Shown in pieces: positions 1 to 64,000 of a stretch of 64,000 bases of DNA (position 1 is the stretch's first letter; the number at the start of each line of letters is the position of its first letter). The stretch is from Roseomonas aeriglobus (GTDB lineage Bacteria; Pseudomonadota; Alphaproteobacteria; Sphingomonadales; Sphingomonadaceae): assembly GCA_016937575.1 (NCBI GenBank), contig JAFHKN010000002.1:2790001-2854000 (forward strand). The letters run 5' to 3'. The notes below the pieces were generated by a model, which worked only from the letters and a program-made list of their open reading frames with translations, searched no databases and was not told the origin of the DNA. The position numbers were made by a program, and so were the translations under genes.

Positions 1-422
1 GCCAGGTCGCGCATCCACGCGTTCCACGCACAGCCCCCGACCGCCGCCAGCGCGCAGAAGATGACCTGGACCAGCAGGAACAGCCAGAGCGCAGCGGTGC
101 CCGAGAAAAACGCGAGCACCGCCATCACCGCCAGCATCGTCCGCCCGAGGATCGACGTGACGACGCAGATTCGCTTGCGCATCCGCCGCTTCTCGACCAG
201 CACGATCGCCGGCAGCTGGAGCAACTGGGCGAGGAAGGGAATGCTCGCCAGCACCCCGACCAACAGGTTGGACGCGCCGAGGTGCAGCGCAAAGGCGGTC
301 AGGATGACGCCCGCCGTCAGCGCCGCGGCGCCGCCCGAAAACGCCGCCTCGATCACCAGCAGCCGCAAGCCGCGCTCGCGTTCGGCTTCGGTTACAACGA
401 CTTGCGGGGACAGCGACACCAT
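1..422 (-). CDS. MFS transporter, N-terminal part (cut by window edge)
   Basis: The minus strand is open from an ATG at 420-422 to the window edge, giving about 140 residues starting MVSLSPQVVVTEAER. The translation is strongly hydrophobic after residue 20, with segments such as LLVGVLASIPFLAQLLQLPA and a basic loop VEKRRMRKR between helices, as in the first half of a major facilitator protein. The substrate cannot be told. The C-terminal half lies outside the window, so length and family are unverified. A GGGA stretch directly precedes the start and serves as a weak ribosome binding site. Confidence 0.6.
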   Translation of the reverse strand, partial: MVSLSPQVVVTEAERERGLRLLVIEAAFSGGAAALTAGVILTAFALHLGASNLLVGVLASIPFLAQLLQLPAIVLVEKRRMRKRICVVTSILGRTMLAVMAVLAFFSGTAALWLFLLVQVIFCALAAVGGCAWNAWMRDL

Positions 423-573
423 TCCCGGCCGAACGAGCGGGCGTTCGGCGGGGTTGCCGGCGAACGCCCTGCCCTAAGTTAGGCGCGCCGTGGACCATGT
501 ATCGGTTGTGGGGATCGGCGTCGCGGCAAAGGTCGCGAAGGTCCGCCTGCCCCGGTACGCCGAGCCCGCGCGG

Positions 574-972
574 TCACCGACGCTTGTTGAAGAATCCGTC
601 CAGAAACGCCGTCGCGGCCTTGCCCACCGCATCGGCAATCGCTCCCGGATCGACGCCGGGCGTACCCATGCCGTCGGGCGGCGGCGTGGGCGCGCTGGGC
701 GGGACCGGCGGGACCGGCGGTTCGGGTGGCACGGGCGGCATCGGCGGCACGGGTGGCACCGGGGGTACGGGCGGGACCGGCCCTTCGCCCTGCGCCGGCC
801 GCGGCGTCGACCGCGTCGCCAGTGCACTCGCCGCGATCGCCAGTCCCGCGGCCAGCATCCGCCGTCCTTCGGGAGTCTGCGCCTTGGCGATCAGCTTCTC
901 GGCAGGCTTGCGCACCGCCTTGGACAGCTTCACGCCCGCGATCTTCTTCGGAATCTTTCCCTTCTTCGCCAT
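574..972 (-). CDS. Small basic protein with a proline-valine repeat
   Basis: A 132-aa protein of unknown function. It opens with a lysine-rich stretch (MAKKGKIPKKIAG), continues with an alanine-rich, possibly membrane-seeking segment (about residues 40-52), and then a low-complexity run of PPVPP repeats (about residues 64-100). It ends with a short amphipathic tail. The start at 972 is supported by GAGGTG a few bases upstream. The proline repeat comes from a GGCGGxACxGG-like DNA repeat visible on the other strand. It resembles small hypothetical proteins in sphingomonads, but I recognise no function; an envelope-spanning or structural role is only a guess. Confidence 0.6.
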   Translation of the reverse strand: MAKKGKIPKKIAGVKLSKAVRKPAEKLIAKAQTPEGRRMLAAGLAIAASALATRSTPRPAQGEGPVPPVPPVPPVPPMPPVPPEPPVPPVPPSAPTPPPDGMGTPGVDPGAIADAVGKAATAFLDGFFNKRR

Positions 973-984
973 CGCATCACCTCA

Positions 985-1010
985 AAGTGTATCGCGAATA
1001 TAATACACTT
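985..1010. promoter_or_regulatory. 8-bp inverted repeat overlapping a promoter
   Basis: AAGTGTAT at 985-992 is mirrored exactly by ATACACTT at 1003-1010 with a 10-bp spacer. It lies just upstream of the ribosome binding site of the proline-rich gene starting at 972, and an AT-rich TATTAT/TATATT element sits inside it. The arrangement suits a repressor operator over the -10 region. There is no cognate regulator nearby, so this is inference from position and symmetry. Confidence 0.4.
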
Positions 1011-1033
1011 GAGCGCGCTGCCAAGGGGGCGCG

Positions 1034-3838
1034 TCAGACGCCGAAGATCGAAAAGCCGGCGGCCGCCTCTGCCGTCACGCGGTCGTGTATTTCCATCGCC
1101 GGGTCGGCGATCCCGGTGATCGTCGTCGTCCGCAGCACGCCGTCGCTGCCGATGAAGCCGATGGTGACATTGCCCTCGGTGCCACCGAAGACATAGCGAT
1201 CGGCGGCGCCCTGCAGCACGAGCGTGTCGCCGCGTGCAAAGCCCGTGACCGTCCCGCTTCCCACCGCGTCACCGCCGTGGGTGAAGCGGAAATCGCCGGC
1301 CAGCGCGCTTTGCGTGCCGCTCAGCGCAAGCGTCGTCTGCGGACCGGCTGCATCGACGGTCGCCGCGGTGGTCCCGATCGTCTGCGTTCCCAGCTTGACC
1401 GTGCCGGCCGCGCTGTCGAACGTCAGGACACGTTCGGCATCGTCGAACTTGACCGTCAGTTTCCCCAGTCCGACCGGGATCGTGACCTGTTCGGTCGCGC
1501 TGGTCAGGACGAGCGAACTGCCGAAGCGCGCTGCGGTATAGGTCGCCGCATCCCCCGGCAGCAGCACCGTGTCGCCGCCGGCATTGAACGAGCCATCCAG
1601 CAGCACCTTCGACCCCGGCAGGATCCGCACCGTTTCACGGCTGCTGTAATCGACCGTCGCGCCTTGAAAGGGATCGGCGGCCTGGCGCACGCCGAACACC
1701 GTCAGGTTGCCCGCCGCGGTCACCGTCGCCTGCGACGCTGCCACCAGGATCGACGGCAGCGACGGGTCGGCCGTGCCGGTGACCGTGGCGGCGGACGCCT
1801 CGGCCATCAGCGGGCTCGGGCTGGTGGTGACCAGCTGCCCGCCAACGCGCACAGTGCCATTGACGACGTCGGCCGTCAGCGCGCGGACACCGTCGGCGAA
1901 GACGATGTCGGTCGCCTTCGGCCCCACCGGAATGCCGATCGCGGTGTCGCCGTCGTTCAGGAATATGGTCGATCCGCTGCGGGTCACGGTATAGCTGCTT
2001 GCCGTCCCGCTCAGCCGGATGCGGTCACCACCGGCGTTGAACGACGGGTCGAACACCACTTGCCCCGGCATGTCGAGCACGGTCACATCCTGCAGGCCGG
2101 CGCGGGTGCCGAACACGGTGGCACTGCCCGACACGGTCGCCGCGCCGCTGTCGGGCACGATCAGCTGATAGCGTTCGGTCCGGTCGATCGCGCGCGTCGT
2201 GAAATCATAGTCGGTCAGCCCGCCGAAGCGGACGCCGCCCACCGTCAGCGCGCCATCGGCGATCGTCAGGCTGTAGCTCTGCCCCGCCTGCAGCATCGCG
2301 GCCGGATCGATCGTCAGCACGTTGCCGACCATCGTCACGCGGGCATCGCCGGCGCGATAGCTCTCGCTGAAGCCGTTCGGACCGGTCAGCGTGATGACGC
2401 CGCTGGCGTGCGCGACGGGCCCCGAAAAGATCAGGCGGATGTTGCCGATCGGCGACACGCCGGTCGCCCCGTCGAGCGGCAGGGTGCTGACCCGGATTCC
2501 CGAATAGCCGATGACGCGGGCGTTCGCGGCATCCAGCGACAGGTTGAACACGCCCGACAGAGTGATCTGCCCGCCGGCATAGGTCAGCGTCGTCCCGGCC
2601 CCGGTCGACGTCGCGTTGGTGAAGACACGGTTGCCGAGATCGAACCAGTCCTCGGTCGCCGAGAAATCCCGGACCTCGTCGGTATCGTTGGCGGTCTCGC
2701 GAAACACGAACGTATCGCTGCCGGCGCCACCGATCAGGATATCGTTGCCCGCCCCGCCCTCCAGCGTGTCGTTGCCTTCCAGGCCGGACAGCGTGTCGTT
2801 CCCGGCCAGGCCCTTCAGCACATTGGCGACCGCATTGCCCGTGATCTGGTCCGCCGCCGATCCGCCGGTCGCATTCTCGATCACGCTCGACAGCGCGATG
2901 CCCAGATTGTCGGTGCGGGTATACAGGTCCGCGGTCGTCAGCGTGCTGCGGATGAAGCTGGCATATTGCGGGAACAGCGCCGTCCAGTCCGCGATCTGCG
3001 CTTCGCGCGAATAGAAGCCGATCGTCGAATAGGCACCCGGCGCCAGGTCGACGATGTTCGGCCGGGTGAAGTTCGACAGATCGAGCGTGTCGCTGCCGCC
3101 CGCGTCGTAGATCGCGCACAGCGACGGGTCCGCCTGGTCGAAGGTGTAGACCGTGTCGCCCGCGCGCGTCTTCGTGTCCGCGCCGTAGATCGACTGGACC
3201 GCGGATATGTCGATGACCATCGGCGTGACCGCGACCGCACCGGTAATCGACGCTCTCAGCGAACCGCCCGCCTGGCGAAAGGTGACGATGTCGGTGCCCG
3301 CCCCGAAGGTGTAGGACATCACCGTATAGCGCGTGTTCTCGTACGGCGCCGGGATCGCCGGCGTGTCGAAACTGTGCTCCAGCCCCAGCGAATGGCCCAG
3401 TTCGTGGATCAGCAGCTCGAAATTATAGCTTCCGACGTCGAAGCTTTCGGTCCGGAACGCCGCATTGAGCCACACGTCGCCGGACTTGCCGCCCGGCGTG
3501 GTCGGCACGCCCTGATAGGCATAGCCGCCGGTGTCGGCGTCCATCTCGTAACTGGTGAAGGCGACGCGGATCTCGCCCCGCCCGAGGCCGTCGTCGGCCA
3601 CTTCGGTGAAGTCGGGCGCGATCAGCTCGTCCCATGTCGCGATCGCCGCCTTGAACGCCGCGGCCTGCGCCGGCGTGACGATGCTGTAGGTCGCATAGGG
3701 CTCGGTCCCGGCGGCATAGCCCGGCCACAGGCTGGATGCGGTCGGAATGGAAAAGGTGAACTGCCCATTCCCCAACCGCAACGTCGCCCGCGTCAACGCA
3801 GCCGCGATCTCCGCCGCCGTCAGTGTGACCTTCGCCAT
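1034..3838 (-). CDS. Serralysin-type M10 metalloprotease with RTX repeats
   Basis: This 934-aa protein is a zinc metalloendopeptidase of the M10B (serralysin) family, expected to be secreted by a type I (ABC) system through a C-terminal signal. The zinc motif [11 protein letters not shown] lies near residues 143-153 and the Met-turn VMSYTFG about 25 residues later. A block of calcium-binding RTX nonapeptides ([17 protein letters not shown]) lies around residues 340-380. After it come a bacterial Ig-like segment ([15 protein letters not shown]) and a long beta-rich C-terminal region with repeated GGDxxxLPG/LSG motifs. There is no Sec signal peptide, as expected. The frame is open upstream to 3955, but ATG 3838 begins the conserved N-terminus and has AAGG upstream. 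No secretion genes are adjacent. The protein is longer than classical serralysins (about 480 aa), so the C-terminal half is an extension. Confidence 0.9.
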
Positions 3839-4033
3839 GCCCGAAACCTTACCCGCCGCCCAGACGCACACCCTGCACTGATCGAGGTTAGCACAAGGTG
3901 AACGATCTGAAAATGTTGGACTATCTTGCGCCCGCCGCCCTGATATCCGAAGCAATTGCCGCGGGTTACCTTGCAGCCTTTGCTACCGGATCCCATCTCG
4001 CGCGTTGGCGGGCGCGGGGCGCTTGCTCCCAGC

Positions 4034-4048
4034 GAACAAATCTGGAAC
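4034..4048 (+). promoter_or_regulatory. Alphaproteobacterial SOS (LexA) box of uvrA
   Basis: GAAC, seven bases, GAAC: the direct-repeat form of the LexA operator known from alphaproteobacteria (GTTC-N7-GTTC on the other strand). It ends 12 bp before the uvrA ATG at 4061, so bound LexA would block transcription or the early leader. This predicts damage-inducible uvrA. The match is exact, and the adjacent gene is a classical SOS member. Confidence 0.75.
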
Positions 4049-4060
4049 AGAACGCAGCCC

Positions 4061-6990
<2,930 letters not shown>

Positions 6991-6994
<4 letters not shown>

Positions 6995-7542
6995 GCCCTT
7001 GGCGGCCTGAGTTCGAAGCCGCGCTTCGCCTGTTCGCGAAACTCAGCGAAGCCATGCGTGAACGCGGCTTGCCCCGGCCGATCTTGGTAGGTGGCGCGGC
7101 AGCAGAATACTACTCCGGTAGTGCAGTAAGCACCGGCGATTTTGATATCTGCTCGCCGATACAGGGCGCGGTCGAAGACGAACTTCTACGACTCGGATTC
7201 AAACGACCAGCTAGTCTCGGACATACAGCGCTCGGCTGGGTACATCCCGATTTGACATTGGGGTTCGAGATCGTTGGTGACACCCCGCTAGACGGGAATG
7301 TCGCATACGATCGCATCGTTCTCGTAGAAAATGTAGCGCACAACGCATCGTTTGCGATTATCCCCGTTGAAGATCTGATTGCCGATCGTATGGGCCAATA
7401 TGCTTCTGGTACGGCACAAGACCGGTTGGACCAGGCACGCATCTTGTTTCGGCTTAACCCTGACATCGATTTGGAGTATCTCGAACGTCGGGTTCGTGAA
7501 GAGAGTTCAGGCGATCATGGCATCGAAGACGTCCGAGACTGA
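6991..7542 (+). CDS. Nucleotidyltransferase-like protein (possible antitoxin or defence component)
   Basis: A 183-aa protein whose GTG start overlaps the uvrA stop by 4 bp. Residues 33-52 carry the signature of minimal nucleotidyltransferase-fold proteins: VGGAAAEYY followed by TGDFD (Asp 50 and Asp 52), the G-G plus D-x-D pattern of DUF6036/AbiEii-like families. [13 protein letters not shown] segment near residue 123 is also typical of that group. The gene is AT-richer than uvrA. It is the first of three overlapping genes with a 65-aa protein and a SIR2 protein, suggesting one transcript and a joint role, perhaps as the antitoxin or modifying part. An internal ATG at 7054 is an alternative start. 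The function is inferred only. Confidence 0.65.
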
Positions 7543-7714
7543 TAACGAGCCGTGGTCCGGCCGACGCGTCGATTTCAGCGAATTCGCGGCTAAGCTTGCG
7601 AAGCGCCGTCAGGATCTCGGATATCCTGAACTTCCGCGAAATAGTGGAATGCGCCGAACTGCGAGCAAGCTGTCATTGCTGGGGGCGATCGCGGAAGTAG
7701 GTGGAAAATGGTGA
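7517..7714 (+). CDS. Small protein of the SIR2 cassette
   Basis: A 65-aa ORF ([17 protein letters not shown]...) that overlaps the end of the nucleotidyltransferase-like gene by 26 bp and the start of the SIR2 gene by 14 bp. The overlaps suggest translational coupling. It is basic, without a membrane segment, and contains DFSEFAAKLAKRRQDLGYP and RRTASKLSLLGAIAEVGGKW. I vaguely recall similar small proteins next to DUF6036-type genes but cannot name a family. It may be an accessory or DNA-binding partner. That it is a real gene is supported by the overlaps and by ordinary amino-acid composition. Confidence 0.5.
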   Translation: MASKTSETDNEPWSGRRVDFSEFAAKLAKRRQDLGYPELPRNSGMRRTASKLSLLGAIAEVGGKW

Positions 7715-8936
7715 ACTTTCTAAGCCTTGCGTGCGAAATCTGAAGTTGGAACGGGAAGATTATGTCGTCCTACTGGGAGCAGGAGCGTCTGTAGAAGCCG
7801 GACTGCTGACTAGTGCAAATCTGACCCAAGCTATATACAATAGCTTTAATGAAAGACAGCGACTCGATCGCTTCGCCCTATTGCTAGCCTATGTAATTTC
7901 TAAACTGCAAGTTAGGAATGCCAAACGAGGCACATCGCCGTATGCCCCAATCGAAGTCGAAGAGCTTTTTGACGCGCTAAATTTACTCTATCGGCGCGAT
8001 TCTATTTTGATATCCGAGTTTGTAGAAAGATGGGACAGTGCTATAGATTCTTACTACACTCGGTTCGATGGAAGTGAGATTCGCAGCAATTTCAATAATA
8101 TCCTCAATAAAACACTCGCACGTGCTAATCGTCGATCTGCATTCGATGCCGGGACAGCAGATTTCGAAAGACTTGCGGCATCACTACAGCCTAGAAGTTT
8201 CTTCACAAACGATGCTCGTCACATACCAGACCCACTTCAACCGTTTTTCGTTTCGCTGATAAAGTTTCTTCAGGTAGACCAATCCAGACTTGATTATCTC
8301 TATCCTCTCGTCAGAGACAAGCGGGCAAGCCTGATAGCGACTTTAAATTATGATCTTTCTATAGAAAAAGCTTGTGAATTAAATGGCCTAAAATATGACT
8401 ATGGCCTTGATCGATGGGCACAACAAAAGCGTGTTGATTGGCGGCAACGCTCCGACGACAAAAGACTTTTGAAAATGCATGGCTCTATCAACTGGACAGG
8501 CTCATTTGAAGATCCAAAAATAAGATACGATGAAATCAAGCCATATGAAAAGAGGATAATGATATTTGGTGGTGTAGATAATAAGCTATCTGCAGATGGA
8601 CCCTTTCTTCAGTTTTTATACAGACTCGAAAGAACTATCCTTCGCACAAATGCCCTTCTTGTGGTAGGATACTCCTTTCGCGATGCACACATCAATGCTC
8701 TCATTAATCGATGGCGGTTAACCCGTCGGAACTCAAAACTTGCTGTGATCGATCCAAGTCCGCCACCTCTTTGGCAATTGGGGTTTGCAGACGGACCTAT
8801 TAAACGACAGGTTGGAGAGAGAGAAACAACGCATACGGCATCAGTGCGTATTATTCAGTCGCCTGCTGGGGAGGGGATTCAGCGCTTTATCAACGAGCCG
8901 GATCTTTTTGACCGCCCGCCGACAGTCACTCACTAA
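7701..8936 (+). CDS. SIR2-like domain protein, probable NAD+-consuming defence effector
   Basis: A 411-aa protein of the SIR2_2/DUF4917-like group. It has the Rossmann nucleotide loop LLGAGASVEAG (residues 25-34), TLNYD near residue 214, KMHGSINW near 258 (the catalytic His of SIR2 folds) and VVGYSFRDAHINALI near 320. In characterised anti-phage systems (ThsA, DSR1/2, SIR2-HerA, SIR2/pAgo) this domain depletes NAD+ to abort infection. There is no deacetylase zinc finger, so histone-type deacetylation is unlikely. The start is probably GTG 7701 with GGAAG just upstream; GTG 7731 is an alternative. The gene is clearly AT-richer than its neighbours and uses many A/T-ending codons, pointing to horizontal transfer. 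No transmembrane segment is seen. Confidence 0.8.
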   Translation: MENGELSKPCVRNLKLEREDYVVLLGAGASVEAGLLTSANLTQAIYNSFNERQRLDRFALLLAYVISKLQVRNAKRGTSPYAPIEVEELFDALNLLYRRDSILISEFVERWDSAIDSYYTRFDGSEIRSNFNNILNKTLARANRRSAFDAGTADFERLAASLQPRSFFTNDARHIPDPLQPFFVSLIKFLQVDQSRLDYLYPLVRDKRASLIATLNYDLSIEKACELNGLKYDYGLDRWAQQKRVDWRQRSDDKRLLKMHGSINWTGSFEDPKIRYDEIKPYEKRIMIFGGVDNKLSADGPFLQFLYRLERTILRTNALLVVGYSFRDAHINALINRWRLTRRNSKLAVIDPSPPPLWQLGFADGPIKRQVGERETTHTASVRIIQSPAGEGIQRFINEPDLFDRPPTVTH

Positions 8937-8954
8937 TAACGACATAGCAGGGCT

Positions 8955-9060
8955 TATACCGCCGCGGCAAAGCCGCGTCGTCGGTCGTCGCTGTAGCGAC
9001 GCCGGCCGGTTCGGCGCCCCGTGCGCTCGCGCGCAGCTTCGCTGCGCTCTCGCGGCGCCG
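8955..9060. repeat. GC-rich palindromic repeat module, left copy
   Basis: A chain of small hairpins joined by CGTCGTCGG and GCCGGCCG linkers: GCGGCAAAGCCGC (8963-8975), TCGCTGTAGCGA, and GCGCAGCTTCGCTGCGC. The same order of hairpin, CGTCGTCGG, hairpin, GCCGGCCG recurs in the 114-bp units at 10881-11300. It lies in the spacer between the SIR2 gene and the terminase-like gene. The remainder of that spacer (9061-9192) shows a short TAGGAA-CT-TTCCTA palindrome at 9065-9078 and the GGGAGG ribosome binding site of the next gene. Confidence 0.6.
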
Positions 9061-9192
9061 AAAATAGGAACTTTCCTAGTTGGAAATCTTCGTATAACTG
9101 GTCTCCCCTCTTGAACAGGAGGGACTCATGCCACACCCGACCCACGACCGGCCGACCGCCGCCACCCGCCCCCACGCGCGGGAGGGCCGGGC

Positions 9193-10527
9193 ATGACCAT
9201 GATGACCCCCATCGAGGGCATCACCGCCCCGCGCATCGCGCCCTCCGCTGACGTCGCCGCCGCCTACGCCGGCACCTTCCCCGCCACCCGCGCCACCGCG
9301 CGCGAGCGCGACACGGCCACGGACGACGACGATCATCTCGCCGACCGCCCGCTCGACCCGCACGATCTGGAGGAGGATTTCGCCCGCGCCGCCGCGACCG
9401 AGGGGCCGGTGTTCGCCACCGCGCGCCGGTCCGACGGCTGGACGCCCGACCGGCAGCGCGGCTTCCTCGATTATCTGGCGCAGGGGTGCACCGTCTCGGA
9501 CGCGGCGACGCTCGTCGGCATGTCGGCGACGTCCGCCTACGCCTTTCGCAAGCGCGCCGCGGGTGCGGCCTTTGCGGTCGGGTGGAGCGCCGCGCAGCTG
9601 CTCCAGCGCAATCGCCTGGCCGACGACCTGATGGGCCGCGCGCTGAAGGGCAATGTCGATCTGGTCATCAATGCGAAGGGTGAGACGGTCGAGCGCCACC
9701 GCCACGACAATCGCCTGGCGCTCGCCCTGCTGACCCGGCTCGACAAGATCGCGGCGGCCGACCTGCCCGACCGCACCGGCGACGCGCGCGCGGCGCGGCT
9801 CGCGGCACAGGACTGGGACCGCTATCTCGACCTGATCGGCCGCGACGCGTCGCCGGCACAGGCCGGGCTGTTCCTGTCGCTGCGCTCGACCCAGGGCGAG
9901 GCGGCCGCGATCGCCCCGATCGTCGCGCTCGCCCGCGCCGACCTCTACCGCCGCACCGGCGCCGGCCACGCGGGCGAAGTCGACGTCCACGACCTCGACC
10001 CCGCGCAGCGCCACACCTGGTCCGCCGCGGACTGGGCGCGCGCCGAGGCCGGGGGGCTGGTGTCGCTCGCCGCGCCGCCCGCCGAACCGGCCGCGTGGGA
10101 GGATGCCGGCACGTCTCAACTTTCTCAACTTCGACAGGAACGGACGGTGTGGTGGGCCGACCACGCCGACGACTGGCGCACCGCCTTTCCCCCGCCTGCG
10201 GACTTCTACGGCGAGGAGGATGGCGAATATGGCGGTGACTATTACAGCCGCGAACTGAGCGACGACGAACGCGACGCGATCGAGACGGTGCGCGCCCGCG
10301 AAATCGAGGCCAAGCGCGTACCCGAGGAGGCGCGGCGGGTGCGGTTCTTCGCCGATCTGCTGGCGGGGAATGTGGGGGTGGATGCCACGGCGGCCGCCAG
10401 CGAACCGTGCTCTGGCGAAGGCCGGAGCCCTGGCGAGTGGGAGGTCGACGCGGCCACCGCTCCGGCCTGCGCCGGAGCACAAGAAGGGTGCGGAGGACGC
10501 GGACGGCCCGATCCCCGTTCGTGCTGA
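9193..10527 (+). CDS. Terminase-small-subunit-like HTH protein, function unknown
   Basis: A 444-aa protein. Residues 80-150 carry a helix-turn-helix of the kind seen in phage terminase small subunits (TPDRQRGFLDYLAQGCTVSD, then AATLVGMSATSAYAFRKR). The rest is acidic and alanine-rich with no recognised domain. GGGAGGGCCGGGC precedes the ATG. No phage structural genes flank it, so it is not evidence of a prophage; I recall similar lone proteins in sphingomonad genomes. The last 30-40 codons are read through short interspersed repeats, and the stop codon itself sits in such a repeat (GTGCTGAGC). The native C-terminus may therefore have been replaced. Related palindromic repeats flank the gene on both sides. 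Confidence 0.6.
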   Translation: MTMMTPIEGITAPRIAPSADVAAAYAGTFPATRATARERDTATDDDDHLADRPLDPHDLEEDFARAAATEGPVFATARRSDGWTPDRQRGFLDYLAQGCTVSDAATLVGMSATSAYAFRKRAAGAAFAVGWSAAQLLQRNRLADDLMGRALKGNVDLVINAKGETVERHRHDNRLALALLTRLDKIAAADLPDRTGDARAARLAAQDWDRYLDLIGRDASPAQAGLFLSLRSTQGEAAAIAPIVALARADLYRRTGAGHAGEVDVHDLDPAQRHTWSAADWARAEAGGLVSLAAPPAEPAAWEDAGTSQLSQLRQERTVWWADHADDWRTAFPPPADFYGEEDGEYGGDYYSRELSDDERDAIETVRAREIEAKRVPEEARRVRFFADLLAGNVGVDATAAASEPCSGEGRSPGEWEVDAATAPACAGAQEGCGGRGRPDPRSC

Positions 10528-10870
10528 GCTAGCCAGGCGCCCATCAAAGTCCTACTTTGATGGGACCTCGGCCGAAGCACCGCCCTTGTCTTCGGGCCGC
10601 GAGGACGAAGCGGGCGGAGAGGCTATGCCGGTCTCTCCATCCGTTCGTGCTGAGCTCGTCGAAACACTGCCCTCGTCTTCGGGCCGCGCAGGGGATGCGA
10701 GCGGAGGGGCGGTCCCGCTCCCCCAAACCGTCCGTGCTGGGCCAGCCGGGCGCCCAGCAAAGTACCACTTCGATGGGACCCTGGCCGAAGCACCGTCCTT
10801 CGTGCCGCGGGCGGTAGAGTCAGAAGAAGAGCGGCCCTTCGACAGGCTCAGGGCGAACGGGTGTGAGGCG
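10407..10870. repeat. Cluster of short interspersed (REP-like) repeats
   Basis: Several degenerate copies of repeats I associate with sphingomonad genomes are packed here. They include CTGGCGAAGGCCGGAG near 10411 and CTCCGGCCTGCGCCGGAG near 10460. CGTTCGTGCTGAGC occurs near 10517 and again near 10643, and CCTTCGACAGGCTCAGGGCG occurs near 10826. Two partial copies of a longer unit (CAGGCGCCCATCAAAGT... and CGGGCGCCCAGCAAAGT...) lie near 10533 and 10749. Open frames run through on both strands only because the DNA is GC-rich and lacks stops. I see no credible gene here. Confidence 0.65.
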
Positions 10871-10880
10871 GGCGGCGTGG

Positions 10881-11300
10881 GTCCCACCGGCCCCGACGCG
10901 GGAGTAAATCCCGCGTCGTCGGACGGCGCTTCAGCGCCGCCGGCCGAACGTGCCTCAAGCGCAGGCGTAGCGGGCACTACGCCCTGGCCGGCACGTCCCA
11001 CCGGCCCCGACGCGAGAGTAAATCCCGCGTCGTCGGACAGCGCTTCAGCGCCGCCGGCCGAACGTGCCTCAAGCGCAGGCGTAGCGGGCGCTACGCTTTG
11101 GCCGGCACGTACTACCGGACCCGCCGCGGAAGTAAATCCCGCGTCGTCGGACGGCGCTGTGGCGCCGCCGGCCGAACGTGCCTCAAGCGCAGGCGTAGCG
11201 GGCGCTACGCCCTGGCCGGCACGTACCACCGGCCCCGACGCGGAAGTAAATCCCGCGTCGTCGGACGGCGCTGTGGCGCCGCCGGCCGTAACCGGCGCCC
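10881..11300. repeat. 114-bp tandem repeat, about 3.7 units
   Basis: Units begin at 10881, 10995, 11109 and 11223 with GTCCCACCGG or a close variant, so the period is exactly 114 bp. Each holds a hairpin (CGCGGGAGTAAATCCCGCG and variants), CGTCGTCGG, GGCGCT..AGCGCC, and a third hairpin (CGTAGCGGGC..CTACG). The last unit is truncated near 11290 and runs into CCGTAGCTTCGCTACGG just before the sdhA stop. Because 114 is a multiple of 3, open frames persist on both strands (38-residue repeats), but neither has a gene-like start. The array sits downstream of sdhA and may act in termination or mRNA 3' protection. Confidence 0.75.
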
Positions 11301-11340
11301 GAGGCCGCGTCCGTAGCTTCGCTACGGACTTGCGCGCCGG

Positions 11341-13143
11341 TTAGTACACCCGCTTCTTCGGTTCGATGTACGCCACGTCGTCGGTCAGCGTGTAATCATG
11401 CACCGGCCGGTAATCGATGTTCACCGAACCGCCCTTGCCGCCCCAGCCGTCGAACGTCGCAATCGTATGCTTCATCCAGTTGGCGTCGTCGCGCTCGGGG
11501 AAGTCCTCGTGCATGTGCGCGCCGCGGCTTTCCTTGCGGTTTTCGGCGCAGCGGATCGTCACGACGGCCTGGCCGATCAGATTGTCGAGCTCCAGCGTCT
11601 CAATGAGGTCGGTGTTCCAGATCAGCGACCGGTCGGTGATGCCGATGTCGGTCATGCCCTGGTAGACCTGGTCCATGTGGGCGACGCCCTCGGCCAGCAG
11701 CTTGCTGTCGCGGAACACCGCGGCGTGGCGCTGCATCGTCTTCTGCATGTCGGCGCGGATCGTCGCGGTCGGCGTGCCGCCGGTGGCATTGCGGAAGTGG
11801 TCGAGCCGGGCGAGCGCCATGTCCTCCGAGCCCTTGGGCAGCGGATTGTGCGGCGTGTTCGGCTTGATCATCTCCTTCAGCCTGAGGCCCGTGGCACGGC
11901 CGAAGACGACGAGGTCGATGAGCGAGTTGGAGCCCAGACGGTTGGCGCCGTGCACCGAAACGCACGCCGCTTCGCCGACCGCGAACAGGCCGGGCACGAC
12001 GCTGTCGGGGTCGCCGTCCTTGTTGCGGACGACTTCGCCGTGATAGTTACAGGGGATGCCGCCCATGTTGTAGTGGACGGTCGGCACGACGGGCAGCGGC
12101 TTGCGGGTCAGGTCGACGCCGGCGAAGACCTTGCCGGTCTCGGTGATGCCGGGCAGCCGCTCGGCCAGCACCTTGGGGTCGATATGGTCGAGGTGAAGGA
12201 AGATATGATCCTTCTCCTTGCCCACGCCGCGGCCCTCGCGGATTTCCATGGCCATCGAGCGCGACACGACGTCGCGGCTGGCGAGGTCCTTGGCCGAGGG
12301 AGCGTAGCGCTCCATGAACCGCTCGCCTTCGGAGTTGGTCAGATACCCGCCCTCGCCGCGCGCACCCTCGGTGATGAGGACGCCGGCGCCGTAGATGCCG
12401 GTCGGGTGGAACTGGACGAACTCCATGTCCTGCAGCGGCAGGCCGGCGCGCAGCACCATGGCGTTGCCGTCGCCGGTGCAGGTGTGGGCGCTGGTCGCCG
12501 ACTGGTACACACGCCCGCCGCCGCCGGTCGCCAGCACAACGGCATGGGCGCGGAAGCGGTGGATGCTGCCGTCTTCCATGCACATGGCGATGACGCCGCG
12601 GCAGGCGCCGTCCTCCATGATCAGGTCGAGCGCGAAATATTCGATGAAGAAGTCGGCGTCATACTTCAGGCTCTGCTGGTAGAGCGCGTGGAGCATGGCG
12701 TGGCCGGTACGGTCGGCCGCGGCGCAGGTGCGCTGCACGGGCGGGCCGGCGCCCATGTTCTGCATGTGCCCGCCGAACGGCCGCTGGTAGATCGTCCCGT
12801 TCTCGTTGCGGCTGAAGGGCACGCCGGCGTGCTCCAGCTCGTACACCGCCTGCGGCGCGTTGCGGACCATATATTCGATCGCGTCCTGGTCGCCGAGCCA
12901 GTCGGAGCCCTTGACGGTGTCGTACATGTGCCACGACCAATGGTCCGGCGTGTTGTTGCCAAGAGAAGCGGCGATGCCGCCCTGCGCCGCCACGGTGTGG
13001 CTGCGGGTCGGGAACACCTTGGTGATGCAGGCGGTCTTCAGCCCCGCTTCGGCCGCGCCCATCGTGGCGCGCAGGCCCGAACCGCCCGCGCCGACGACGA
13101 CGGCGTCGTAGCTATGGTCGATGATCTTGTAGCTGTCGGCCAT
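11341..13143 (-). CDS. sdhA: Succinate dehydrogenase flavoprotein subunit
   Basis: SdhA, 600 aa, the catalytic flavoprotein of complex II, oxidising succinate to fumarate at the cytoplasmic face of the inner membrane. The N-terminal FAD Rossmann motif [12 protein letters not shown] is followed by the covalent flavin site [10 protein letters not shown] (His near residue 48). The active-site region [11 protein letters not shown] and the C-terminal [19 protein letters not shown] segment are present. Length is normal. The ATG shares one base with the sdhD stop (TGATG), so it is translationally coupled. The stop lies immediately beside a palindromic repeat array, and sdhB does not follow. Confidence 0.97.
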
Positions 13144-13529
13144 CAGTCGATGCTTCCGGTGAAGGCGATCTTGAGGATCGAGAAAATGGCGGTCGCCGCA
13201 GCGCCCACCGTGAAGAGGTTGAGCAGGATCAGCCCGGCGACGCGGCTGGCGTCATGCTGATAATCCTCGATCACCACCTGCAGCCCGAGGCGGAAGTGGT
13301 AGAAGACCGAGGTCACGAGCAGGACCAAGGGAATCGCGGTCCACGGCGTCGACAGCCACTTGGTCACATCGGCCAGCGCATAACCCGGCAGGCGGGCGAT
13401 GCTGATGAAGAACCACAGCATCAGCAGCAGGTTGGTGCCCGCCGTCAGCCGCTGGTGCCACCAGTGATGCGTGCCTTCCTTGGCACTGCCCAGGCCACGA
13501 ACGCGGCCGATCGAGGTTCCGTTACCCAT
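13143..13529 (-). CDS. sdhD: Succinate dehydrogenase membrane anchor subunit
   Basis: SdhD, 128 aa, with three membrane helices (about residues 28-48, 62-82 and 98-122) anchoring SdhAB and helping form the quinone and haem b sites. The [16 protein letters not shown] opening and [17 protein letters not shown] (the haem-ligand His region and the conserved DY) are diagnostic. It lies 3 bp after sdhC and overlaps sdhA by one base. Length and order sdhC-sdhD-sdhA are normal for alphaproteobacteria. Confidence 0.95.
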
Positions 13530-13532
13530 GTC

Positions 13533-13949
13533 TCAGCGCCCCAGAACGATATAGGCCCAGAAGGCCGCGGTCGCGACGACCGAGAAGGCGAGCGTGGCCA
13601 GTGCCGACTGCTTGTTGCCGCGCAGTTCGAAATTCGCGCCCAGATCCATGAACAGGTGGCGGATGCCGTTGGCCATGTGCTGGAAGAACGCCCAGGTGAG
13701 GCCAACGCCCAGCACCCAGCCGACGATGTTCAGCCGACCGTCGGCCAGCGTGAACACGTCGCGGAACGTGGCATAGGCGTCTTCGCCGGCCGCCGCGGCG
13801 GCGAGCCACCAGACGAACAGGATCGTGCCGACCGTCGCCATGCCGCTGCCGGTCGCGCGGTGCAGGATCGAGACGAGCATGTGCGGACCCCAGGTATAGA
13901 TCTGGAGATGCGGGGCCCGGGGGCGGGCGGGTTTGGACACGGTGGCCAA
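13533..13949 (-). CDS. sdhC: Succinate dehydrogenase cytochrome b556 subunit
   Basis: SdhC, 138 aa, the large membrane anchor of complex II. The family signature is clear: RPRAPHLQIYTW near the N-terminus, SILHRATGSGM (ubiquinone-site Ser and Arg, residues 27-36), and HMANGIRHLFMDLG near residue 90, including the haem b ligand His. Three membrane helices follow the usual spacing. It is the first gene of the sdhCDA unit; the promoter should lie in 13950-14118, shared with the divergent OmpA-family gene. Confidence 0.95.
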   Translation of the reverse strand: MATVSKPARPRAPHLQIYTWGPHMLVSILHRATGSGMATVGTILFVWWLAAAAAGEDAYATFRDVFTLADGRLNIVGWVLGVGLTWAFFQHMANGIRHLFMDLGANFELRGNKQSALATLAFSVVATAAFWAYIVLGR

Positions 13950-14118
13950 GGATTACGTCCTTCACGTCGCGAAAACGGATTGCCGCACCCCTTGGCGCGG
14001 GTGAACGCGGGATGCAAGCGCCTGAACCGTTCCTGTCACGCGGATCAAGCCCCGGTTCAAATGCGTCGGGCCATTTCGGAATCAAGGGAGCGGGGCATTT
14101 GTGACAGGAGATGTTCTG

Positions 14119-17456
<3,338 letters not shown>

Positions 17457-17624
17457 TCGATCGCCCGCGCTCCGGTGGGGTGCGGGCAATGATCCGTCGC
17501 GGGGGGAACGGACGACGGCCTGCCGCTTGCTTTGTTGGAATTGATTTGCTCTCGTCACTTCCGGTCGCAAGGCCGTCGCTCTTTGACGCCGTGAACCCCT
17601 GTCGCGCCCTCGCCCGGATAGGCG

Positions 17625-17659
17625 AAAGTGACAAAAGTGACAAAAGTGACAAAAGTGAC
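17625..17659. repeat. AAAAGTGAC 9-bp tandem repeat
   Basis: Four head-to-tail units (first AAAGTGAC, then three AAAAGTGAC) in the 284-bp spacer between gyrB and the convergent DUF885 gene. The spacer also has a short GCCCGC..GCGGGC hairpin at 17463-17487 just after the gyrB stop, a possible weak terminator. No gene is seen in it. Confidence 0.6.
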
Positions 17660-17740
17660 GAAGGCTGACGAATTGACCGCGGTATCGTAACTTTTGCCGC
17701 ACCGGCGCCACCGTCGTCGCGGCGGCGCCGACCCGAACCG

Positions 17741-19564
17741 TTACACCATCCGCGCTTTCACCACGCGCTCCAGCACCGCCAGCGGCATCCCGCCCAGCAG
17801 CAGGACCGAATGGAACTGTCGCGGGTCCCACCGGGCGCCCGCCTTCGCCTTGGCCGCGTCGCGCAACTCGACCCATTTGGTGTGGCCGATCTTGTAGCTG
17901 GTCGCCTGCCCCGGCCAGACGACATAGCGGTCGATCTCGTTCTGGCTGCGGTTGCGCGCAATGCCGGTCGTCGCCATCAGATAATCGGTCGCCTTCTCCC
18001 GGCTCCAGCGCTTGGCGTGCAGCCCGGAGTCGACGACCAGACGTGTCGCGCGGAACAGCAGGGACTGAAGATAGCCGACCTGCCCCAGCGGATCGCCGTC
18101 GAACATCCCCATCTCATCGGCCAGCTGCTCCGAATAGAGCGCCCAGCCTTCGCTGTAGCCGCTGAACCCGCTGCGCCGGCGAATGAGCGGGATGTCGTTG
18201 CTCTCCAGCGCCGTCATCACCTGCAGGTGATGCCCCGGCACCGCCTCATGATGGCTGAGCGTCGCCAGACCGAACTTCGGTCGGTCGAACGTGTCCTTCA
18301 GGTTGATGAAATAGACGCCCGGCCGCGACCCATCGAGCGTGGCGGCCTGATAATAGCCGCCAGGCGCGCCTGCCTCGATCGCGGGCGGCACGCGCCGCGC
18401 GACGACCTGCGCCTTCGGAACGTAGCTGAATTGCTCGGGCAGGCGCTTGGCCATCGCCGCGATCTGCGTGTCGAGCAGCGCGACGAGCGCCGCCTTGCCT
18501 TCGTCGGTGTTGGGGAAGAGCTGGTCGGGACGCTTGTTCAGTTCGACCAGCCGCGCGCCGACCGTACCTTGCGTCATCCCTTGCGCCTTAAGGATACTGT
18601 CGATCCGTGCGCCGATCTCGGCGACCTGCGCCAGGCCCAGGCGGTGGATCTCGTCGCCCGACAGCGGGACGGTGCTCGATGCCTCGGCCAGATGTGCGTA
18701 CAGCGCATCGCCGTGCGGCAGACGCCAGCAACCAGCGTCGTGCGTGGCCTTTGCGCGCAGCTCTGTCACGAGCGCACGCTGACGGTCGAGCGCCGGGAAC
18801 ACCTCGTTCGCCATGATCGCTTCGGCCTTTTTGCCCAGGTCGGGCGAAAGGCCGGCGGCGGCCAGCTTGGCGACGAAGCCCTTGACCGGCGTCGTGTCCG
18901 CCGCCTGCCGGTCGCGCAGCTCGGCGAGCAGCACGACCATGCGGTCGAGGACGAAGTCGGGCGGCGCGACGCCCTTTGCCGCGTCTTCCCGGGCACGGGC
19001 GACACTCTGGTCGATCGCTCGCGGGAAACGGGCCAGACGCGCGAGATAGGCGTCGGCGTCCTTCTGCGTCGCGACGCGGTGCTGGCCGTCGAGAAACTCG
19101 GGGATCGAGCGATAGGGCCCCGACAGCTGCGACAGGACATAGGGCGAATTGCCCGACCCATAGTCGAACGCTCCGCGCCGGATCGCGAGCTGCAGCTGAT
19201 AATCGACCACGTCGAAATCGATCTTCGCCGTGTCGGACAGGGTCGCGCGGTCGATGCGACGCAGCGCGGCCTGTTCGGCCCGGCTGCGCGCCAGCGAGCG
19301 CGCAGCTGCGCTGCGCGTCTCGTCGCCGAGCTGCGAACGCAACCCTTCCCGCGCGCCGGTGTCGAGCCCTAGCGACGTTGCCTGCTCGGGGCGCTCGGCG
19401 AGACGATCGTAGAAGAAACGGTCGAGCAACGCGCGCAAGGCGGCGTCGCCCGAACCGATCCGTTGTGCCTGCGCCGCCACCGTGGCCGGCAGCACTGCCG
19501 CCGCGGCGACGGCAGTACCGGTTTTCAGCATCGATCGGCGGTCGATATGCGTTTCCGTCGTCAT
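17741..19564 (-). CDS. Tat-exported DUF885 family protein (putative metallopeptidase)
   Basis: A DUF885 protein of 607 aa, exported in folded form. The N-terminus carries a twin-arginine signal (DRRSMLKTGTAVAAAAVLPA, residues 8-27, cleavage near AQA). The family hallmark HHEAVPGHHLQ near residue 440 resembles a gluzincin metal site with a downstream GWALYSE acidic motif. The N-terminal half is helical (ERPEQATSLGLDTG is typical). DUF885 members are thought to be peptidases or carboxypeptidase-like, but the substrate is unknown. The ATG at 19564 gives a proper Tat n-region; an earlier GTG at 19588 overlaps the upstream stop (GTGA) and is the alternative, so the pair is probably co-transcribed. 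Confidence 0.85.
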   Translation of the reverse strand: MTTETHIDRRSMLKTGTAVAAAAVLPATVAAQAQRIGSGDAALRALLDRFFYDRLAERPEQATSLGLDTGAREGLRSQLGDETRSAAARSLARSRAEQAALRRIDRATLSDTAKIDFDVVDYQLQLAIRRGAFDYGSGNSPYVLSQLSGPYRSIPEFLDGQHRVATQKDADAYLARLARFPRAIDQSVARAREDAAKGVAPPDFVLDRMVVLLAELRDRQAADTTPVKGFVAKLAAAGLSPDLGKKAEAIMANEVFPALDRQRALVTELRAKATHDAGCWRLPHGDALYAHLAEASSTVPLSGDEIHRLGLAQVAEIGARIDSILKAQGMTQGTVGARLVELNKRPDQLFPNTDEGKAALVALLDTQIAAMAKRLPEQFSYVPKAQVVARRVPPAIEAGAPGGYYQAATLDGSRPGVYFINLKDTFDRPKFGLATLSHHEAVPGHHLQVMTALESNDIPLIRRRSGFSGYSEGWALYSEQLADEMGMFDGDPLGQVGYLQSLLFRATRLVVDSGLHAKRWSREKATDYLMATTGIARNRSQNEIDRYVVWPGQATSYKIGHTKWVELRDAAKAKAGARWDPRQFHSVLLLGGMPLAVLERVVKARMV

Positions 19565-19584
19565 CGTCTGCGCGCGTCCGTCGA

Positions 19585-19926
19585 TCACTTGATCGCGTCC
19601 AGACCGGCCTTCAGCTTTGCCAGCGTATCGGCCGTCAGCAGATCGGGCGCCATCGGCGCCAGCTGGTTGAAGCTCATGCCCTTGAACTGTTCATACGCAG
19701 GATGTGCGGCGACACCGGGCAGAACGGCATCGACGGCCGCCTTGGCGCGCGGATCCGCCATCAACGCCTCGACCGGCGTATCGAGCGTGAACTTCGCCGC
19801 TGCTGCAGGCGCCGCGTTCGCAGCAGGCGCCGGGGCAGGCGCAGGCGCTGTGTGGCCGGCATGATCCTGCGTCGCCACGGGCGTCGATACGGCAGCGACG
19901 GACAGCAGGAAAAGGGCAAACGTCAT
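19585..19926 (-). CDS. Small secreted protein, unknown
   Basis: A 113-aa protein with a Sec signal peptide (MTFALFLLSVAAVSTPVATQ). An alanine-proline linker (APAPAPAPAANAAPAAAA) comes next, then a compact helical domain of about 60 residues (FTLDTPVEALMADPRAKAAV to the end). A GAGGA sits 8 bp before the ATG. It overlaps the DUF885 gene by GTGA if that gene starts at 19588. I do not recognise a family; the domain looks like small periplasmic helical proteins of sphingomonads. A further upstream open frame lacks signal or coding character. Confidence 0.65.
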   Translation of the reverse strand: MTFALFLLSVAAVSTPVATQDHAGHTAPAPAPAPAANAAPAAAAKFTLDTPVEALMADPRAKAAVDAVLPGVAAHPAYEQFKGMSFNQLAPMAPDLLTADTLAKLKAGLDAIK

Positions 19927-20290
19927 AGGAACATCCTCACATCGCGTCCCGCCCGGCCCGATGCCGGCAACGCAAGGCCGAACGGTAGCGTGCGGGAAGC
20001 AGGTTGCAACCGGCGGTATGTGAGCCGGGGTGCGAGGATGACGCCTCGCATGACGACGCGGGCTAGGGCCGTCGGTTAAGGCCTGCGGACGTCGCGCGCC
20101 ATGTCGCAACAGTCAGAGCTTGGCCGAACGACCGCCTGGCGCCGGGCGAAATCGGCTGGTCCGCAGTATCGCCGTCGCAACAGACGACTATCCTCGCCGG
20201 GTCGGAGGGAGACAATCTCGATCACATAAGTTGGTTGATGAGAGGCGTGGCGCTCGCCGCGCTCGAACCATCAATTGCGGGAGACATCGC
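19927..20290. other. Intergenic region, no gene seen
   Basis: A 364-bp spacer between two divergent genes, the secreted protein (minus) and the small protein upstream of the HPF gene (plus). It must carry both promoters. No hairpin, tRNA or convincing ORF is seen; reading frames here have high arginine content typical of non-coding GC-rich DNA. Confidence 0.5.
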
Positions 20291-20494
20291 ATGTCCGACA
20301 TCGAAGACCAGCAGACAATCGCCGCACGCGCGCTCGACACGAAAATGGCCAACGCCGAGCGACACCATCCCGACACCGACGATCATGCGAACGAAGGTAT
20401 CGTTTCGACGCCGCACGCCGATCAGGCCCCATCGGGGGCTTTCGATGCCGAAGGGCATCGTCCGGTTCTCGAACGTAGCCGGAAGGTGCGCTGA
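20291..20494 (+). CDS. Small hydrophilic protein upstream of the HPF gene
   Basis: A 67-aa acidic and histidine-rich protein (MSDIEDQQTIAARALDTKMA..., then ERHHPDTDDHANEG). There is no signal or membrane segment. Its stop shares a base with the next ATG (TGATG), so the two genes are coupled. GCGGGAGACATCGC precedes the start and provides GGGAG. It is unrecognised; because of the coupling it may act with the ribosome-hibernation-like protein. Confidence 0.55.
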   Translation: MSDIEDQQTIAARALDTKMANAERHHPDTDDHANEGIVSTPHADQAPSGAFDAEGHRPVLERSRKVR

Positions 20495-20811
20495 TGCTGG
20501 TTCAGATCAACACCGATAATCGGGTCGATGGCCCGCAGGACGTCGCCGACGGCTTCGAGGAACGGGTACGCACCCGACTGTCACGTTTCGGCGATCGACT
20601 GACTCGCGTCGAGGTGCATATTCGCGATGCCGATGGACACCGCAATGGGCCGGACGGGATCACGGTCAGCGTCGAAGCCCGTCCCGCCGGCGGCCAGCCG
20701 ATTACCGTCACCGACACCGGCAACGACCCCGGATCGACGCTCAACGGTGCGCTTCGCAAGGCGGTCGACGCCCTCGAAAGCAGCTTTGGCAAGCTCGACG
20801 CGGTCCGCTGA
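20494..20811 (+). CDS. HPF/RaiA family ribosome-associated protein
   Basis: A 105-aa protein of the short HPF/RaiA fold, which binds the 30S subunit in the decoding region during stationary phase or stress. The order fits: a beta strand (VQINTDNRV), a helix with DGFEERVRTRLSRFGDRL, strands VEVHIRD and ITVSVEARP, then a C-terminal helix NGALRKAVDALESSFGKLD. It lacks the long C-terminal dimerisation domain. It is coupled to the upstream 67-aa gene and closed by a strong hairpin. Confidence 0.78.
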   Translation: MLVQINTDNRVDGPQDVADGFEERVRTRLSRFGDRLTRVEVHIRDADGHRNGPDGITVSVEARPAGGQPITVTDTGNDPGSTLNGALRKAVDALESSFGKLDAVR

Positions 20812-20817
20812 TCCGCA

Positions 20818-20848
20818 ACCGGCGCGGCGGCTCGATCGCCGCGCCGGT
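20818..20848. terminator. Bidirectional hairpin terminator
   Basis: A perfect 12-bp stem (ACCGGCGCGGCG at 20818-20829, complement at 20837-20848) with a 7-base loop, placed between the stop of the HPF-like gene and the stop of the convergent SLC13 gene. Its position and symmetry fit a terminator serving both directions. Confidence 0.75.
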
Positions 20849-22647
20849 CACGCGATCAGCAGACGGATCGCGCAACATGTCGCAGCCCCCACCATCAGGT
20901 TCATCGGAATGCCGATCTTCAGGAAATCGGCGAACCGATAATCGGCCGCGGCATAGACCATCGTATTCGTCTGATAGCCGATCGGCGTCGCGAAGCTGGC
21001 GGACGCAGCGAACATGACAGCGACGATCAGCGGCCGGGGATCGGTGCCCGTGGCGCTGGCGATACCGATCGCGACGGGTGTCATGATGACGGCGACGGCG
21101 TTGTTCGTCACCGTTTCGGTCAGGATCGACGTCAGCAGATAGAGCACGGCGATGAGCATCAGCGGCGACAGCGTACGCAGCCACGGCGCCACCCAGGCAA
21201 CCACCATGTCCACCGTTCCGATCGCCTGCAGGCCGCTGCCGATCGCGAGCATCGCGAAGATCAGGACGAGCACACTGCCGTCGATCGCACTCCACGCCTC
21301 CTCCGGATCGATACAGCGCGTAATCAGGACGATGGCGACACCGATGATGGCAAGCGTCGCGACCGGCAGGACGCCAAGCGCGGCCAGCAGCACGACGATC
21401 GCCAGCGTCCCGATCGCGATCGGCGCGCGATGACGGCGGAAGCGTCGGACGTGGCTGGTGTCCTGCGCGATCAGATTGGGGTTCTCATGCAGCTCGAGGA
21501 TCGCCGATTCGCGCGCGGCCACCAGCAACTGGTCCGCTGCGCGAAGTCGCACGCTCCCCAGGTCGGGCCCCGGCAGGTGGCGTGCCCGTCCGATGCCGAG
21601 CACGCGCGCGGGCAGGTTGTTGAGGAAGGGAATGTCGCGCAGCGCCCGCCCGAGTGCGGGGTGCGTCGGCGCGATCGTCAGGCCAACCAGCCGCACGTCG
21701 GACGCGCGTTCGTCGTCGGCGAGGCGGATGGGATGGCCGACATTCTGCAGACCGACGATCAGTCCATCGCTGCGCGCTAGGTCGTCGATCTCGTTCGCCG
21801 AACTCGAAACGATCAGCCGGTCTCCGGTTCGCGGGATAAAATCGGTATCGATCCGACGGATCAGCTCGGTGCCTCGGCGAACGGCGATCAGCTTAATGGT
21901 CGCGCGCCTGAGTAGGGGCAGTTCGGACAGCCGCGTGATCGGCCGCACCAGTTCGAGTTCGGTCAGATAAGTTAGATGATGCCGGTCCTCTGCCGGATGA
22001 TCGGGCCGATCGGGAAGCAGCCGGGGCCCGAGGACGACCATCGTCGCGATGCCGGCCAGCATCGCGGCCAGCCCGACACCGGTAATCTCGAAGATCCCGA
22101 AACCCGGCTGTCCGTTCGCCCGCGCGACACCGTCGACCAGCAGGTTCGTCGAGGTGCCGACCAACGTCAGCGTCCCGCCAAGGATCGATAGATAGGACAG
22201 CGGGACCAGCAGACGCGTCGCGGCGATCCCCACCGCCTGCCCCAGCCTGCGGACCAGCGGGATCAGGACCATCACGACCGGCGTGTTGTTGATGAAGGCG
22301 GGGGCGACCGCAGCTCCGGTGAACATCTCGACGACGGTCTGCCGCGGCTTTCGCGCTGCCCGTCGGACGATCGTGCTCGCCAGCGCCTCGATCGTGCCGG
22401 TCCGCACCAAGGCCCCTGACAGGATGAAGAACGCGCCGATCGCGATCGGCGCGGGATTGGCGAAGGCCGCGGTGATCTGGGCAGGCCCGATCCACCCCAG
22501 TGCGATCATGAGCGCGGCACCAGCGACCGCGACGGTGACCGGGGGAAACCGCTCCGTCGCAAAGGCGATCAGCAGAAGGACGACGAAGACGAGACCGGCC
22601 ACGGCGCCGTGCGTCGACAGGAACGATGTCATCGCATCTATACGCAT
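20848..22647 (-). CDS. SLC13/DASS-family anion transporter with RCK_C (TrkA-C) insert
   Basis: A roughly 599-aa inner-membrane protein. The two transporter halves carry the SLC13-type re-entrant motifs: FINNTPVVMVLIPLV with GTLTLVGTSTNLLVDG in the first half, and TETVTNNAVAVIMTP with SFATPIGYQTNTMVY in the second. Between them (about residues 205-370) lies a soluble part with TrkA-C-like segments (TELELVRPI..., LRAADQLLVAARES). Members carry sulfate, dicarboxylates or arsenite-like anions; the substrate here is unknown. The start is uncertain: ATG 22647 (MRIDAMTSF) or 22632, neither with a strong ribosome binding site. Confidence 0.85.
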   Translation of the reverse strand: MRIDAMTSFLSTHGAVAGLVFVVLLLIAFATERFPPVTVAVAGAALMIALGWIGPAQITAAFANPAPIAIGAFFILSGALVRTGTIEALASTIVRRAARKPRQTVVEMFTGAAVAPAFINNTPVVMVLIPLVRRLGQAVGIAATRLLVPLSYLSILGGTLTLVGTSTNLLVDGVARANGQPGFGIFEITGVGLAAMLAGIATMVVLGPRLLPDRPDHPAEDRHHLTYLTELELVRPITRLSELPLLRRATIKLIAVRRGTELIRRIDTDFIPRTGDRLIVSSSANEIDDLARSDGLIVGLQNVGHPIRLADDERASDVRLVGLTIAPTHPALGRALRDIPFLNNLPARVLGIGRARHLPGPDLGSVRLRAADQLLVAARESAILELHENPNLIAQDTSHVRRFRRHRAPIAIGTLAIVVLLAALGVLPVATLAIIGVAIVLITRCIDPEEAWSAIDGSVLVLIFAMLAIGSGLQAIGTVDMVVAWVAPWLRTLSPLMLIAVLYLLTSILTETVTNNAVAVIMTPVAIGIASATGTDPRPLIVAVMFAASASFATPIGYQTNTMVYAAADYRFADFLKIGIPMNLMVGAATCCAIRLLIA

Positions 22648-22963
22648 GGGCGTCGCATTCGTACCCGCGGGCGTCCGTACGTCCGCCCGGTCTGCGACTG
22701 CACGCGCGATCGCGAACCGCCCTGCCTCTGTACCGCATGCCCTCTGCAACGGGTGCATCGGCGCCGCGTGGGAGAATGGGCACAACCGGCCCGGTACCGG
22801 CAAATGGTCCTGATCGGGAACCAGTGCGGCGGTGCAAACACTGTCATTTGGACGCGGCCTGGTCTGCGCTCGTCGGATCGCGAGCTCGGCCAGCGCGAAC
22901 TTAATTTTGATCAGTGTGGACCCGCCCGGATGAAAATGAGTTTGGAATCGTAAAGGGGACGAA
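22648..22963. other. Divergent promoter region, no gene seen
   Basis: A 316-bp spacer between the SLC13 gene and the oxidase operon. AT-rich patches near 22900-22960 (AACTTAATTTTGATCAGTG) are suited to a promoter for the operon starting at 22964, which has AAAGGGGACG as ribosome binding site. No ORF with coding character is seen. Confidence 0.5.
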
Positions 22964-23674
22964 ATGATCGACGTGTTCGGCAGCTATTGCGGGACCGCAC
23001 CCACTGCGTCGACCTGGGCGGCGCGGTGGAACGGCGATCCCGTGCTCGTGGTCGCGTTGCTGGTCTCGGCGGGCGTGATGACAAGGCTTCCGCATGGGCG
23101 GCGCACGGCCGGGCTGTCGGCCATCGGCGTTCTGGCCGTGGTGTTCCTGTCGCCGCTGTGCAGTCTGTCGGTTGCCCTGTTCACCGCGCGGACTGTGCAT
23201 CACCTGCTGTTGATCGGTCTGGCCGCGCCGCTGCTGGCAATCGCCCTGCCCCCACGTGCGTCGATATCGGCCCCGATCGCGCTGGCGCTTGCGACGGTCG
23301 TGCTCTGGGTGTGGCATATCCCCGCAGCCTATGACGCCGCGTTGTCGAACAAGGCGGTGTACTGGGTCATGCAGACCACCCTGCTCGCCAGCGCATGGGC
23401 CTATTGGGCTGCAGTGCGCCGGGCGGAGCCGCCACTGGCACTGGCGGTCATCGCGGCCGGAGCAGCGCAGATGGGGCTGCTGGGCGCGATCCTGACGTTT
23501 GTTTCGCGCCCGCTCTACACCGCGCATTCCTCCACGACGGTCGCCTTCGGCATCGGGCCCGTCGCCGATCAGCAAATGGCCGGCCTGTCGATGTGGGTGC
23601 TCGGCCTGATCCCCTACGCCGTCATCGGGGCAACCCTCGCGCGCAACTCCTGGCGACGGATGGCGGCGGCATGA
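22964..23674 (+). CDS. ctaG: Cytochrome c oxidase assembly factor CtaG (caa3 type)
   Basis: A 236-aa polytopic membrane protein of the caa3_CtaG family, which helps deliver copper during oxidase assembly. Diagnostic stretches are the WNGDP opening, LFTARTVHHLLLIGLAAPLLA (conserved HH), VWHIPAAYDAALSN, and the ending with AHSSTTVAFGIGPVADQQMAGLSMW. Six to seven helices are evident. It is the first gene of the oxidase operon, and its stop overlaps the next ATG (ATGA). It differs from the Cox11-type CtaG. Confidence 0.88.
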   Translation: MIDVFGSYCGTAPTASTWAARWNGDPVLVVALLVSAGVMTRLPHGRRTAGLSAIGVLAVVFLSPLCSLSVALFTARTVHHLLLIGLAAPLLAIALPPRASISAPIALALATVVLWVWHIPAAYDAALSNKAVYWVMQTTLLASAWAYWAAVRRAEPPLALAVIAAGAAQMGLLGAILTFVSRPLYTAHSSTTVAFGIGPVADQQMAGLSMWVLGLIPYAVIGATLARNSWRRMAAA

Positions 23675-24162
23675 TCCTGAGCATCGTGAAGGGGCTGCAT
23701 ATCGCTGCCCTGATCCTGTGGTGCGCAGGGCTGATCGCGCTGCCGCTTGTGCTTGCCAAGCACCGTCGCGGCGAAGCGCAGACGACCTATGCGCGGCTGC
23801 GCCTGCTGACCCATGACAGCTACACGATGATCGTCACCCCGGCCGCGGTGATCGCGATCGCGGCGGGCACGGCGCTGATCTACCTGCGCGGGGCGTTCGC
23901 GCCGTGGATGTTCGCCAAGCTGGTCGCGGTCGGCCTGCTCGTGTGCCTTCACGCCCTTGTCGGCCACACCGTGGTGCTGATGAGCGAGCGCCGCGGCGAC
24001 TATGCGCCTCCGCCGGCCGCACCGCTGGTCGTTGGCAGCATCGCCACGATGGTCGTCGTGCTGCTGTTGGTGCTTGCCAAGCCGATCGTCCCCGACATCG
24101 CGCCGGCCTGGCTCAAGGCGCCGCAGAACCGTCAGCTTCCGGTCGAAGAGACACCGATTTGA
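23671..24162 (+). CDS. CopD/HemJ-like membrane protein of the oxidase operon
   Basis: A 163-aa membrane protein with four predicted helices. The start KGLHIAALILWCAGLIALP has the conserved His and Trp of CopD/HemJ-like (DUF2269-like) proteins. A second segment, HDSYTMIVTPAAVIAIAAG, and later LHALVGHTVVLM add further His residues on helix faces, suggesting haem or copper binding. It overlaps ctaG by 4 bp, and its 3' end overlaps the convergent DUF2231 gene by about 30 bp. A role in copper or haem supply to the oxidase is inferred from context. Confidence 0.65.
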   Translation: MILSIVKGLHIAALILWCAGLIALPLVLAKHRRGEAQTTYARLRLLTHDSYTMIVTPAAVIAIAAGTALIYLRGAFAPWMFAKLVAVGLLVCLHALVGHTVVLMSERRGDYAPPPAAPLVVGSIATMVVVLLLVLAKPIVPDIAPAWLKAPQNRQLPVEETPI

Positions 24163-24656
24163 TATTCGAACACCAGCTTGCCGCCGTGCCATCCGGTGAA
24201 CCCGGTGAAGCCGACCGCGAACAGCGAGAGGAGCAGCCCGTAGGGCAGCACCGCTTGCTCATAGCCGGTCAGTCGATACCCCCAGCTGGCGCCCAGGATC
24301 GACAACAGCATGACCGCGATCACGAAATGCGTCCAGCTGGCGGAGCGGGCGCGGATGCCTGGGACCAGCAGCAGCTCGACGGTGCCGGCGATTCCGGCGA
24401 GCACGCCGAACAGGAAGCCGGCGCCGGCTGCCCACAGCGCGGCGCGCGCCCAGAAGACGTCGCCCGTCCACCAGTAGAGCAGATCGGCACCCAGCGTGCA
24501 GGTGGTCAATGCGATAGGGAAGGCCACCAGCATCGCGTGGACAGGGTGGCCCGCGACCGCGATCATCGACTCCGTGCGGTGAAATGCCGGATCCTGCACG
24601 ACGGGATCGACGAGCCGGGTTTCGGCGGCACCTTCGCGAGCGGCATCGGTCTTCAT
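24132..24656 (-). CDS. DUF2231 membrane protein
   Basis: A 174-aa protein with four hydrophobic segments. GHPVHAMLVAFPIALTTCTLGADLLYW near residue 36 is the classical DUF2231 opening, and the WTGDVFWARAALWAAGAG and GWHGG segments follow. It is encoded against the surrounding operon, within the gap between the CopD-like gene and coxB, and overlaps the 3' end of the former. DUF2231 proteins often occur near haem-copper oxidases and may bind haem; the function is not established. Confidence 0.78.
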   Translation of the reverse strand: MKTDAAREGAAETRLVDPVVQDPAFHRTESMIAVAGHPVHAMLVAFPIALTTCTLGADLLYWWTGDVFWARAALWAAGAGFLFGVLAGIAGTVELLLVPGIRARSASWTHFVIAVMLLSILGASWGYRLTGYEQAVLPYGLLLSLFAVGFTGFTGWHGGKLVFEYQIGVSSTGS

Positions 24657-24662
24657 GGGTAC

Positions 24663-25346
24663 ATGCGTCTCCCAGCCGGGGCAGGCCGCGCCGGCGTGTG
24701 CGCGACAACGCTCGTCCTGCTGTCGGGTTGCAGCGGCGAACTCTCGACGATCGATCCGGCCGGTCCCTATGCCCGCTCGGTCGCGACGATGTGGTGGGTG
24801 ATGCTTGGCGGGGCGACGCTCCTCGCCGGGCTGGTCTTTGTGCTGCTCGCACTCGCGTTCCGGCGGCGTGGCGGTGAGCGGCGCAGCGCCTCGCCGCGAT
24901 TATGGGTCGGCGCGCTGGGCCTGACGATGCCCGCGGTCGTGCTGCTCGCGCTGGTCGCCTATGCGCTTACGGTCGGCATCGGCACCTTGCCGACGGCGGA
25001 CGCACGTGCCGTGGAAATTGGCGTGACCGCGCGGCAATATGCCTGGGACGTCGTCCATCCCGGCGGCGTCCGCACCGAAAACGTACTGCACATTCCGGCC
25101 CGCCGCCCCGTCGACCTGGTCATCACATCGACGGACGTGATCCACAGCGTCTGGATCCCGCGGCTGGCGGGCAAGATGGATGCGATCCCCGGCCATACCA
25201 ACCGGTTGCGCGTGATCGCCGACAGGCCCGGCACCTATCGCGGGGAGTGCGCCGAATATTGTGGTGTCGGTCACAAGGATCACGGCTTCATCGTCGTCGC
25301 GCACGACGCCGCCGGCTGGACGGCGTTCACAGGGGGCCGGCAATGA
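24663..25346 (+). CDS. coxB: Cytochrome c oxidase subunit II, CuA methionine position altered
   Basis: A 227-aa lipoprotein: the LSGC lipobox near residue 22 anchors it, and two helices (about 42-68 and 82-105) precede the periplasmic cupredoxin domain. CuA ligands are present at His161 (VIHSVWIP), Cys196, Glu198, Cys200 and His204. The position normally filled by the Met ligand is His207, in GHKDH where HxxM is expected. The subunit receives electrons from cytochrome c; no fused cytochrome c domain is seen. The ATG at 24663 overlaps nothing; the stop overlaps ctaD by ATGA. It belongs to the alternative ctaG-coxB-ctaDE oxidase type, not to the main aa3 operon type. Confidence 0.9.
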   Translation: MRLPAGAGRAGVCATTLVLLSGCSGELSTIDPAGPYARSVATMWWVMLGGATLLAGLVFVLLALAFRRRGGERRSASPRLWVGALGLTMPAVVLLALVAYALTVGIGTLPTADARAVEIGVTARQYAWDVVHPGGVRTENVLHIPARRPVDLVITSTDVIHSVWIPRLAGKMDAIPGHTNRLRVIADRPGTYRGECAEYCGVGHKDHGFIVVAHDAAGWTAFTGGRQ

Positions 25347-27790
25347 GCGCGCTGAAACTCCACTACCAGTTGCACGCGATCTGGCGAACCGAGCCCGGCT
25401 GGCGCGGCCATCTGCGATCGGTCAATCACAGCGACATGGGCAAGCGCTTCATCGTCGCGGCCTTCGTGTTCTTTGCGATCGGCGGCGTGCTGGCGATGCT
25501 GATCCGCGCCCAGCTGGCGACGCCGCGCAGCGCCTTCGTCGGCCCTGAAGTCTACAACCAGCTCTTCACGATGCACGGCAGCATCATGATGTTCCTATTC
25601 GCCATCCCCATGTTCGAGGGGCTGACGATGTACCTGTTGCCCAAGATGCTGGGCAGCCGGGATCTCGCCCTTCCGCGGCTGTCGGCGCTCGGCTGGTGGT
25701 GCTATCTGTTCGGCGGCACCATCATCATCGTCGCGATGCTTGCCGGTGTCGCGCCAGATGCGGGCTGGTTCCTGTACCCGCCGTTGTCCGGGAAGACCTA
25801 TACCCCCGGCATCAATTCCGACGTCTGGCTGCTGGGCATTACGTTCGTCGAAATCTCGGCCATGTGCGCCGCGATCGAGATCACGGTGACGATCCTGAAG
25901 TTGCGCGCGGCGGGCATGTCGCTGGACAAGATGCCCATCTTCGCCTGGTATATGCTCGCGACCGCAGGAATGATGGTATTCGGCTTTCCGCCGCTCATCC
26001 TCGGCTCGATCCTGCTGGAGGTGGAACGCGCATTCGGCTGGCCGTTCTACACGCCCGAACTCGGCGGGTCCCCGCTCCTGTGGCAGCATCTGTTCTGGCT
26101 GTTCGGCCATCCGGAAGTGTACATCATCTTCCTGCCCGCCGCGGGCGCGGTTTCGACGATCCTGCCGGTGATGGCGCGCACGCGGCTGCTCGCCCACGGC
26201 GCGATCGTGGCGGCGATTATGGCGCTAGCGTTTCTGAGCTTCGGCCTGTGGGTCCACCACATGTTCACGACCGGCATTCCGCACATGGCGCTGGGCTTTT
26301 TCTCCGCCGCCTCCGCGCTCGTCGCGGTGCCGACCGCCGTGCAGGTCTTCGCCTGGATCGGCACGCTGTGGCAGGGGCGGCCGGACCTGAAGCTCCCGAT
26401 GCTGTACCTGATCGGCTTCTTCATCGTGTTCGTCATCGGCGGGCTGACCGGTGTGATGCTGGCGATGGTCCCGTTCGACGCGCAGGCGCACGATACTGCC
26501 TTCGTGACGGCGCACCTCCACTATGTCCTGGTCGGCGGGTTCGTCTTTCCGATGCTTGCCGCCGCCTATTACTGGCTGCCGCACATCACCGGGCGCGAGC
26601 GGGTCCTGCAGGTGGGCGAAGCGGCGTTCTGGCTGATCTTCATCGGCTTCAACATGACGTTCTTCCTGATGCACCTGACCGGCCTGCTCGGCATGCCGCG
26701 ACGCATCGACACCTATCCGGAGGAGATGGGATGGACCTGGCTCAACCTGCTGTCGTCGGTCGGCGCCTTCCTGCAGGCGTTCGGCTTCGCGCTGGTGGTG
26801 ATCGACGTGCTGCTGCAAATCCGGCTCGGTCGCATGCATCGTCGCAATCCCTGGCGCGCGACCACGCTCGAATGGGCGATGCCGATCCCCTCCCCGACCT
26901 ATAATTTCGCCAGCCTGCCCGTCGTCGCCAGCCGCGATCCGTTGGCCGACGACCCCGACCTGGGCGTCGCGCTCGCGCGTGGCGATGGCCTGCTGGCGAA
27001 CGGACGTTCCGGATGGCGAGAGACCATCGCTGTCGACATGACCAGCGGCACGCCCGAACATGTCGCGATCCTGCCGGGAAATAGCTGGTGGCCGATTCTG
27101 ACGGCGGCGATGCTCGGCGGCTTTTTCCTGGCGATGCTCGCCGGACTATATGTCGTCGCGCCGGTGTTCGTCGTCGCCGTCGTCGGGCTTGGCTGGTGCT
27201 GGGCGTGGAGCAACGGCATCCGCATCGACGTCGGCCCGGTTCCTATCGGCAACGGCCTGTCGCTGCCGACGAGTTTCGAAGCGGTCAGGACCACCGGCTG
27301 GTGGGGCAGTGTGTTCGCGCTGTGCGCCAGCGCGACGCTCTTTACCGCACTGATCTTCGGCTATGTGTTCCTATGGACGATCGCGCCGAACTGGCCGCCA
27401 CCGGCGCTGATCGCGCCATCGCTAGCAGGGCCGCTGCTAGGCGTTGCCGGCGCCGCAGCGGCGGTCGTCGGTAGCCGCAGCGGGCGAAGAACCTTGGGTC
27501 TCGCCGGACAGTTGGCGATCGTCGCGGCGATGGTGTGGCTGCTCGCCGCTGCTCCCAGCCCGTCGAGTCACGCCTATGGCGCGACGAGTGCAATGCTCGC
27601 CGCCTACGCGATCTTTCACGCCGCGCTCGCCGCGATCATGTATGCGTTTCTGATTGCGCGCGCCCGCGCCGGCTTCCACTCGCAGGCGCGCGATGGCGAA
27701 ACGCGGATCGTCCGGTTGTGGAGCGATCACGCCGCGGGTGCCGGCATCGCCGTCATCGCGCTCCTCGCGCTGCCCGGATGGCTGGCATGA
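25343..27790 (+). CDS. ctaD: Cytochrome c oxidase subunits I and III fused
   Basis: An 815-aa fusion. The N-terminal about 560 residues form subunit I with all metal ligands: His78 and His393 for low-spin haem, His256 with cross-linked Tyr260 (GHPEVY), His305 and His306 for CuB, and His391 for the high-spin haem. The K- and D-channel context looks normal. After a linker (about 560-640, with PSPTYNFASLP) the C-terminal part has subunit III-like helices (GSVFALCASATLFTALIFGY). Such I+III fusions are known in caa3-like oxidases. The enzyme reduces oxygen to water and pumps protons at the inner membrane. It overlaps coxB and the following gene by ATGA. Confidence 0.92.
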   Translation: MSALKLHYQLHAIWRTEPGWRGHLRSVNHSDMGKRFIVAAFVFFAIGGVLAMLIRAQLATPRSAFVGPEVYNQLFTMHGSIMMFLFAIPMFEGLTMYLLPKMLGSRDLALPRLSALGWWCYLFGGTIIIVAMLAGVAPDAGWFLYPPLSGKTYTPGINSDVWLLGITFVEISAMCAAIEITVTILKLRAAGMSLDKMPIFAWYMLATAGMMVFGFPPLILGSILLEVERAFGWPFYTPELGGSPLLWQHLFWLFGHPEVYIIFLPAAGAVSTILPVMARTRLLAHGAIVAAIMALAFLSFGLWVHHMFTTGIPHMALGFFSAASALVAVPTAVQVFAWIGTLWQGRPDLKLPMLYLIGFFIVFVIGGLTGVMLAMVPFDAQAHDTAFVTAHLHYVLVGGFVFPMLAAAYYWLPHITGRERVLQVGEAAFWLIFIGFNMTFFLMHLTGLLGMPRRIDTYPEEMGWTWLNLLSSVGAFLQAFGFALVVIDVLLQIRLGRMHRRNPWRATTLEWAMPIPSPTYNFASLPVVASRDPLADDPDLGVALARGDGLLANGRSGWRETIAVDMTSGTPEHVAILPGNSWWPILTAAMLGGFFLAMLAGLYVVAPVFVVAVVGLGWCWAWSNGIRIDVGPVPIGNGLSLPTSFEAVRTTGWWGSVFALCASATLFTALIFGYVFLWTIAPNWPPPALIAPSLAGPLLGVAGAAAAVVGSRSGRRTLGLAGQLAIVAAMVWLLAAAPSPSSHAYGATSAMLAAYAIFHAALAAIMYAFLIARARAGFHSQARDGETRIVRLWSDHAAGAGIAVIALLALPGWLA

Positions 27791-28080
27791 GGGTGCTGCT
27801 GCGCCTTTCGGCCGGCCTGATCGGCTGGACGGTCGCCTTCTGCCTGATCTACGCGTTGCACGGCCTGGGGTGCGCAGGCGCCTGGGACGCGAGCCGCTTT
27901 CGCTGGGCGATGCTGGTGGCGTGGGGCATCTCGATCGCCGCGACGCTGGGCGTTGCCCTCTGGCTGACTCGCCGCCGCCGGACGGGCCTCGACCGGGCCG
28001 CCGCGGCGCTGGGCTGGGTCGGCCTCGCTGCGACCATCATCACCTTTATCCCCATCGCGATCGTGCCCGCCTGCGCCTGA
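27787..28080 (+). CDS. Small membrane protein of the oxidase operon
   Basis: A 97-aa protein with three hydrophobic helices (about 5-27, 40-60 and 72-93), starting in an ATGA overlap with the ctaD fusion. There are no recognised motifs apart from two cysteines (GLGCAG and the C-terminal PACA). By position it could be a small oxidase subunit or an assembly protein; this is inference. It ends 17 bp before the patatin gene. Confidence 0.65.
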   Translation: MRVLLRLSAGLIGWTVAFCLIYALHGLGCAGAWDASRFRWAMLVAWGISIAATLGVALWLTRRRRTGLDRAAAALGWVGLAATIITFIPIAIVPACA

Positions 28081-28097
28081 ACCCGGAGGAGACCATC

Positions 28098-29135
28098 ATG
28101 CCATCGTCATCGACCGAGCAGGACAGCACGGCACCGCGGATCGGCCTGGCACTCCAGGGCGGGGGTGCCCATGGCGCCTATGGCTGGGGCGTCATCGACC
28201 AGTTGCTGGAAAGCGGCGCCCGCATCGCGGCCGTCAGCGGTGCGAGCGCCGGCGCCTTGAACGGCGCCGCGCTCGTCACCGGCTTGTCGGAGGGCGGGCC
28301 CGACGGCGCCCGCGCCGCGTTGGAGCGGCTCTGGCGTACGATCGCAGATCGGTCGCCCCTGCGCGCGCTCGACTGGAGTCCCCTGGACACCTCCTGGTTG
28401 GAGCCCTGGCTCGGTCGAAGCTTCGACACGGCGAAGCTTGCAGGCCGGTATTTCCTGCCGTTCACGCCCGGCATCGCTGATATGCGCACGCTGCGGACGG
28501 TCGTGGCCGATGCGATCGACCTGGATCGGCTGCGCGATGCCGACGCTGTCCCTCTCCACGTATCGGCGACCCGTGTGACGACCGGAGCCGCAACGATCTT
28601 CGAGGGCGCCGCGATCACCCTCGATGCGCTGATGGCCTCGGCCTGCCTGCCCGACATCTTCGCGGCGGTCGAAATCGATGGGGACCTCTATTGGGACGGT
28701 GGTTTCTCGGCCAATCCGCCGCTCGAACCGCTCGTGCTCGATAATCACGTGACCGACCTGATCGTCGCGCAGATCACGCCGTTCGAAGGTGCCGCGCCCG
28801 GGCGCGATCCCGCGTCCATCGCTCGTCGTACGAGCGACATTGCGTTCAACGCCGCGCTGGTGCGCGATCTCGCCGCCTTGACCGCGGTTCAAAAGATCGC
28901 GCGCGATGTCGTCGGCGTCGATCCGCGCCTCGACGCGCTCGCGGCGATGCGGCTGCACCTGATCGCGCCGCCCGGCTCGTTGCTTTCGTCGAGCAAGCTC
29001 GACACGCGATGGTCGCAGATCGAGCGCCTGCGCGATCTCGGTCGCCACCACGCCGCGGCGTGGCTCGCGACGAACGGTCCGAGCATCGGCTGTCGCTCGA
29101 CGCTCGATGCACTTCCACCGGAGCTTGCAGCATGA
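28098..29135 (+). CDS. Patatin-like phospholipase
   Basis: A 345-aa cytosolic-looking patatin-domain hydrolase. It has the oxyanion loop GGGAHGAYGWG (residues 21-31), the nucleophile elbow GASAG with Ser50, and the catalytic Asp in WDGGFSANPP near residue 200, so the Ser-Asp dyad is complete. Such enzymes release fatty acids from phospholipids or polyhydroxyalkanoate-like esters. CCGGAGGAGA precedes the ATG. The gene lies 17 bp after the oxidase-operon membrane gene, and its stop overlaps the next start (ATGA), so it is part of the same transcript. Its link with respiration is not obvious. Confidence 0.9.
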   Translation: MPSSSTEQDSTAPRIGLALQGGGAHGAYGWGVIDQLLESGARIAAVSGASAGALNGAALVTGLSEGGPDGARAALERLWRTIADRSPLRALDWSPLDTSWLEPWLGRSFDTAKLAGRYFLPFTPGIADMRTLRTVVADAIDLDRLRDADAVPLHVSATRVTTGAATIFEGAAITLDALMASACLPDIFAAVEIDGDLYWDGGFSANPPLEPLVLDNHVTDLIVAQITPFEGAAPGRDPASIARRTSDIAFNAALVRDLAALTAVQKIARDVVGVDPRLDALAAMRLHLIAPPGSLLSSSKLDTRWSQIERLRDLGRHHAAAWLATNGPSIGCRSTLDALPPELAA

Positions 29136-31516
29136 CCCGTTTGCGACGCAGCATCTTCCTGACGCTCCAGAGTCTCGCCGGACTGCTCGGCGCCGCGATG
29201 ATCGCCCTGGGCGCGTGGCTCGTGGTCCTCGGCGGCAGCGCCTATTATCTGTCTGCCGGCGCCCTGCTTCTGTTCGGAGCGGTCACCGCCTGGCGCGGGC
29301 GAGCTAAGCTCGCGGTCGGCGCAGGTGTCGCCGCGCTTGGCCTCACCCTGATCTGGTCGCTCATCGAGATCGCCGGCAAGGGCTGGATGTCGTCATGGGG
29401 GTTCGATCTCGCGGGCCGCGTGGGGCTGCTCGGCGCACTGGTGGGGGCAGCGGCGATTGCCGGCGTTGCGCCGCTTGGTCCGCGCCCGGGAAGACGGCTC
29501 GCAATCGGCGGCGCCGGGGTCCTAGCCCTCGTCGCCTGCGTGTTGGTCGCGGTCTGGGAGCGCCCGGTGGCTCCACGGGGCACGGCCCTTGTCGGCTCCG
29601 GCCCGAGCGATACCGACTGGACGGCGTTTGGAGGGACCAATGCCGGCACGCGCTTCTCCCCGGCAACGCAGATCACGCCCGCGAATGTCGCAGGATTGCG
29701 CGAGGCCTGGCGCTTCCGCACCGGCGATATGTCGGCAGGAGACGGGCGCGTCTTCTTTTCCGCCCAGAATACGCCGTTGAAGGTCGGCGACACGCTCTAT
29801 GTCTGCTCGGCCCGCAACCGCGTCTTCGCACTCGATCCGGCGACGGGACGGGAGAAGTGGCGCTTCGTCCCGACGATCGCATCCCGGACGCTCGAATCGG
29901 CCTTCTCGGTCGCCTGCCGCACGGTGGGCTATCATGCCGCAGCCGGTGCCGATCCAACCGCGTCGTGCAGCCGCCGCGTCTTCGTCGCCGTCGCCGATGG
30001 CCGACTGATCGCACTCGACGCTGCAACCGGGCGTCGTTGTAGCGGCTTCGGCCGCGACGGCACCGTGGATCTGACGATGGGCATGGGTCTGAGCGAACCC
30101 GGCCACGCATCGAGCAATTCCGGGCCGGCCGTCATTGGCGATATGGTCGTCGTCGGCCAGCAGGTTAGCGACAATCAACGCCGCGACGCACCGTCCGGCG
30201 TGGTGCGCGCCTATGACGCGACTACAGGCGCGTTGCGCTGGGCGTGGGATGCCAAGCGCCCCGATGCGCGCGCGCCGCTCGCCAGAGGCGCGACGTGGCC
30301 CAAGGGTACGCCCAATGTGTGGAACGTGATTTCGGGCGACGCGACGCTTGGCCTGGTGCTTCTGGCGACGGGGAACGCCGGCAACGACCATTGGGCCGGC
30401 AACCGCGATCCGGAGGATGACCGCTACAGCAGTGCCGTCGTCGCCGTCGACCTCCAGACCGGCGCGACGCGTTGGGCATTCCGGACGGTCGAACACGACC
30501 GGTTCGACTATGATCTGGGCGCACAGCCGGTGCTGCTGACGATGCCGATCGATGGCGAACGGCGCAGCGTCGTGGTTCAGGCGACGAAAACGGGGTCGAT
30601 CTTCCTTCTCGATGCAAGGACGGGGCAGCCGCTCGCGCCGGTGGCATATCGCCCCGCCCCGGGCGGTGGCATGCCGGGCGAACAATTGTCGCCGGTGCAA
30701 CCACAGTCCGTAGCGTTTCCCAACCTGTCCGGTCGCCCCGGCTCCGACCCCGAACGGCTCGATGCACGTCATAGTTGGGGGCTTACGCCTCTCGATGCGG
30801 CGCTGTGCCGGATCCAGTTCCACCGCATGCGGTACGACGGCATCTACACGCCGCCGACCGACAAGGGCCTGGGCACGCTTTTGTTTCCCGGCACTGTCGG
30901 CGGAATGAATTGGGGCGGGATTGCCATCGACTTGAATCGGGGCGTGATCATCAGCAACCACAGCCGCTTGCCAAATCGCGTCCAGCTTATCCCGCGCGCG
31001 CAGGTTTCCGACCCGCCGATCGGCGATGGCGGACGGCGCCCCGACCAGGCGGTCGCTCCGCAAAAGGGCGCGCCTTATGGCGTCGACCGACCGATGTGGC
31101 TGTCGCCGCTCGGCGTTCCCTGCATCGCCCCGCCCTGGGGTTATATCGCCGCGACCGATCTGAGAACGCGACAGCTGCTGTGGTCGCAACCGCTCGGAAC
31201 CGGACGCGACACCGGCCCCTTGGGTGTGCCGTCTGGCCTGCGCATCGTCATCGGCACGCCCAACCTGGGCGGGGCCGTAACGACGGCGAGCGGTCTGGCG
31301 TTCATCGCAGCCGCACAGGACAATTATCTGCGCGCCTTCGAAACGAGCAGCGGGCGCCTCCTGTGGTCGGCGCGCCTTCCCGCAGGCGGCCAATCCTCCG
31401 CCATGACGTACATGCATCGCGGGCGGCAATATGTGGCGATCAGCGCAACCGGCCACGCCCGCTTCGAAACAACGGTAGGAGATACACTAATGGTCTTCGC
31501 CCTCCCCCAATCTTGA
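29132..31516 (+). CDS. Membrane-bound PQQ-dependent dehydrogenase (glucose/quinate type)
   Basis: A 794-aa inner-membrane quinoprotein. Residues 1-130 hold four to five helices, as in membrane glucose and quinate/shikimate dehydrogenases. Residues 150-790 form the periplasmic eight-bladed propeller with the order DWTAFGGTNAGTRFSP, LYVCSARNRVFALDPATG, WNVISGDATLGLVLLATGN and the C-terminal MTYMHRGRQYVAISATGH. It oxidises a sugar or cyclic polyol and passes electrons to ubiquinone, which would feed respiration through the oxidase in the same operon. PQQ synthesis genes are not in the window. The exact substrate cannot be told; gcd-like or quinate-like are both possible. Confidence 0.85.
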   Translation: MTRLRRSIFLTLQSLAGLLGAAMIALGAWLVVLGGSAYYLSAGALLLFGAVTAWRGRAKLAVGAGVAALGLTLIWSLIEIAGKGWMSSWGFDLAGRVGLLGALVGAAAIAGVAPLGPRPGRRLAIGGAGVLALVACVLVAVWERPVAPRGTALVGSGPSDTDWTAFGGTNAGTRFSPATQITPANVAGLREAWRFRTGDMSAGDGRVFFSAQNTPLKVGDTLYVCSARNRVFALDPATGREKWRFVPTIASRTLESAFSVACRTVGYHAAAGADPTASCSRRVFVAVADGRLIALDAATGRRCSGFGRDGTVDLTMGMGLSEPGHASSNSGPAVIGDMVVVGQQVSDNQRRDAPSGVVRAYDATTGALRWAWDAKRPDARAPLARGATWPKGTPNVWNVISGDATLGLVLLATGNAGNDHWAGNRDPEDDRYSSAVVAVDLQTGATRWAFRTVEHDRFDYDLGAQPVLLTMPIDGERRSVVVQATKTGSIFLLDARTGQPLAPVAYRPAPGGGMPGEQLSPVQPQSVAFPNLSGRPGSDPERLDARHSWGLTPLDAALCRIQFHRMRYDGIYTPPTDKGLGTLLFPGTVGGMNWGGIAIDLNRGVIISNHSRLPNRVQLIPRAQVSDPPIGDGGRRPDQAVAPQKGAPYGVDRPMWLSPLGVPCIAPPWGYIAATDLRTRQLLWSQPLGTGRDTGPLGVPSGLRIVIGTPNLGGAVTTASGLAFIAAAQDNYLRAFETSSGRLLWSARLPAGGQSSAMTYMHRGRQYVAISATGHARFETTVGDTLMVFALPQS

Positions 31517-31700
31517 CCTTTTCAGGCGCTGATCATCCCTGGATTAGCGGCGAAAGATCCGAAGAAAGCCGGTGCGACGCGCTCAACGTACAGTTCTTCC
31601 AGCGGTGCCGATCACGACGGTTTGACGGCGCGGTGCAGGGATTCGGAAGATGGGGTGCGTTTGGGCCTCCGATTGAATCGGACTGGGGACGATTGAATTC

Positions 31701-33575
31701 TTATGCTCGGATCACGCCAGTCGTAAATTGCTTCAAACGCTTCGTCAGCCAACGCCGCTTATTGCAATGCTGAATGCCGATTAGATCACCAGCGGGCAGC
31801 ATGGCATCGAGAAGGGCGTCCAGCACCTCGGTGCCGGTAACGTTACGCTGAGTCGCGAAAACGAAGACGATCTGCTGCCCGTTTGCCAAGTCACGCACGC
31901 TTGCGAGAAGCCACTTCACACCAGCGATACCGGCCGTCAATCGGATTAACTCATCCTGCTTCTCGGCTTCGAGTGCACGAAGTGCGGTAGACTCCTCAAT
32001 GGTCGAGGATATCCGCCGCACCTCCTGTTCGGCTGCAATAGCCGCATCTAGCTGGGGCTCGAATGTCTCAATAAGCTGTTCCCGTCCCGTAGCGTACCCG
32101 TAGCGAACGATGCGTTCGAGTGCCGCGGTCAATAATCCAGGCTCGCCGCGTGCCGCCTCGAGCAAGGATGCAACACCTGCTTCGTTGCCTGAATCGAGCA
32201 ACGCGTCACCATGTCGGAAGCGCGAGCCATGTGCGTCGGGAAATCTTTCCAGGATTGTAGCAAAGGCATCGGCGCCCTGTTGAGGACCATCGATTACTTC
32301 CACCAACTGTGCGAGCCGGTGCTGTCCTTCATAATCGAGTCCCTCGCCCCCGGCATGGTCCTCCAGCGCCTGCCGTTCCGCCCCCAAGCTCTGACGGCCA
32401 TCAAATTCTTCGGTCCAGCTTTCGTCGGCGCTGTCGTGCCATTCAGCGTCAAGTCGATCGGTGACAACAGGCAAAGCCGGGCCGAGCAGCACGGCGGCGG
32501 CGGATTCCGCAAATGGCGGCGGCAACTGCGGCACCACATTCAGTGCGGAAAGCCGCTGGGACAGAGACGGATGCGTATCGTCGAGATCTCGTTGCCGGGT
32601 AAGAGCTCGTGCCAGCACATCGGAGGCAGTCTCATCCGGTGGAGTGAACACGATCTCACCAAGCAGCCGATACGGCGACGAGGGCGGGTCGGGCCGCTCC
32701 ACTGCCTGCGTCCAGATTAATGACCAGCCTTCTTGCCAGCGCGCGCTTTGATACGCGATCCTGATCAAGGCGTTGCCCATGCTGGCAGCCCCAACGATCC
32801 TTGCAGCAAGCGCATCCGCCTCATACTCTTGCCGACGCGCGAGCACGAAGCTGTAGGCAGCAAACCAAGGGCCGTACCAGCGGAAAAAGCGCCGCAGCCC
32901 GCCAGCCACGATGCCGCGGGAAAGCCGCTCACCTAACTGGGACCACCGCATACGGATATGGTAGATGAAAGATGCTGTCCGACCATGAGCGCCAGCGAAA
33001 TGGCCTATTTCATGCGCAATGACGGCCTCGACTTCTTCAGGCGCCAGAGCCTGAAGCAAGGGTAAACCGAGGAAGAGAATGTTGCGGGATGGCAGAAACA
33101 AGAACCGAGGATATTGCGTAATCGCCGCGTTCATTTCGCCGGTGATACGGACTTCGTGGATGCGAGGCCCCTCGGTCGCGGACCGCAAGGCGTGGATGGA
33201 TTGGTGCAAGCGCGGCGCCTCCGTTCCATCAATTGCGATGCCGTCCGGCCGTGGCCATTCGACACGCAGCGCCAGGATCAAACTCAACGCAACGGTACCG
33301 ATGGGGATCAACAACTTGATCCCGCCGGCCGCTGCGCCGGGATGCGCCGCCAGAAACACGATGATCCCGAGAATAAGGCCGAAGAACAGGACCAGGATGG
33401 CAGCAAGCACGACATAGCCGAGCATTCCCGCTGCCAGCACACGGAAGCCATGAGTGCGCGGGCTGTCCGCAGCCAGAAGCTCAAGTCGCTCAATCATCGG
33501 CGCAAAGCGCTGCTCCAGCACCACGGCTCGGCCCCATTCGTTCGAATCAACATCCTCTACCCGAATTGACCGCAT
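31701..33575 (-). CDS. M48-family metallopeptidase with C-terminal tetratricopeptide-like region
   Basis: A 624-aa membrane peptidase. Two helices (about residues 35-90) precede the M48 catalytic region with HEIGHFAGAHG (zinc site) near residue 190 and EYEADALAA near 255, the downstream Glu ligand. A second half (about 380-600) is helical and TPR-like (GLDYEGQHRLAQLVEVIDGP...), ending in a small domain of unknown role. M48 proteins (HtpX, Oma1, BepA types) handle misfolded membrane proteins. The start at 33575 has GGCAGGT upstream; the long open frame beyond it lacks coding character. It is the last clear gene before the putative attachment site. Confidence 0.82.
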   Translation of the reverse strand: MRSIRVEDVDSNEWGRAVVLEQRFAPMIERLELLAADSPRTHGFRVLAAGMLGYVVLAAILVLFFGLILGIIVFLAAHPGAAAGGIKLLIPIGTVALSLILALRVEWPRPDGIAIDGTEAPRLHQSIHALRSATEGPRIHEVRITGEMNAAITQYPRFLFLPSRNILFLGLPLLQALAPEEVEAVIAHEIGHFAGAHGRTASFIYHIRMRWSQLGERLSRGIVAGGLRRFFRWYGPWFAAYSFVLARRQEYEADALAARIVGAASMGNALIRIAYQSARWQEGWSLIWTQAVERPDPPSSPYRLLGEIVFTPPDETASDVLARALTRQRDLDDTHPSLSQRLSALNVVPQLPPPFAESAAAVLLGPALPVVTDRLDAEWHDSADESWTEEFDGRQSLGAERQALEDHAGGEGLDYEGQHRLAQLVEVIDGPQQGADAFATILERFPDAHGSRFRHGDALLDSGNEAGVASLLEAARGEPGLLTAALERIVRYGYATGREQLIETFEPQLDAAIAAEQEVRRISSTIEESTALRALEAEKQDELIRLTAGIAGVKWLLASVRDLANGQQIVFVFATQRNVTGTEVLDALLDAMLPAGDLIGIQHCNKRRWLTKRLKQFTTGVIRA

Positions 33576-34013
33576 ACCTGCCGCCCCACTGCACCATCGA
33601 ACCTGAATTGCAGGACAATGTCGCTTGCTTTCGTGCTCGTCTAGCGCTCGGCCAAGGTTGTCCACCAAGGAACAATTTCGCGCGTTAGCTGCGTCCGATC
33701 CGATGCCGCGGGGCAGAAATATGACCGACGTCCGGGTGTCGGGGCGAGCCTGCCTTATCCCAAAGACACTCGTTCGTTGCAGCCAACGAGGATGCCCCTT
33801 GTCCGGCCGAGACGCCGGATAAGGGCATAAGCCGTAGCGGACCTGCGGATGGTCTGTCGCGGCGTATCGAGAGCGTGGCGGTGTACGCGTGCCGATAGGT
33901 GTTGCCCCAAGCGGCTGCGACGCCGGTGGGGGCGCTGGGAAGCGGACAAATGACGAAAACAGGCACAAAAACAGCCCCGGGAATTCTCGGGACGGTTTGG
34001 TTGCTGAATATGT
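33576..34013. other. Spacer between core gene and attachment site, no gene seen
   Basis: It lies between the M48 start and the tRNA fragment. Open frames in both directions have poor composition and no ribosome binding sites. A near-palindrome CCCGGGAATTCTCGGG lies near 33976. This is presumably the chromosome edge at the junction with the accessory region. Confidence 0.4.
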
Positions 34014-34035
34014 TGGTTGCGGGGACAGGATTTGA
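34014..34035 (-). other. 3' end fragment of initiator tRNA-Met, putative att site
   Basis: On the minus strand these 22 bases read TCAAATCCTG followed by TCCCCGCAACCA. That equals the T-loop, T-stem, acceptor arm and CCA of alphaproteobacterial initiator tRNA-Met as I remember it. No anticodon arm or 5' half precedes it, so it is not a gene. Such fragments remain at the distal end of elements integrated in the 3' half of a tRNA gene. The 5' side of the fragment faces right, which places the inserted element at higher coordinates. The intact tRNA and the integrase would lie beyond the right edge. Confidence 0.65.
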
Positions 34036-34125
34036 CCGCTGTCGAACCCGCATTTCGCTTAGAGGAACAACGACAGCGAGAGTCGTAAGGGCCGCCATCG
34101 CCAACCACAATAGGGAGGTAAAGTG

Positions 34126-34626
34126 ATGGACGACGAAGAATACAACGTGCCCAGCTATTCGGATTTCTTCCAGAAAGAATACGATCGGCATCTTGAGGAG
34201 ATAGAGGCCGAGGAGCGCAAGCTTCGCATCGCCATGACCGAGGCTGATCAGCATGCCGGAATTCGCGCGCGCTCGCTCAACGGAACGACCACCTCACCGA
34301 CGGTCAAGGTGCGCAATCTCAAACGTCGGATCATTGAGAAGCTTGAACGGCTCACCAAGCTCAGCAAGGAAATGTCGCCGATCGTCCTCGGCCTACGTCT
34401 CGACGAAATCGAACTGGCGCTGCTCATGCACGGTCAGCGCCGGATGGCAGCCGAGGACTGGCGACGGATCGCCGACGGCAAGGTATATGAAGGCGCGAAG
34501 TTCTTCCTCGATATGCTCTACAAGAATCATCACATTGACGCCTATGCGCTCGGCTCGTTCAACCAGGCCGAGGTCAACGCCGTCGCGAAAGAGCTCCGCA
34601 AGATCGTTGAAAAACGAAAGCGCTGA
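34126..34626 (+). CDS. Hypothetical coiled-coil protein at the element edge
   Basis: A 166-aa soluble, charged protein (MDDEEYNVPSYSDFFQKEYD...). Residues 20-40 are strongly helical and acidic/basic (RHLEEIEAEERKLRIAM). A second helical stretch, VRNLKRRIIEKLERLTKLSKEM, is near 62-83, and the tail is basic (KELRKIVEKRKR). GGGAGG is ideally placed before the ATG; a GTG three bases upstream is the alternative start. No family is recognised. It is the first gene inside the putative element and could be a DNA- or relaxosome-associated accessory protein, which is only a guess. Confidence 0.6.
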   Translation: MDDEEYNVPSYSDFFQKEYDRHLEEIEAEERKLRIAMTEADQHAGIRARSLNGTTTSPTVKVRNLKRRIIEKLERLTKLSKEMSPIVLGLRLDEIELALLMHGQRRMAAEDWRRIADGKVYEGAKFFLDMLYKNHHIDAYALGSFNQAEVNAVAKELRKIVEKRKR

Positions 34627-34676
34627 GGCCTTTGCCGTTTTGGGCACCATCTCCCCTTCGAAATAGGCGTGACTAC

Positions 34677-35195
34677 CTACTTCTCGCCCCACAGCGCCAA
34701 GCGCTGTTCGGACACCCCGCGCGCAACCCCAGTTGCGCGTTCGGTAGCGTCGCGAAACGGCATTGCATCGCTCGGGATCAGCGTGGTCTTGCCGATGATC
34801 GCGGCGGGCGCGCCGCGTGCCATCGGGACCAGTGCCGGCATCCGGTCCGGCAAGGTCCAGAACAGCAGGTCGGACACGTGTTCTGTGCGGTCCTGCTCAA
34901 CGAACAACACGTCATAGCGCATTGCCCGGGTCGCATGATTAGGGCGGATGCTGACGACCAGCACGTCGGCATCCATCGCGCGCGCGACTGCCTCCGCCGC
35001 GCCAAGCGCGGGCACGACTGGCCCTGCCGCACCGGTCACGACGAGCCGCATTGACGGCAGGTGCAGGCAGCCGCGCGGCAACGGCGAATTGGGCGCCGGT
35101 TCGAGTACGACAGGCGGAGTGAGATGCGGCAGCAGCCCGAGCATTGCGCGGACGACGGGCGAGGCGATGTGGAGCTGCTCGATGAGGGCGGTCAT
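34677..35195 (-). CDS. Unknown protein, last gene of four-gene orphan operon
   Basis: A 172-aa protein. It has alternating hydrophobic strands (MRLVVTGAAGPVVPALGAAEAVARAMDADVLVVS near residues 49-82) resembling a small alpha/beta or Rossmann-like fold, but no complete nucleotide motif. A later RGAPAAIIGKTTLI is similar in style. It starts 9 bp after the preceding stop, with TGAGG as ribosome binding site. I do not recognise it. Its three upstream neighbours are equally unrecognised, so function must come from the set. Confidence 0.5.
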   Translation of the reverse strand: MTALIEQLHIASPVVRAMLGLLPHLTPPVVLEPAPNSPLPRGCLHLPSMRLVVTGAAGPVVPALGAAEAVARAMDADVLVVSIRPNHATRAMRYDVLFVEQDRTEHVSDLLFWTLPDRMPALVPMARGAPAAIIGKTTLIPSDAMPFRDATERATGVARGVSEQRLALWGEK

Positions 35196-35204
35196 GGCCA
35201 GGCC

Positions 35205-35705
35205 TCACTGCGGCAGCTTGGTGACGACGATCTGGCCGCGGACGTCGACGTCATCGCACACCAACCGCGCGAGCCGGCGCGCGGCATAGGCAACGCCTTC
35301 ACCGACCAGCGCGGCAGGCTTGGTGTGGACATGAATAATCTCGTCACGCGCGACCCTGAAGTGTCCCCGCGCCAGCGGGTTCGGCAGGAGCACCGCAAAC
35401 CTGTCGTCCGGGCGCTGCGCGAGCCGGCATCCGCGATGCACATGGCACCCGTCAGCACGCGGTGCGGCGATGATGATATCTCGCAGCACCGGTATCTCGC
35501 GATCCAATGAGAAGTCGAGATGGATGAGGTCGTTGCCGCTGGCATGCGCGAGCTCGGCAATGCGCAGCACGCCGGCGTCATTCAGCACCTCGCCTGCGGT
35601 CATCGCCAGCCCGCGACCCATGATCGTCTTGCCTAGGATCATGCGGGTGACCGCGGTGACGTGACGGCGCATATGGTCGGTGGCGGCAGCAGTGATATCG
35701 GTCAT
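35205..35705 (-). CDS. Unknown protein, third gene of orphan operon
   Basis: A 166-aa protein starting MTDITAAATDHMRRH. Central residues (GNDLIHLDFSLDREIPVLRD) and the end (ARLVCDDVDVRGQIVVTKLPQ) look like beta-rich soluble protein. CHVHRGCRLAQRPDDRFAVLLP holds a Cys-His cluster (C-H-V-H-R-G-C) near residue 88 that could bind a metal. The frame is open further upstream, but the composition changes before the ATG at 35705. A 105-bp gap separates it from the preceding gene. No family is recognised. Confidence 0.5.
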   Translation of the reverse strand: MTDITAAATDHMRRHVTAVTRMILGKTIMGRGLAMTAGEVLNDAGVLRIAELAHASGNDLIHLDFSLDREIPVLRDIIIAAPRADGCHVHRGCRLAQRPDDRFAVLLPNPLARGHFRVARDEIIHVHTKPAALVGEGVAYAARRLARLVCDDVDVRGQIVVTKLPQ

Positions 35706-35810
35706 TTGGCAGGTTCCTTTTTCATCCCCGTCATCGGGGACACCCACCTCTTTCCACTCACCCTCCGGCCTTGAGGGCGTGGCCCGGCCAGCCGGCCGGG
35801 CCACCGGTCC

Positions 35811-36350
35811 CTACCCCCGCCCAGGCGCGACGATCTCGCGCCATTCGGCAGCTAGCGTGGCCTTGTCGAGCATCACGAACGGGCCGAACTCCTGGTGCAG
35901 TTCGCGCACCGGAGCGAGGAGGTGCACATGCGGCTTATGCTTGCGCGCGGCCAAGGCCGGCACATGGTGCACCATCACTACCGCGAGGTTTCGCGCGTTG
36001 AAGCTGCCGCGTGCGAAACACCTTGCCAGCTCCCATGCGGAATGATGGGTCAGGCCGCGGTTGAACCGCACCGTGGTGATGCTCAGCAGGTCCTGCTGCC
36101 GCGGCAGATGTTGCGCTTCGTAAGTCCGCACCAGCGCCACCAGCTTGCGAAGCGACGTCGGGGCATGGTCGGGCAACAGCACCTCGTGGTCATAGGCATC
36201 GATTACGCCAGAGCGGTGCGGCGACAGCCGCCGCACGATCGCGCGCTCAACCGTGTTGGCGCGGCCGGCATGCTCGCTACGGATGATGCCGTGGCTGAGG
36301 TCGATACCTTCGCCGACCGGACCCGACGCCGGGCTATAGTCGAGGCTCAC
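35811..36350 (-). CDS. Unknown protein with HUH-like motif (possible mobilisation nuclease)
   Basis: A 179-aa protein whose GTG start overlaps the stop of the preceding gene (GTGA). Residues 121-145 read NLAVVMVHHVPALAARKHKP then HVHLL: a hydrophobic strand followed by H138, H141-V-H143. That resembles the metal-binding HUH motif of MobA/MobL-type relaxases and replication nucleases. The rest (VGEGIDLSHGIIRSEHAGRA near the N-terminus) does not match a family I know. The protein is shorter than normal relaxases, and no catalytic tyrosine can be assigned with confidence. A DNA-nicking role is a hypothesis. Confidence 0.5.
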   Translation of the reverse strand: MSLDYSPASGPVGEGIDLSHGIIRSEHAGRANTVERAIVRRLSPHRSGVIDAYDHEVLLPDHAPTSLRKLVALVRTYEAQHLPRQQDLLSITTVRFNRGLTHHSAWELARCFARGSFNARNLAVVMVHHVPALAARKHKPHVHLLAPVRELHQEFGPFVMLDKATLAAEWREIVAPGRG

Positions 36351-36844
36351 GAGCGAAGCTCCCGGACCTGTCCGGCACCATCGGCGAAGCCCGCGATGGT
36401 GGTCCGGGCCTGTTCCGTGGCGGCCGCGACTGCAATGGCATCGGCGGTCGGCAGACGCTTGGCCAAGCGCAGGCCACGAGCACCGAGCGAGAGCCAAACA
36501 TGGTTGTCGTCGGACCGCAGCCAGAGCGTGTTGCCGAACTGCAGCGGCGCCAAGCCGCGCAGCGTCCGGAAACCGTTGACGATCCGCATTGCGACATCCA
36601 CGCAGACACCGCCGTCACGGCGCCAGGTGACCAACGCAACCTCAGCGTTGTGATGCGCGGCGAGCGTGGTCAGCTGGCCGCTCTCGAGCCGCATCGTGTG
36701 CGGGGCGGCAAGCATTACCAGCGGCGGATTGGCATAGCGCACACCCGACAGGGGCAAGCGGTGAATGAGCGGAATCGGTGCGGCACCGGCCAGCGGCGCG
36801 GACAGGTATCGCAGGCATGCCGCGGTCATGGGATCGACGATCAT
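36347..36844 (-). CDS. Unknown protein, first gene of orphan operon
   Basis: A 165-aa protein (MIVDPMTAACLRYLSAPLAG...). It has a strand-rich middle (VALVTWRRDGGVCVDVAMRIVNGF) and WLRSDDNHVWLSLGARGLRLAKRL, and an alanine-rich C-terminal helix. It has no signal peptide. The start is ATG 36844 or ATG 36829; neither has a clear ribosome binding site. It overlaps the HUH-motif gene by GTGA, so the operon is likely co-translated. It is read away from the hairpin-rich spacer 37024-37162 and divergently from the coiled-coil gene at 37371. Confidence 0.5.
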   Translation of the reverse strand: MIVDPMTAACLRYLSAPLAGAAPIPLIHRLPLSGVRYANPPLVMLAAPHTMRLESGQLTTLAAHHNAEVALVTWRRDGGVCVDVAMRIVNGFRTLRGLAPLQFGNTLWLRSDDNHVWLSLGARGLRLAKRLPTADAIAVAAATEQARTTIAGFADGAGQVRELRS

Positions 36845-37023
36845 CAAAGTCTTTCAGGCTCGAGAATGGGCGACGACCTGCCGCCCATGAGCCTTTCCTT
36901 TTCTGGGCAGGCTCGACCCTGCCCTTCCCTGCTCAGCGACTGTGTCGCATCCGGCGACTCGAGGGCACTTACCCGAGCGCGGTCCTGCCTTCCGGAGCCA
37001 TGCCACAGCCATGGTGGAGGACC

Positions 37024-37162
37024 CGTCGGCGCTCTGCGCCGACGCCCCCTCGCGCCCGAGCGTCAGCCGAGACGCGAGCGCGAAATAGTAAAGTTCGGGG
37101 GCTCCCCAACTTTACGGTATTGCGCCTTTTCAGAACGGTATGCCAAAGTTCAATCTTTGGCA
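37024..37162. promoter_or_regulatory. Three-hairpin cluster in a divergent spacer
   Basis: Three inverted repeats lie in the 526-bp spacer between the orphan operon and the coiled-coil gene. The first is CGTCGGCGC with its complement (37024-37044, 9-bp arms). The second is GTAAAGTT-C-GGGG with CCCC-AACTTTAC (37088-37115, 12 paired bases). The third is TGCCAAAG with CTTTGGCA (37141-37162, 8-bp arms). The AAAGTT element recurs in the last two, and a variant, TGCCAGAGTT, follows near 37242. Such clusters occur at operators, plasmid origins and transfer origins. The rest of the spacer shows no gene. Confidence 0.5.
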
Positions 37163-37370
37163 CACCCCTTGGGGCCAATCCGACGGGGATTGGGAAAACT
37201 CGGACATAGCTGGCTGCCTCGGCAGGCGCATGCTACATACTATGCCAGAGTTTTGTAGAACACTGCCTTTCTCGTCGGCTAGCGCGCCCACCGGAGCGCT
37301 TCCCGGCGGAGGCCGATCGCCGGTTGCGGGCCTGCCGGTTCAGGTTCGGCCAGCCCGAAACACAGAGGAG

Positions 37371-38258
37371 ATGGACGCGGTGACAAAGGGGTCAACGGGG
37401 TCGGAAGACCGGGCAGCCGGCGGTGGCGAAACCATCGAGATCGATGCGGCCGGCAAGGTGCTTCAGGACATCATCGCGCTGGCGCTCGACGCTCGCGGCG
37501 ACGTCGCGCCGGACGCCGCTAGCCTGCTCGGACTGCGCCGCGAGGCCAGCCGCGATACCGAGCTGCGCAAGCTGGTCGCGGCGGTCGCGCCGCGTCACAT
37601 CAACCCAAAGCTCTGGCTGCGCTGGATGGCCGGTGGGGAGGAGCCGTACGCGCCCGCCCGGCTCGGCCGCGCGGGGTCCGACAGGCACGCCTCGGGGCGC
37701 ATCATGGACCGCGCCAGCGACCGCATCGAGACGCAGCGCGACCGCCGCGACAAGGCGCGAGCCAAGCTCGAACAGGCACAGCGCGAACTGGACATTGAGG
37801 AGCGTGCGCTGGTCACCGCACAGGCCATGGACAACGCCATCGTGCAATGGGTGGTGAGCGAGCATTTGGCCAGAATTATCGGACCGGTCTTTGCGATGGG
37901 TCCGGCGTGGACGCTTATGCGGATCTGCAGCGCGCATGTGTCCGATAAGGACGTCGCCGACGAGCTCGCCGAGGTCGATCCGGAGAACCACGATGCGCTG
38001 ACCAAGATGCTGTTCAACGACCGCGCCGAGATGTCGACACGCATCCTCGACGCGCTCGACCTGTGGTCCGGTCATGCCGAGTTCGAGCACGCCGTCCGGC
38101 TCGCGCTCGACGACGTCGTCAAGCAGTTCGCCGACCGCACCGACGAGCGCATCATGCAGCGGGAGTTTGTGCGCTCGGCCGACCGCATGGCGGACAGCGC
38201 ACGGCCCTCTGCCGCGATGGATCGCGACGGTGTACTGGACGGGTTTGGCAGGGACTAG
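37371..38258 (+). CDS. Unknown coiled-coil protein divergent from the orphan operon
   Basis: A 295-aa soluble protein. An N-terminal helical part (VLQDIIALALDARGDVAPDA) precedes NPKLWLRWMAGGEEPY. A clear coiled coil follows (about residues 115-145, RASDRIETQRDRRDKARAKL and the following heptads), then a helical C-terminal half (DALTKMLFNDRAEMSTRILD). CAGAGGAG stands directly before the ATG at 37371. The frame is open to 37140, but that part overlaps the hairpins and is not protein-like. No family is recognised. It is read away from the hairpin cluster, so it may be controlled by it or bind there. Confidence 0.6.
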   Translation: MDAVTKGSTGSEDRAAGGGETIEIDAAGKVLQDIIALALDARGDVAPDAASLLGLRREASRDTELRKLVAAVAPRHINPKLWLRWMAGGEEPYAPARLGRAGSDRHASGRIMDRASDRIETQRDRRDKARAKLEQAQRELDIEERALVTAQAMDNAIVQWVVSEHLARIIGPVFAMGPAWTLMRICSAHVSDKDVADELAEVDPENHDALTKMLFNDRAEMSTRILDALDLWSGHAEFEHAVRLALDDVVKQFADRTDERIMQREFVRSADRMADSARPSAAMDRDGVLDGFGRD

Positions 38259-38938
38259 CCGCATTAGAATAGCGCCAGAACTGCGGTCCCCGATGTCAGG
38301 AATTGGGCCGTCAGCAGACTGGCGGGTATCGGGCAGTGCCGGAGCAAAGCGGACCTTCGTTCAGCAGGCTGCCAAGCCGCAAAGACCCAATCCCGGTCGT
38401 TCAGACCGCCATCTCCGCTCCCCAACTTCCGCCATTTATTTATGTTTTGGAGCGGGTTCGAGGCTCAGGCGGCTCCCGGTGTTAAACGGCGAGATTTGGG
38501 ACAAACCCGTCGTTCCGATGCCGCAGTTTAAGCGTCGGCTCTTGTTGGAACCCGACGTTCAGCGCCTGTCGTGCGGCGCGGCGTAACGACTTAATTTGGG
38601 CCGGTTGCCGACTGGCAGCTTTCGGTCGACCGACGCACTGTAGCTGCCACTGCCAATCAATATCTTCGGTCGGCCGCTTCGCGACCAATATGCGCCGTTT
38701 GATGATTAAGCGTTCGAAGGTTGCCTCTGTCGAAACCTGCCGCCCGCACGATCCTCCGCGCGCCGACTGCAACGCGACCCAAACCCGGCCAGTGGAAGTA
38801 ATGCAGTTCAATCTAAAGCGGTCGAGGGGCAACGTTTGTTCGTGGATCAGATGGCGACCCGGTCGCTATTCACGATTGCGCAAGAGGTTCGAACGCAGCT
38901 GTCTAGCCCACCAATGCGGTCCGCAATGAGTCCGCAGT
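38259..38938. other. 680-bp region without a credible gene
   Basis: It separates the orphan genes from the catabolic cluster. No ORF has a ribosome binding site and sensible composition. A nested inverted repeat is present: TGGCAGCT (38613-38620) pairs with AGCTGCCA (38642-38649) around the palindrome CGGTCGACCG. It lies downstream of both flanking genes' coding strands and may include a terminator for each. Confidence 0.4.
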
Positions 38939-39913
38939 CTAGATATCCAAGACCAGCCGAGCGGATTGCGAGCCCGAGCAGCACACCATCATGCGATCGT
39001 TGGCTGCTTGCTCGTCGGGCGTCAGCACGGAATCGCGATGATCGGGAATGCCTTCCAGCACCCTGCATTCGCAGGTTCCACAGATACCTTCGCTGCATGA
39101 ATAGGCGATGTCGATATTCGCGGCGAGCATGGCGTCGAGAATACGCTGGCCCTGCTCGACCCTGAATTCGACACCCGACCTGACGCACACCACATTATAG
39201 CCGCCTGCCAGAGCTGCTGCCTCCTTCGCGGCGAAATATTCGACATGGACGTGGTTGCCCGGGCGTCCGACCTCCGCCGCGGCGATTTCAAACGCCCGCA
39301 ACATTGGATTGGGTCCGCAACAATAAAGATGCGCGTGCTGGGGGGTGCTCGTTATGACTTGTGCAAGGTCGAGCATCCGGCCGCCCGGTTCTTGGTCGAA
39401 ATTGAAGTGGACGCGCCCTGACCGCGCCGATTCGAGCGCCTCCAGCCGCTCACGAAACGCGCATTTGCTCCGTTCGCGGCAGCTATACCAAAGTTCCCAC
39501 GACCGTCCGAGGCTTTCGAGCCTTTGAATCATGCAGAAGATCGGCGTGATGCCGATACCGCCGGCGAAGAACGCGACATGCCCGGCATCCTCGACCAACG
39601 GAAAGTGGTTGCGCGGCGCGGAGATGGCGATGCGATCGCCCGGCTTCAGCGTGCCGTGGATCAGTTTCGACCCCCCGCGACTGGCGGGATCGCGGTTGAT
39701 CGCGACGACGTAGCGGTCGCGATCGTCTTGCGAATTACAAAGCGAATAGCTGCGCGACACTCCGTTGCCAAGGTGCAGGTCGATATGCGCGCCGGCGGTG
39801 AACGGCGGCAGCGCCCGGCCATCGGCGCTGCGAAACTCCCAGGAGCAGATCCCATCCGCCAAGCGTTCGACGGCGACGACCAACGCGTCGATATGATCGA
39901 CCTCGTACCTCAC
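38939..39913 (-). CDS. Phthalate-dioxygenase-type (VanB-like) reductase
   Basis: A 324-aa electron-transfer reductase. Residues 1-225 form an FMN/NADH-binding ferredoxin-reductase module (SYSLCNSQDD for flavin, FFAGGIGITPI for NADH, YCCGPNPML). The C-terminal 85 residues are a plant-type 2Fe-2S ferredoxin with CSEGICGTCECRVLEG and a final MMVCCS Cys. This is the single-protein reductase of class IA oxygenases. It would feed the Rieske dioxygenase encoded at 56-58 kb, for which no separate ferredoxin is found. GTG start in a GTGA overlap with the aldehyde dehydrogenase. It is the last gene of the lower operon. Confidence 0.9.
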   Translation of the reverse strand: MRYEVDHIDALVVAVERLADGICSWEFRSADGRALPPFTAGAHIDLHLGNGVSRSYSLCNSQDDRDRYVVAINRDPASRGGSKLIHGTLKPGDRIAISAPRNHFPLVEDAGHVAFFAGGIGITPIFCMIQRLESLGRSWELWYSCRERSKCAFRERLEALESARSGRVHFNFDQEPGGRMLDLAQVITSTPQHAHLYCCGPNPMLRAFEIAAAEVGRPGNHVHVEYFAAKEAAALAGGYNVVCVRSGVEFRVEQGQRILDAMLAANIDIAYSCSEGICGTCECRVLEGIPDHRDSVLTPDEQAANDRMMVCCSGSQSARLVLDI

Positions 39914-41286
39914 GGCCGTACCCAGCGCAGCTGTATGTTGCAGAACTCGCGCAACCCGAAATGCGAGAGTTCGCGGCCGTAGCCGCTGTGCTTCACGCCG
40001 CCAATCGGCACTCGCGGGTCCGACGCTGACATGCCGTTCACGAAGACCGCGCCGGTCTCGATCCGCCGCGCCAGCCGGTCAGCGGTTTCGATATCCGCAG
40101 TCCACAACGACGCCGACAGGCCAAAATCGCTGTCGTTGGCAATGCGTACGGCGTCCTCGGCATCTTTGGCGGCGATGATCGCGGCGACGGGTCCGAACGT
40201 CTCTTCGCAGCAGACAGGCATGTCGCGGGTCACATCGACAAGGACGGTGGGCGGGTAATAGGCGCCCGGCCCTTCCGGGATCTCGCCGCCGAGCAGCCGC
40301 CGCGCACCCATTGCCACGCTGCGGCTCACCTGGCCGTGCAGATCGGAACGGGCGCCCACTCGCGCCATCGGGCCCATCTGCGTGTCGGGATCCAGGGGAT
40401 CGCCGCACCGGATCCCGCGCACCGCCTCGACGAACCTGGTGACGAACGCTTCCATGATCGGGGCGGCGACGATGATCCGCTTCGCCGCGATGCAAACCTG
40501 CCCGCAATTGTCGAACCGCGCTTTCACAGCCGCGGCGACGGCGAGGTCGAGATCGGCATCGGCGAGGACGATGAAAGGATCGGATCCGCCCAGTTCGAGC
40601 AGAGACTTCTTGATGTGGCGCCCGGCCTCCGCAGCCAGCGAAGCGCCCGCTGCGACACCCGCGGTGACGGTGACGCCGACGATGCGCGGGTTGGCGAGGA
40701 GGCCGGTGACCATAGCGCGATCGGCGTGGACAACGCCGAACAGGCCCTCGGGAAAGGCAGCCGCTCGGAAACATTCGTCGAGCGCACGGGCGCTGCCCTG
40801 AACATTGTCAGCGTGCTTGAGCAGAAAGCCGTTGCCTGCGCACATGATCGGCACGGCGGCGCGCAGCACCTGCCAGATCGGGAAATTCCAGGGCATCACG
40901 CCCAGCACCACGCCGAGCGGGAGATAGCTGGTGATCGCCGTGCCATCGCCTCCGACGTCGGGCGTCTCGTCGGCGAGTAACCTTGACAAGTTGTCGGCGT
41001 ACCAGCGCGCTAGCCGCGCGCATTTTTCGATCTCTGCGCCCGCAGCGGTTATCGGCTTGCCCATTTCGAGCGTGATCAGCCGGGCGAGAGACTCGCGCCG
41101 CGCCTCCAGCATATCAGCCAGGCGGCGAAAGGCCTGCGCGCGCCGATCGACGCTGGTGGTCCGCCAATCGGCGAAGGCCGCGTCTGCCGCTGCCACCACT
41201 CTCTCCAGCGAAGGCCCGTCGAGCGCGGGGTGACGCGCGATTTCCTCGCCGGTGGCGGGATTGATCGAGATTGCCTCGGTCCGCAT
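39910..41286 (-). CDS. Aldehyde dehydrogenase, probably succinate-semialdehyde dehydrogenase
   Basis: A 458-aa NAD(P)-dependent aldehyde dehydrogenase. It has PWNFPIWQVLRAAVPIM, KKSLLELGGSDPFIVL (catalytic Glu) and NCGQVCIAAKR (catalytic Cys). The short form with this LELGGSDPF signature is typical of GabD/Sad-type succinate-semialdehyde dehydrogenases. Directly after an HpaI-like aldolase this fits oxidation of succinic semialdehyde to succinate. The start ATG 41286 has AGGAAG upstream; an earlier frame start at 41328 would overlap the aldolase gene. Confidence 0.88.
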   Translation of the reverse strand: MRTEAISINPATGEEIARHPALDGPSLERVVAAADAAFADWRTTSVDRRAQAFRRLADMLEARRESLARLITLEMGKPITAAGAEIEKCARLARWYADNLSRLLADETPDVGGDGTAITSYLPLGVVLGVMPWNFPIWQVLRAAVPIMCAGNGFLLKHADNVQGSARALDECFRAAAFPEGLFGVVHADRAMVTGLLANPRIVGVTVTAGVAAGASLAAEAGRHIKKSLLELGGSDPFIVLADADLDLAVAAAVKARFDNCGQVCIAAKRIIVAAPIMEAFVTRFVEAVRGIRCGDPLDPDTQMGPMARVGARSDLHGQVSRSVAMGARRLLGGEIPEGPGAYYPPTVLVDVTRDMPVCCEETFGPVAAIIAAKDAEDAVRIANDSDFGLSASLWTADIETADRLARRIETGAVFVNGMSASDPRVPIGGVKHSGYGRELSHFGLREFCNIQLRWVRP

Positions 41287-41306
41287 GTCGATCGGCTTCC
41301 TGACTT

Positions 41307-42107
41307 TCAATAGACGCTGGGAGGGCACGTGCTCGCGGCCTGCGCGGGCGTCTCGCGGAAGCGTGCGGCCAGCGCCTCCGCCCCCCGCGCGAGCAACGTG
41401 ACATCGGTGCCGACCGCGACGAAGCTGGCGCCGAGCGCGAAATAGCGACGCGCCGCCTGTTCGTTGGCGATCAGCATGCCCACCGGCTTGCCGACAGTGC
41501 GCACGGCGGCGATGCCTGCTTCGATCATCGCCTGCACCTCGGGATGCATCGGATCCCCGAGATGGCCGAGATCGGCGGCGAGATCCGACGGACCGATGAA
41601 GACGCCGTCGACGCCCTCGACACGCGCGATCGCGTCGATATCGGCGAGCGCCGCGCGGCTCTCAACCTGGACGAGCAGGCAGATTTCGGCCGCGGCCACC
41701 TGCAGATAATTGTCATGTCGGTTCCAGCGGCTAGCGCGCCCGATCGCGGAGCCCACGCCGCGAATGCCGTTGGGAGGATAACGGGTGGCACGAACCATCG
41801 CCGCCGCGGCACCAGCGTTCTCGATCATCGGCACCAGCAGCGTCCGCGCACCGAGATCGAGATATTGCTTGACCAAGACGGCGTCGCCGGCTGGCAGGCG
41901 TACTACCGGCTCGACCGGATAGGCGGCCGCCGCCTGCAACTGCGCCAGCACCGATCGCAGGTCGTTCGGTGCGTGTTCGCCGTCGATCAGCAACCAGTCG
42001 AAGCCGGCACCGGCACAGATCTCACAGCAATATGAGGAAGCCAGAGCCTGCCAGAGGCCGATCTGCGCGCGACCTTCGCCGATCGCCTGCTTGAAGGAAT
42101 TGTGCAT
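41307..42107 (-). CDS. HpcH/HpaI-family aldolase
   Basis: A 266-aa class II pyruvate aldolase resembling 2,4-dihydroxyhept-2-ene-1,7-dioate aldolase (HpaI). It has [34 protein letters not shown] (base/metal region), a Glu-containing [14 protein letters not shown] (metal Glu) and [17 protein letters not shown]. It would cleave a hydroxy-keto diacid to pyruvate and succinic semialdehyde, and the next gene would oxidise the latter. GGGAGG lies just before ATG 42107; an upstream ATG at 42134 overlaps the hydratase stop (ATGA) and is the alternative. Confidence 0.88.
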
Positions 42108-42130
42108 GACCTCCCGATCCTGCGCCGGTC

Positions 42131-42973
42131 TCATAGGAATCGGCAGGAAACGCTGCCGAAGCCGCCGAAATCCCCCAGGAAGCGGCTACCCGGCGGAGCC
42201 TCAACGGGACGGATGAACGACCCCGACAGCACGATCTGGCCCGCCTCGATGCAATCGCCACGGGTCGCCAACCGCTCCACCAGCCAGGTGAGCGAAGTCA
42301 GGGGATCGCCGAGCACGCCGGCGCCAAGGCCGGTCTCTTCGACCTCGCCATTGCGCGACACCACGGCGCCAACGAAACGCAGATCGATGCCGGTGAGATC
42401 GCGGACCGGCTCTCCCATTACGATGCCGCCGTTGGCTGCGTTGTCCGCGATCGTGTCGCATATGGTGCGCGGCCGACCGTTGTGCGGATCTAGCCGGGTA
42501 ATGCGCGTATCCAGAATCTCCAGCGCGGGTGCGATATAATCGGTCGCGGCGAGGATGGCTTCGGGCGACGCGCGGGCTGGGTCGATCGTCTCCTTCATCA
42601 CAAAGGCGATCTCGGCCTCGACCCGCGGTTGGATGAAGCGCCCGGCCGGAATATCGGCACCGTTGGCAAAAGCCATGCTGCGCAGCAGCACGCCCGAATC
42701 GGGTATGTCGATCGACAGCGCGGCCTGCATTGCCTTTGAGGTAAGCCCGATCTTCCAGCCGATCGCCGGATCACCCGCCGCACGCTTCATCCGCACCCAC
42801 GCCGCCTGAACGGCATAGGCGTCGTCCATCGTCATCCCCGGATAGGTCTCGCTGAGCAGGCGGATCTGGCTTCGGTCGCGCTCGGCCGCCGCCAGAGCGT
42901 TGGCCGCATCGGCGATCGCCGCATCGTCGAGCGTGACGCCGCCGAAATCGTCGATGCGGCGCGTCTGCGCCAT
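42131..42973 (-). CDS. 2-oxohept-3-enedioate hydratase-like (HpaH/MhpD family)
   Basis: A 280-aa fumarylacetoacetase-fold hydratase. It has [20 protein letters not shown] near residue 72, [12 protein letters not shown] (metal Glu pair), [11 protein letters not shown] and [14 protein letters not shown]. The pattern is that of HpaH and 2-keto-4-pentenoate hydratases, which add water to 2-oxo-alkenoic acids with Mg2+. It sits between the cupin dioxygenase and the HpaI-like aldolase, the order expected if ring cleavage yields a C7 oxo-diacid. The stop of the cupin gene and this ATG share a base (TGATG). Confidence 0.88.
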
Positions 42974-44073
42974 CAGCCCGCCACCGTGGCGCGATTGGTG
43001 GCAAAGCCCTCCTCAGCCCCCAGCAGCGCCGGCGGCTCCTTCAGACTTTCCTGCCACAGCAGCGATTCCATCGCGATGTTGAGCGGCTGATCCTGAATGG
43101 TCAGCTCATATACCGGCTCGTCGTAGCTGGCATGGTTATGGACCGACCAGCCGGGCGCGGAAAGCATCAGATCGCCGGCCTTCCACTCATAGGTCTTGCC
43201 CTCGACGGTCGAGCGGCCCGAACCGGAGAAATAATAGTTCACTGCCGCGGACGAATGGCGGTGCGGGCGATCGACGATCTTGGGCGGACGCACGGTCATC
43301 GTCGCGAAAAAGTTCGGCGTCGTGCCGTTGGTGCGCCCAGTCATCGGATTGTAGAGCAGGTACAAGCGGCGGCCGATATAGTCCTTGCCGAGCGCCTCAA
43401 GCTTGTCGAGATGCTCCTTCACCTGCTCCCAAGGCCAATATAGCGCGGGGCTGGTGACCGAAGGTGGATTGATCAGCCGCTCATATGGCATCAGCCAGGC
43501 GCCTTCCTCGGTGAGCTGGAAAGTGCCATATGGGCTGGTGCGGCGATTGTCCTCGGCCTCGCCCTCGCCACCTTCCTCGCGGTCGATGGACTTCAACATC
43601 GGCAGGGGGTTTTCCTCGACGACATGAATGTTGAGCATGTCGAGCAGCGCGCCGTTGGAATAAGTGAGCCGCGCATAAACTTGTTCGCTGTTATTCTTGT
43701 GACGATAGATCCGCATCGACGGCGTGTTCCATACGTCGTGGAGCGCGGTAACACGGCGCTGACCGCTGATCTCGGTCTCGCCCTCACCGCGGATGACGAA
43801 ATTCACCTGCGTTGAATTCTGCCGGAAGGTCGCCGTCTCCTCACCCGGCAGCAGGACGTCGAGTGCGACTTCGATGCCAGGTGCAAGGCCGTTGGAACGG
43901 CGATTCATCGGATGACGGAAATAGGATCGGCGGCGGCCATTGGCCGGTTGCGGAAGCGCGGCGAGGCGCGAGATCTCGGCATCGATCTCCGCCTTGGAGA
44001 TGACGATCGGCTCCCAGGGTGCGTCCTTTTCCGGAATCGAGCCGGTGGCATCGACGAATACGCTGCTGCTCAT
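42973..44073 (-). CDS. Bicupin ring-cleavage dioxygenase-like (gentisate/salicylate dioxygenase family)
   Basis: A 366-aa double-cupin protein related to gentisate 1,2-dioxygenase, salicylate 1,2-dioxygenase and 1-hydroxy-2-naphthoate dioxygenase. The N-terminal cupin (about 70-125) lacks the HxH of the usual iron site, reading TATFRQNSTQVNFVIRGEGE. The C-terminal cupin (about 262-325) has PHRHSSAAVNYYFSGSG and WSVHNH, a full 3-His set. In characterised family members I recall iron in the N-terminal cupin, so this one is divergent. Context (hydratase, aldolase, semialdehyde dehydrogenase) supports a ring-cleavage role. It starts 12 bp after the preceding stop. Confidence 0.72.
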   Translation of the reverse strand: MSSSVFVDATGSIPEKDAPWEPIVISKAEIDAEISRLAALPQPANGRRRSYFRHPMNRRSNGLAPGIEVALDVLLPGEETATFRQNSTQVNFVIRGEGETEISGQRRVTALHDVWNTPSMRIYRHKNNSEQVYARLTYSNGALLDMLNIHVVEENPLPMLKSIDREEGGEGEAEDNRRTSPYGTFQLTEEGAWLMPYERLINPPSVTSPALYWPWEQVKEHLDKLEALGKDYIGRRLYLLYNPMTGRTNGTTPNFFATMTVRPPKIVDRPHRHSSAAVNYYFSGSGRSTVEGKTYEWKAGDLMLSAPGWSVHNHASYDEPVYELTIQDQPLNIAMESLLWQESLKEPPALLGAEEGFATNRATVAG

Positions 44074-44085
44074 GCGAAAATCCTT

Positions 44086-45081
44086 CTATTGGTCCAGCGT
44101 CAGGCGCGGCGCGTGGCGGATGGCCGTGGGAATGGGGCGGCCGAGCCCGGCCTCACGCGAGCGTCGGAAAATCTCGATGCCGAGCGCGAGATCGGAAATG
44201 CCCATGCCCATCGCCTTGAAGACGGTCAGATCGGTATCGGCCGGCCGCGCGCTGTCGTGCGCGACCAGCGCGGACAGCGGATGAAGCCGCGCCCACTGCC
44301 TTTCGTCGTCACCGAACGCGGTCATGAATTCCTGGCTGAGCTTGCGCACTTGGGGAACGGAGTCCGCGCCGACGATGGTCGCGCGTTCAAGCAGGGAGGG
44401 CTCGAACTCCACCCGCTCGGGCGTGATCGCACCGACAGCGTTCAAGTGCACGCCGCGCGCCAGCATGCCCCGCGTAATGACCGGCGCGCGCGCTCGCGTC
44501 ACCAGAGTGACGATGTCCGAGGCGTCCAGCGCCTCGTCGAGCGCCTGGGTGGCGATCGCCTCGATACCTAGCCTCTGCTCGATCCTGGCGGCAAGCGCCT
44601 CGCGATTGGCCGCCGTCGGGCTCCACACCGTCACACGGTCGAGCCGCCGCACTGCCGCGACTGCGGCGACCTGAGTGATGCTTTGCTTGCCGGCACCGAT
44701 TATCGCCAAGCGCGATGCGTCGGGCCGGGCCATCACGTCGGTGCCCACGCCGCTGATCCCGCCCGTGCGCATCTGACCGAGCGCAAACGCCTCGATCAGC
44801 GCGACGATCGCTCCGGTGCCCGCGTCGAGCAACATCAACAGGGGCATCGCACCTCCCGCCGTATGGGCCCAGGTCTTCGCGCCGACAATGTTCCAGCCTT
44901 CGAACACAGCGCCGATCGCGTGCAGCGTAGAGCCGTTCGCCCAGGTGGCGTGGGTCTTCACCATGTTGCTCGCGCGGCCAGCAGCCTCTTCGCGAAGCCC
45001 GGCGCGCAGGGCGTCGATCGCCTCGGGTAGCGCCATGACCGAGACGACCTCGGCCTCGGAGATCCAAATTCCCTGGGTCAA
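44086..45081 (-). CDS. Ornithine cyclodeaminase/mu-crystallin family protein
   Basis: A 331-aa NAD(P)-dependent member of the OCD/mu-crystallin family. It has KTHATWANGSTLHAIGAVF, then GAKTWAHTAGGAMPLLMLLD (substrate loop), MRTGGISGVGTDVMA and the Rossmann motif LAIIGAGKQSITQ near residue 125. Family members reduce ketimines or cyclise amino acids. In an aromatic catabolic operon its substrate is unclear; an imine or oxo-acid intermediate is possible. It begins with TTG in a TTGA overlap with the preceding stop. Confidence 0.8.
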   Translation of the reverse strand: MTQGIWISEAEVVSVMALPEAIDALRAGLREEAAGRASNMVKTHATWANGSTLHAIGAVFEGWNIVGAKTWAHTAGGAMPLLMLLDAGTGAIVALIEAFALGQMRTGGISGVGTDVMARPDASRLAIIGAGKQSITQVAAVAAVRRLDRVTVWSPTAANREALAARIEQRLGIEAIATQALDEALDASDIVTLVTRARAPVITRGMLARGVHLNAVGAITPERVEFEPSLLERATIVGADSVPQVRKLSQEFMTAFGDDERQWARLHPLSALVAHDSARPADTDLTVFKAMGMGISDLALGIEIFRRSREAGLGRPIPTAIRHAPRLTLDQ

Positions 45082-45635
45082 GCGCTGCGCTCCGCGAATA
45101 TCGACGGCACCGGCGGCGTCAGTTCCAAACCGTTCACAATCATTGCGTGGGTGATGTAGCGACCGACCAGGAACATGACGGCGATCGTCTGTTCCGGCCC
45201 GATCGCATCGATTAACGCCTCCCGCTCGGCCGAGACGCCCCTGCCGCCGCGCTCAACCATCGCCATGACGAAGCGCTGAACGGCGCGCTCCGCGTCCGAA
45301 AGGGAGGGGGCGTCCTGCGGCGACAGCAACTCGACGGCCGCCACCCATTCCTCGCCAAAGCCCAGTTTTCTTGCCAGCCGCTCGTGCTGATGAAGTTCGT
45401 ACCGGTTGTCGAACAGCTTCGCGACGGTCAGCGCGCCGGTTTCGGTCAGCCGGTCGGGCAAAGCCTTTTTCAGCGCCTCGGTCATCTCCATGAACGGAGC
45501 CAGCACGCCAGGCTGCACACCGGTGCATTTGAAGAACTCGCCCAGATAGCCGAGTCGATCGACCCGCGCCCGCAGCACATCTTGCACGCGCGGCGCCAGA
45601 GCGTCGAATTCCATCCGTGCGATGCGACTGTTCAC
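45078..45635 (-). CDS. Carboxymuconolactone-decarboxylase-like (AhpD fold) protein
   Basis: A 185-aa all-helical protein of the CMD/AhpD superfamily, like the 4-carboxymuconolactone decarboxylase-like proteins of aromatic clusters. It has LGEFFKCTGVQPGVLAPFME, NRYELHQHERLARKLGFG (the ExxxH region of the family, here without the redox CxxC) and ALIDAIGPEQTIAVMFLVGRY. The lack of CxxC argues against peroxidase-type AhpD chemistry. GTG 45635 is chosen because GAGGAG lies about 10 bp upstream; ATG 45614 is possible. It is the first gene of the lower operon, divergent from the LysR gene. Confidence 0.75.
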   Translation of the reverse strand: MNSRIARMEFDALAPRVQDVLRARVDRLGYLGEFFKCTGVQPGVLAPFMEMTEALKKALPDRLTETGALTVAKLFDNRYELHQHERLARKLGFGEEWVAAVELLSPQDAPSLSDAERAVQRFVMAMVERGGRGVSAEREALIDAIGPEQTIAVMFLVGRYITHAMIVNGLELTPPVPSIFAERSA

Positions 45636-45661
45636 GTCCCGCGATCTCCTCGTCCGCGACA

Positions 45662-45701
45662 CATAATCTGAGCTTTGGCGCTTCAGCTGAAATACATTAT
45701 G
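45662..45701. promoter_or_regulatory. Palindromic elements in the LysR/lower-operon divergent promoter
   Basis: CATAAT (45662-45667) pairs with ATTATG (45696-45701) and encloses the 10-bp palindrome TTCAGCTGAA (45682-45691). All lie in the 97-bp spacer between the divergent LysR gene (45733) and the lower operon (45635). This is where a LysR protein that controls its neighbour would bind, but the exact site is not established. Confidence 0.4.
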
Positions 45702-45732
45702 AGACCGATCGTCATACCTGAGAGATATCACC

Positions 45733-46662
45733 GTGGACCTTCGTCAAATGCGATATTTGATTGCTGTCGCTGAGGAGCTGAACTTCACCCGGGCCGCGCA
45801 ACGATGCCACGTTTCGCAGCCTCCGCTCAGTCGGGCGATCCGCGAGCTGGAAAGTGAAATCGGTGCGCGCCTGTTCGATCGCGACAAGCACCATGTCGCG
45901 CTGACCCCTGCCGGCACGGTATTCGTGGCCGACGCACGCAAGGCTTTGGAGCTTTTGGACGACGGATCGGAGCGCGCGCGCCGCGCCGCGCAGGGGCTGA
46001 GCGGAATACTTAATATCGGATTCGGCGGATCGACAGTCTACGCGCTGGTCCCCGCGCTGGTACGACGCTTCCGCGAGACCACTCCCGAAGTCGAGATCGT
46101 CTTCCACGCCATGTCGGTACTTCACCAGATCGAGGCGCTGCGCTCAGGCGAGATCGATGTCGGTATCGTCAGGCTGCCGATTTTCGACGAGTTGATCGAG
46201 ACGCGCTTCGTCTACAGCGAGCCCCTGATCGTTGCGCTTCCACTTGGCCATCCGCTGCTCGACCACAGCGGCGCGATCGGAATTGACGCCCTCGATTCGA
46301 GTGGCTTCGTCGCCTATGAGCCGACGCGCGGTTTCAATGTCCATGCGGATCTGCACGCGCTTTGCCGGCTCGCGGGCTTCGATCCGACGATCGAACACGA
46401 AGCGCCCACGACCGAGGCCGTGATCGGCATCGTCGCATGTGGCGAGGGCGTCGCGATCGTCCCGGCCTCGGCCGAGCGGCTGCGGATGCGGGGCGTGGCC
46501 TTTCGTCCGCTACAGCCGCCGCCGCAGGCGCCGGGCCTTGCCGACGTCCGTTTCGGCCTCGCCTGGCGGCACAAGCAGGCGAGCGCGACGACGATGCAAT
46601 TCGTGGAAACGGTGACCGCCGCGCTTCCCGCGATGGGGAAAGGCGGCGGTCAAGACTTCTGA
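45733..46662 (+). CDS. LysR-family transcriptional regulator
   Basis: A 309-aa LysR regulator. The N-terminal winged HTH is textbook ([39 protein letters not shown], then [15 protein letters not shown], residues 1-62). The effector domain follows ([20 protein letters not shown], and IDVGIVRLP with the usual D-G-I pattern). The sequence resembles the BenM/CatM branch that responds to aromatic acids or muconates. GTG start at 45733. Divergent placement with a 97-bp spacer points to control of the lower operon, with an intermediate as co-inducer. Confidence 0.93.
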
Positions 46663-46674
46663 AATGCTGCTGGA

Positions 46675-46691
46675 GCCCGCCTCGGGCGGGC
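46675..46691. terminator. Short hairpin between convergent LysR and TonB-receptor genes
   Basis: GCCCGCC (46675-46681) pairs with GGCGGGC (46685-46691) across a 3-base loop. It lies between the LysR stop (46662) and the receptor stop (46725), so it could end both transcripts. No T run. Confidence 0.5.
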
Positions 46692-46724
46692 GCCACCGCC
46701 GTCCGAGAGCGCCTGCGCACCGGA

Positions 46725-48944
46725 TCAAAAGTTGAAGCGGATCGTCCCCTTCACTTCGCGCGGCTTTTCAAGAATGCCGTCGGTTCCGCTCGCGCTGACG
46801 CGAAGCGATTGATAGACGATCGCATTGGTGATGTTGGTCACGGCCAGGCTCAGGTTGAAGCTCTCATCGGGTGGCGTGAACGACACCTGGCCATTGAGTA
46901 GCGAATAGGGCTTCTGCGAAAAATTGTTGGTGAAATCGTAGTAGATCCGGTCGCTGTGGTAGAAGTTCAGCCGCGCGCCAAAGCGACCCACGTCGTACAC
47001 GTGTGACCAATCCGCAGCGAGGTTTACTGCCGTCCGAGGCGCCAGCACGATGCGCTTACCCGATACATCGGCGATGACCGCGGTGTTGCCGGTGGCATTT
47101 GCATTGGGCGTAAACCCTTGGGCGAACGGGAAACTCTCGTACTCCCCGTGAAGGTACGAGAACTTGCCGGTGAAATTCACGTCGCGGGTCGGCATGAGGG
47201 TGAGCTCAAGCTCACCGCCATAGATTTCGGCGGTCGCTGCATTCTGGAGGAGCACAAGGTTGGTGATCGGATCGCGCGCGCTGACCTGCAGATCCTCGTA
47301 ATCGTAATGGAAGACCGACAAGTTCGTCCGCAGCCAGCGAGCTGGATCAGCCTTGAGGCCGCCCTCGATGGAGGTGAGGCTTTCGGGTCGGGTGGGCGTG
47401 GGCGAGGTGCCGACGCCGTTATAGACGCCGCTCTTGAACCCGGTGCCGTAGTTTAGATAAACGTTGGCGTCGGGGTCGAACTGCCAGCGCAACGCACCGC
47501 GGTAGGTAAACTTCTCGAAACGGCTTCGCTGTTGCGGAAACAGGGCCACGCCGTTCGAAGCTTGCTCGAACTTGCGCACCTCGGTGGTGTAGCGGCCGCC
47601 CGCCGTCAGAAACAGCGTGCTGGTCAGCGAATACGTGCCCTCAACGAAACCCGCGAGCGAGGATACGCGCACGTCGGGCGACGTGGTCGTCGTGGAAAGG
47701 GTCGGCAGCGTCGGCGGCGGCACGCGCGACGGCGTCGTGGTCGGCACGACACCGTCCAGATGGCTGGTATAGAAATAGATGCCGGCCAGCCATTGCAGCG
47801 GACCGGAACCGCTCGACAGGACGCGAACTTCCTGTGTGAAGCTGCGCTGGCGCGTGTTCACTTGGCCGAGGCCGAGATTGATGTTCGTCGAATCCCGATC
47901 CTGCTGCTGATAGATCTCGCCATTCTGATACGAGGTGGCGGTCTCGATCCCGATCGATCCAAGATCGAAGCGCGATTGCAGGTTGAGACCGAAACGCTCC
48001 AAGTTCAGCTGGGGCTCATAGTTATATGCAGCCTGCCACGGTCCGGTGGGGAGGATCACGCCAAGATAAGAGCGTGCGACGGTGTTGTTCTGATAAAGCT
48101 GGTTGGCGTTGGAACCGCCGTCACGTTTGGCATAGTCGCCGGTGAGGACGAACTGTGCGCTGTCGCTCGGCCGAAACAACAGTTTGCTGCGTAGTGAGAA
48201 ATAGGTGTCCTCACCGTAGCCCAAGCCGCCCCGCACCAGATCGGTGATATAATTGTCTGTTCTCTTGTAGAGGCCGGCAAAATCGAACGCGATCTTGTCG
48301 GAAAGCCCGCCGGTTACATAGCCGCGCAGATCGTAGTCCCCTGCGCCACGGAGCATGCCCGCGCTTGCGGTGATATGGCCGCGGAAGCCGAAGCTGGGAT
48401 CAGGCGTGATGATGTTGATCAGGCCGCCGGTCGCGTTGCGGCCGAATAGCGTGCCTTGTGGACCGCGCAGAACCTCGACGCGCTGGATTTCGACCAGGTC
48501 GAGATTGGTAGTCCAGGGATCGGGCTGGTAAACGCCGTCGATATAGGTCGCGATGCTCGACTCGTCGCCGACCACGCCACCACTGCCGATCCCCCGGATC
48601 ACCGGCTGATTCACGCCGGCGTTGCGGCTTCCGACCAGACCCGGAACGACTTGCGTCAGCTGGCGGGTGTCGAGCACGCCGCTCGACTGAAGCGCCTCGC
48701 CTGTGACCGCGGTGACGGTGACGGGAATCTTCTGCAGGCGTTCCTCGCGGCGAGTGGCGGTCACGACGATGTCGGCGATGCCGCCCTCGTTTACCTGCGT
48801 GGGGCTGGACGCAGTCGTATCCTGGCTTTCAGCGGCCGGTACTGCAGGGCTCGTCGATGGGCCGGCGACAGCCGACGTGATCTGCGCCATGGCCGGCAAG
48901 CTGATCGACCCGCACAGTGCTGCGACAGACACTAACGCCTTCAT
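46725..48944 (-). CDS. TonB-dependent outer-membrane receptor
   Basis: A 739-aa TonB-dependent receptor. It has a Sec signal peptide (MKALVSVAALCGSISLPAMA), a TonB-box-like region near residue 57 (DIVVTATRREERLQKIPVTV) and a plug domain (LTQVVPGLVGSRNAGVNQ, RGIGSGG, QRVEVLRGPQGTLFGRNATGG). A 22-strand barrel follows, ending in the C-terminal Phe motif GTIRFNF. This sphingomonad type often imports aromatic or other organic substrates instead of iron chelates. It is preceded by two copies of the ATGGAC-NN-GTCCAT operator (48969-49009), so it belongs to the same regulon as the upper-pathway genes and probably takes up the substrate. Confidence 0.93.
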   Translation of the reverse strand: MKALVSVAALCGSISLPAMAQITSAVAGPSTSPAVPAAESQDTTASSPTQVNEGGIADIVVTATRREERLQKIPVTVTAVTGEALQSSGVLDTRQLTQVVPGLVGSRNAGVNQPVIRGIGSGGVVGDESSIATYIDGVYQPDPWTTNLDLVEIQRVEVLRGPQGTLFGRNATGGLINIITPDPSFGFRGHITASAGMLRGAGDYDLRGYVTGGLSDKIAFDFAGLYKRTDNYITDLVRGGLGYGEDTYFSLRSKLLFRPSDSAQFVLTGDYAKRDGGSNANQLYQNNTVARSYLGVILPTGPWQAAYNYEPQLNLERFGLNLQSRFDLGSIGIETATSYQNGEIYQQQDRDSTNINLGLGQVNTRQRSFTQEVRVLSSGSGPLQWLAGIYFYTSHLDGVVPTTTPSRVPPPTLPTLSTTTTSPDVRVSSLAGFVEGTYSLTSTLFLTAGGRYTTEVRKFEQASNGVALFPQQRSRFEKFTYRGALRWQFDPDANVYLNYGTGFKSGVYNGVGTSPTPTRPESLTSIEGGLKADPARWLRTNLSVFHYDYEDLQVSARDPITNLVLLQNAATAEIYGGELELTLMPTRDVNFTGKFSYLHGEYESFPFAQGFTPNANATGNTAVIADVSGKRIVLAPRTAVNLAADWSHVYDVGRFGARLNFYHSDRIYYDFTNNFSQKPYSLLNGQVSFTPPDESFNLSLAVTNITNAIVYQSLRVSASGTDGILEKPREVKGTIRFNF

Positions 48945-48968
48945 ACCAACCCCTCCGATATTTCTATT

Positions 48969-49009
48969 ATGAACATGTCCATTATATTCTGAAAAACGGA
49001 CGCGTCCAT
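48969..49009. promoter_or_regulatory. Two operator copies upstream of the TonB receptor
   Basis: ATGAACATGTCCAT (48969-48982) and ACGGACGCGTCCAT (48996-49009) each match the 14-bp pattern ATGGAC-NN-GTCCAT with one mismatch. Their starts are 27 bp apart. They lie 25-65 bp before the receptor start and bracket an AT-rich TATATTCTGAAAAA stretch likely to be the promoter. The 258-bp region to the next gene holds no ORF. Confidence 0.7.
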
Positions 49010-49202
49010 TAAAATCATGAGGGTGCGCAAAATCGTGGTGCCTGATCGCAGACGGCGACGGTCACTCTCAGCCCTGGGCCAGGCGGGATATATTTGTTCG
49101 TGATGTGACGACGCGTGTCGCGGGGCGTCAGTCGATCAGGGACCTGCCGTCACACCGATGGCCACACGCCGGCTAGCGGGATAATCGACGCGCGGTCACG
49201 CG

Positions 49203-50084
49203 CTATTCGCGAAAGCCGAGGGGCGGGATGCCGGCAACGCCCCAAACATCGCCTTTGTGTTGCGGGCCCCATATCTGAGGCTCGACCGGCGCGTTGGCAT
49301 CAAATTGCTCCATTTCGCCGTAATATTCGATATAGTTGCCGGCGGGATCGGTATAATAGCTGAACACATTGTTCCCCGGCCCGTGCCGTCCAACGCCCCA
49401 CACGCAGTTCACGCCAAGCGACCGCAATCGCGCAAAATTCCGCATGACGTTGTCCAGCGACCCGACGTCATAGGCCACATGCTGGAGTCCCGTCCGCCCC
49501 TCCCGGCTCTTCATCAGCGCGAGCGAATGATGATCGGCGTTGCAGCGCAGGAACGACATCCCCGCATTTGTCCGATCGGTGACCTGAAATCCCAGCGTCG
49601 CATAGAAGCGCTCCGCCGCGTCCTGGTCTGGCGTCCATAGGACGATATGTCCGATGCGGTCGGGTGCGAGGGCGGCTGGCGGCGTCACAACTTCGGCGGC
49701 ATCCGGCCGTGGCGTCACGAGCCAGACGTGGCGTCCGTCGGGATCCTCCACAACAATCGCCGCTTGGTCGCTGCGGAACAGATCCTGTTCCGAAACCGGC
49801 TGCGGAGCGAGGCCGGCGGCAGCGAGCCGCGTCGCGATCGCGTCGAGATCGTCTGTCGATAGGACTTGAAAGGCAAGGTGCGCGACTTGCGATGACCCTT
49901 CAGCGAGCACCAGATCGTCGTGGTCTTCTCTCCCGCTTCGAAACCCGGCAAAATCTAGGTCGGAGCCACGATCCTCCAACAGCCAGACATCACGATAGAA
50001 ACGTCGCGCCTCGTCAAGGTCGGGTACGCGCAACGCCAGCCGATGAATGCCTTGAACTCGCGGTGCCCGCTCCTGCATGTCCAT
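49203..50084 (-). CDS. VOC-family extradiol ring-cleavage dioxygenase
   Basis: A 293-aa type I extradiol dioxygenase-like protein built of two VOC modules (residues 10-130 and 145-270). The catalytic C-terminal module shows the 2-His-1-Glu set: His in DRIGHIVLW, His in GLQHVAYDV and Glu in NYIEYYGEM. These bind Fe(II) in catechol 2,3-dioxygenase and 1,2-dihydroxynaphthalene dioxygenase relatives. It would open a dihydroxylated ring next to the hydroxyls. ATG 50084 follows AGGAAGGG; TTG 50096 and ATG 50078 are alternatives. It has its own promoter region with a half-conserved operator at 50164. Confidence 0.85.
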   Translation of the reverse strand: MDMQERAPRVQGIHRLALRVPDLDEARRFYRDVWLLEDRGSDLDFAGFRSGREDHDDLVLAEGSSQVAHLAFQVLSTDDLDAIATRLAAAGLAPQPVSEQDLFRSDQAAIVVEDPDGRHVWLVTPRPDAAEVVTPPAALAPDRIGHIVLWTPDQDAAERFYATLGFQVTDRTNAGMSFLRCNADHHSLALMKSREGRTGLQHVAYDVGSLDNVMRNFARLRSLGVNCVWGVGRHGPGNNVFSYYTDPAGNYIEYYGEMEQFDANAPVEPQIWGPQHKGDVWGVAGIPPLGFRE

Positions 50085-50163
50085 TCCCTTCCTCAATCGC
50101 GCCGACCGCCGTCGCTCGAAGCGTCGGCAAAGATGACCCGCCCGACAATCCTAGTGAAATTGC

Positions 50164-50177
50164 AGGTACATGTCCAT
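50164..50177. promoter_or_regulatory. Degenerate operator upstream of the VOC dioxygenase
   Basis: AGGTACATGTCCAT matches ATGGAC-NN-GTCCAT with a perfect right half and two mismatches on the left. It is 80-95 bp before the dioxygenase start, followed by a run of T. It is weaker than the other copies, so regulation here is less certain. Confidence 0.5.
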
Positions 50178-50313
50178 TTTTTTTAGCCGGTAACGGGCAC
50201 ATAGTGGCGGTTGGGGAGCTCGTGTAGAACGGCGTGGACGGGACCGGCCCTACGCGGACGCAAACAGGTTTTCGCAGCACGAATCCGATCGAATGCATTT
50301 TTGGGGCGGTACA

Positions 50314-50334
50314 GTGTCCGATTGCATCGGACAC
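50314..50334. repeat. Perfect 21-bp palindrome between tetR and the VOC gene
   Basis: GTGTCCGAT (50314-50322) and ATCGGACAC (50326-50334) are exact complements around TGC. It lies in the 312-bp region between the end of the TetR gene (50397) and the VOC dioxygenase start (50084). It may be a second regulator's site or a terminator for the upper operon. It shares GTCC/GGAC with the ATGGAC operator, but in the opposite arrangement. Confidence 0.6.
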
Positions 50335-50396
50335 GACCATGTTCGTCGACCTTGCGCGGCTTCCGATCCGGTCGATGATGCGTCCGGCCGGGTGTC

Positions 50397-51116
50397 CTAA
50401 ACGTTCTGGCGGCTTCCGCGGGTACGCCGCCGGCGCGGTGTTTCGGAATCGGCAATGGCACCCGACCCGCCAGCTCCCGACTTGGATTTCAGGGTACTGA
50501 CCCGCGCTTGTTGGATCAGGCCCATGATCTGGAGCCGGATGAGACGCCGCAGATAAGCGATGCCCTCCTCCGCGACCGGATTGTCTCCGCCGATCCACCA
50601 TCGCGCCGTTGCCGAAAAGATCAGGAAAAAGTGTTGCGCAACGACATCGGTGGTCTCGGGAGGGCGAATTTCGCCACGATTGATCGCATCCTCGACCATG
50701 AACTCCAGTTGCCGGGCGATGGAGCGGCGGGTCCGCGTGTATTCCTCCCCGTGCATTCCGCCGGAATAATAGTTGATCTGAAGGAAGATGCGGGCGAGTC
50801 GGGGATTGTCCGCCCAGTCCCGATAGAAGGGCGTGAAAAAGGTGAGTATCCGTTCCTCGAACGGGATTTCGCGCGAACGCGTGACGTCGATCGCGGCCTC
50901 CATCGTGCTGACGGTGATTTCGTTGAAGACCAGCAACGTGAGATCGCGCTTGTCCGCCGCGTAGAGCGACAAGGTGCCGAGCGCGACATGCGCTTCGCGT
51001 GCCACATCACGCAGCGTCGTCGCGTCATAACCATATTCGGAGAACAGCTTCAGCGCGGCCAGCCTGATACGCTCGCGCTTCTCTGCCTTGTTCCGTTCCC
51101 GAACGCGCACCACCAT
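50397..51116 (-). CDS. TetR-family transcriptional regulator
   Basis: A 239-aa TetR-type repressor. The HTH spans residues 13-58 (KRERIRLAALKLFSEYGYDA then TTLRDVAREAHVALGTLSLY). The C-terminal ligand domain starts around LLVFNEITVSTMEAA and includes FFLIFSATARWWIGGD near residue 185. The tail is basic (RRRRTRGSRQNV). ATG 51116 follows GGGGGG; an ATG at 51137 is also possible. It is the last gene of the upper operon and the only TetR in the window. It is therefore the best candidate for the ATGGAC-NN-GTCCAT operators, giving feedback control. Confidence 0.9.
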   Translation of the reverse strand: MVVRVRERNKAEKRERIRLAALKLFSEYGYDATTLRDVAREAHVALGTLSLYAADKRDLTLLVFNEITVSTMEAAIDVTRSREIPFEERILTFFTPFYRDWADNPRLARIFLQINYYSGGMHGEEYTRTRRSIARQLEFMVEDAINRGEIRPPETTDVVAQHFFLIFSATARWWIGGDNPVAEEGIAYLRRLIRLQIMGLIQQARVSTLKSKSGAGGSGAIADSETPRRRRTRGSRQNV

Positions 51117-51223
51117 CCGGCCCCCCGTCGCCTGCATGGTTCGCGTTATCACACCTTTCGCGCGGTTTCGACCACGGGAAAGGCGCTGGTGCCGACAGGC
51201 TTGCGAACTAAACGCAACGATCA

Positions 51224-52591
51224 TCACGTCGACTGGGCGCGCGCCTTCTCCTCGCGACGGCGCGTGGCACGGACGAACGCGGCAGCGACAAACGCAGCGA
51301 TCAGCGGACTGAGCGCGAGACCCGCATAGATGCGCGATGTGCTCATGCCGCCCGCCAGGACGATCCCGACCAGCAACGGCGAGATCACTTGGCCGAAGCG
51401 CGCAGCCGAGGTTCCCCAACCGATCCCCGTAGAGCGCACCCGAACTGGAAACAGCTGCGCTGCCAGCGCCTGCGCTCCGGACGCGCCTATTCCTATGAAT
51501 GCGCCAACCAGGCCGGCCACGACAATCGTGGCCGCGAAATTGCTCGCGGTGAATCCAAGGCACCAGATCGAGAGCGCGTCGAAGAACAACGCAGGTACGA
51601 TCGTGCGCAGCGCACCGAAGCGGTCGACCAGCCACCCCGCGATCAGCATGGCGGCAACACAGCCGACATTGAACGCCGCCTGCGAAAATGCGGCCTGTGA
51701 TATCGAGAAGCCACTCTCCGCAAGGATCGAGGGAAACCAGACGACCATGATCTTGGTGGTCGCTGACACGAACAGGTTGAGCAGGCAGAGCAAGATCGTG
51801 AGCGGTGCCAGCCCTCCTTCGAAAACCGACCAAAGCGATTGGCGGGGTCGAGGATGTGACGAGACCGCAGCGCGCGATACATCCGCAGCAGCGGGATCCA
51901 GGCCCAGCTTCACGAGCAAGCGGTCGAGCCGTTCGCGGTGGGTGCCTGCTTCGATCAGGAAGCGAGGCGATTCCGGCAGCAGCAACAGGATGAGCACGAT
52001 CACGAGAGCACCGAGCGCCGCGCCCATGTAGAGAACGAGCCGCCAGTCGTGCTGCTGGAGAATGACCGCGGCCATCACCCCCCCCAGAGCTGCGCCCGCC
52101 GGATAGCCGGCGTAAACGACTGAGACCATCGTTCCGCGCAGCCGGGTGGGCGCATATTCCGACGTCAATGCCAGCGCGGATGCGAACACTCCGGCAAGCC
52201 CGATGCCCGCCAGAAACCGCGTGGCCAGCAGCAGCCCGAACGACGGAACGAGCGCCGTCAGCAGGGTAAATACCGTCATCGTCGAGACACTGAGGATGAT
52301 CGCCGGTCTGCGTCCGAAGCGGTCGCCGAACGGTCCGAATGCCAGCGCTCCGATGGTGGCGCCTACTTGGGTCAGCGAAAAGATGAGGCCCATCGCTGCC
52401 GTGCTCAAACCGAGCTCCGCGCTCATAAGGGGGGCGACGACCCCGATCGATTGATTGTCGATCCCGTCGAGCATTGTCACCAGCGCGCACAGCACGAACA
52501 CGCGAATTTGGATCGCCCGCAGGCGGCCCTGGTCGAGCGCGGCTATTGCCGAATGTTCGGTACCGGAAGGGGCTCCGCCAGGCATGATCAT
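51224..52591 (-). CDS. MFS transporter, aromatic acid/H+ symporter type
   Basis: A 455-aa, 12-helix major facilitator of the AAHS branch (PcaK/BenK-like). The signatures are LDGIDNQSIGVVAPLMSAEL in helix 1, GPFGDRFGRRPAI (motif A) near residue 82, and LLLPESPRFLI before the central loop. The D-G-x-D in helix 1 is conserved in aromatic-acid carriers. GGAGAAAG precedes ATG 52591. It probably imports the acidic growth substrate across the inner membrane, after the TonB receptor. Confidence 0.9.
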   Translation of the reverse strand: MIMPGGAPSGTEHSAIAALDQGRLRAIQIRVFVLCALVTMLDGIDNQSIGVVAPLMSAELGLSTAAMGLIFSLTQVGATIGALAFGPFGDRFGRRPAIILSVSTMTVFTLLTALVPSFGLLLATRFLAGIGLAGVFASALALTSEYAPTRLRGTMVSVVYAGYPAGAALGGVMAAVILQQHDWRLVLYMGAALGALVIVLILLLLPESPRFLIEAGTHRERLDRLLVKLGLDPAAADVSRAAVSSHPRPRQSLWSVFEGGLAPLTILLCLLNLFVSATTKIMVVWFPSILAESGFSISQAAFSQAAFNVGCVAAMLIAGWLVDRFGALRTIVPALFFDALSIWCLGFTASNFAATIVVAGLVGAFIGIGASGAQALAAQLFPVRVRSTGIGWGTSAARFGQVISPLLVGIVLAGGMSTSRIYAGLALSPLIAAFVAAAFVRATRRREEKARAQST

Positions 52592-52638
52592 CTTTCTCCG
52601 CAGAAATAATACGTGTTCGCGCCGCCCCCTCCTGGGAC

Positions 52639-53085
52639 TCAGCTCGATTTGTGTGCTGCGGATTCGAACGACAGGACGATGCGGCGCTCCTGGATACGCC
52701 AGACCCGATCCGGTCCGCGCCGATAGATATCGTGTGCGTCGGCCAGAGCGATCGGTTCGGCGGGCGACAACTCCGGCCCGTTGGAGCGGAACAGGAGGAT
52801 GAAGCAGAGGCCGCGCGCCCGATCGGGTCCGTCGCCCCAGAAACGAAAGTTGGTGCAGACGTGGCGGACGCGGCGATTTCGCGCGGCCGCGCGCTCGCGG
52901 CCATAGGCATTGATCGCTTCGGACCCTTCGCAAGTGAAGTTGGGGGCAAGGAGGCGCCCATCCTCGGTGTAGAGTTCGGCCAGATCTTCGGAGCAGTTCA
53001 TGTCGAGCCGGTAGGCGTGCTCTGTGATCAGCGCCTCGAGTTCGGCGCGCAGCGCCGCGTCTTTGATGGGGACGCCGATAGTCAC
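52639..53085 (-). CDS. SnoaL-like/NTF2-fold protein
   Basis: A 148-aa NTF2-like protein of the group that includes dioxygenase beta subunits and small dehydratases. AYRLDMNCSEDLAELYTEDG and WRIQERRIVLSFES are typical of the fold. The GTG start at 53085 overlaps the hydratase-aldolase stop (GTGA). It could be an accessory lyase or isomerase in the upper pathway, or stabilise an oxygenase. The frame extends upstream without coding character. Confidence 0.72.
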   Translation of the reverse strand: MTIGVPIKDAALRAELEALITEHAYRLDMNCSEDLAELYTEDGRLLAPNFTCEGSEAINAYGRERAAARNRRVRHVCTNFRFWGDGPDRARGLCFILLFRSNGPELSPAEPIALADAHDIYRRGPDRVWRIQERRIVLSFESAAHKSS

Positions 53086-54077
53086 GATACCGCCTCCGCC
53101 GCTGCGGCCGCGCGACCGCCGGCGAATTCGTCCCGAAGCTGGCTCCAGCGCCGCCCGGCTTCGCGTGACGCCTCGGCATAGTCGTCGGGGAAAATGTCGT
53201 AAGGCGGGCGGATGGGACCGGGGTCGCAATAGCCTGCCTCCGCAATCCGCGTCTTTTCCATCTGGGTGTTATAGCTGGCGAACAGCTCCGGATTTCCCAG
53301 CATCGGGGCAAGCGGCGCGATGCTCCATGCGATCCGTTCGTCGATATGCTTGGTCTGATCAGCATCGCCGGCCAGGATCGCGTCGATCAGCGCTCTCGAT
53401 GGCTCCGGCCCCATACCCGCCGCAGTCGCCCAGCAGGAAGTGGTCGTGGCCGGCGAGATCGCCTGGAACTTGGCGGCGACCATGTCGCTCGGCATGAAGT
53501 GGATGCGGCCTTCGGTCGCGGCGATATTCTCGGCCAGGTTGGTCGGCTGGGACGATTTCACCGAGGTTACCGTCGGCGCCTCCTTCGCGATCCGCGCCCA
53601 AAACTCGGTGGGAAAGGAGAAGCGGAAGGCGCGCGCATTGGCATAGGCCATCACCGCGAGATCGGGAAACGCCTGCCCGACCTCGGCATAGAAGCGGACG
53701 GCCATATCGACAGTGCAAGGCTGCCACATCGGCAAGCCAAGCAAGGTACCGTCGGCACCCTGTTCGCGTGCGAACGCTAGCCGTTTATAGGCTTCGTGCC
53801 CCCCCATCGCGGTCGCCCCAACGAACAGCGGAATGCGCTTGCCGACAGTCTGAGCGACGGTGGCGACGAAGCTGCGATAGTCCTCATTCGATATGGTCGC
53901 GCATTCGCCCGTGGTACCCAGGACGATCAGGCCGTTCGCCCCATCGTCGATCAGCGCGCGGATCAGCCGCTCGGTTTCGTCCAGCGCGACGGTGTCGGTG
54001 GCGTCGATCGCCTGCGCACCGGCGCGCGCCGGCGTCGGGATGATGGCGTAAAGTCCCTTGAAATCCTGCGCCTGCAT
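53082..54077 (-). CDS. DapA-family hydratase-aldolase (NahE-like)
   Basis: A 331-aa class I aldolase of the DHDPS family. Schiff-base Lys174 lies in TVTSVKSSQ, the assisting Tyr145 in VMAYANARAF, and GTTGECATI near residues 54-62. The sequence resembles trans-o-hydroxybenzylidenepyruvate hydratase-aldolase (NahE/PhnE type) more than lysine-pathway DapA, for example DETERLIRALIDDGANGL and LGLPMWQPCTVDMAVRFY. That enzyme splits the extradiol cleavage product into pyruvate and an aromatic aldehyde. AGGAG lies upstream of ATG 54077; GTG 54095 overlaps the previous stop and is the alternative. Confidence 0.85.
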   Translation of the reverse strand: MQAQDFKGLYAIIPTPARAGAQAIDATDTVALDETERLIRALIDDGANGLIVLGTTGECATISNEDYRSFVATVAQTVGKRIPLFVGATAMGGHEAYKRLAFAREQGADGTLLGLPMWQPCTVDMAVRFYAEVGQAFPDLAVMAYANARAFRFSFPTEFWARIAKEAPTVTSVKSSQPTNLAENIAATEGRIHFMPSDMVAAKFQAISPATTTSCWATAAGMGPEPSRALIDAILAGDADQTKHIDERIAWSIAPLAPMLGNPELFASYNTQMEKTRIAEAGYCDPGPIRPPYDIFPDDYAEASREAGRRWSQLRDEFAGGRAAAAAEAVS

Positions 54078-54091
54078 CAAAACTGCTCTCC

Positions 54092-55297
54092 TCAATCCCT
54101 CACCGGTACTTGGTGCGACATGACGACCTCGCGTCCTTCGCGTGCCGACCGCAGAATCGCCTCGCTCACTTCCATTGTCGCGCGCCCCCAGGCGCCGTCG
54201 TGCAGGATCGGGCGCAGTCCGGCGAAGGCATCGAACATCTCGTCGATGACGCCGCTCTTGTCCGGAAAGACACGCGGCGGATCGAGCGGATGCTCGACCG
54301 CGCCATGCTTGCCGTAATGAATGACGCCGCGTGCCGACTGGCGCAGATCACCGTCCGGCCCGCTGACGATCGTCACGCCAAAATGGGGGTGGTTCCATTC
54401 GTCCTGGGGAGGAACGGTGAGGCGCCGGTCTCCCCCGAAACCGCCCGCCGCCTTGGCCGCCGCTTCGGAGCCAGCGCCCGCGATATCCTCCAGCGCCATG
54501 CGCGAGGCGGCGTGCCGTTCGGGCCGTTTGGGCTCACCGAGTTCGCCGACCCAATAATGGAACTCGTCGGTGTCGAAATAGTCGTAGCCGCTGTACACGA
54601 GTGATGCGGCGCTGCCGTTCTCGAACTGGAGGAAGGTGACGTGGGCACCCTCGGTCGGTCGGTCGGGATCGAGTGTCCATGCCATCGAACGTACGCTGCG
54701 GACCATGCCGCCCCCGAGCAGCCGCGCCACGTCCACCTGATGCGGAACCTGATTGTAGATGATGCCGCCGCCCGCGTCGGTGCGCAGTTCCTCGGGCCGG
54801 CGGGGCCGGTAGAGGAAATTGCCGTAGTTCCACGAATTGATCATCGAAACCGGCCCGATTGCGCCTTCGCGGATCAAAGCGCGCATCTTGAGGACTGGTG
54901 CGTCGAAGGCATGCGTATGGCCGACGAGCAAGTGGACGCCGTTCGCGTCCGCGGCCGCGATGATGGCGCCGCACTCCTCCAGCGTGAGCGCCATCGGCTT
55001 CTCGATGATGATGTGTTTTCCCGCGCGCGCAGCCAACGCCGCATGATCGCGGTGCATCTGATGGGGCGTGGCGATGTAGACCACGTCGACCTCAGGATCG
55101 GCGCACAACGCCTCCGCCGTGGCATGGGTGCGCTCACCGAATTCGGCGGCGAAGGCGTGGCGCGCCTCCTCCCGCGGGTCGGCGGCGGCGGTGATCGCGA
55201 CATGCGGATGGCTGAGGAAGCTCGGCATCATCTGCTTGGCCGCGCCGCCCAGGCCGATGATGCCCAGCCGCATCGTCGGCATCGCCCGATCGTTCAC
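54092..55297 (-). CDS. Gfo/Idh/MocA-family oxidoreductase, 4,5-dihydroxyphthalate dehydrogenase-like
   Basis: A 401-aa NAD(P)-dependent oxidoreductase. It has the Rossmann motif LGIIGLGGAAKQM (residues 10-22), VYIATPHQMHRDHAALAARA and the EKPMAL motif with the catalytic Lys. The C-terminal sheet domain contains GGGIIYNQVPHQVDVARLL. The adjacent decarboxylase suggests the Pht4 branch, which oxidises phthalate cis-dihydrodiols in place of a short-chain dehydrogenase. GTG 55297 overlaps the preceding stop (GTGA); ATG 55282 is an alternative. No SDR-type diol dehydrogenase is present, so this gene is the likely diol dehydrogenase of the pathway. Confidence 0.82.
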   Translation of the reverse strand: MNDRAMPTMRLGIIGLGGAAKQMMPSFLSHPHVAITAAADPREEARHAFAAEFGERTHATAEALCADPEVDVVYIATPHQMHRDHAALAARAGKHIIIEKPMALTLEECGAIIAAADANGVHLLVGHTHAFDAPVLKMRALIREGAIGPVSMINSWNYGNFLYRPRRPEELRTDAGGGIIYNQVPHQVDVARLLGGGMVRSVRSMAWTLDPDRPTEGAHVTFLQFENGSAASLVYSGYDYFDTDEFHYWVGELGEPKRPERHAASRMALEDIAGAGSEAAAKAAGGFGGDRRLTVPPQDEWNHPHFGVTIVSGPDGDLRQSARGVIHYGKHGAVEHPLDPPRVFPDKSGVIDEMFDAFAGLRPILHDGAWGRATMEVSEAILRSAREGREVVMSHQVPVRD

Positions 55298-56283
55298 AGG
55301 CGGATTCCGGCGCTTGCCTGGACGTTGGGCGCGAAGAGTTCTTCGATCTCCACGCGGCGTGGCGCCAGCCCCTGCTCGTGGAGGAAGGCGCACAGCGCCT
55401 CGATCGTGGGCCGGTTGGGCTCGATGCCATAGGGCCAGAAATCATCGCCAAAGATATCGCGGATCGAACGGACATATTGCCCGATCCATGGCAACGAAAT
55501 GGGTAGCGGCTCATCGATCGACAGCTCGGCGAGGCAGTTCGCCTTGCTCTGTTCAAACGCATGTTGGAGGCTGACCGCGACCCAGGGATCGCGTTCCCAC
55601 ACGTCGCGACGAATGACGACGGTGTGCATGATCGGAAAAACGCGTGTCTTGGCGAAATAGGCGCGCTCGACGCCGGGCACGTCGGCGAAGAGATGGCGGA
55701 TCCGTCGATCACCGGCGAGCAGCGCCGGCGGCGCCTGCGGCGCGATCAGCGCGTCGATGGTGCCGTCGGCGAGCATCTCGTTCAGCGCCCGCCCTTCTTC
55801 ATGCTCGATCGTGACGCCGTCGATCCGCACTTCGGTGAGCGGGCGGCGGCCTGCCGCTTGAAGCCCGCCGGTGATCCAGTGGATGTCTTGCGGCTGGACG
55901 CCATATTCGTGCATCAGTGCACCCCGGGCCCAGACGGCCGCGGTCATCGAATATTCGGGCACGCCCACCCGCCGTCCCTTCAGGTCGGCGGGCGCGGCGA
56001 TGCCGGCGGCCGCGTTCACGTAAATCGCGCCGTGGCGGAACGTGCGCGAAGGAAAGACCGGGATCGCGACGAACGGGGCGTTGCCCTGTGCGACACGCAG
56101 TACATAAGTCGAAAACGACATCTCGCCGCAGGCAAATTCGCCGCGCAGCACCCGATTGAACGCCTGCACCGGCGACATCGGAATAAAGTGCAGGTCAATT
56201 CCCTCTGGTACGACCGTGCCATGATATAGAGCGCGGACTCGGTCCGACAGGTGGCCCGCATAGCTAAGCGAGAGTTTTGCCAC
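55294..56283 (-). CDS. 4,5-dihydroxyphthalate decarboxylase-like protein
   Basis: A 329-aa protein of the Pht5/OphC-type decarboxylase family, which has a periplasmic-binding-protein (NMT1-like) fold without a signal peptide. Recognisable parts are VPEGIDLHFIPMSPVQAFNR, GEFACGEMSFSTYVLR, IPVFPSRTFRHGAIYVN, LKGRRVGVPEYSMTAAVWAR and the C-terminal YVRSIRDIFGDDFWPYGIEP. The enzyme removes a carboxylate ortho to a hydroxylated ring position. It follows the Rieske beta-subunit gene by 8 bp and starts with GTG after GAGG. Confidence 0.88.
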   Translation of the reverse strand: MAKLSLSYAGHLSDRVRALYHGTVVPEGIDLHFIPMSPVQAFNRVLRGEFACGEMSFSTYVLRVAQGNAPFVAIPVFPSRTFRHGAIYVNAAAGIAAPADLKGRRVGVPEYSMTAAVWARGALMHEYGVQPQDIHWITGGLQAAGRRPLTEVRIDGVTIEHEEGRALNEMLADGTIDALIAPQAPPALLAGDRRIRHLFADVPGVERAYFAKTRVFPIMHTVVIRRDVWERDPWVAVSLQHAFEQSKANCLAELSIDEPLPISLPWIGQYVRSIRDIFGDDFWPYGIEPNRPTIEALCAFLHEQGLAPRRVEIEELFAPNVQASAGIRL

Positions 56284-56291
56284 GCGCCGCC

Positions 56292-56846
56292 TCAGAGAAA
56301 GATCGAGAGCGATTCGAGGCCGAGCACCGTGGCATCGAGGATGGCGGTGCGTCTGATGAGCCGCGTCGCGTTACCGCCGATACGGATTTCGTCGAAGCGT
56401 TCGGCTGTGAGAATCTGCGGATGCGCCGCGTCGCCACGATGGCAGAACACAACCAGGTTGCTGCGCGCCGCCACCAGTGCCGGGTCGCTGCCGTGCGGCG
56501 TCACGCGGATGTTGGAGACCATGCGCCGCGTGCGCGTCGCCGGGCTTTCCGACCAGGCATAGCGCGAACGAAGTCGCTTCACGCGCATTTCGATCGAGGC
56601 ATGATCCTCTTTCAAATAGAAAGCGGTGTCGCTGATACCCGTGCCGTCCCAATTCTCGCGGCCAGTCCGGACCGGCGCCGAATAGTCGATCGCCGGGTCG
56701 AGCAGTTCGAACCATTCGGCGAAGCGGCGGTCATCGAGATACTCGGCTTCCCTGTTGAGGAATTCCTCGCAAGCCTGCTGCAAGGCAAAGTCGACCCGCT
56801 GGCCGGCAGATCCAGCCGCGATATGGGCGGTCGCCGCTTCAGTCAT
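56292..56846 (-). CDS. Aromatic-ring-hydroxylating dioxygenase beta subunit
   Basis: A 184-aa NTF2-fold beta subunit of a Rieske dioxygenase. EEFLNREAEYLDDRRFAEWF, LLDPAIDYSAPV and the C-terminal RRTAILDATVLGLESLSIFL are family-typical. It gives the alpha3-beta3 hexamer structure and has no cofactor. The ATG overlaps the alpha-subunit stop by 8 bp (ATGACTGA), a very tight coupling matching 1:1 assembly. Confidence 0.92.
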   Translation of the reverse strand: MTEAATAHIAAGSAGQRVDFALQQACEEFLNREAEYLDDRRFAEWFELLDPAIDYSAPVRTGRENWDGTGISDTAFYLKEDHASIEMRVKRLRSRYAWSESPATRTRRMVSNIRVTPHGSDPALVAARSNLVVFCHRGDAAHPQILTAERFDEIRIGGNATRLIRRTAILDATVLGLESLSIFL

Positions 56847-58212
56847 GATCGCCGGCCTCGACCTTGGAGTTGGTCATGCGTTCGTACCAGGTCTTATGGA
56901 ATGTTCTCAGGCCGCCCTCGCCCGCATTTGTCGAGTTGGCGACGCCCGGCCCAACCCAGTCCGTCAGCGGCTTGCTGGTGCTCATGTCCCCCATTCCCAT
57001 CTGATAGTTGAAGCGCACCTTGTTGAGCTCGGCGAAAACAGTGCCGGCCGTGCGGGTGACGCCTGGCCAGACCGCGACATCGTCCTGCTCGAAGCTGCCT
57101 GAGGGGCTGAAACTGCTCATCCCCACTTGATAGGCGCGGCGCTTATACTCGGGAGACGCCTCTTTTGGCGCCAGCACCCAATTCCAAATCTCCATTTGGC
57201 CCGGCCCCTTGGGCTGCCAGACGCGCAGCGTGAGGAAACCTGCCTGCGGCTTCTGCGGGCTATCGCTCAGGCCGATATGAAGGAACGAGAAGTTCGGAAA
57301 CAACGTGCCGTTATGCAGCAGCGATCGCTTGGCCAGATCGAACTGGTCCTGGCTAAGCGCGCCGGCATGGAAATGACGGGTCACCTCCTCCGGGTAGGAA
57401 ATGAACGGCGCCTCGCCGGGGACCTGGCGGATGCTGATCGCGTGGCCGCTGCAATCATGAACATGGAGCCCGGTCCCTTCCCGCGGTGCCCCGGCAGCGG
57501 CGCTGTCGATGATGCCGGCTTCCAGCACCGATCGGTGAGTCATCTGGGTATGCGAGCTGTCGCCGCAGAAATTCTCCGCGCCCTGCTTCCAGTTCGCGTC
57601 GACCAGCCAGCGATGCGGCTCTCCCAGCACTTCCATCCCACCGTCGGACAGTGCGAACTGGATGTCGAAATACCATTTGTAATCGCCGAGATACTCTTCG
57701 AACGGCGCGGCATCCGGGTCGAGATTGGCGAAGATCAATCCCATGTAATTGGTGACGTGCGGCGCTGCGAACAGGCCCCATTCCTTGAGGGCCAGCGACG
57801 CATATCCCTGGCTGCGAACCGGCACGCCAATCAACTCGCCGCTGTTGCGATACGCCCAGCCATGGAACGGACAGACGAAACCCTTGGTATTGCCCGCCTG
57901 CACCCGGCACACCTGCGCACCACGGTGGCGGCACGCATTGAGCAATACGCGCAACTCGCCCTGTTCGTCGCGGATCAGGATGAACGGATCCTCGCCGATG
58001 TTGCGGGTGACGAAATCCCCCCGGTTCGGGATTTCAGTTTCATGCCCGATATACACCCAGGATTTTGCGAAGATGCGCCGCAGCTCGAGATCGTAGACAT
58101 CGCGATCGTGGAACACTGCGGCGGGGAGCAACCCCTTGCGCAGATCGTCCTCCATGCCTTCGATCGAAGCGGGAACGGCAAAAGCCTGCTCAGTCACACC
58201 CATACTCTCCAT
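56839..58212 (-). CDS. Aromatic-ring-hydroxylating dioxygenase alpha subunit (Rieske)
   Basis: A 457-aa catalytic subunit. The Rieske cluster ligands are Cys94-x-His96 and Cys114-x2-His117 (NACRHRGAQ, GFVCPFHGWAY). The mononuclear iron region NFCGDSSHTQMTH near residue 212 gives the bridging Asp and two His. The enzyme adds both atoms of oxygen to an aromatic ring to form a cis-dihydrodiol. It resembles the benzoate/naphthoate/PAH alpha-subunit group by length and beta partner. The substrate is unknown. The start is ATG 58212, or ATG 58203 which has GGAG close by. First gene of the upper operon, with an operator 150 bp upstream. Confidence 0.93.
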   Translation of the reverse strand: MESMGVTEQAFAVPASIEGMEDDLRKGLLPAAVFHDRDVYDLELRRIFAKSWVYIGHETEIPNRGDFVTRNIGEDPFILIRDEQGELRVLLNACRHRGAQVCRVQAGNTKGFVCPFHGWAYRNSGELIGVPVRSQGYASLALKEWGLFAAPHVTNYMGLIFANLDPDAAPFEEYLGDYKWYFDIQFALSDGGMEVLGEPHRWLVDANWKQGAENFCGDSSHTQMTHRSVLEAGIIDSAAAGAPREGTGLHVHDCSGHAISIRQVPGEAPFISYPEEVTRHFHAGALSQDQFDLAKRSLLHNGTLFPNFSFLHIGLSDSPQKPQAGFLTLRVWQPKGPGQMEIWNWVLAPKEASPEYKRRAYQVGMSSFSPSGSFEQDDVAVWPGVTRTAGTVFAELNKVRFNYQMGMGDMSTSKPLTDWVGPGVANSTNAGEGGLRTFHKTWYERMTNSKVEAGDHD

Positions 58213-58364
58213 CAGCGACCCCGCGGGTCGGCTTTGCCATAGCGCATCACGAATCTGAATCGGGCGGGCAGCCGCGCCCGCGCGATGCCGCATCAAATCC
58301 GGAAAAACGCTCCATCGACGATCGCGCTGAGAACCTCGTTCAAAGACCAACCGCATTCATCTTA

Positions 58365-58380
58365 AATGGACATGTCCATT
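58365..58380. promoter_or_regulatory. Perfect 16-bp operator palindrome, upper operon/MFS divergent promoter
   Basis: AATGGACATGTCCATT, perfectly symmetrical, in the 272-bp spacer between the dioxygenase operon (58212) and the divergent MFS gene (58485). It is the best copy of the ATGGAC-NN-GTCCAT motif also found at 48969, 48996, 50164 and 59974. It probably binds the TetR regulator and could control both directions. Confidence 0.8.
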
Positions 58381-58484
58381 AAATTAGGCGATGTCAAGGC
58401 GCATCCGCATGGCTTTCCATCAAATCGATACGTGCGTGTCAGGGCCGCAGACGGGCGTATCGAACAACGCGACGGAGGACGAGA

Positions 58485-59915
58485 TTGAACGACACCGGCG
58501 GTAACGGAGAAGGGGTCAGGCTGGCAAAATCGTCGCCCGGCGCCATTGCCGGCTTGTCCGCCACCATCTTCCTGTCGTCTCTGGGCGGCAGCGTGGCGAA
58601 TGTCGGCTTGCCGACACTGTCGCGCGCGTTCGCGATCAGCTTCCCGCAGGCGCAGTGGATCGTGATCGCCTATTTCCTCGCGGTTATCAGTCTGATCGTA
58701 AATGCCGGCCGCCTCGCCGACAGCGTCGGCCGGCAGCGCCTCATTCTCGCCGGTCTGGCACTGTTCGGCCTGGCTTCGATAGGCGCGGGCGCGGCATCGA
58801 GTTTTTGGTTCCTGATCGCGGCGCGGGCGCTGCAAGGCGTGGGCGGCGCGATCATGCTGGTGCTGGCGTTCGCGCTGGTTTGCGACATCGTGCGCCCTGA
58901 ACGACTTGGCAGTGCGCTGGGCTTGCTGGCCGCGATGTCGGGCTTGGGAACTGCCGCCGGGCCGTCGTTGGGCGGGCTGCTGATCGCGGTGTCGGGCTGG
59001 CGCGCGCTATTCCTCGTCAACGTGCCGGTCTGCATCGCGATCGCCTGGATGATTTATCGCTCCGTACCCCGAACGCTCCATCCCGAAGCCACACCGTGGC
59101 GCCCTGATTGGGCCGGCACCGCTCTGCTCATCTCGGCGCTGTGCGCCTATTGCTATGCCGCCACGCCCGCGAGTGGGCACTTCGCCACCGGCAACGCCAT
59201 CGCGCTGACGCTCGCAGTGGCCGCCGCGGCAGCGTTCATACTCGTCGAGCGACGTGTCGCCGATCCCCTGCTGCGGCTGGGGATGTTCCGCGACGTGGTC
59301 CTGTGCGGCAACCTGGCAATGAGCGTGATCGGCTCGGCCGTGATCATGGCGACGCTGGTCGTCGGCCCTTTCTATCTGGTCGAGGGTTTGCGTATGAAGC
59401 CCGTTCAGGCGGGGCTGATACTCTCCGCCGGGCCGGTGATCTCGGTCATCGCAGGCGTACCGATCGGTCGGCTGGTGGACCGGCTGGGCATAGCCGCCAT
59501 GAGCATGTCCGGACTGGTGATCATGGGAGCGGGAACGATGGCGCTGGCGCTCGGCGAGGGGATCGTCGGACTCCCACGCTTCGTCGGCGCGATGATCGCG
59601 GTGATGGGCGGCTATGGCGCGTTCCAGATCGCCAACAATGCTGCGGTGATGGCAAAATCATCGTCCGGGACACGCGGCAACTTCGCCGGGATGATCAACT
59701 TGTCGCGCAATATCGGACTGGTGACCGGCGCATCCGTGATGGCCTCGATCTTTTCCGCCACCGCACACGACCAAACTTCGACCGGACTCGCCGCGGCGCA
59801 CGGCCTCCGGGCCACCTTCGCAGTAGCCGCCGGCATGGCTGCGGTTGCCGTTGCGATCGGCTTGTCGAGCGGGGCGATCGCGTTCGTGCGCCGCAATGCG
59901 AAACCCGGCGGCTGA
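58485..59915 (+). CDS. DHA2-type MFS transporter
   Basis: A 476-aa, 14-helix major facilitator of the EmrB/QacA (DHA2) branch. It has FLSSLGGSVANVGLPTLSRA in helix 1, GRLADSVGRQRLILAG (motif A), RALQGVGGAIMLVLAFALV (motif B with the functional Arg) and GLLAAMSGLGTAAGPSLGG (antiporter motif C). It most likely exports substrate or a toxic intermediate. TTG start at 58485 after GACGGAGGACGAGA. It is divergent from the dioxygenase operon over a shared operator. Confidence 0.9.
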   Translation: MNDTGGNGEGVRLAKSSPGAIAGLSATIFLSSLGGSVANVGLPTLSRAFAISFPQAQWIVIAYFLAVISLIVNAGRLADSVGRQRLILAGLALFGLASIGAGAASSFWFLIAARALQGVGGAIMLVLAFALVCDIVRPERLGSALGLLAAMSGLGTAAGPSLGGLLIAVSGWRALFLVNVPVCIAIAWMIYRSVPRTLHPEATPWRPDWAGTALLISALCAYCYAATPASGHFATGNAIALTLAVAAAAAFILVERRVADPLLRLGMFRDVVLCGNLAMSVIGSAVIMATLVVGPFYLVEGLRMKPVQAGLILSAGPVISVIAGVPIGRLVDRLGIAAMSMSGLVIMGAGTMALALGEGIVGLPRFVGAMIAVMGGYGAFQIANNAAVMAKSSSGTRGNFAGMINLSRNIGLVTGASVMASIFSATAHDQTSTGLAAAHGLRATFAVAAGMAAVAVAIGLSSGAIAFVRRNAKPGG

Positions 59916-59973
59916 CGGCAAATTTCCGGTCGCGCTTCTAGAAAGGTTGACGCAACCGACCAGCCGTATAGAA

Positions 59974-59987
59974 ATGGACACGTCCAT
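59974..59987. promoter_or_regulatory. Operator upstream of the aldehyde dehydrogenase
   Basis: ATGGACACGTCCAT, a full match to ATGGAC-NN-GTCCAT, 43 bp before the aldehyde dehydrogenase start and 59 bp after the MFS stop. Another ACTGGACG half-site follows near 59991. It indicates a separately regulated promoter for the dehydrogenase. Confidence 0.75.
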
Positions 59988-60029
59988 AAAACTGGACGCC
60001 TTGCACGCCCCATAAGCTGGAGAGAACCA

Positions 60030-61487
60030 ATGAAGCCGGTAACGACGGCGTCGCGCATGTTGATCGGCGGCGATCTGGTGGCGAGCGAAAGCGGCGGCTG
60101 GATCGATTCGATCGATCCCGCGACCGAAGAAGTGATCGGACGCATTCCGGCCGGCAATGCACGCGATGTGGCGCGTGCGGTGGACGCCGCAGATCGCTCG
60201 TGGGAGGCGTGGAACGGCATCGGCGTCGCCGCGCGTGCCGAGGCGCTTCGCGCGTTCGGGCGCAAGATCCTCGAGCGTGCCGACGAGCTGCTCGAGGTCG
60301 AGGTCCGCGATACCGGCAACACGATCGCGCCGATGCGCGGCGACGTGCGCACCGGCGTGGAAGGGATCAACTATTATGCCGGCCTGGCTTATGAGCTGAA
60401 GGGAGAAACCATTCCCGCGACGCCGGGCAATCTCCACTTCACGGTGCGCGAGCCCTATGGCGTGGTGGCTCGCATTGTCCCCTTCAACCATCCGGTGATG
60501 TTCTCCACTGCGCGCACCGCGGCCGCGCTGATGGCCGGCAATTCGGTAGTGGTGAAGCCGCCCGAGACGAGCTCGCTTTCTGCGCTGATCCTTTCGGAGG
60601 TCGCGCGCGATGCGCTGCCGCCAGGCGTGTTCAACATCGTCACCGGCACCGGTGCCGGCGCCGGCGCGCCGCTGGTGCGCCATCCCGGCGTCAAGCGCAT
60701 CGCGTTCATCGGATCGGTCGAGACGGGTATGGCCATTCAGCGCATGGCGGCGGAGAGCGCGGTCAAGCACGTCACTCTGGAGCTGGGTGGCAAGAACCCG
60801 CTAATCGCCTTTCCCGACGTGGATCCCGCAATCGTGATCGACGCGGCGATCGCCGGCATGAACTTCTCGTGGCAGGGCCAGTCGTGCGGATCGACCAGCA
60901 GGCTGCTGCTTCACGACTCGATCCACGACGAAGTCGTCGCCGGGCTCACCGAGCGCATCCGCGCGATACGGGTGGGCGATCCGATGGACCCGTCCAGCCA
61001 GATGGGTGCGATCAACTCGAAAGCCCAGCATGACAAAGTTTTGCGCCATATCGCCGCCGCGCGTGAGGATGGTGCGCGACTGCTGGCCGGCGGCGGCCGG
61101 CCTGAAGGGGAGCAATTCCGTAAGGGCTTTTGGATCGAGCCAACGCTGTTCGGCGATGTCGAGCAATCGATGCGGATTGCCCAGCAGGAAGTGTTCGGCC
61201 CGGTTCTGTCGGTGATGAGATGGTCGACCCTCGACCAGGCGATCGCGATCGCCAACGCGACCGACCTCGGCCTGACCGCGTCGATCTATGCCAACAATGT
61301 CGACGACGCTTTCGCCGCGGCGCGAAGGGTGCGCTCCGGCTATGTGTGGATCAACAGCGTCGGACCGCATTACCCGGCAATGCCCTATGGCGGAATGAAG
61401 AACAGCGGAACCGGACGCGAGGAAGGCATAGAGGAAATGCTGAGCTACACCGAGCAGAAGGCCTATAATTTGGCGATGCGGATATAA
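60030..61487 (+). CDS. Aldehyde dehydrogenase, probably aromatic or semialdehyde
   Basis: A 485-aa NAD+-dependent aldehyde dehydrogenase. Catalytic Glu251 lies in TLELGGKNPLI and Cys286 in GQSCGSTSR. The cofactor loop FNHPVMFSTARTAAALMAGN and the C-terminal PYGGMKNSGTGREEGIEEM are normal. It resembles betaine- and benzaldehyde-dehydrogenase groups. With a NahE-like aldolase in the same regulon, the aldehyde released there (salicylaldehyde-like) is a plausible substrate. TGGAGAGAACC precedes the ATG, and an operator lies just upstream. Confidence 0.9.
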   Translation: MKPVTTASRMLIGGDLVASESGGWIDSIDPATEEVIGRIPAGNARDVARAVDAADRSWEAWNGIGVAARAEALRAFGRKILERADELLEVEVRDTGNTIAPMRGDVRTGVEGINYYAGLAYELKGETIPATPGNLHFTVREPYGVVARIVPFNHPVMFSTARTAAALMAGNSVVVKPPETSSLSALILSEVARDALPPGVFNIVTGTGAGAGAPLVRHPGVKRIAFIGSVETGMAIQRMAAESAVKHVTLELGGKNPLIAFPDVDPAIVIDAAIAGMNFSWQGQSCGSTSRLLLHDSIHDEVVAGLTERIRAIRVGDPMDPSSQMGAINSKAQHDKVLRHIAAAREDGARLLAGGGRPEGEQFRKGFWIEPTLFGDVEQSMRIAQQEVFGPVLSVMRWSTLDQAIAIANATDLGLTASIYANNVDDAFAAARRVRSGYVWINSVGPHYPAMPYGGMKNSGTGREEGIEEMLSYTEQKAYNLAMRI

Positions 61488-62352
61488 GCCTTGATCGGCT
61501 GCCCGGCAACAGCGGGCGAGGCGAACGGCCCGTCCTCCAATGGGGGTCCGACCGGTGTCAGGAATGGCTTGACCGTTGATCGATGCGAAGGAAACCGGTC
61601 CTGGCTGGTCGGCGGTACGGGACGTTCAGTCGTGAGAGGGTTGGTCTGCTGGCGCGCTTTGTCCGAATAGGCTTGCGAGGGCGTGATCATTCAGTGTGAG
61701 CGGGAAATCTTCTGGAGCTCATCCGACATACAGATCTTCGGCAGGGTACCGCATCGGCTCGGACAAAGCGAATCCCGCCGTCGCTCGGGCTTTACCATAG
61801 CTCGCTTATGGCAGTAGGTCGCGACGGCCTTCAACCGATGCAAGTGGTAATTAAAACTGCTTCTGGTGAAGAACCTGCCGTGGAACAGGTCGCTTGGGAA
61901 CTATCGTAAAGTCCCCAAACTCAGCCGTTCCTTACGCTGGAATCGAGAAGATGAACAAACCACGGTTTTCGGGGCCGAATGCCGGTCGTTCGAGCGACCG
62001 AGTTTGGGGCGCAAACCCGACCGGCTGATTTGCGTGAGCCAAATGGCGGATTCCAGCGAGAGCCGCCGCTCACAGCAACGACGCTGAGTGTCTTGAGCTA
62101 GTCGACACCTGCCGAACGCAGACCACGTATGGCCGTTCAAGAGGTGTTTTTTGGTTCGCGGAAGCAGCCGCATACCATGCGGCCACGCATCGACACGCTG
62201 ATGCAAATAAACCTTCGAAGATCACTGCGACGGCCTGTCGTATGTCTGGTGACTGCCTCCGCCCTCAGTCACCTCTTGAACAAATCTAGAACGTCCAACA
62301 ATATGGCTATCGGACCATCCTCCAGATGAGATGGCTATTGGGCGAACGAACG
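61488..62352. other. 865-bp region without a credible gene
   Basis: The short frames in it have poor composition and no ribosome binding sites. GCCCG..CGGGC at 61501-61517 is a weak hairpin after the dehydrogenase stop. The stretch near 61970-62090 looks like decayed intergenic DNA. It separates the catabolic cluster from a defence-type nuclease gene. Confidence 0.4.
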
Positions 62353-64000
62353 ATGCGGCTGCTGCGATACAGAGTGACGAACTTCCGGTCCGTCGAGGAC
62401 AGCGGCTGGATCGACGCCGACGACGTGACGGCGCTCATCGGTGTCAACGAGTCCGGCAAGTCCAACCTTCTCCTCCCGCTGTGGAAGCTGAAGCCCGCCC
62501 GCGAGGGCGAGATCCGGCCGACGTCCGACTATCCGAAGACGATGTTCGCCGAAATTCGCGAGAACCCCGCACGCTTCCGCTTCATCTCCGCCGAGTTCGC
62601 CACCGGCTCGCTCGGCCCGCGCATCGCCACGCTGGCGGGCATCAGCCCGGAGGAGGCAGATGTCGTCCGCGTCGACCGCTACTTCAACGGCGGCTACATC
62701 CTTAGCTTCCCCGGTCACGAGCACATCACGACCGCGCCAGCGAAGGACGTCGCGGCGATCCTCCAGGCGGCTACAACCGAGATCAGCGGGATGCCCGCGC
62801 TCGCCAAAGAAGAGACTCAGAAGGCCGAGCTCATCTCGGGACTCCAGTCGGCTACGCTCGAACTCTCCGAGGCTCCGATGCCGGCCGACGCGCTTGCAAC
62901 GCTTGCCGAAGCACTCCGCGCCCTGGCCCCGTCAGCGCCCGCGAAGACCAGCAGCATCTTCCCGCGGCTCGAGGCACTGGCCGCCAGCATAGAGGAGCTT
63001 CAGGCCCGCGTGTCGGCACCGGACCCGGGTGCGATCGAGGCGGTCCGAACCGCCATCCTGAAGCGCGTGCCGCGCTTCGTCTATTATTCGAACTACGGCA
63101 ATCTCGACTCGGAGATCTACCTGCCTCACGTCGTGGACAACCTCGAACGGGAGGATCTCGGCGAGAAGGAGGCGGCCAAGGCGCGCACGCTGCGCGTGCT
63201 GTTCAGCTTCGTGCGGCTCGAACCAAGTGAGATCCTAGAGCTCGGCAAGGACGAGACGCCCACCAACTCACGTCGGCCCACGGAGGCTGAGATCGCCGAG
63301 GTCGCCGAACGGAAGCGCGAGCGCTCCATCCTGCTCCAGTCGGCGGGAACAACGCTCACCTCGCGCTTCAAGGACTGGTGGAAGCAGGGCGACTACCGCT
63401 TCCGCTTCGAGGCGGACGGCAACCATTTCCGCATCTGGGTCGCCGACGACCGCCGGCCGGCCGAGGTCGAACTCGAGGGCCGCAGCACCGGCCTCCAGTG
63501 GTTCCTCAGCTTCTACCTCGTCTTCCTCGTCGAGAGCGGCGGAGAGGGCGAGCACGAGAACGCGATCCTGCTGCTCGACGAGCCCGGCCTCTCGCTGCAC
63601 CCGCTGGCGCAATACGACCTGTCCAAGTTCTTCGACAACTTGGCCACCACAAACCAGCTCATCTTCACCACCCACTCGCCCTTCCTGGTCCATGCCGACC
63701 GGCTGGACCGCGCCCGCAAGGTCTACGTGGACGAGAAGGGCACGACGAAGGCCACGTCCGACCTGCGCAAGGGCGCGGAGCTCCAGCCCGGTGCCGCCTA
63801 CGCCGTGCACTCGGCTCTCGGGCTTAGCGTCGCCGACAGCCTGATGCTCGGCTGCCAGCCCGTTATCGTCGAGGGAAGCTCGGACCAGCACTACCTTACC
63901 GCGATCAAGACCGTGCTCGTCGCCTCCGGCCGCCTGAAGCCGGTGCGGGAGTTCGTGTTCCCACCGGCAGGCGGGACCAAGAACACCCGCATGGTCGCAA
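62353..64000 (+). CDS. OLD-family ATP-dependent endonuclease, N-terminal part (runs off the window)
   Basis: 549 residues are visible and the frame is still open at the right edge. The N-terminus MRLLRYRVTNFRSVEDSGW and Walker A GVNESGKSNL (about residues 31-40) are those of RecF/OLD-type ABC ATPases. A helical insertion (about 140-260) separates this from the signature region GRSTGLQWF near 377, Walker B ILLLDEPGLSLHP near 405 and the switch HSP in FTTHSPFLV. Near residue 507, QPVIVEGSSDQHYLTAI begins a TOPRIM nuclease domain. Such proteins occur in phage defence (OLD, Gabija GajA, PARIS-like). A partner gene may follow outside. An in-frame ATG at 62326 is a less likely start. Confidence 0.88.
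   Translation, partial: MRLLRYRVTNFRSVEDSGWIDADDVTALIGVNESGKSNLLLPLWKLKPAREGEIRPTSDYPKTMFAEIRENPARFRFISAEFATGSLGPRIATLAGISPEEADVVRVDRYFNGGYILSFPGHEHITTAPAKDVAAILQAATTEISGMPALAKEETQKAELISGLQSATLELSEAPMPADALATLAEALRALAPSAPAKTSSIFPRLEALAASIEELQARVSAPDPGAIEAVRTAILKRVPRFVYYSNYGNLDSEIYLPHVVDNLEREDLGEKEAAKARTLRVLFSFVRLEPSEILELGKDETPTNSRRPTEAEIAEVAERKRERSILLQSAGTTLTSRFKDWWKQGDYRFRFEADGNHFRIWVADDRRPAEVELEGRSTGLQWFLSFYLVFLVESGGEGEHENAILLLDEPGLSLHPLAQYDLSKFFDNLATTNQLIFTTHSPFLVHADRLDRARKVYVDEKGTTKATSDLRKGAELQPGAAYAVHSALGLSVADSLMLGCQPVIVEGSSDQHYLTAIKTVLVASGRLKPVREFVFPPAGGTKNTRMVA

Follow-up and report, generated by a model that had tools for sequence, protein, structure and literature searches.

The chromosome of Roseomonas aeriglobus carries, within the 64-kb stretch analysed here (the window), a conserved set of genes that appears suited to the degradation of a two-ring aromatic acid. 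We propose that they encode an upper pathway that degrades a bicyclic aromatic dicarboxylate and is controlled by the TetR protein. Judged from the sequence, naphthalene-1,8-dicarboxylate (naphthalic acid), known to arise from tar hydrocarbons, is the best single fit, a tentative assignment that falls somewhat short of an even chance. That the substrate is a carboxylated bicyclic aromatic, as the original prediction had it, appears very probable from the gene families, the recurrence of the set in other genomes and the presence of the aldolase in all 11 loci with a close Pht5 homologue. The enzymes named in that prediction (Rieske dioxygenase, Pht4-like dehydrogenase, Pht5-like decarboxylase, VOC dioxygenase, NahE-like aldolase and aldehyde dehydrogenase) are all present at the positions given (Table 1). 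A conserved and regulated operon of this kind supplies defined genes for experiments and could serve as a marker of site contamination.

Organization and regulation of the locus

Table 1. Features of the locus, with positions counted from the first letter of the window
Feature	Position	Strand	Evidence and context
NAD/Fer2 reductase	38939..39913	-	family match; possible redox partner (candidate)
Succinate-semialdehyde-dehydrogenase-like protein	39910..41328	-	best model PRK13968, 572 bits (cut-off 855)
HpaI-type 4-hydroxy-2-oxoheptanedioate aldolase	41307..42134	-	TIGR02311, 383.9 bits (above cut-off 368.8)
HpaH-like hydratase	42131..42973	-	TIGR02312, 351.1 bits (cut-off 351.5)
Bicupin	42973..44073	-	family matches and alignment A2
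Ornithine cyclodeaminase/mu-crystallin (OCD) family protein	44086..45081	-	PF02423, 138 bits
CMD-like protein	45078..45731	-	PF02627, 20.5 bits (below cut-off 23); alignment A4
LysR regulator	45733..46662	+	adjoins lower module
TonB-dependent receptor	46725..48944	-	preceded by same operator sequence as dioxygenase operon
Two operators (48969 and 48996)	48969..49009	.	one mismatch each; upstream of TonB receptor gene
Two-domain VOC extradiol dioxygenase	49203..50096	-	PF00903, 98.9 bits
Operator	50164..50177	.	two mismatches; upstream of VOC gene
TetR regulator	50397..51116 (about)	-	TetR_N, 42.9 bits
AAHS-type aromatic acid/H+ symporter	51224..52591 (about)	-	TIGR00895, 281 bits (below cut-off 418.55)
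SnoaL-like protein	52639..53085	-	SnoaL_4, PF13577, 43 bits
NahE-like hydratase-aldolase (DHDPS family)	53082..54095	-	NahE-type 6dao 207 bits, 9frt 204, PhdJ 175
Pht4-like Gfo/Idh dihydrodiol dehydrogenase	54092..55393	-	closest solved chain 7wzd (4,5-dihydroxyphthalate dehydrogenase), 351 bits; activity predicted
Pht5-like aromatic decarboxylase	55294..56283	-	sole match 9jp7 (4,5-dihydroxyphthalate decarboxylase), 247 bits; activity predicted
Rieske dioxygenase beta subunit	56292..56846	-	PF00866, 115 bits
Rieske dioxygenase alpha subunit	56839..58356	-	Pfam Rieske and Ring_hydroxyl_A
Operator ATGGACATGTCCAT	58366..58379	.	0 mismatches; separates dioxygenase operon from MFS gene
MFS transporter	58485..59915	+	MFS_1, 170 bits
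Operator ATGGACACGTCCAT	59974..59987	.	0 mismatches; upstream of aldehyde dehydrogenase gene
Aldehyde dehydrogenase	60030..61487	+	Aldedh, 502 bits

The genes had been placed under one operator. The operator sequence is real, but it is one sequence repeated at several promoters and not a single site. The whole 4.28 Mb genome contains the motif TGGACNNGTCCA three times, each time within this locus, and six operator matches were observed against 0.82 expected, a number reached by none of 100-200 shuffles. One of the six, at 60984 and with two mismatches, lies within the aldehyde dehydrogenase gene. The TetR protein, of which homologues are present in clusters L030, L033, L034 and L150, is a candidate reader of the operator, while a LysR gene adjoins the lower module here and in L148, L149, L150, L151, L161 and L162. 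The original prediction did not mention the TetR gene, the AAHS-type symporter gene or the SnoaL-like gene.

Enzymes of the putative upper pathway

The Rieske alpha subunit, which likely starts at 58215 (Met48), retains the Rieske and iron-ligand motifs. It scores 378 bits to the Rhodococcus naphthalene dioxygenase (2b1x), 305 bits to phthalate 3,4-dioxygenase (9jp5) and 38 bits to the phthalate 4,5-dioxygenase chain among those listed. As in the pht pathway via 4,5-dihydroxyphthalate, adjoining Pht4 and Pht5 homologues come after a Rieske oxygenase. The dioxygenase of the window, however, has two subunits and is NarA/PhtA-like, whereas the Pht3-type oxygenase has no beta subunit, and extradiol cleavage and an aldolase follow. 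With the nah/nar naphthalene upper pathway the locus shares an alpha/beta Rieske dioxygenase, extradiol cleavage, a NahE-type hydratase-aldolase and an aldehyde dehydrogenase. It differs in its additional Pht5-type decarboxylase, in a VOC enzyme from another branch and in its product, which is probably a hydroxyphthalate. Moreover, the Pht4-type protein, whose gene likely starts near 55297 or 55282, stands where nah operons have an SDR cis-dihydrodiol dehydrogenase, in agreement with the replacement proposed earlier.

The ring-cleavage step had been described as NahC-type, which the closest solved chains do not bear out: the VOC enzyme scores 128 bits to 3b59 and 27 bits to 1,2-dihydroxynaphthalene dioxygenase (2ehz). 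Its His, His and Glu positions are kept in 11 of 11 clusters. Against the pathway proposed below, the VOC proteins in 5 of 10 other clusters are just 31-33% identical to it. No NahD-family gene was found among the cluster genes scanned; genome-wide there are six DSBA-family (NahD-type) matches, four of them above the cut-off and none at this locus. The SnoaL-like protein, with homologues in L030, L033, L034, L036 and L040, is possibly an isomerase. Its predicted structure was set aside for poor quality (mean pLDDT 49.9 from four sequences). The aldehyde dehydrogenase would act on the aldolase product; of the 11 other clusters in the comparison, 8 contain a homologue of it.

The hydratase-aldolase keeps the catalytic-lysine position in all 12 clusters and bears on the number of rings in the substrate. 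A monocyclic compound such as a phthalate variant would agree with the Pht4 and Pht5 homologues; the DHDPS-family protein would then have an aliphatic intermediate as its substrate, and general DHDPS-family models match the aldolase too. We nevertheless regard such a substrate as very improbable: the aldolase scores 207 bits to NahE vs less than 60 bits to any dihydrodipicolinate synthase, and it is absent from the loci with looser Pht5 homologues (0 of 69).

Recurrence of the gene set in other genomes

Nine other genomes or plasmids (L034, L036, L037, L038, L039, L040, L041, L042 and L030+L142) carry both Rieske subunits, Pht5, Pht4 and the hydratase-aldolase as a group. Relatives with the cluster include Hephaestia caeni DSM 25527, Novosphingobium naphthalenivorans NBRC 102051 and Agrobacterium leguminum AT13. 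In L035, UbiD and TctC genes occupy the places expected for the Rieske and Gfo/Idh genes, a point against the proposed pathway; TctC and citrate-synthase-like neighbours were dismissed as substrate clues, as they give little information beyond acid uptake. A DNA-level plasmid search matched 81 records, none covering more than 80% of the query.

Distance correlations among the two Rieske subunits, Pht5 and Gfo/Idh range from 0.89 to 0.97, values that partly reflect common descent and for which the Pseudonocardia Rieske alpha and beta were drawn from two different operons; that between aldolase and VOC enzyme is 0.89. Pht5 correlates best with Gfo/Idh (0.97), followed by Rieske alpha (0.93). Since its correlation with the aldehyde dehydrogenase (0.91) exceeds that with Rieske beta (0.90), these values are compatible with either an early or a late action of Pht5.

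A proposed route from naphthalene-1,8-dicarboxylate

We infer the substrate, the positions attacked, the order of the steps and all activities as follows. The Rieske enzyme would add O2 at C3/C4 of one ring of naphthalene-1,8-dicarboxylate, and the Pht4-like Gfo/Idh enzyme would aromatise the diol. The Pht5-like enzyme may then remove the carboxylate para to a hydroxyl, giving 5,6-dihydroxy-1-naphthoate, with the peri carboxylate standing in for the ortho carboxylate of phthalate. Ring opening by the VOC enzyme, in which the SnoaL-like protein may serve as an isomerase, would be followed by aldolase cleavage to pyruvate and 2-formyl-3-hydroxybenzoate, which the aldehyde dehydrogenase would convert to 3-hydroxyphthalate. 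This product would be handled by the cupin module in the window, and in Agrobacterium by a PhtC-like protein and 3-hydroxybenzoate/gentisate-type genes instead.

Acenaphthylene, fluoranthene and benzo[k]fluoranthene are reported to be degraded via naphthalene-1,8-dicarboxylate (PMC3937716; PMC4318275), which in Sphingobium KK22 is described as the point where these three routes converge (PMC3937716). A published scheme that leads from it via 1-naphthoate and salicylate (PMC5006600) counts against our proposal, as does the 2,3-dihydroxybenzoate reported from it in work cited in PMC3937716. The passages retrieved from the literature searched describe no gene cluster for its further breakdown. 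They also agree with the earlier statement that no described pathway has exactly this set; the set itself, however, recurs in other genomes.

Probable end product of the upper pathway

The Agrobacterium cluster continues with a PhtC-like gene, a 3-hydroxybenzoate 6-monooxygenase gene (571 bits, above the cut-off of 459) and gentisate-type genes. The PhtC-like product is a class II aldolase-family protein with PhtC as its best model. Given these genes, carbocyclic 3-hydroxybenzoate is the likely product there, and this continuation suggests 3-hydroxyphthalate as the product of the upper pathway. Salicylate, the end product originally predicted, thus becomes doubtful, as the downstream genes point to a hydroxyphthalate. 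Against the proposal, the 3-hydroxybenzoate genes adjoin the cluster only in Agrobacterium; in four beta genomes the nearest homologues, with 35-48% identity, lie on contigs other than that of the cluster, and in the sphingomonads and Pseudonocardia the search at 1e-60 found no homologue. PhtC-like genes adjoin the cluster only in Agrobacterium, L038 and L039, a likeness to the phthalate 3,4-dioxygenase pathway (PhtA, PhtC) in addition to that of the Rieske alpha subunit. The proteins remain below the curated cut-off (74 bits in Agrobacterium and 87 bits, vs 200), and naphthalene-type steps intervene.

The gene families set reaction types, not positions. Another carboxylated bicyclic (naphthalene-2,3-, 1,2- or 2,6-dicarboxylate, or 2-naphthoate) could pass through the same kinds of step to another hydroxyphthalate or hydroxyterephthalate, and 2-hydroxyterephthalate could likewise give 3-hydroxybenzoate. 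We consider these compounds unlikely, as they would fit the reaction geometry of Pht5 and PhtC more poorly.

The lower module and the possible fate of the second ring

The next module in the window comprises the cupin, HpaH, HpaI, CMD and OCD genes. Like gentisate and salicylate 1,2-dioxygenases, the bicupin has three His metal-ligand positions, here in its second cupin (H271, H273 and H312, motif-mapped and invariant in alignment A2). It has only 64 bits to TIGR02272 (cut-off 442). Arg127, Trp172 and Asp174 are said to be conserved in all GDOs (PMC11264262), whereas by our own residue mapping the bicupin has N279, E323 and T325 at the equivalent positions, invariant in 12 of 12 members. Because these conserved residues do not fit, we rejected the name gentisate or salicylate dioxygenase; the sequence indicates that the protein is probably a ring-cleaving dioxygenase of a distinct subfamily.

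These residues also bear on a route from 1-naphthoate via 1,2-dihydroxy-8-carboxynaphthalene to 3-formylsalicylate and 2-hydroxyisophthalate, in which a late Pht5-like step would yield salicylate, to be opened by the cupin. Chemistry of this kind, with its dihydroxy-carboxynaphthalene, carboxybenzalpyruvate and formyl-hydroxybenzoate logic, is reported in Stenotrophomonas maltophilia CSV89, where the product is salicylate, in a passage that names no genes (PMC8006333), and Pseudaminobacter salicylatoxidans is known to open the salicylate ring directly (PMC11117675). The route would employ every upper gene, one decarboxylase would suffice, the product of salicylate opening would be close to the HpaH/HpaI substrates, and the correlation of Pht5 with the aldehyde dehydrogenase agrees with it. 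The two top correlations of Pht5, the replaced cupin residues and the 3-hydroxybenzoate implied by the Agrobacterium genes all speak against it, and 1-naphthoate appears an unlikely substrate.

Kynurenate and quinaldate were weighed because of the OCD-family protein, which might act on an imine derived from such an N- or O-containing bicyclic acid. Kynurenate chemistry resembles the proposed steps, the models that score highest for the OCD protein describe mainly amine or imine enzymes, and the Agrobacterium cluster contains a gene annotated as cysteine hydrolase, a family with amidases among its members. The Agrobacterium end genes, however, suit carbocyclic 3-hydroxybenzoate, no amidase-family match was found among the scanned genes of 38.9-61.5 kb, and a literature search on kynurenate/quinaldate found nothing on its genes. 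We consider a heterocyclic substrate very improbable.

For the preferred substrate, naphthalene-1,8-dicarboxylate, one can further imagine that the distinct-subfamily cupin opens 3-hydroxyphthalate directly, that the CMD-like protein (gene start likely at 45614) removes the extra carboxylate once the ring is open, that the OCD-family protein acts as a reductase on the product, and that HpaH, HpaI and the semialdehyde dehydrogenase lead to pyruvate and succinate. We regard this full combination as rather unlikely; if the cupin module works in this way, it would add a ring-opening route for hydroxyphthalates. The reductase at 38939, a candidate redox partner, is retained in the Hephaestia copy (79%); in the Agrobacterium copy its place is taken by a ferredoxin of the Rieske type together with a ferredoxin reductase.

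Gene content of the upper pathway

All genes of the upper pathway were located on the minus or plus strand, and the core set recurs in other genomes, which bears out and extends the gene set of the original prediction for this 4.28 Mb genome (7 contigs). The alpha subunit is nearest to the Rhodococcus naphthalene dioxygenase (2b1x, 378 bits) and to phthalate 3,4-dioxygenase (9jp5, 305 bits). The Gfo/Idh protein matches 4,5-dihydroxyphthalate dehydrogenase (7wzd, 351 bits), and the sole match of the Pht5-like protein is 9jp7 (247 bits). For the aldolase, two NahE-type chains (207 and 204 bits) are followed by PhdJ (175 bits), with dihydrodipicolinate synthases below 60 bits. Within the aligned clusters, the Rieske and iron ligands are kept in 10/10 alpha subunits, His-His-Glu in 11/11 VOC proteins and the lysine in 12/12 aldolases. 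The AAA-type ATPase gene at the right end runs past the window; its retron/PtuA defence ATPase matches are weak and far below the cut-offs.

Features of the upper pathway region and of the window flanks (window positions)
Feature	Position	Strand	Transcription order
MobA/MobL match	35811-36497		
TonB receptor	46725-48944	-	10
VOC extradiol dioxygenase	49203-50096	-	9
TetR regulator	about 50397-51116	-	8
AAHS-type transporter	about 51224-52591	-	7
SnoaL-like protein	52639-53085	-	6
NahE-like hydratase-aldolase	53082-54095	-	5
Pht4-like Gfo/Idh	54092-55393	-	4
Pht5-like decarboxylase	55294-56283	-	3
Rieske beta	56292-56846	-	2
Rieske alpha	56839-58356	-	1
MFS gene	58485-59915	+	
Aldehyde dehydrogenase	60030-61487	+	
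AAA-type ATPase	62326-63999		

Conservation of the gene set

The Pht5-like family was followed through genome contigs in the best 80 of 558 loci. Among these 80, the nearest named relatives belong to the sphingomonads Novosphingobium naphthalenivorans (91%) and Hephaestia caeni (84%), and identity to the window's protein is at least 55% in 11 loci and 42–49% in 69. The 11 close loci carry the aldolase (11/11), Gfo/Idh (10/11), VOC (9/11), both Rieske subunits (8/11), aldehyde dehydrogenase (7/11) and SnoaL-like (4/11) genes; in the 69 looser ones, aldolase, Rieske beta and VOC genes were each found in 0/69, Gfo/Idh in 12/69, aldehyde dehydrogenase in 7/69 and Rieske alpha in a single locus (26% identical). 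The three close loci lacking Rieske genes are those of N. naphthalenivorans (L033) and L043, whose stretches start at Pht5, and L035, which departs from the common pattern in that UbiD and TctC genes adjoin Pht5 and the aldolase. One further locus (L040) has neither VOC nor aldehyde dehydrogenase within its 13.5 kb stretch.

Rieske alpha and beta, Pht5, Gfo/Idh and aldolase are found together in nine further genomes or plasmids (L034 of H. caeni, L036 to L042, and the Agrobacterium leguminum plasmid, L030 plus L142), hosted by Alphaproteobacteria, Betaproteobacteria and one Pseudonocardia MAG. Of 396 genomes sampled from the order, 20 (own genome counted) encode a relative of Pht5 at 1e-20. 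Since none of the others exceeds 45% identity, close forms are uncommon among relatives. For the alpha subunit, 7434 candidates yielded 540 relatives at 1e-50 or better; on plasmids, only the A. leguminum record exceeds 60% identity among 939 with any match. The parts are known families, while their combination in a conserved, regulated form is new; no such gene set was found in the accessible portions of the open-licence papers searched.

Next to the beta clusters a citrate-synthase-family protein is kept (L037 3809-5227, homologues in L038, L039 and L041); it has a weak N-terminal helix-turn-helix match and is possibly a regulator, and a member is also annotated in L145 (a Paraburkholderia plasmid). 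Within 20 kb, plasmid pLA3 of Novosphingobium pentaromativorans US6-1 (L144) has three genes of the DHDPS family as well as genes annotated as a 2-hydroxychromene-2-carboxylate isomerase and as three ring-cleaving enzymes.

A shared operator

The palindrome ATGGAC-NN-GTCCAT lies 5' of the dioxygenase operon (58366) and of the aldehyde dehydrogenase gene (59974), with one mismatch twice 5' of the TonB gene (48969 and 48996) and with two mismatches 5' of the VOC gene (50164). Six matches were observed in the window against 0.82 expected. The exact core TGGACNNGTCCA has three sites genome-wide, every one in this locus, the third being within the aldehyde dehydrogenase gene. Allowing one mismatch, H. 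caeni (L034) has five sites (5' of the transporter, aldehyde dehydrogenase and dioxygenase genes, and two 5' of TonB), Novosphingobium album (L150) has three, and the A. leguminum plasmid has one, about 90 bases 5' of the dioxygenase alpha gene; 20 shuffles of the same stretches gave means of 0 to 0.05. At this threshold no site was found in the stretches of L033, L036, L037, L038, L039, L041 and L042, and in that of N. naphthalenivorans (L033) two copies persist, each with two changes. L030, L033, L034 and L150 encode TetR homologues, and the TetR protein of the window is the predicted binder of the palindrome.

Product and substrate

The best clue to the product is the A. leguminum plasmid, where the cluster spans the origin of a circular record. 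One side has ferredoxin reductase, aldolase (59%) and aldehyde dehydrogenase (62%) genes, together with a class II aldolase-family protein whose best model is the 3,4-dihydroxyphthalate decarboxylase PhtC (74 bits, cut-off 200). The other side encodes a Rieske-type ferredoxin and a 3-hydroxybenzoate 6-monooxygenase (571 bits, cut-off 459). It also has genes of the cupin, maleylacetoacetate isomerase and fumarylacetoacetate hydrolase families, read here as a probable gentisate pathway. These genes point to 3-hydroxybenzoate, and salicylate, the product originally predicted, appears doubtful. With 3-hydroxybenzoate as product, the aldehyde dehydrogenase would presumably form 3-hydroxyphthalate (or 2-hydroxyterephthalate).

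L038 and L039 also have a PhtC-like protein close to the cluster. With that of L038 as query, 0/4 sphingomonads (the window's genome and three others) matched at 1e-15, Pseudonocardia gave matches of 33–36%, a Xanthobacteraceae MAG ten matches (best 43%), and four beta genomes 61, 100 (the query itself), 93 and 64%, the 61 and 64% matches being off the cluster's contig. Close cupin homologues (49–98%) are present in three sphingomonads and Pseudonocardia, and homologues of only 27–33% in the beta and Xanthobacteraceae genomes. In this small sample, and with class II aldolase-family proteins being common, one head seems to be served by two different tails.

The proposed substrate class, a carboxylated bicyclic aromatic, is supported. 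3-Hydroxyphthalate would derive from 5,6-dihydroxy-1-naphthoate, and the Pht5 step, if early, would require an additional carboxylate located near the existing one and para to a hydroxyl. Pht5 would then act on 3,4-dihydroxynaphthalene-1,8-dicarboxylate, from which we infer, on chemical grounds, naphthalene-1,8-dicarboxylate as pathway substrate. This compound has been reported as an intermediate when sphingomonads break down acenaphthylene, fluoranthene or benzo[k]fluoranthene, and when Rhizobium CU-A1 breaks down acenaphthylene (PMC3937716, PMC4318275). Its onward route is given as 1-naphthoate and salicylate in one report (PMC5006600) and as 2,3-dihydroxybenzoate in another (work cited in PMC3937716).

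Pairwise distance correlations across up to 12 clusters, all of them raised by common descent, are 0.89–0.97 within a block formed by both Rieske subunits, Pht5 and Gfo/Idh, 0.89 for the aldolase–VOC pair, and 0.45–0.78 between these two blocks. For Pseudonocardia, alpha was taken from L146 and beta from L147, two different operons. The pattern would be consistent with two functional units in which Pht4 and Pht5 belong close to the dioxygenase step. Correlations of the aldehyde dehydrogenase are 0.84–0.91 to the first block, 0.71 to the aldolase and 0.53 to VOC. Since Pht5 is tied slightly more closely to it (0.91) than to Rieske beta (0.90), the correlations do not decide whether Pht5 acts early or late. 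An early Pht5 is thereby less well supported, which gives slightly more weight to the main rival substrate, 1-naphthoate degraded by the route described for CSV89 (PMC8006333), which we still regard as rather unlikely next to naphthalene-1,8-dicarboxylate.

The lower module

CMD, OCD, cupin, HpaH, HpaI and semialdehyde dehydrogenase genes stand together in L152 (Hephaestia), L150, L148, L149 and L162, without the semialdehyde dehydrogenase in L161; L151 (a contig end), L145, L146, L160 and L163 have CMD, OCD and cupin only, the L145 gene annotated hpaI_2 giving no match to the window's HpaI at 1e-8. Because the fetched stretches around L145 and L160–L163 contain the lower module and lack this upper pathway, it is adjacency that ties the module to the upper product. 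Cupin homologues at 1e-40 occur in 4/396 order and 2/398 phylum genomes (own genome counted in each). HpaI of the window is above its curated cut-off and HpaH 0.4 bits under its own. In 12/12 aligned cupins the three His positions of the second domain are kept, and Asn, Glu and Thr stand at Arg127, Trp172 and Asp174 of salicylate dioxygenase, as mapped by motif without structural alignment (roles of these residues: PMC10306065, PMC11264262). OpaD of Pseudomonas PTH10 is a precedent for losing an extra carboxylate after ring opening (PMC6362003).

In L145 (6011-19213), the cupin, annotated hpaI_2, CMD and OCD genes have as neighbours an oxygenase alpha gene, a reductase of the PDR/VanB type, an AAHS transporter and a Pht5 homologue of 40% identity. 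L160 has an ordinary DHDPS-family gene (10807-11775, 257 bits) after CMD-OCD-cupin, in place of the HpaH and HpaI found elsewhere.

Genomic setting

On its left the window is chromosomal, with UvrA, succinate dehydrogenase-like and GyrB genes whose third-position GC is 0.88–0.92. Values are 0.69–0.84 for genes of 38.9–61.5 kb, leaving aside one spurious call opposite the TetR gene (0.64), and an intermediate 0.64–0.84 between 20 and 32 kb, so the border of the catabolic region is not sharp. N. naphthalenivorans shares 92% DNA identity over 47465-56265; its transporter, TetR and VOC proteins are 99–100% identical and the others there 80–95% (Pht5 91%, Gfo/Idh 87%, SnoaL-like 80%), a mosaic that would fit a recent exchange involving part of the cluster. 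The MobA/MobL match (27.9 bits, cut-off 26.7), which lies where the catabolic region begins on the left, may be a relic of transfer.
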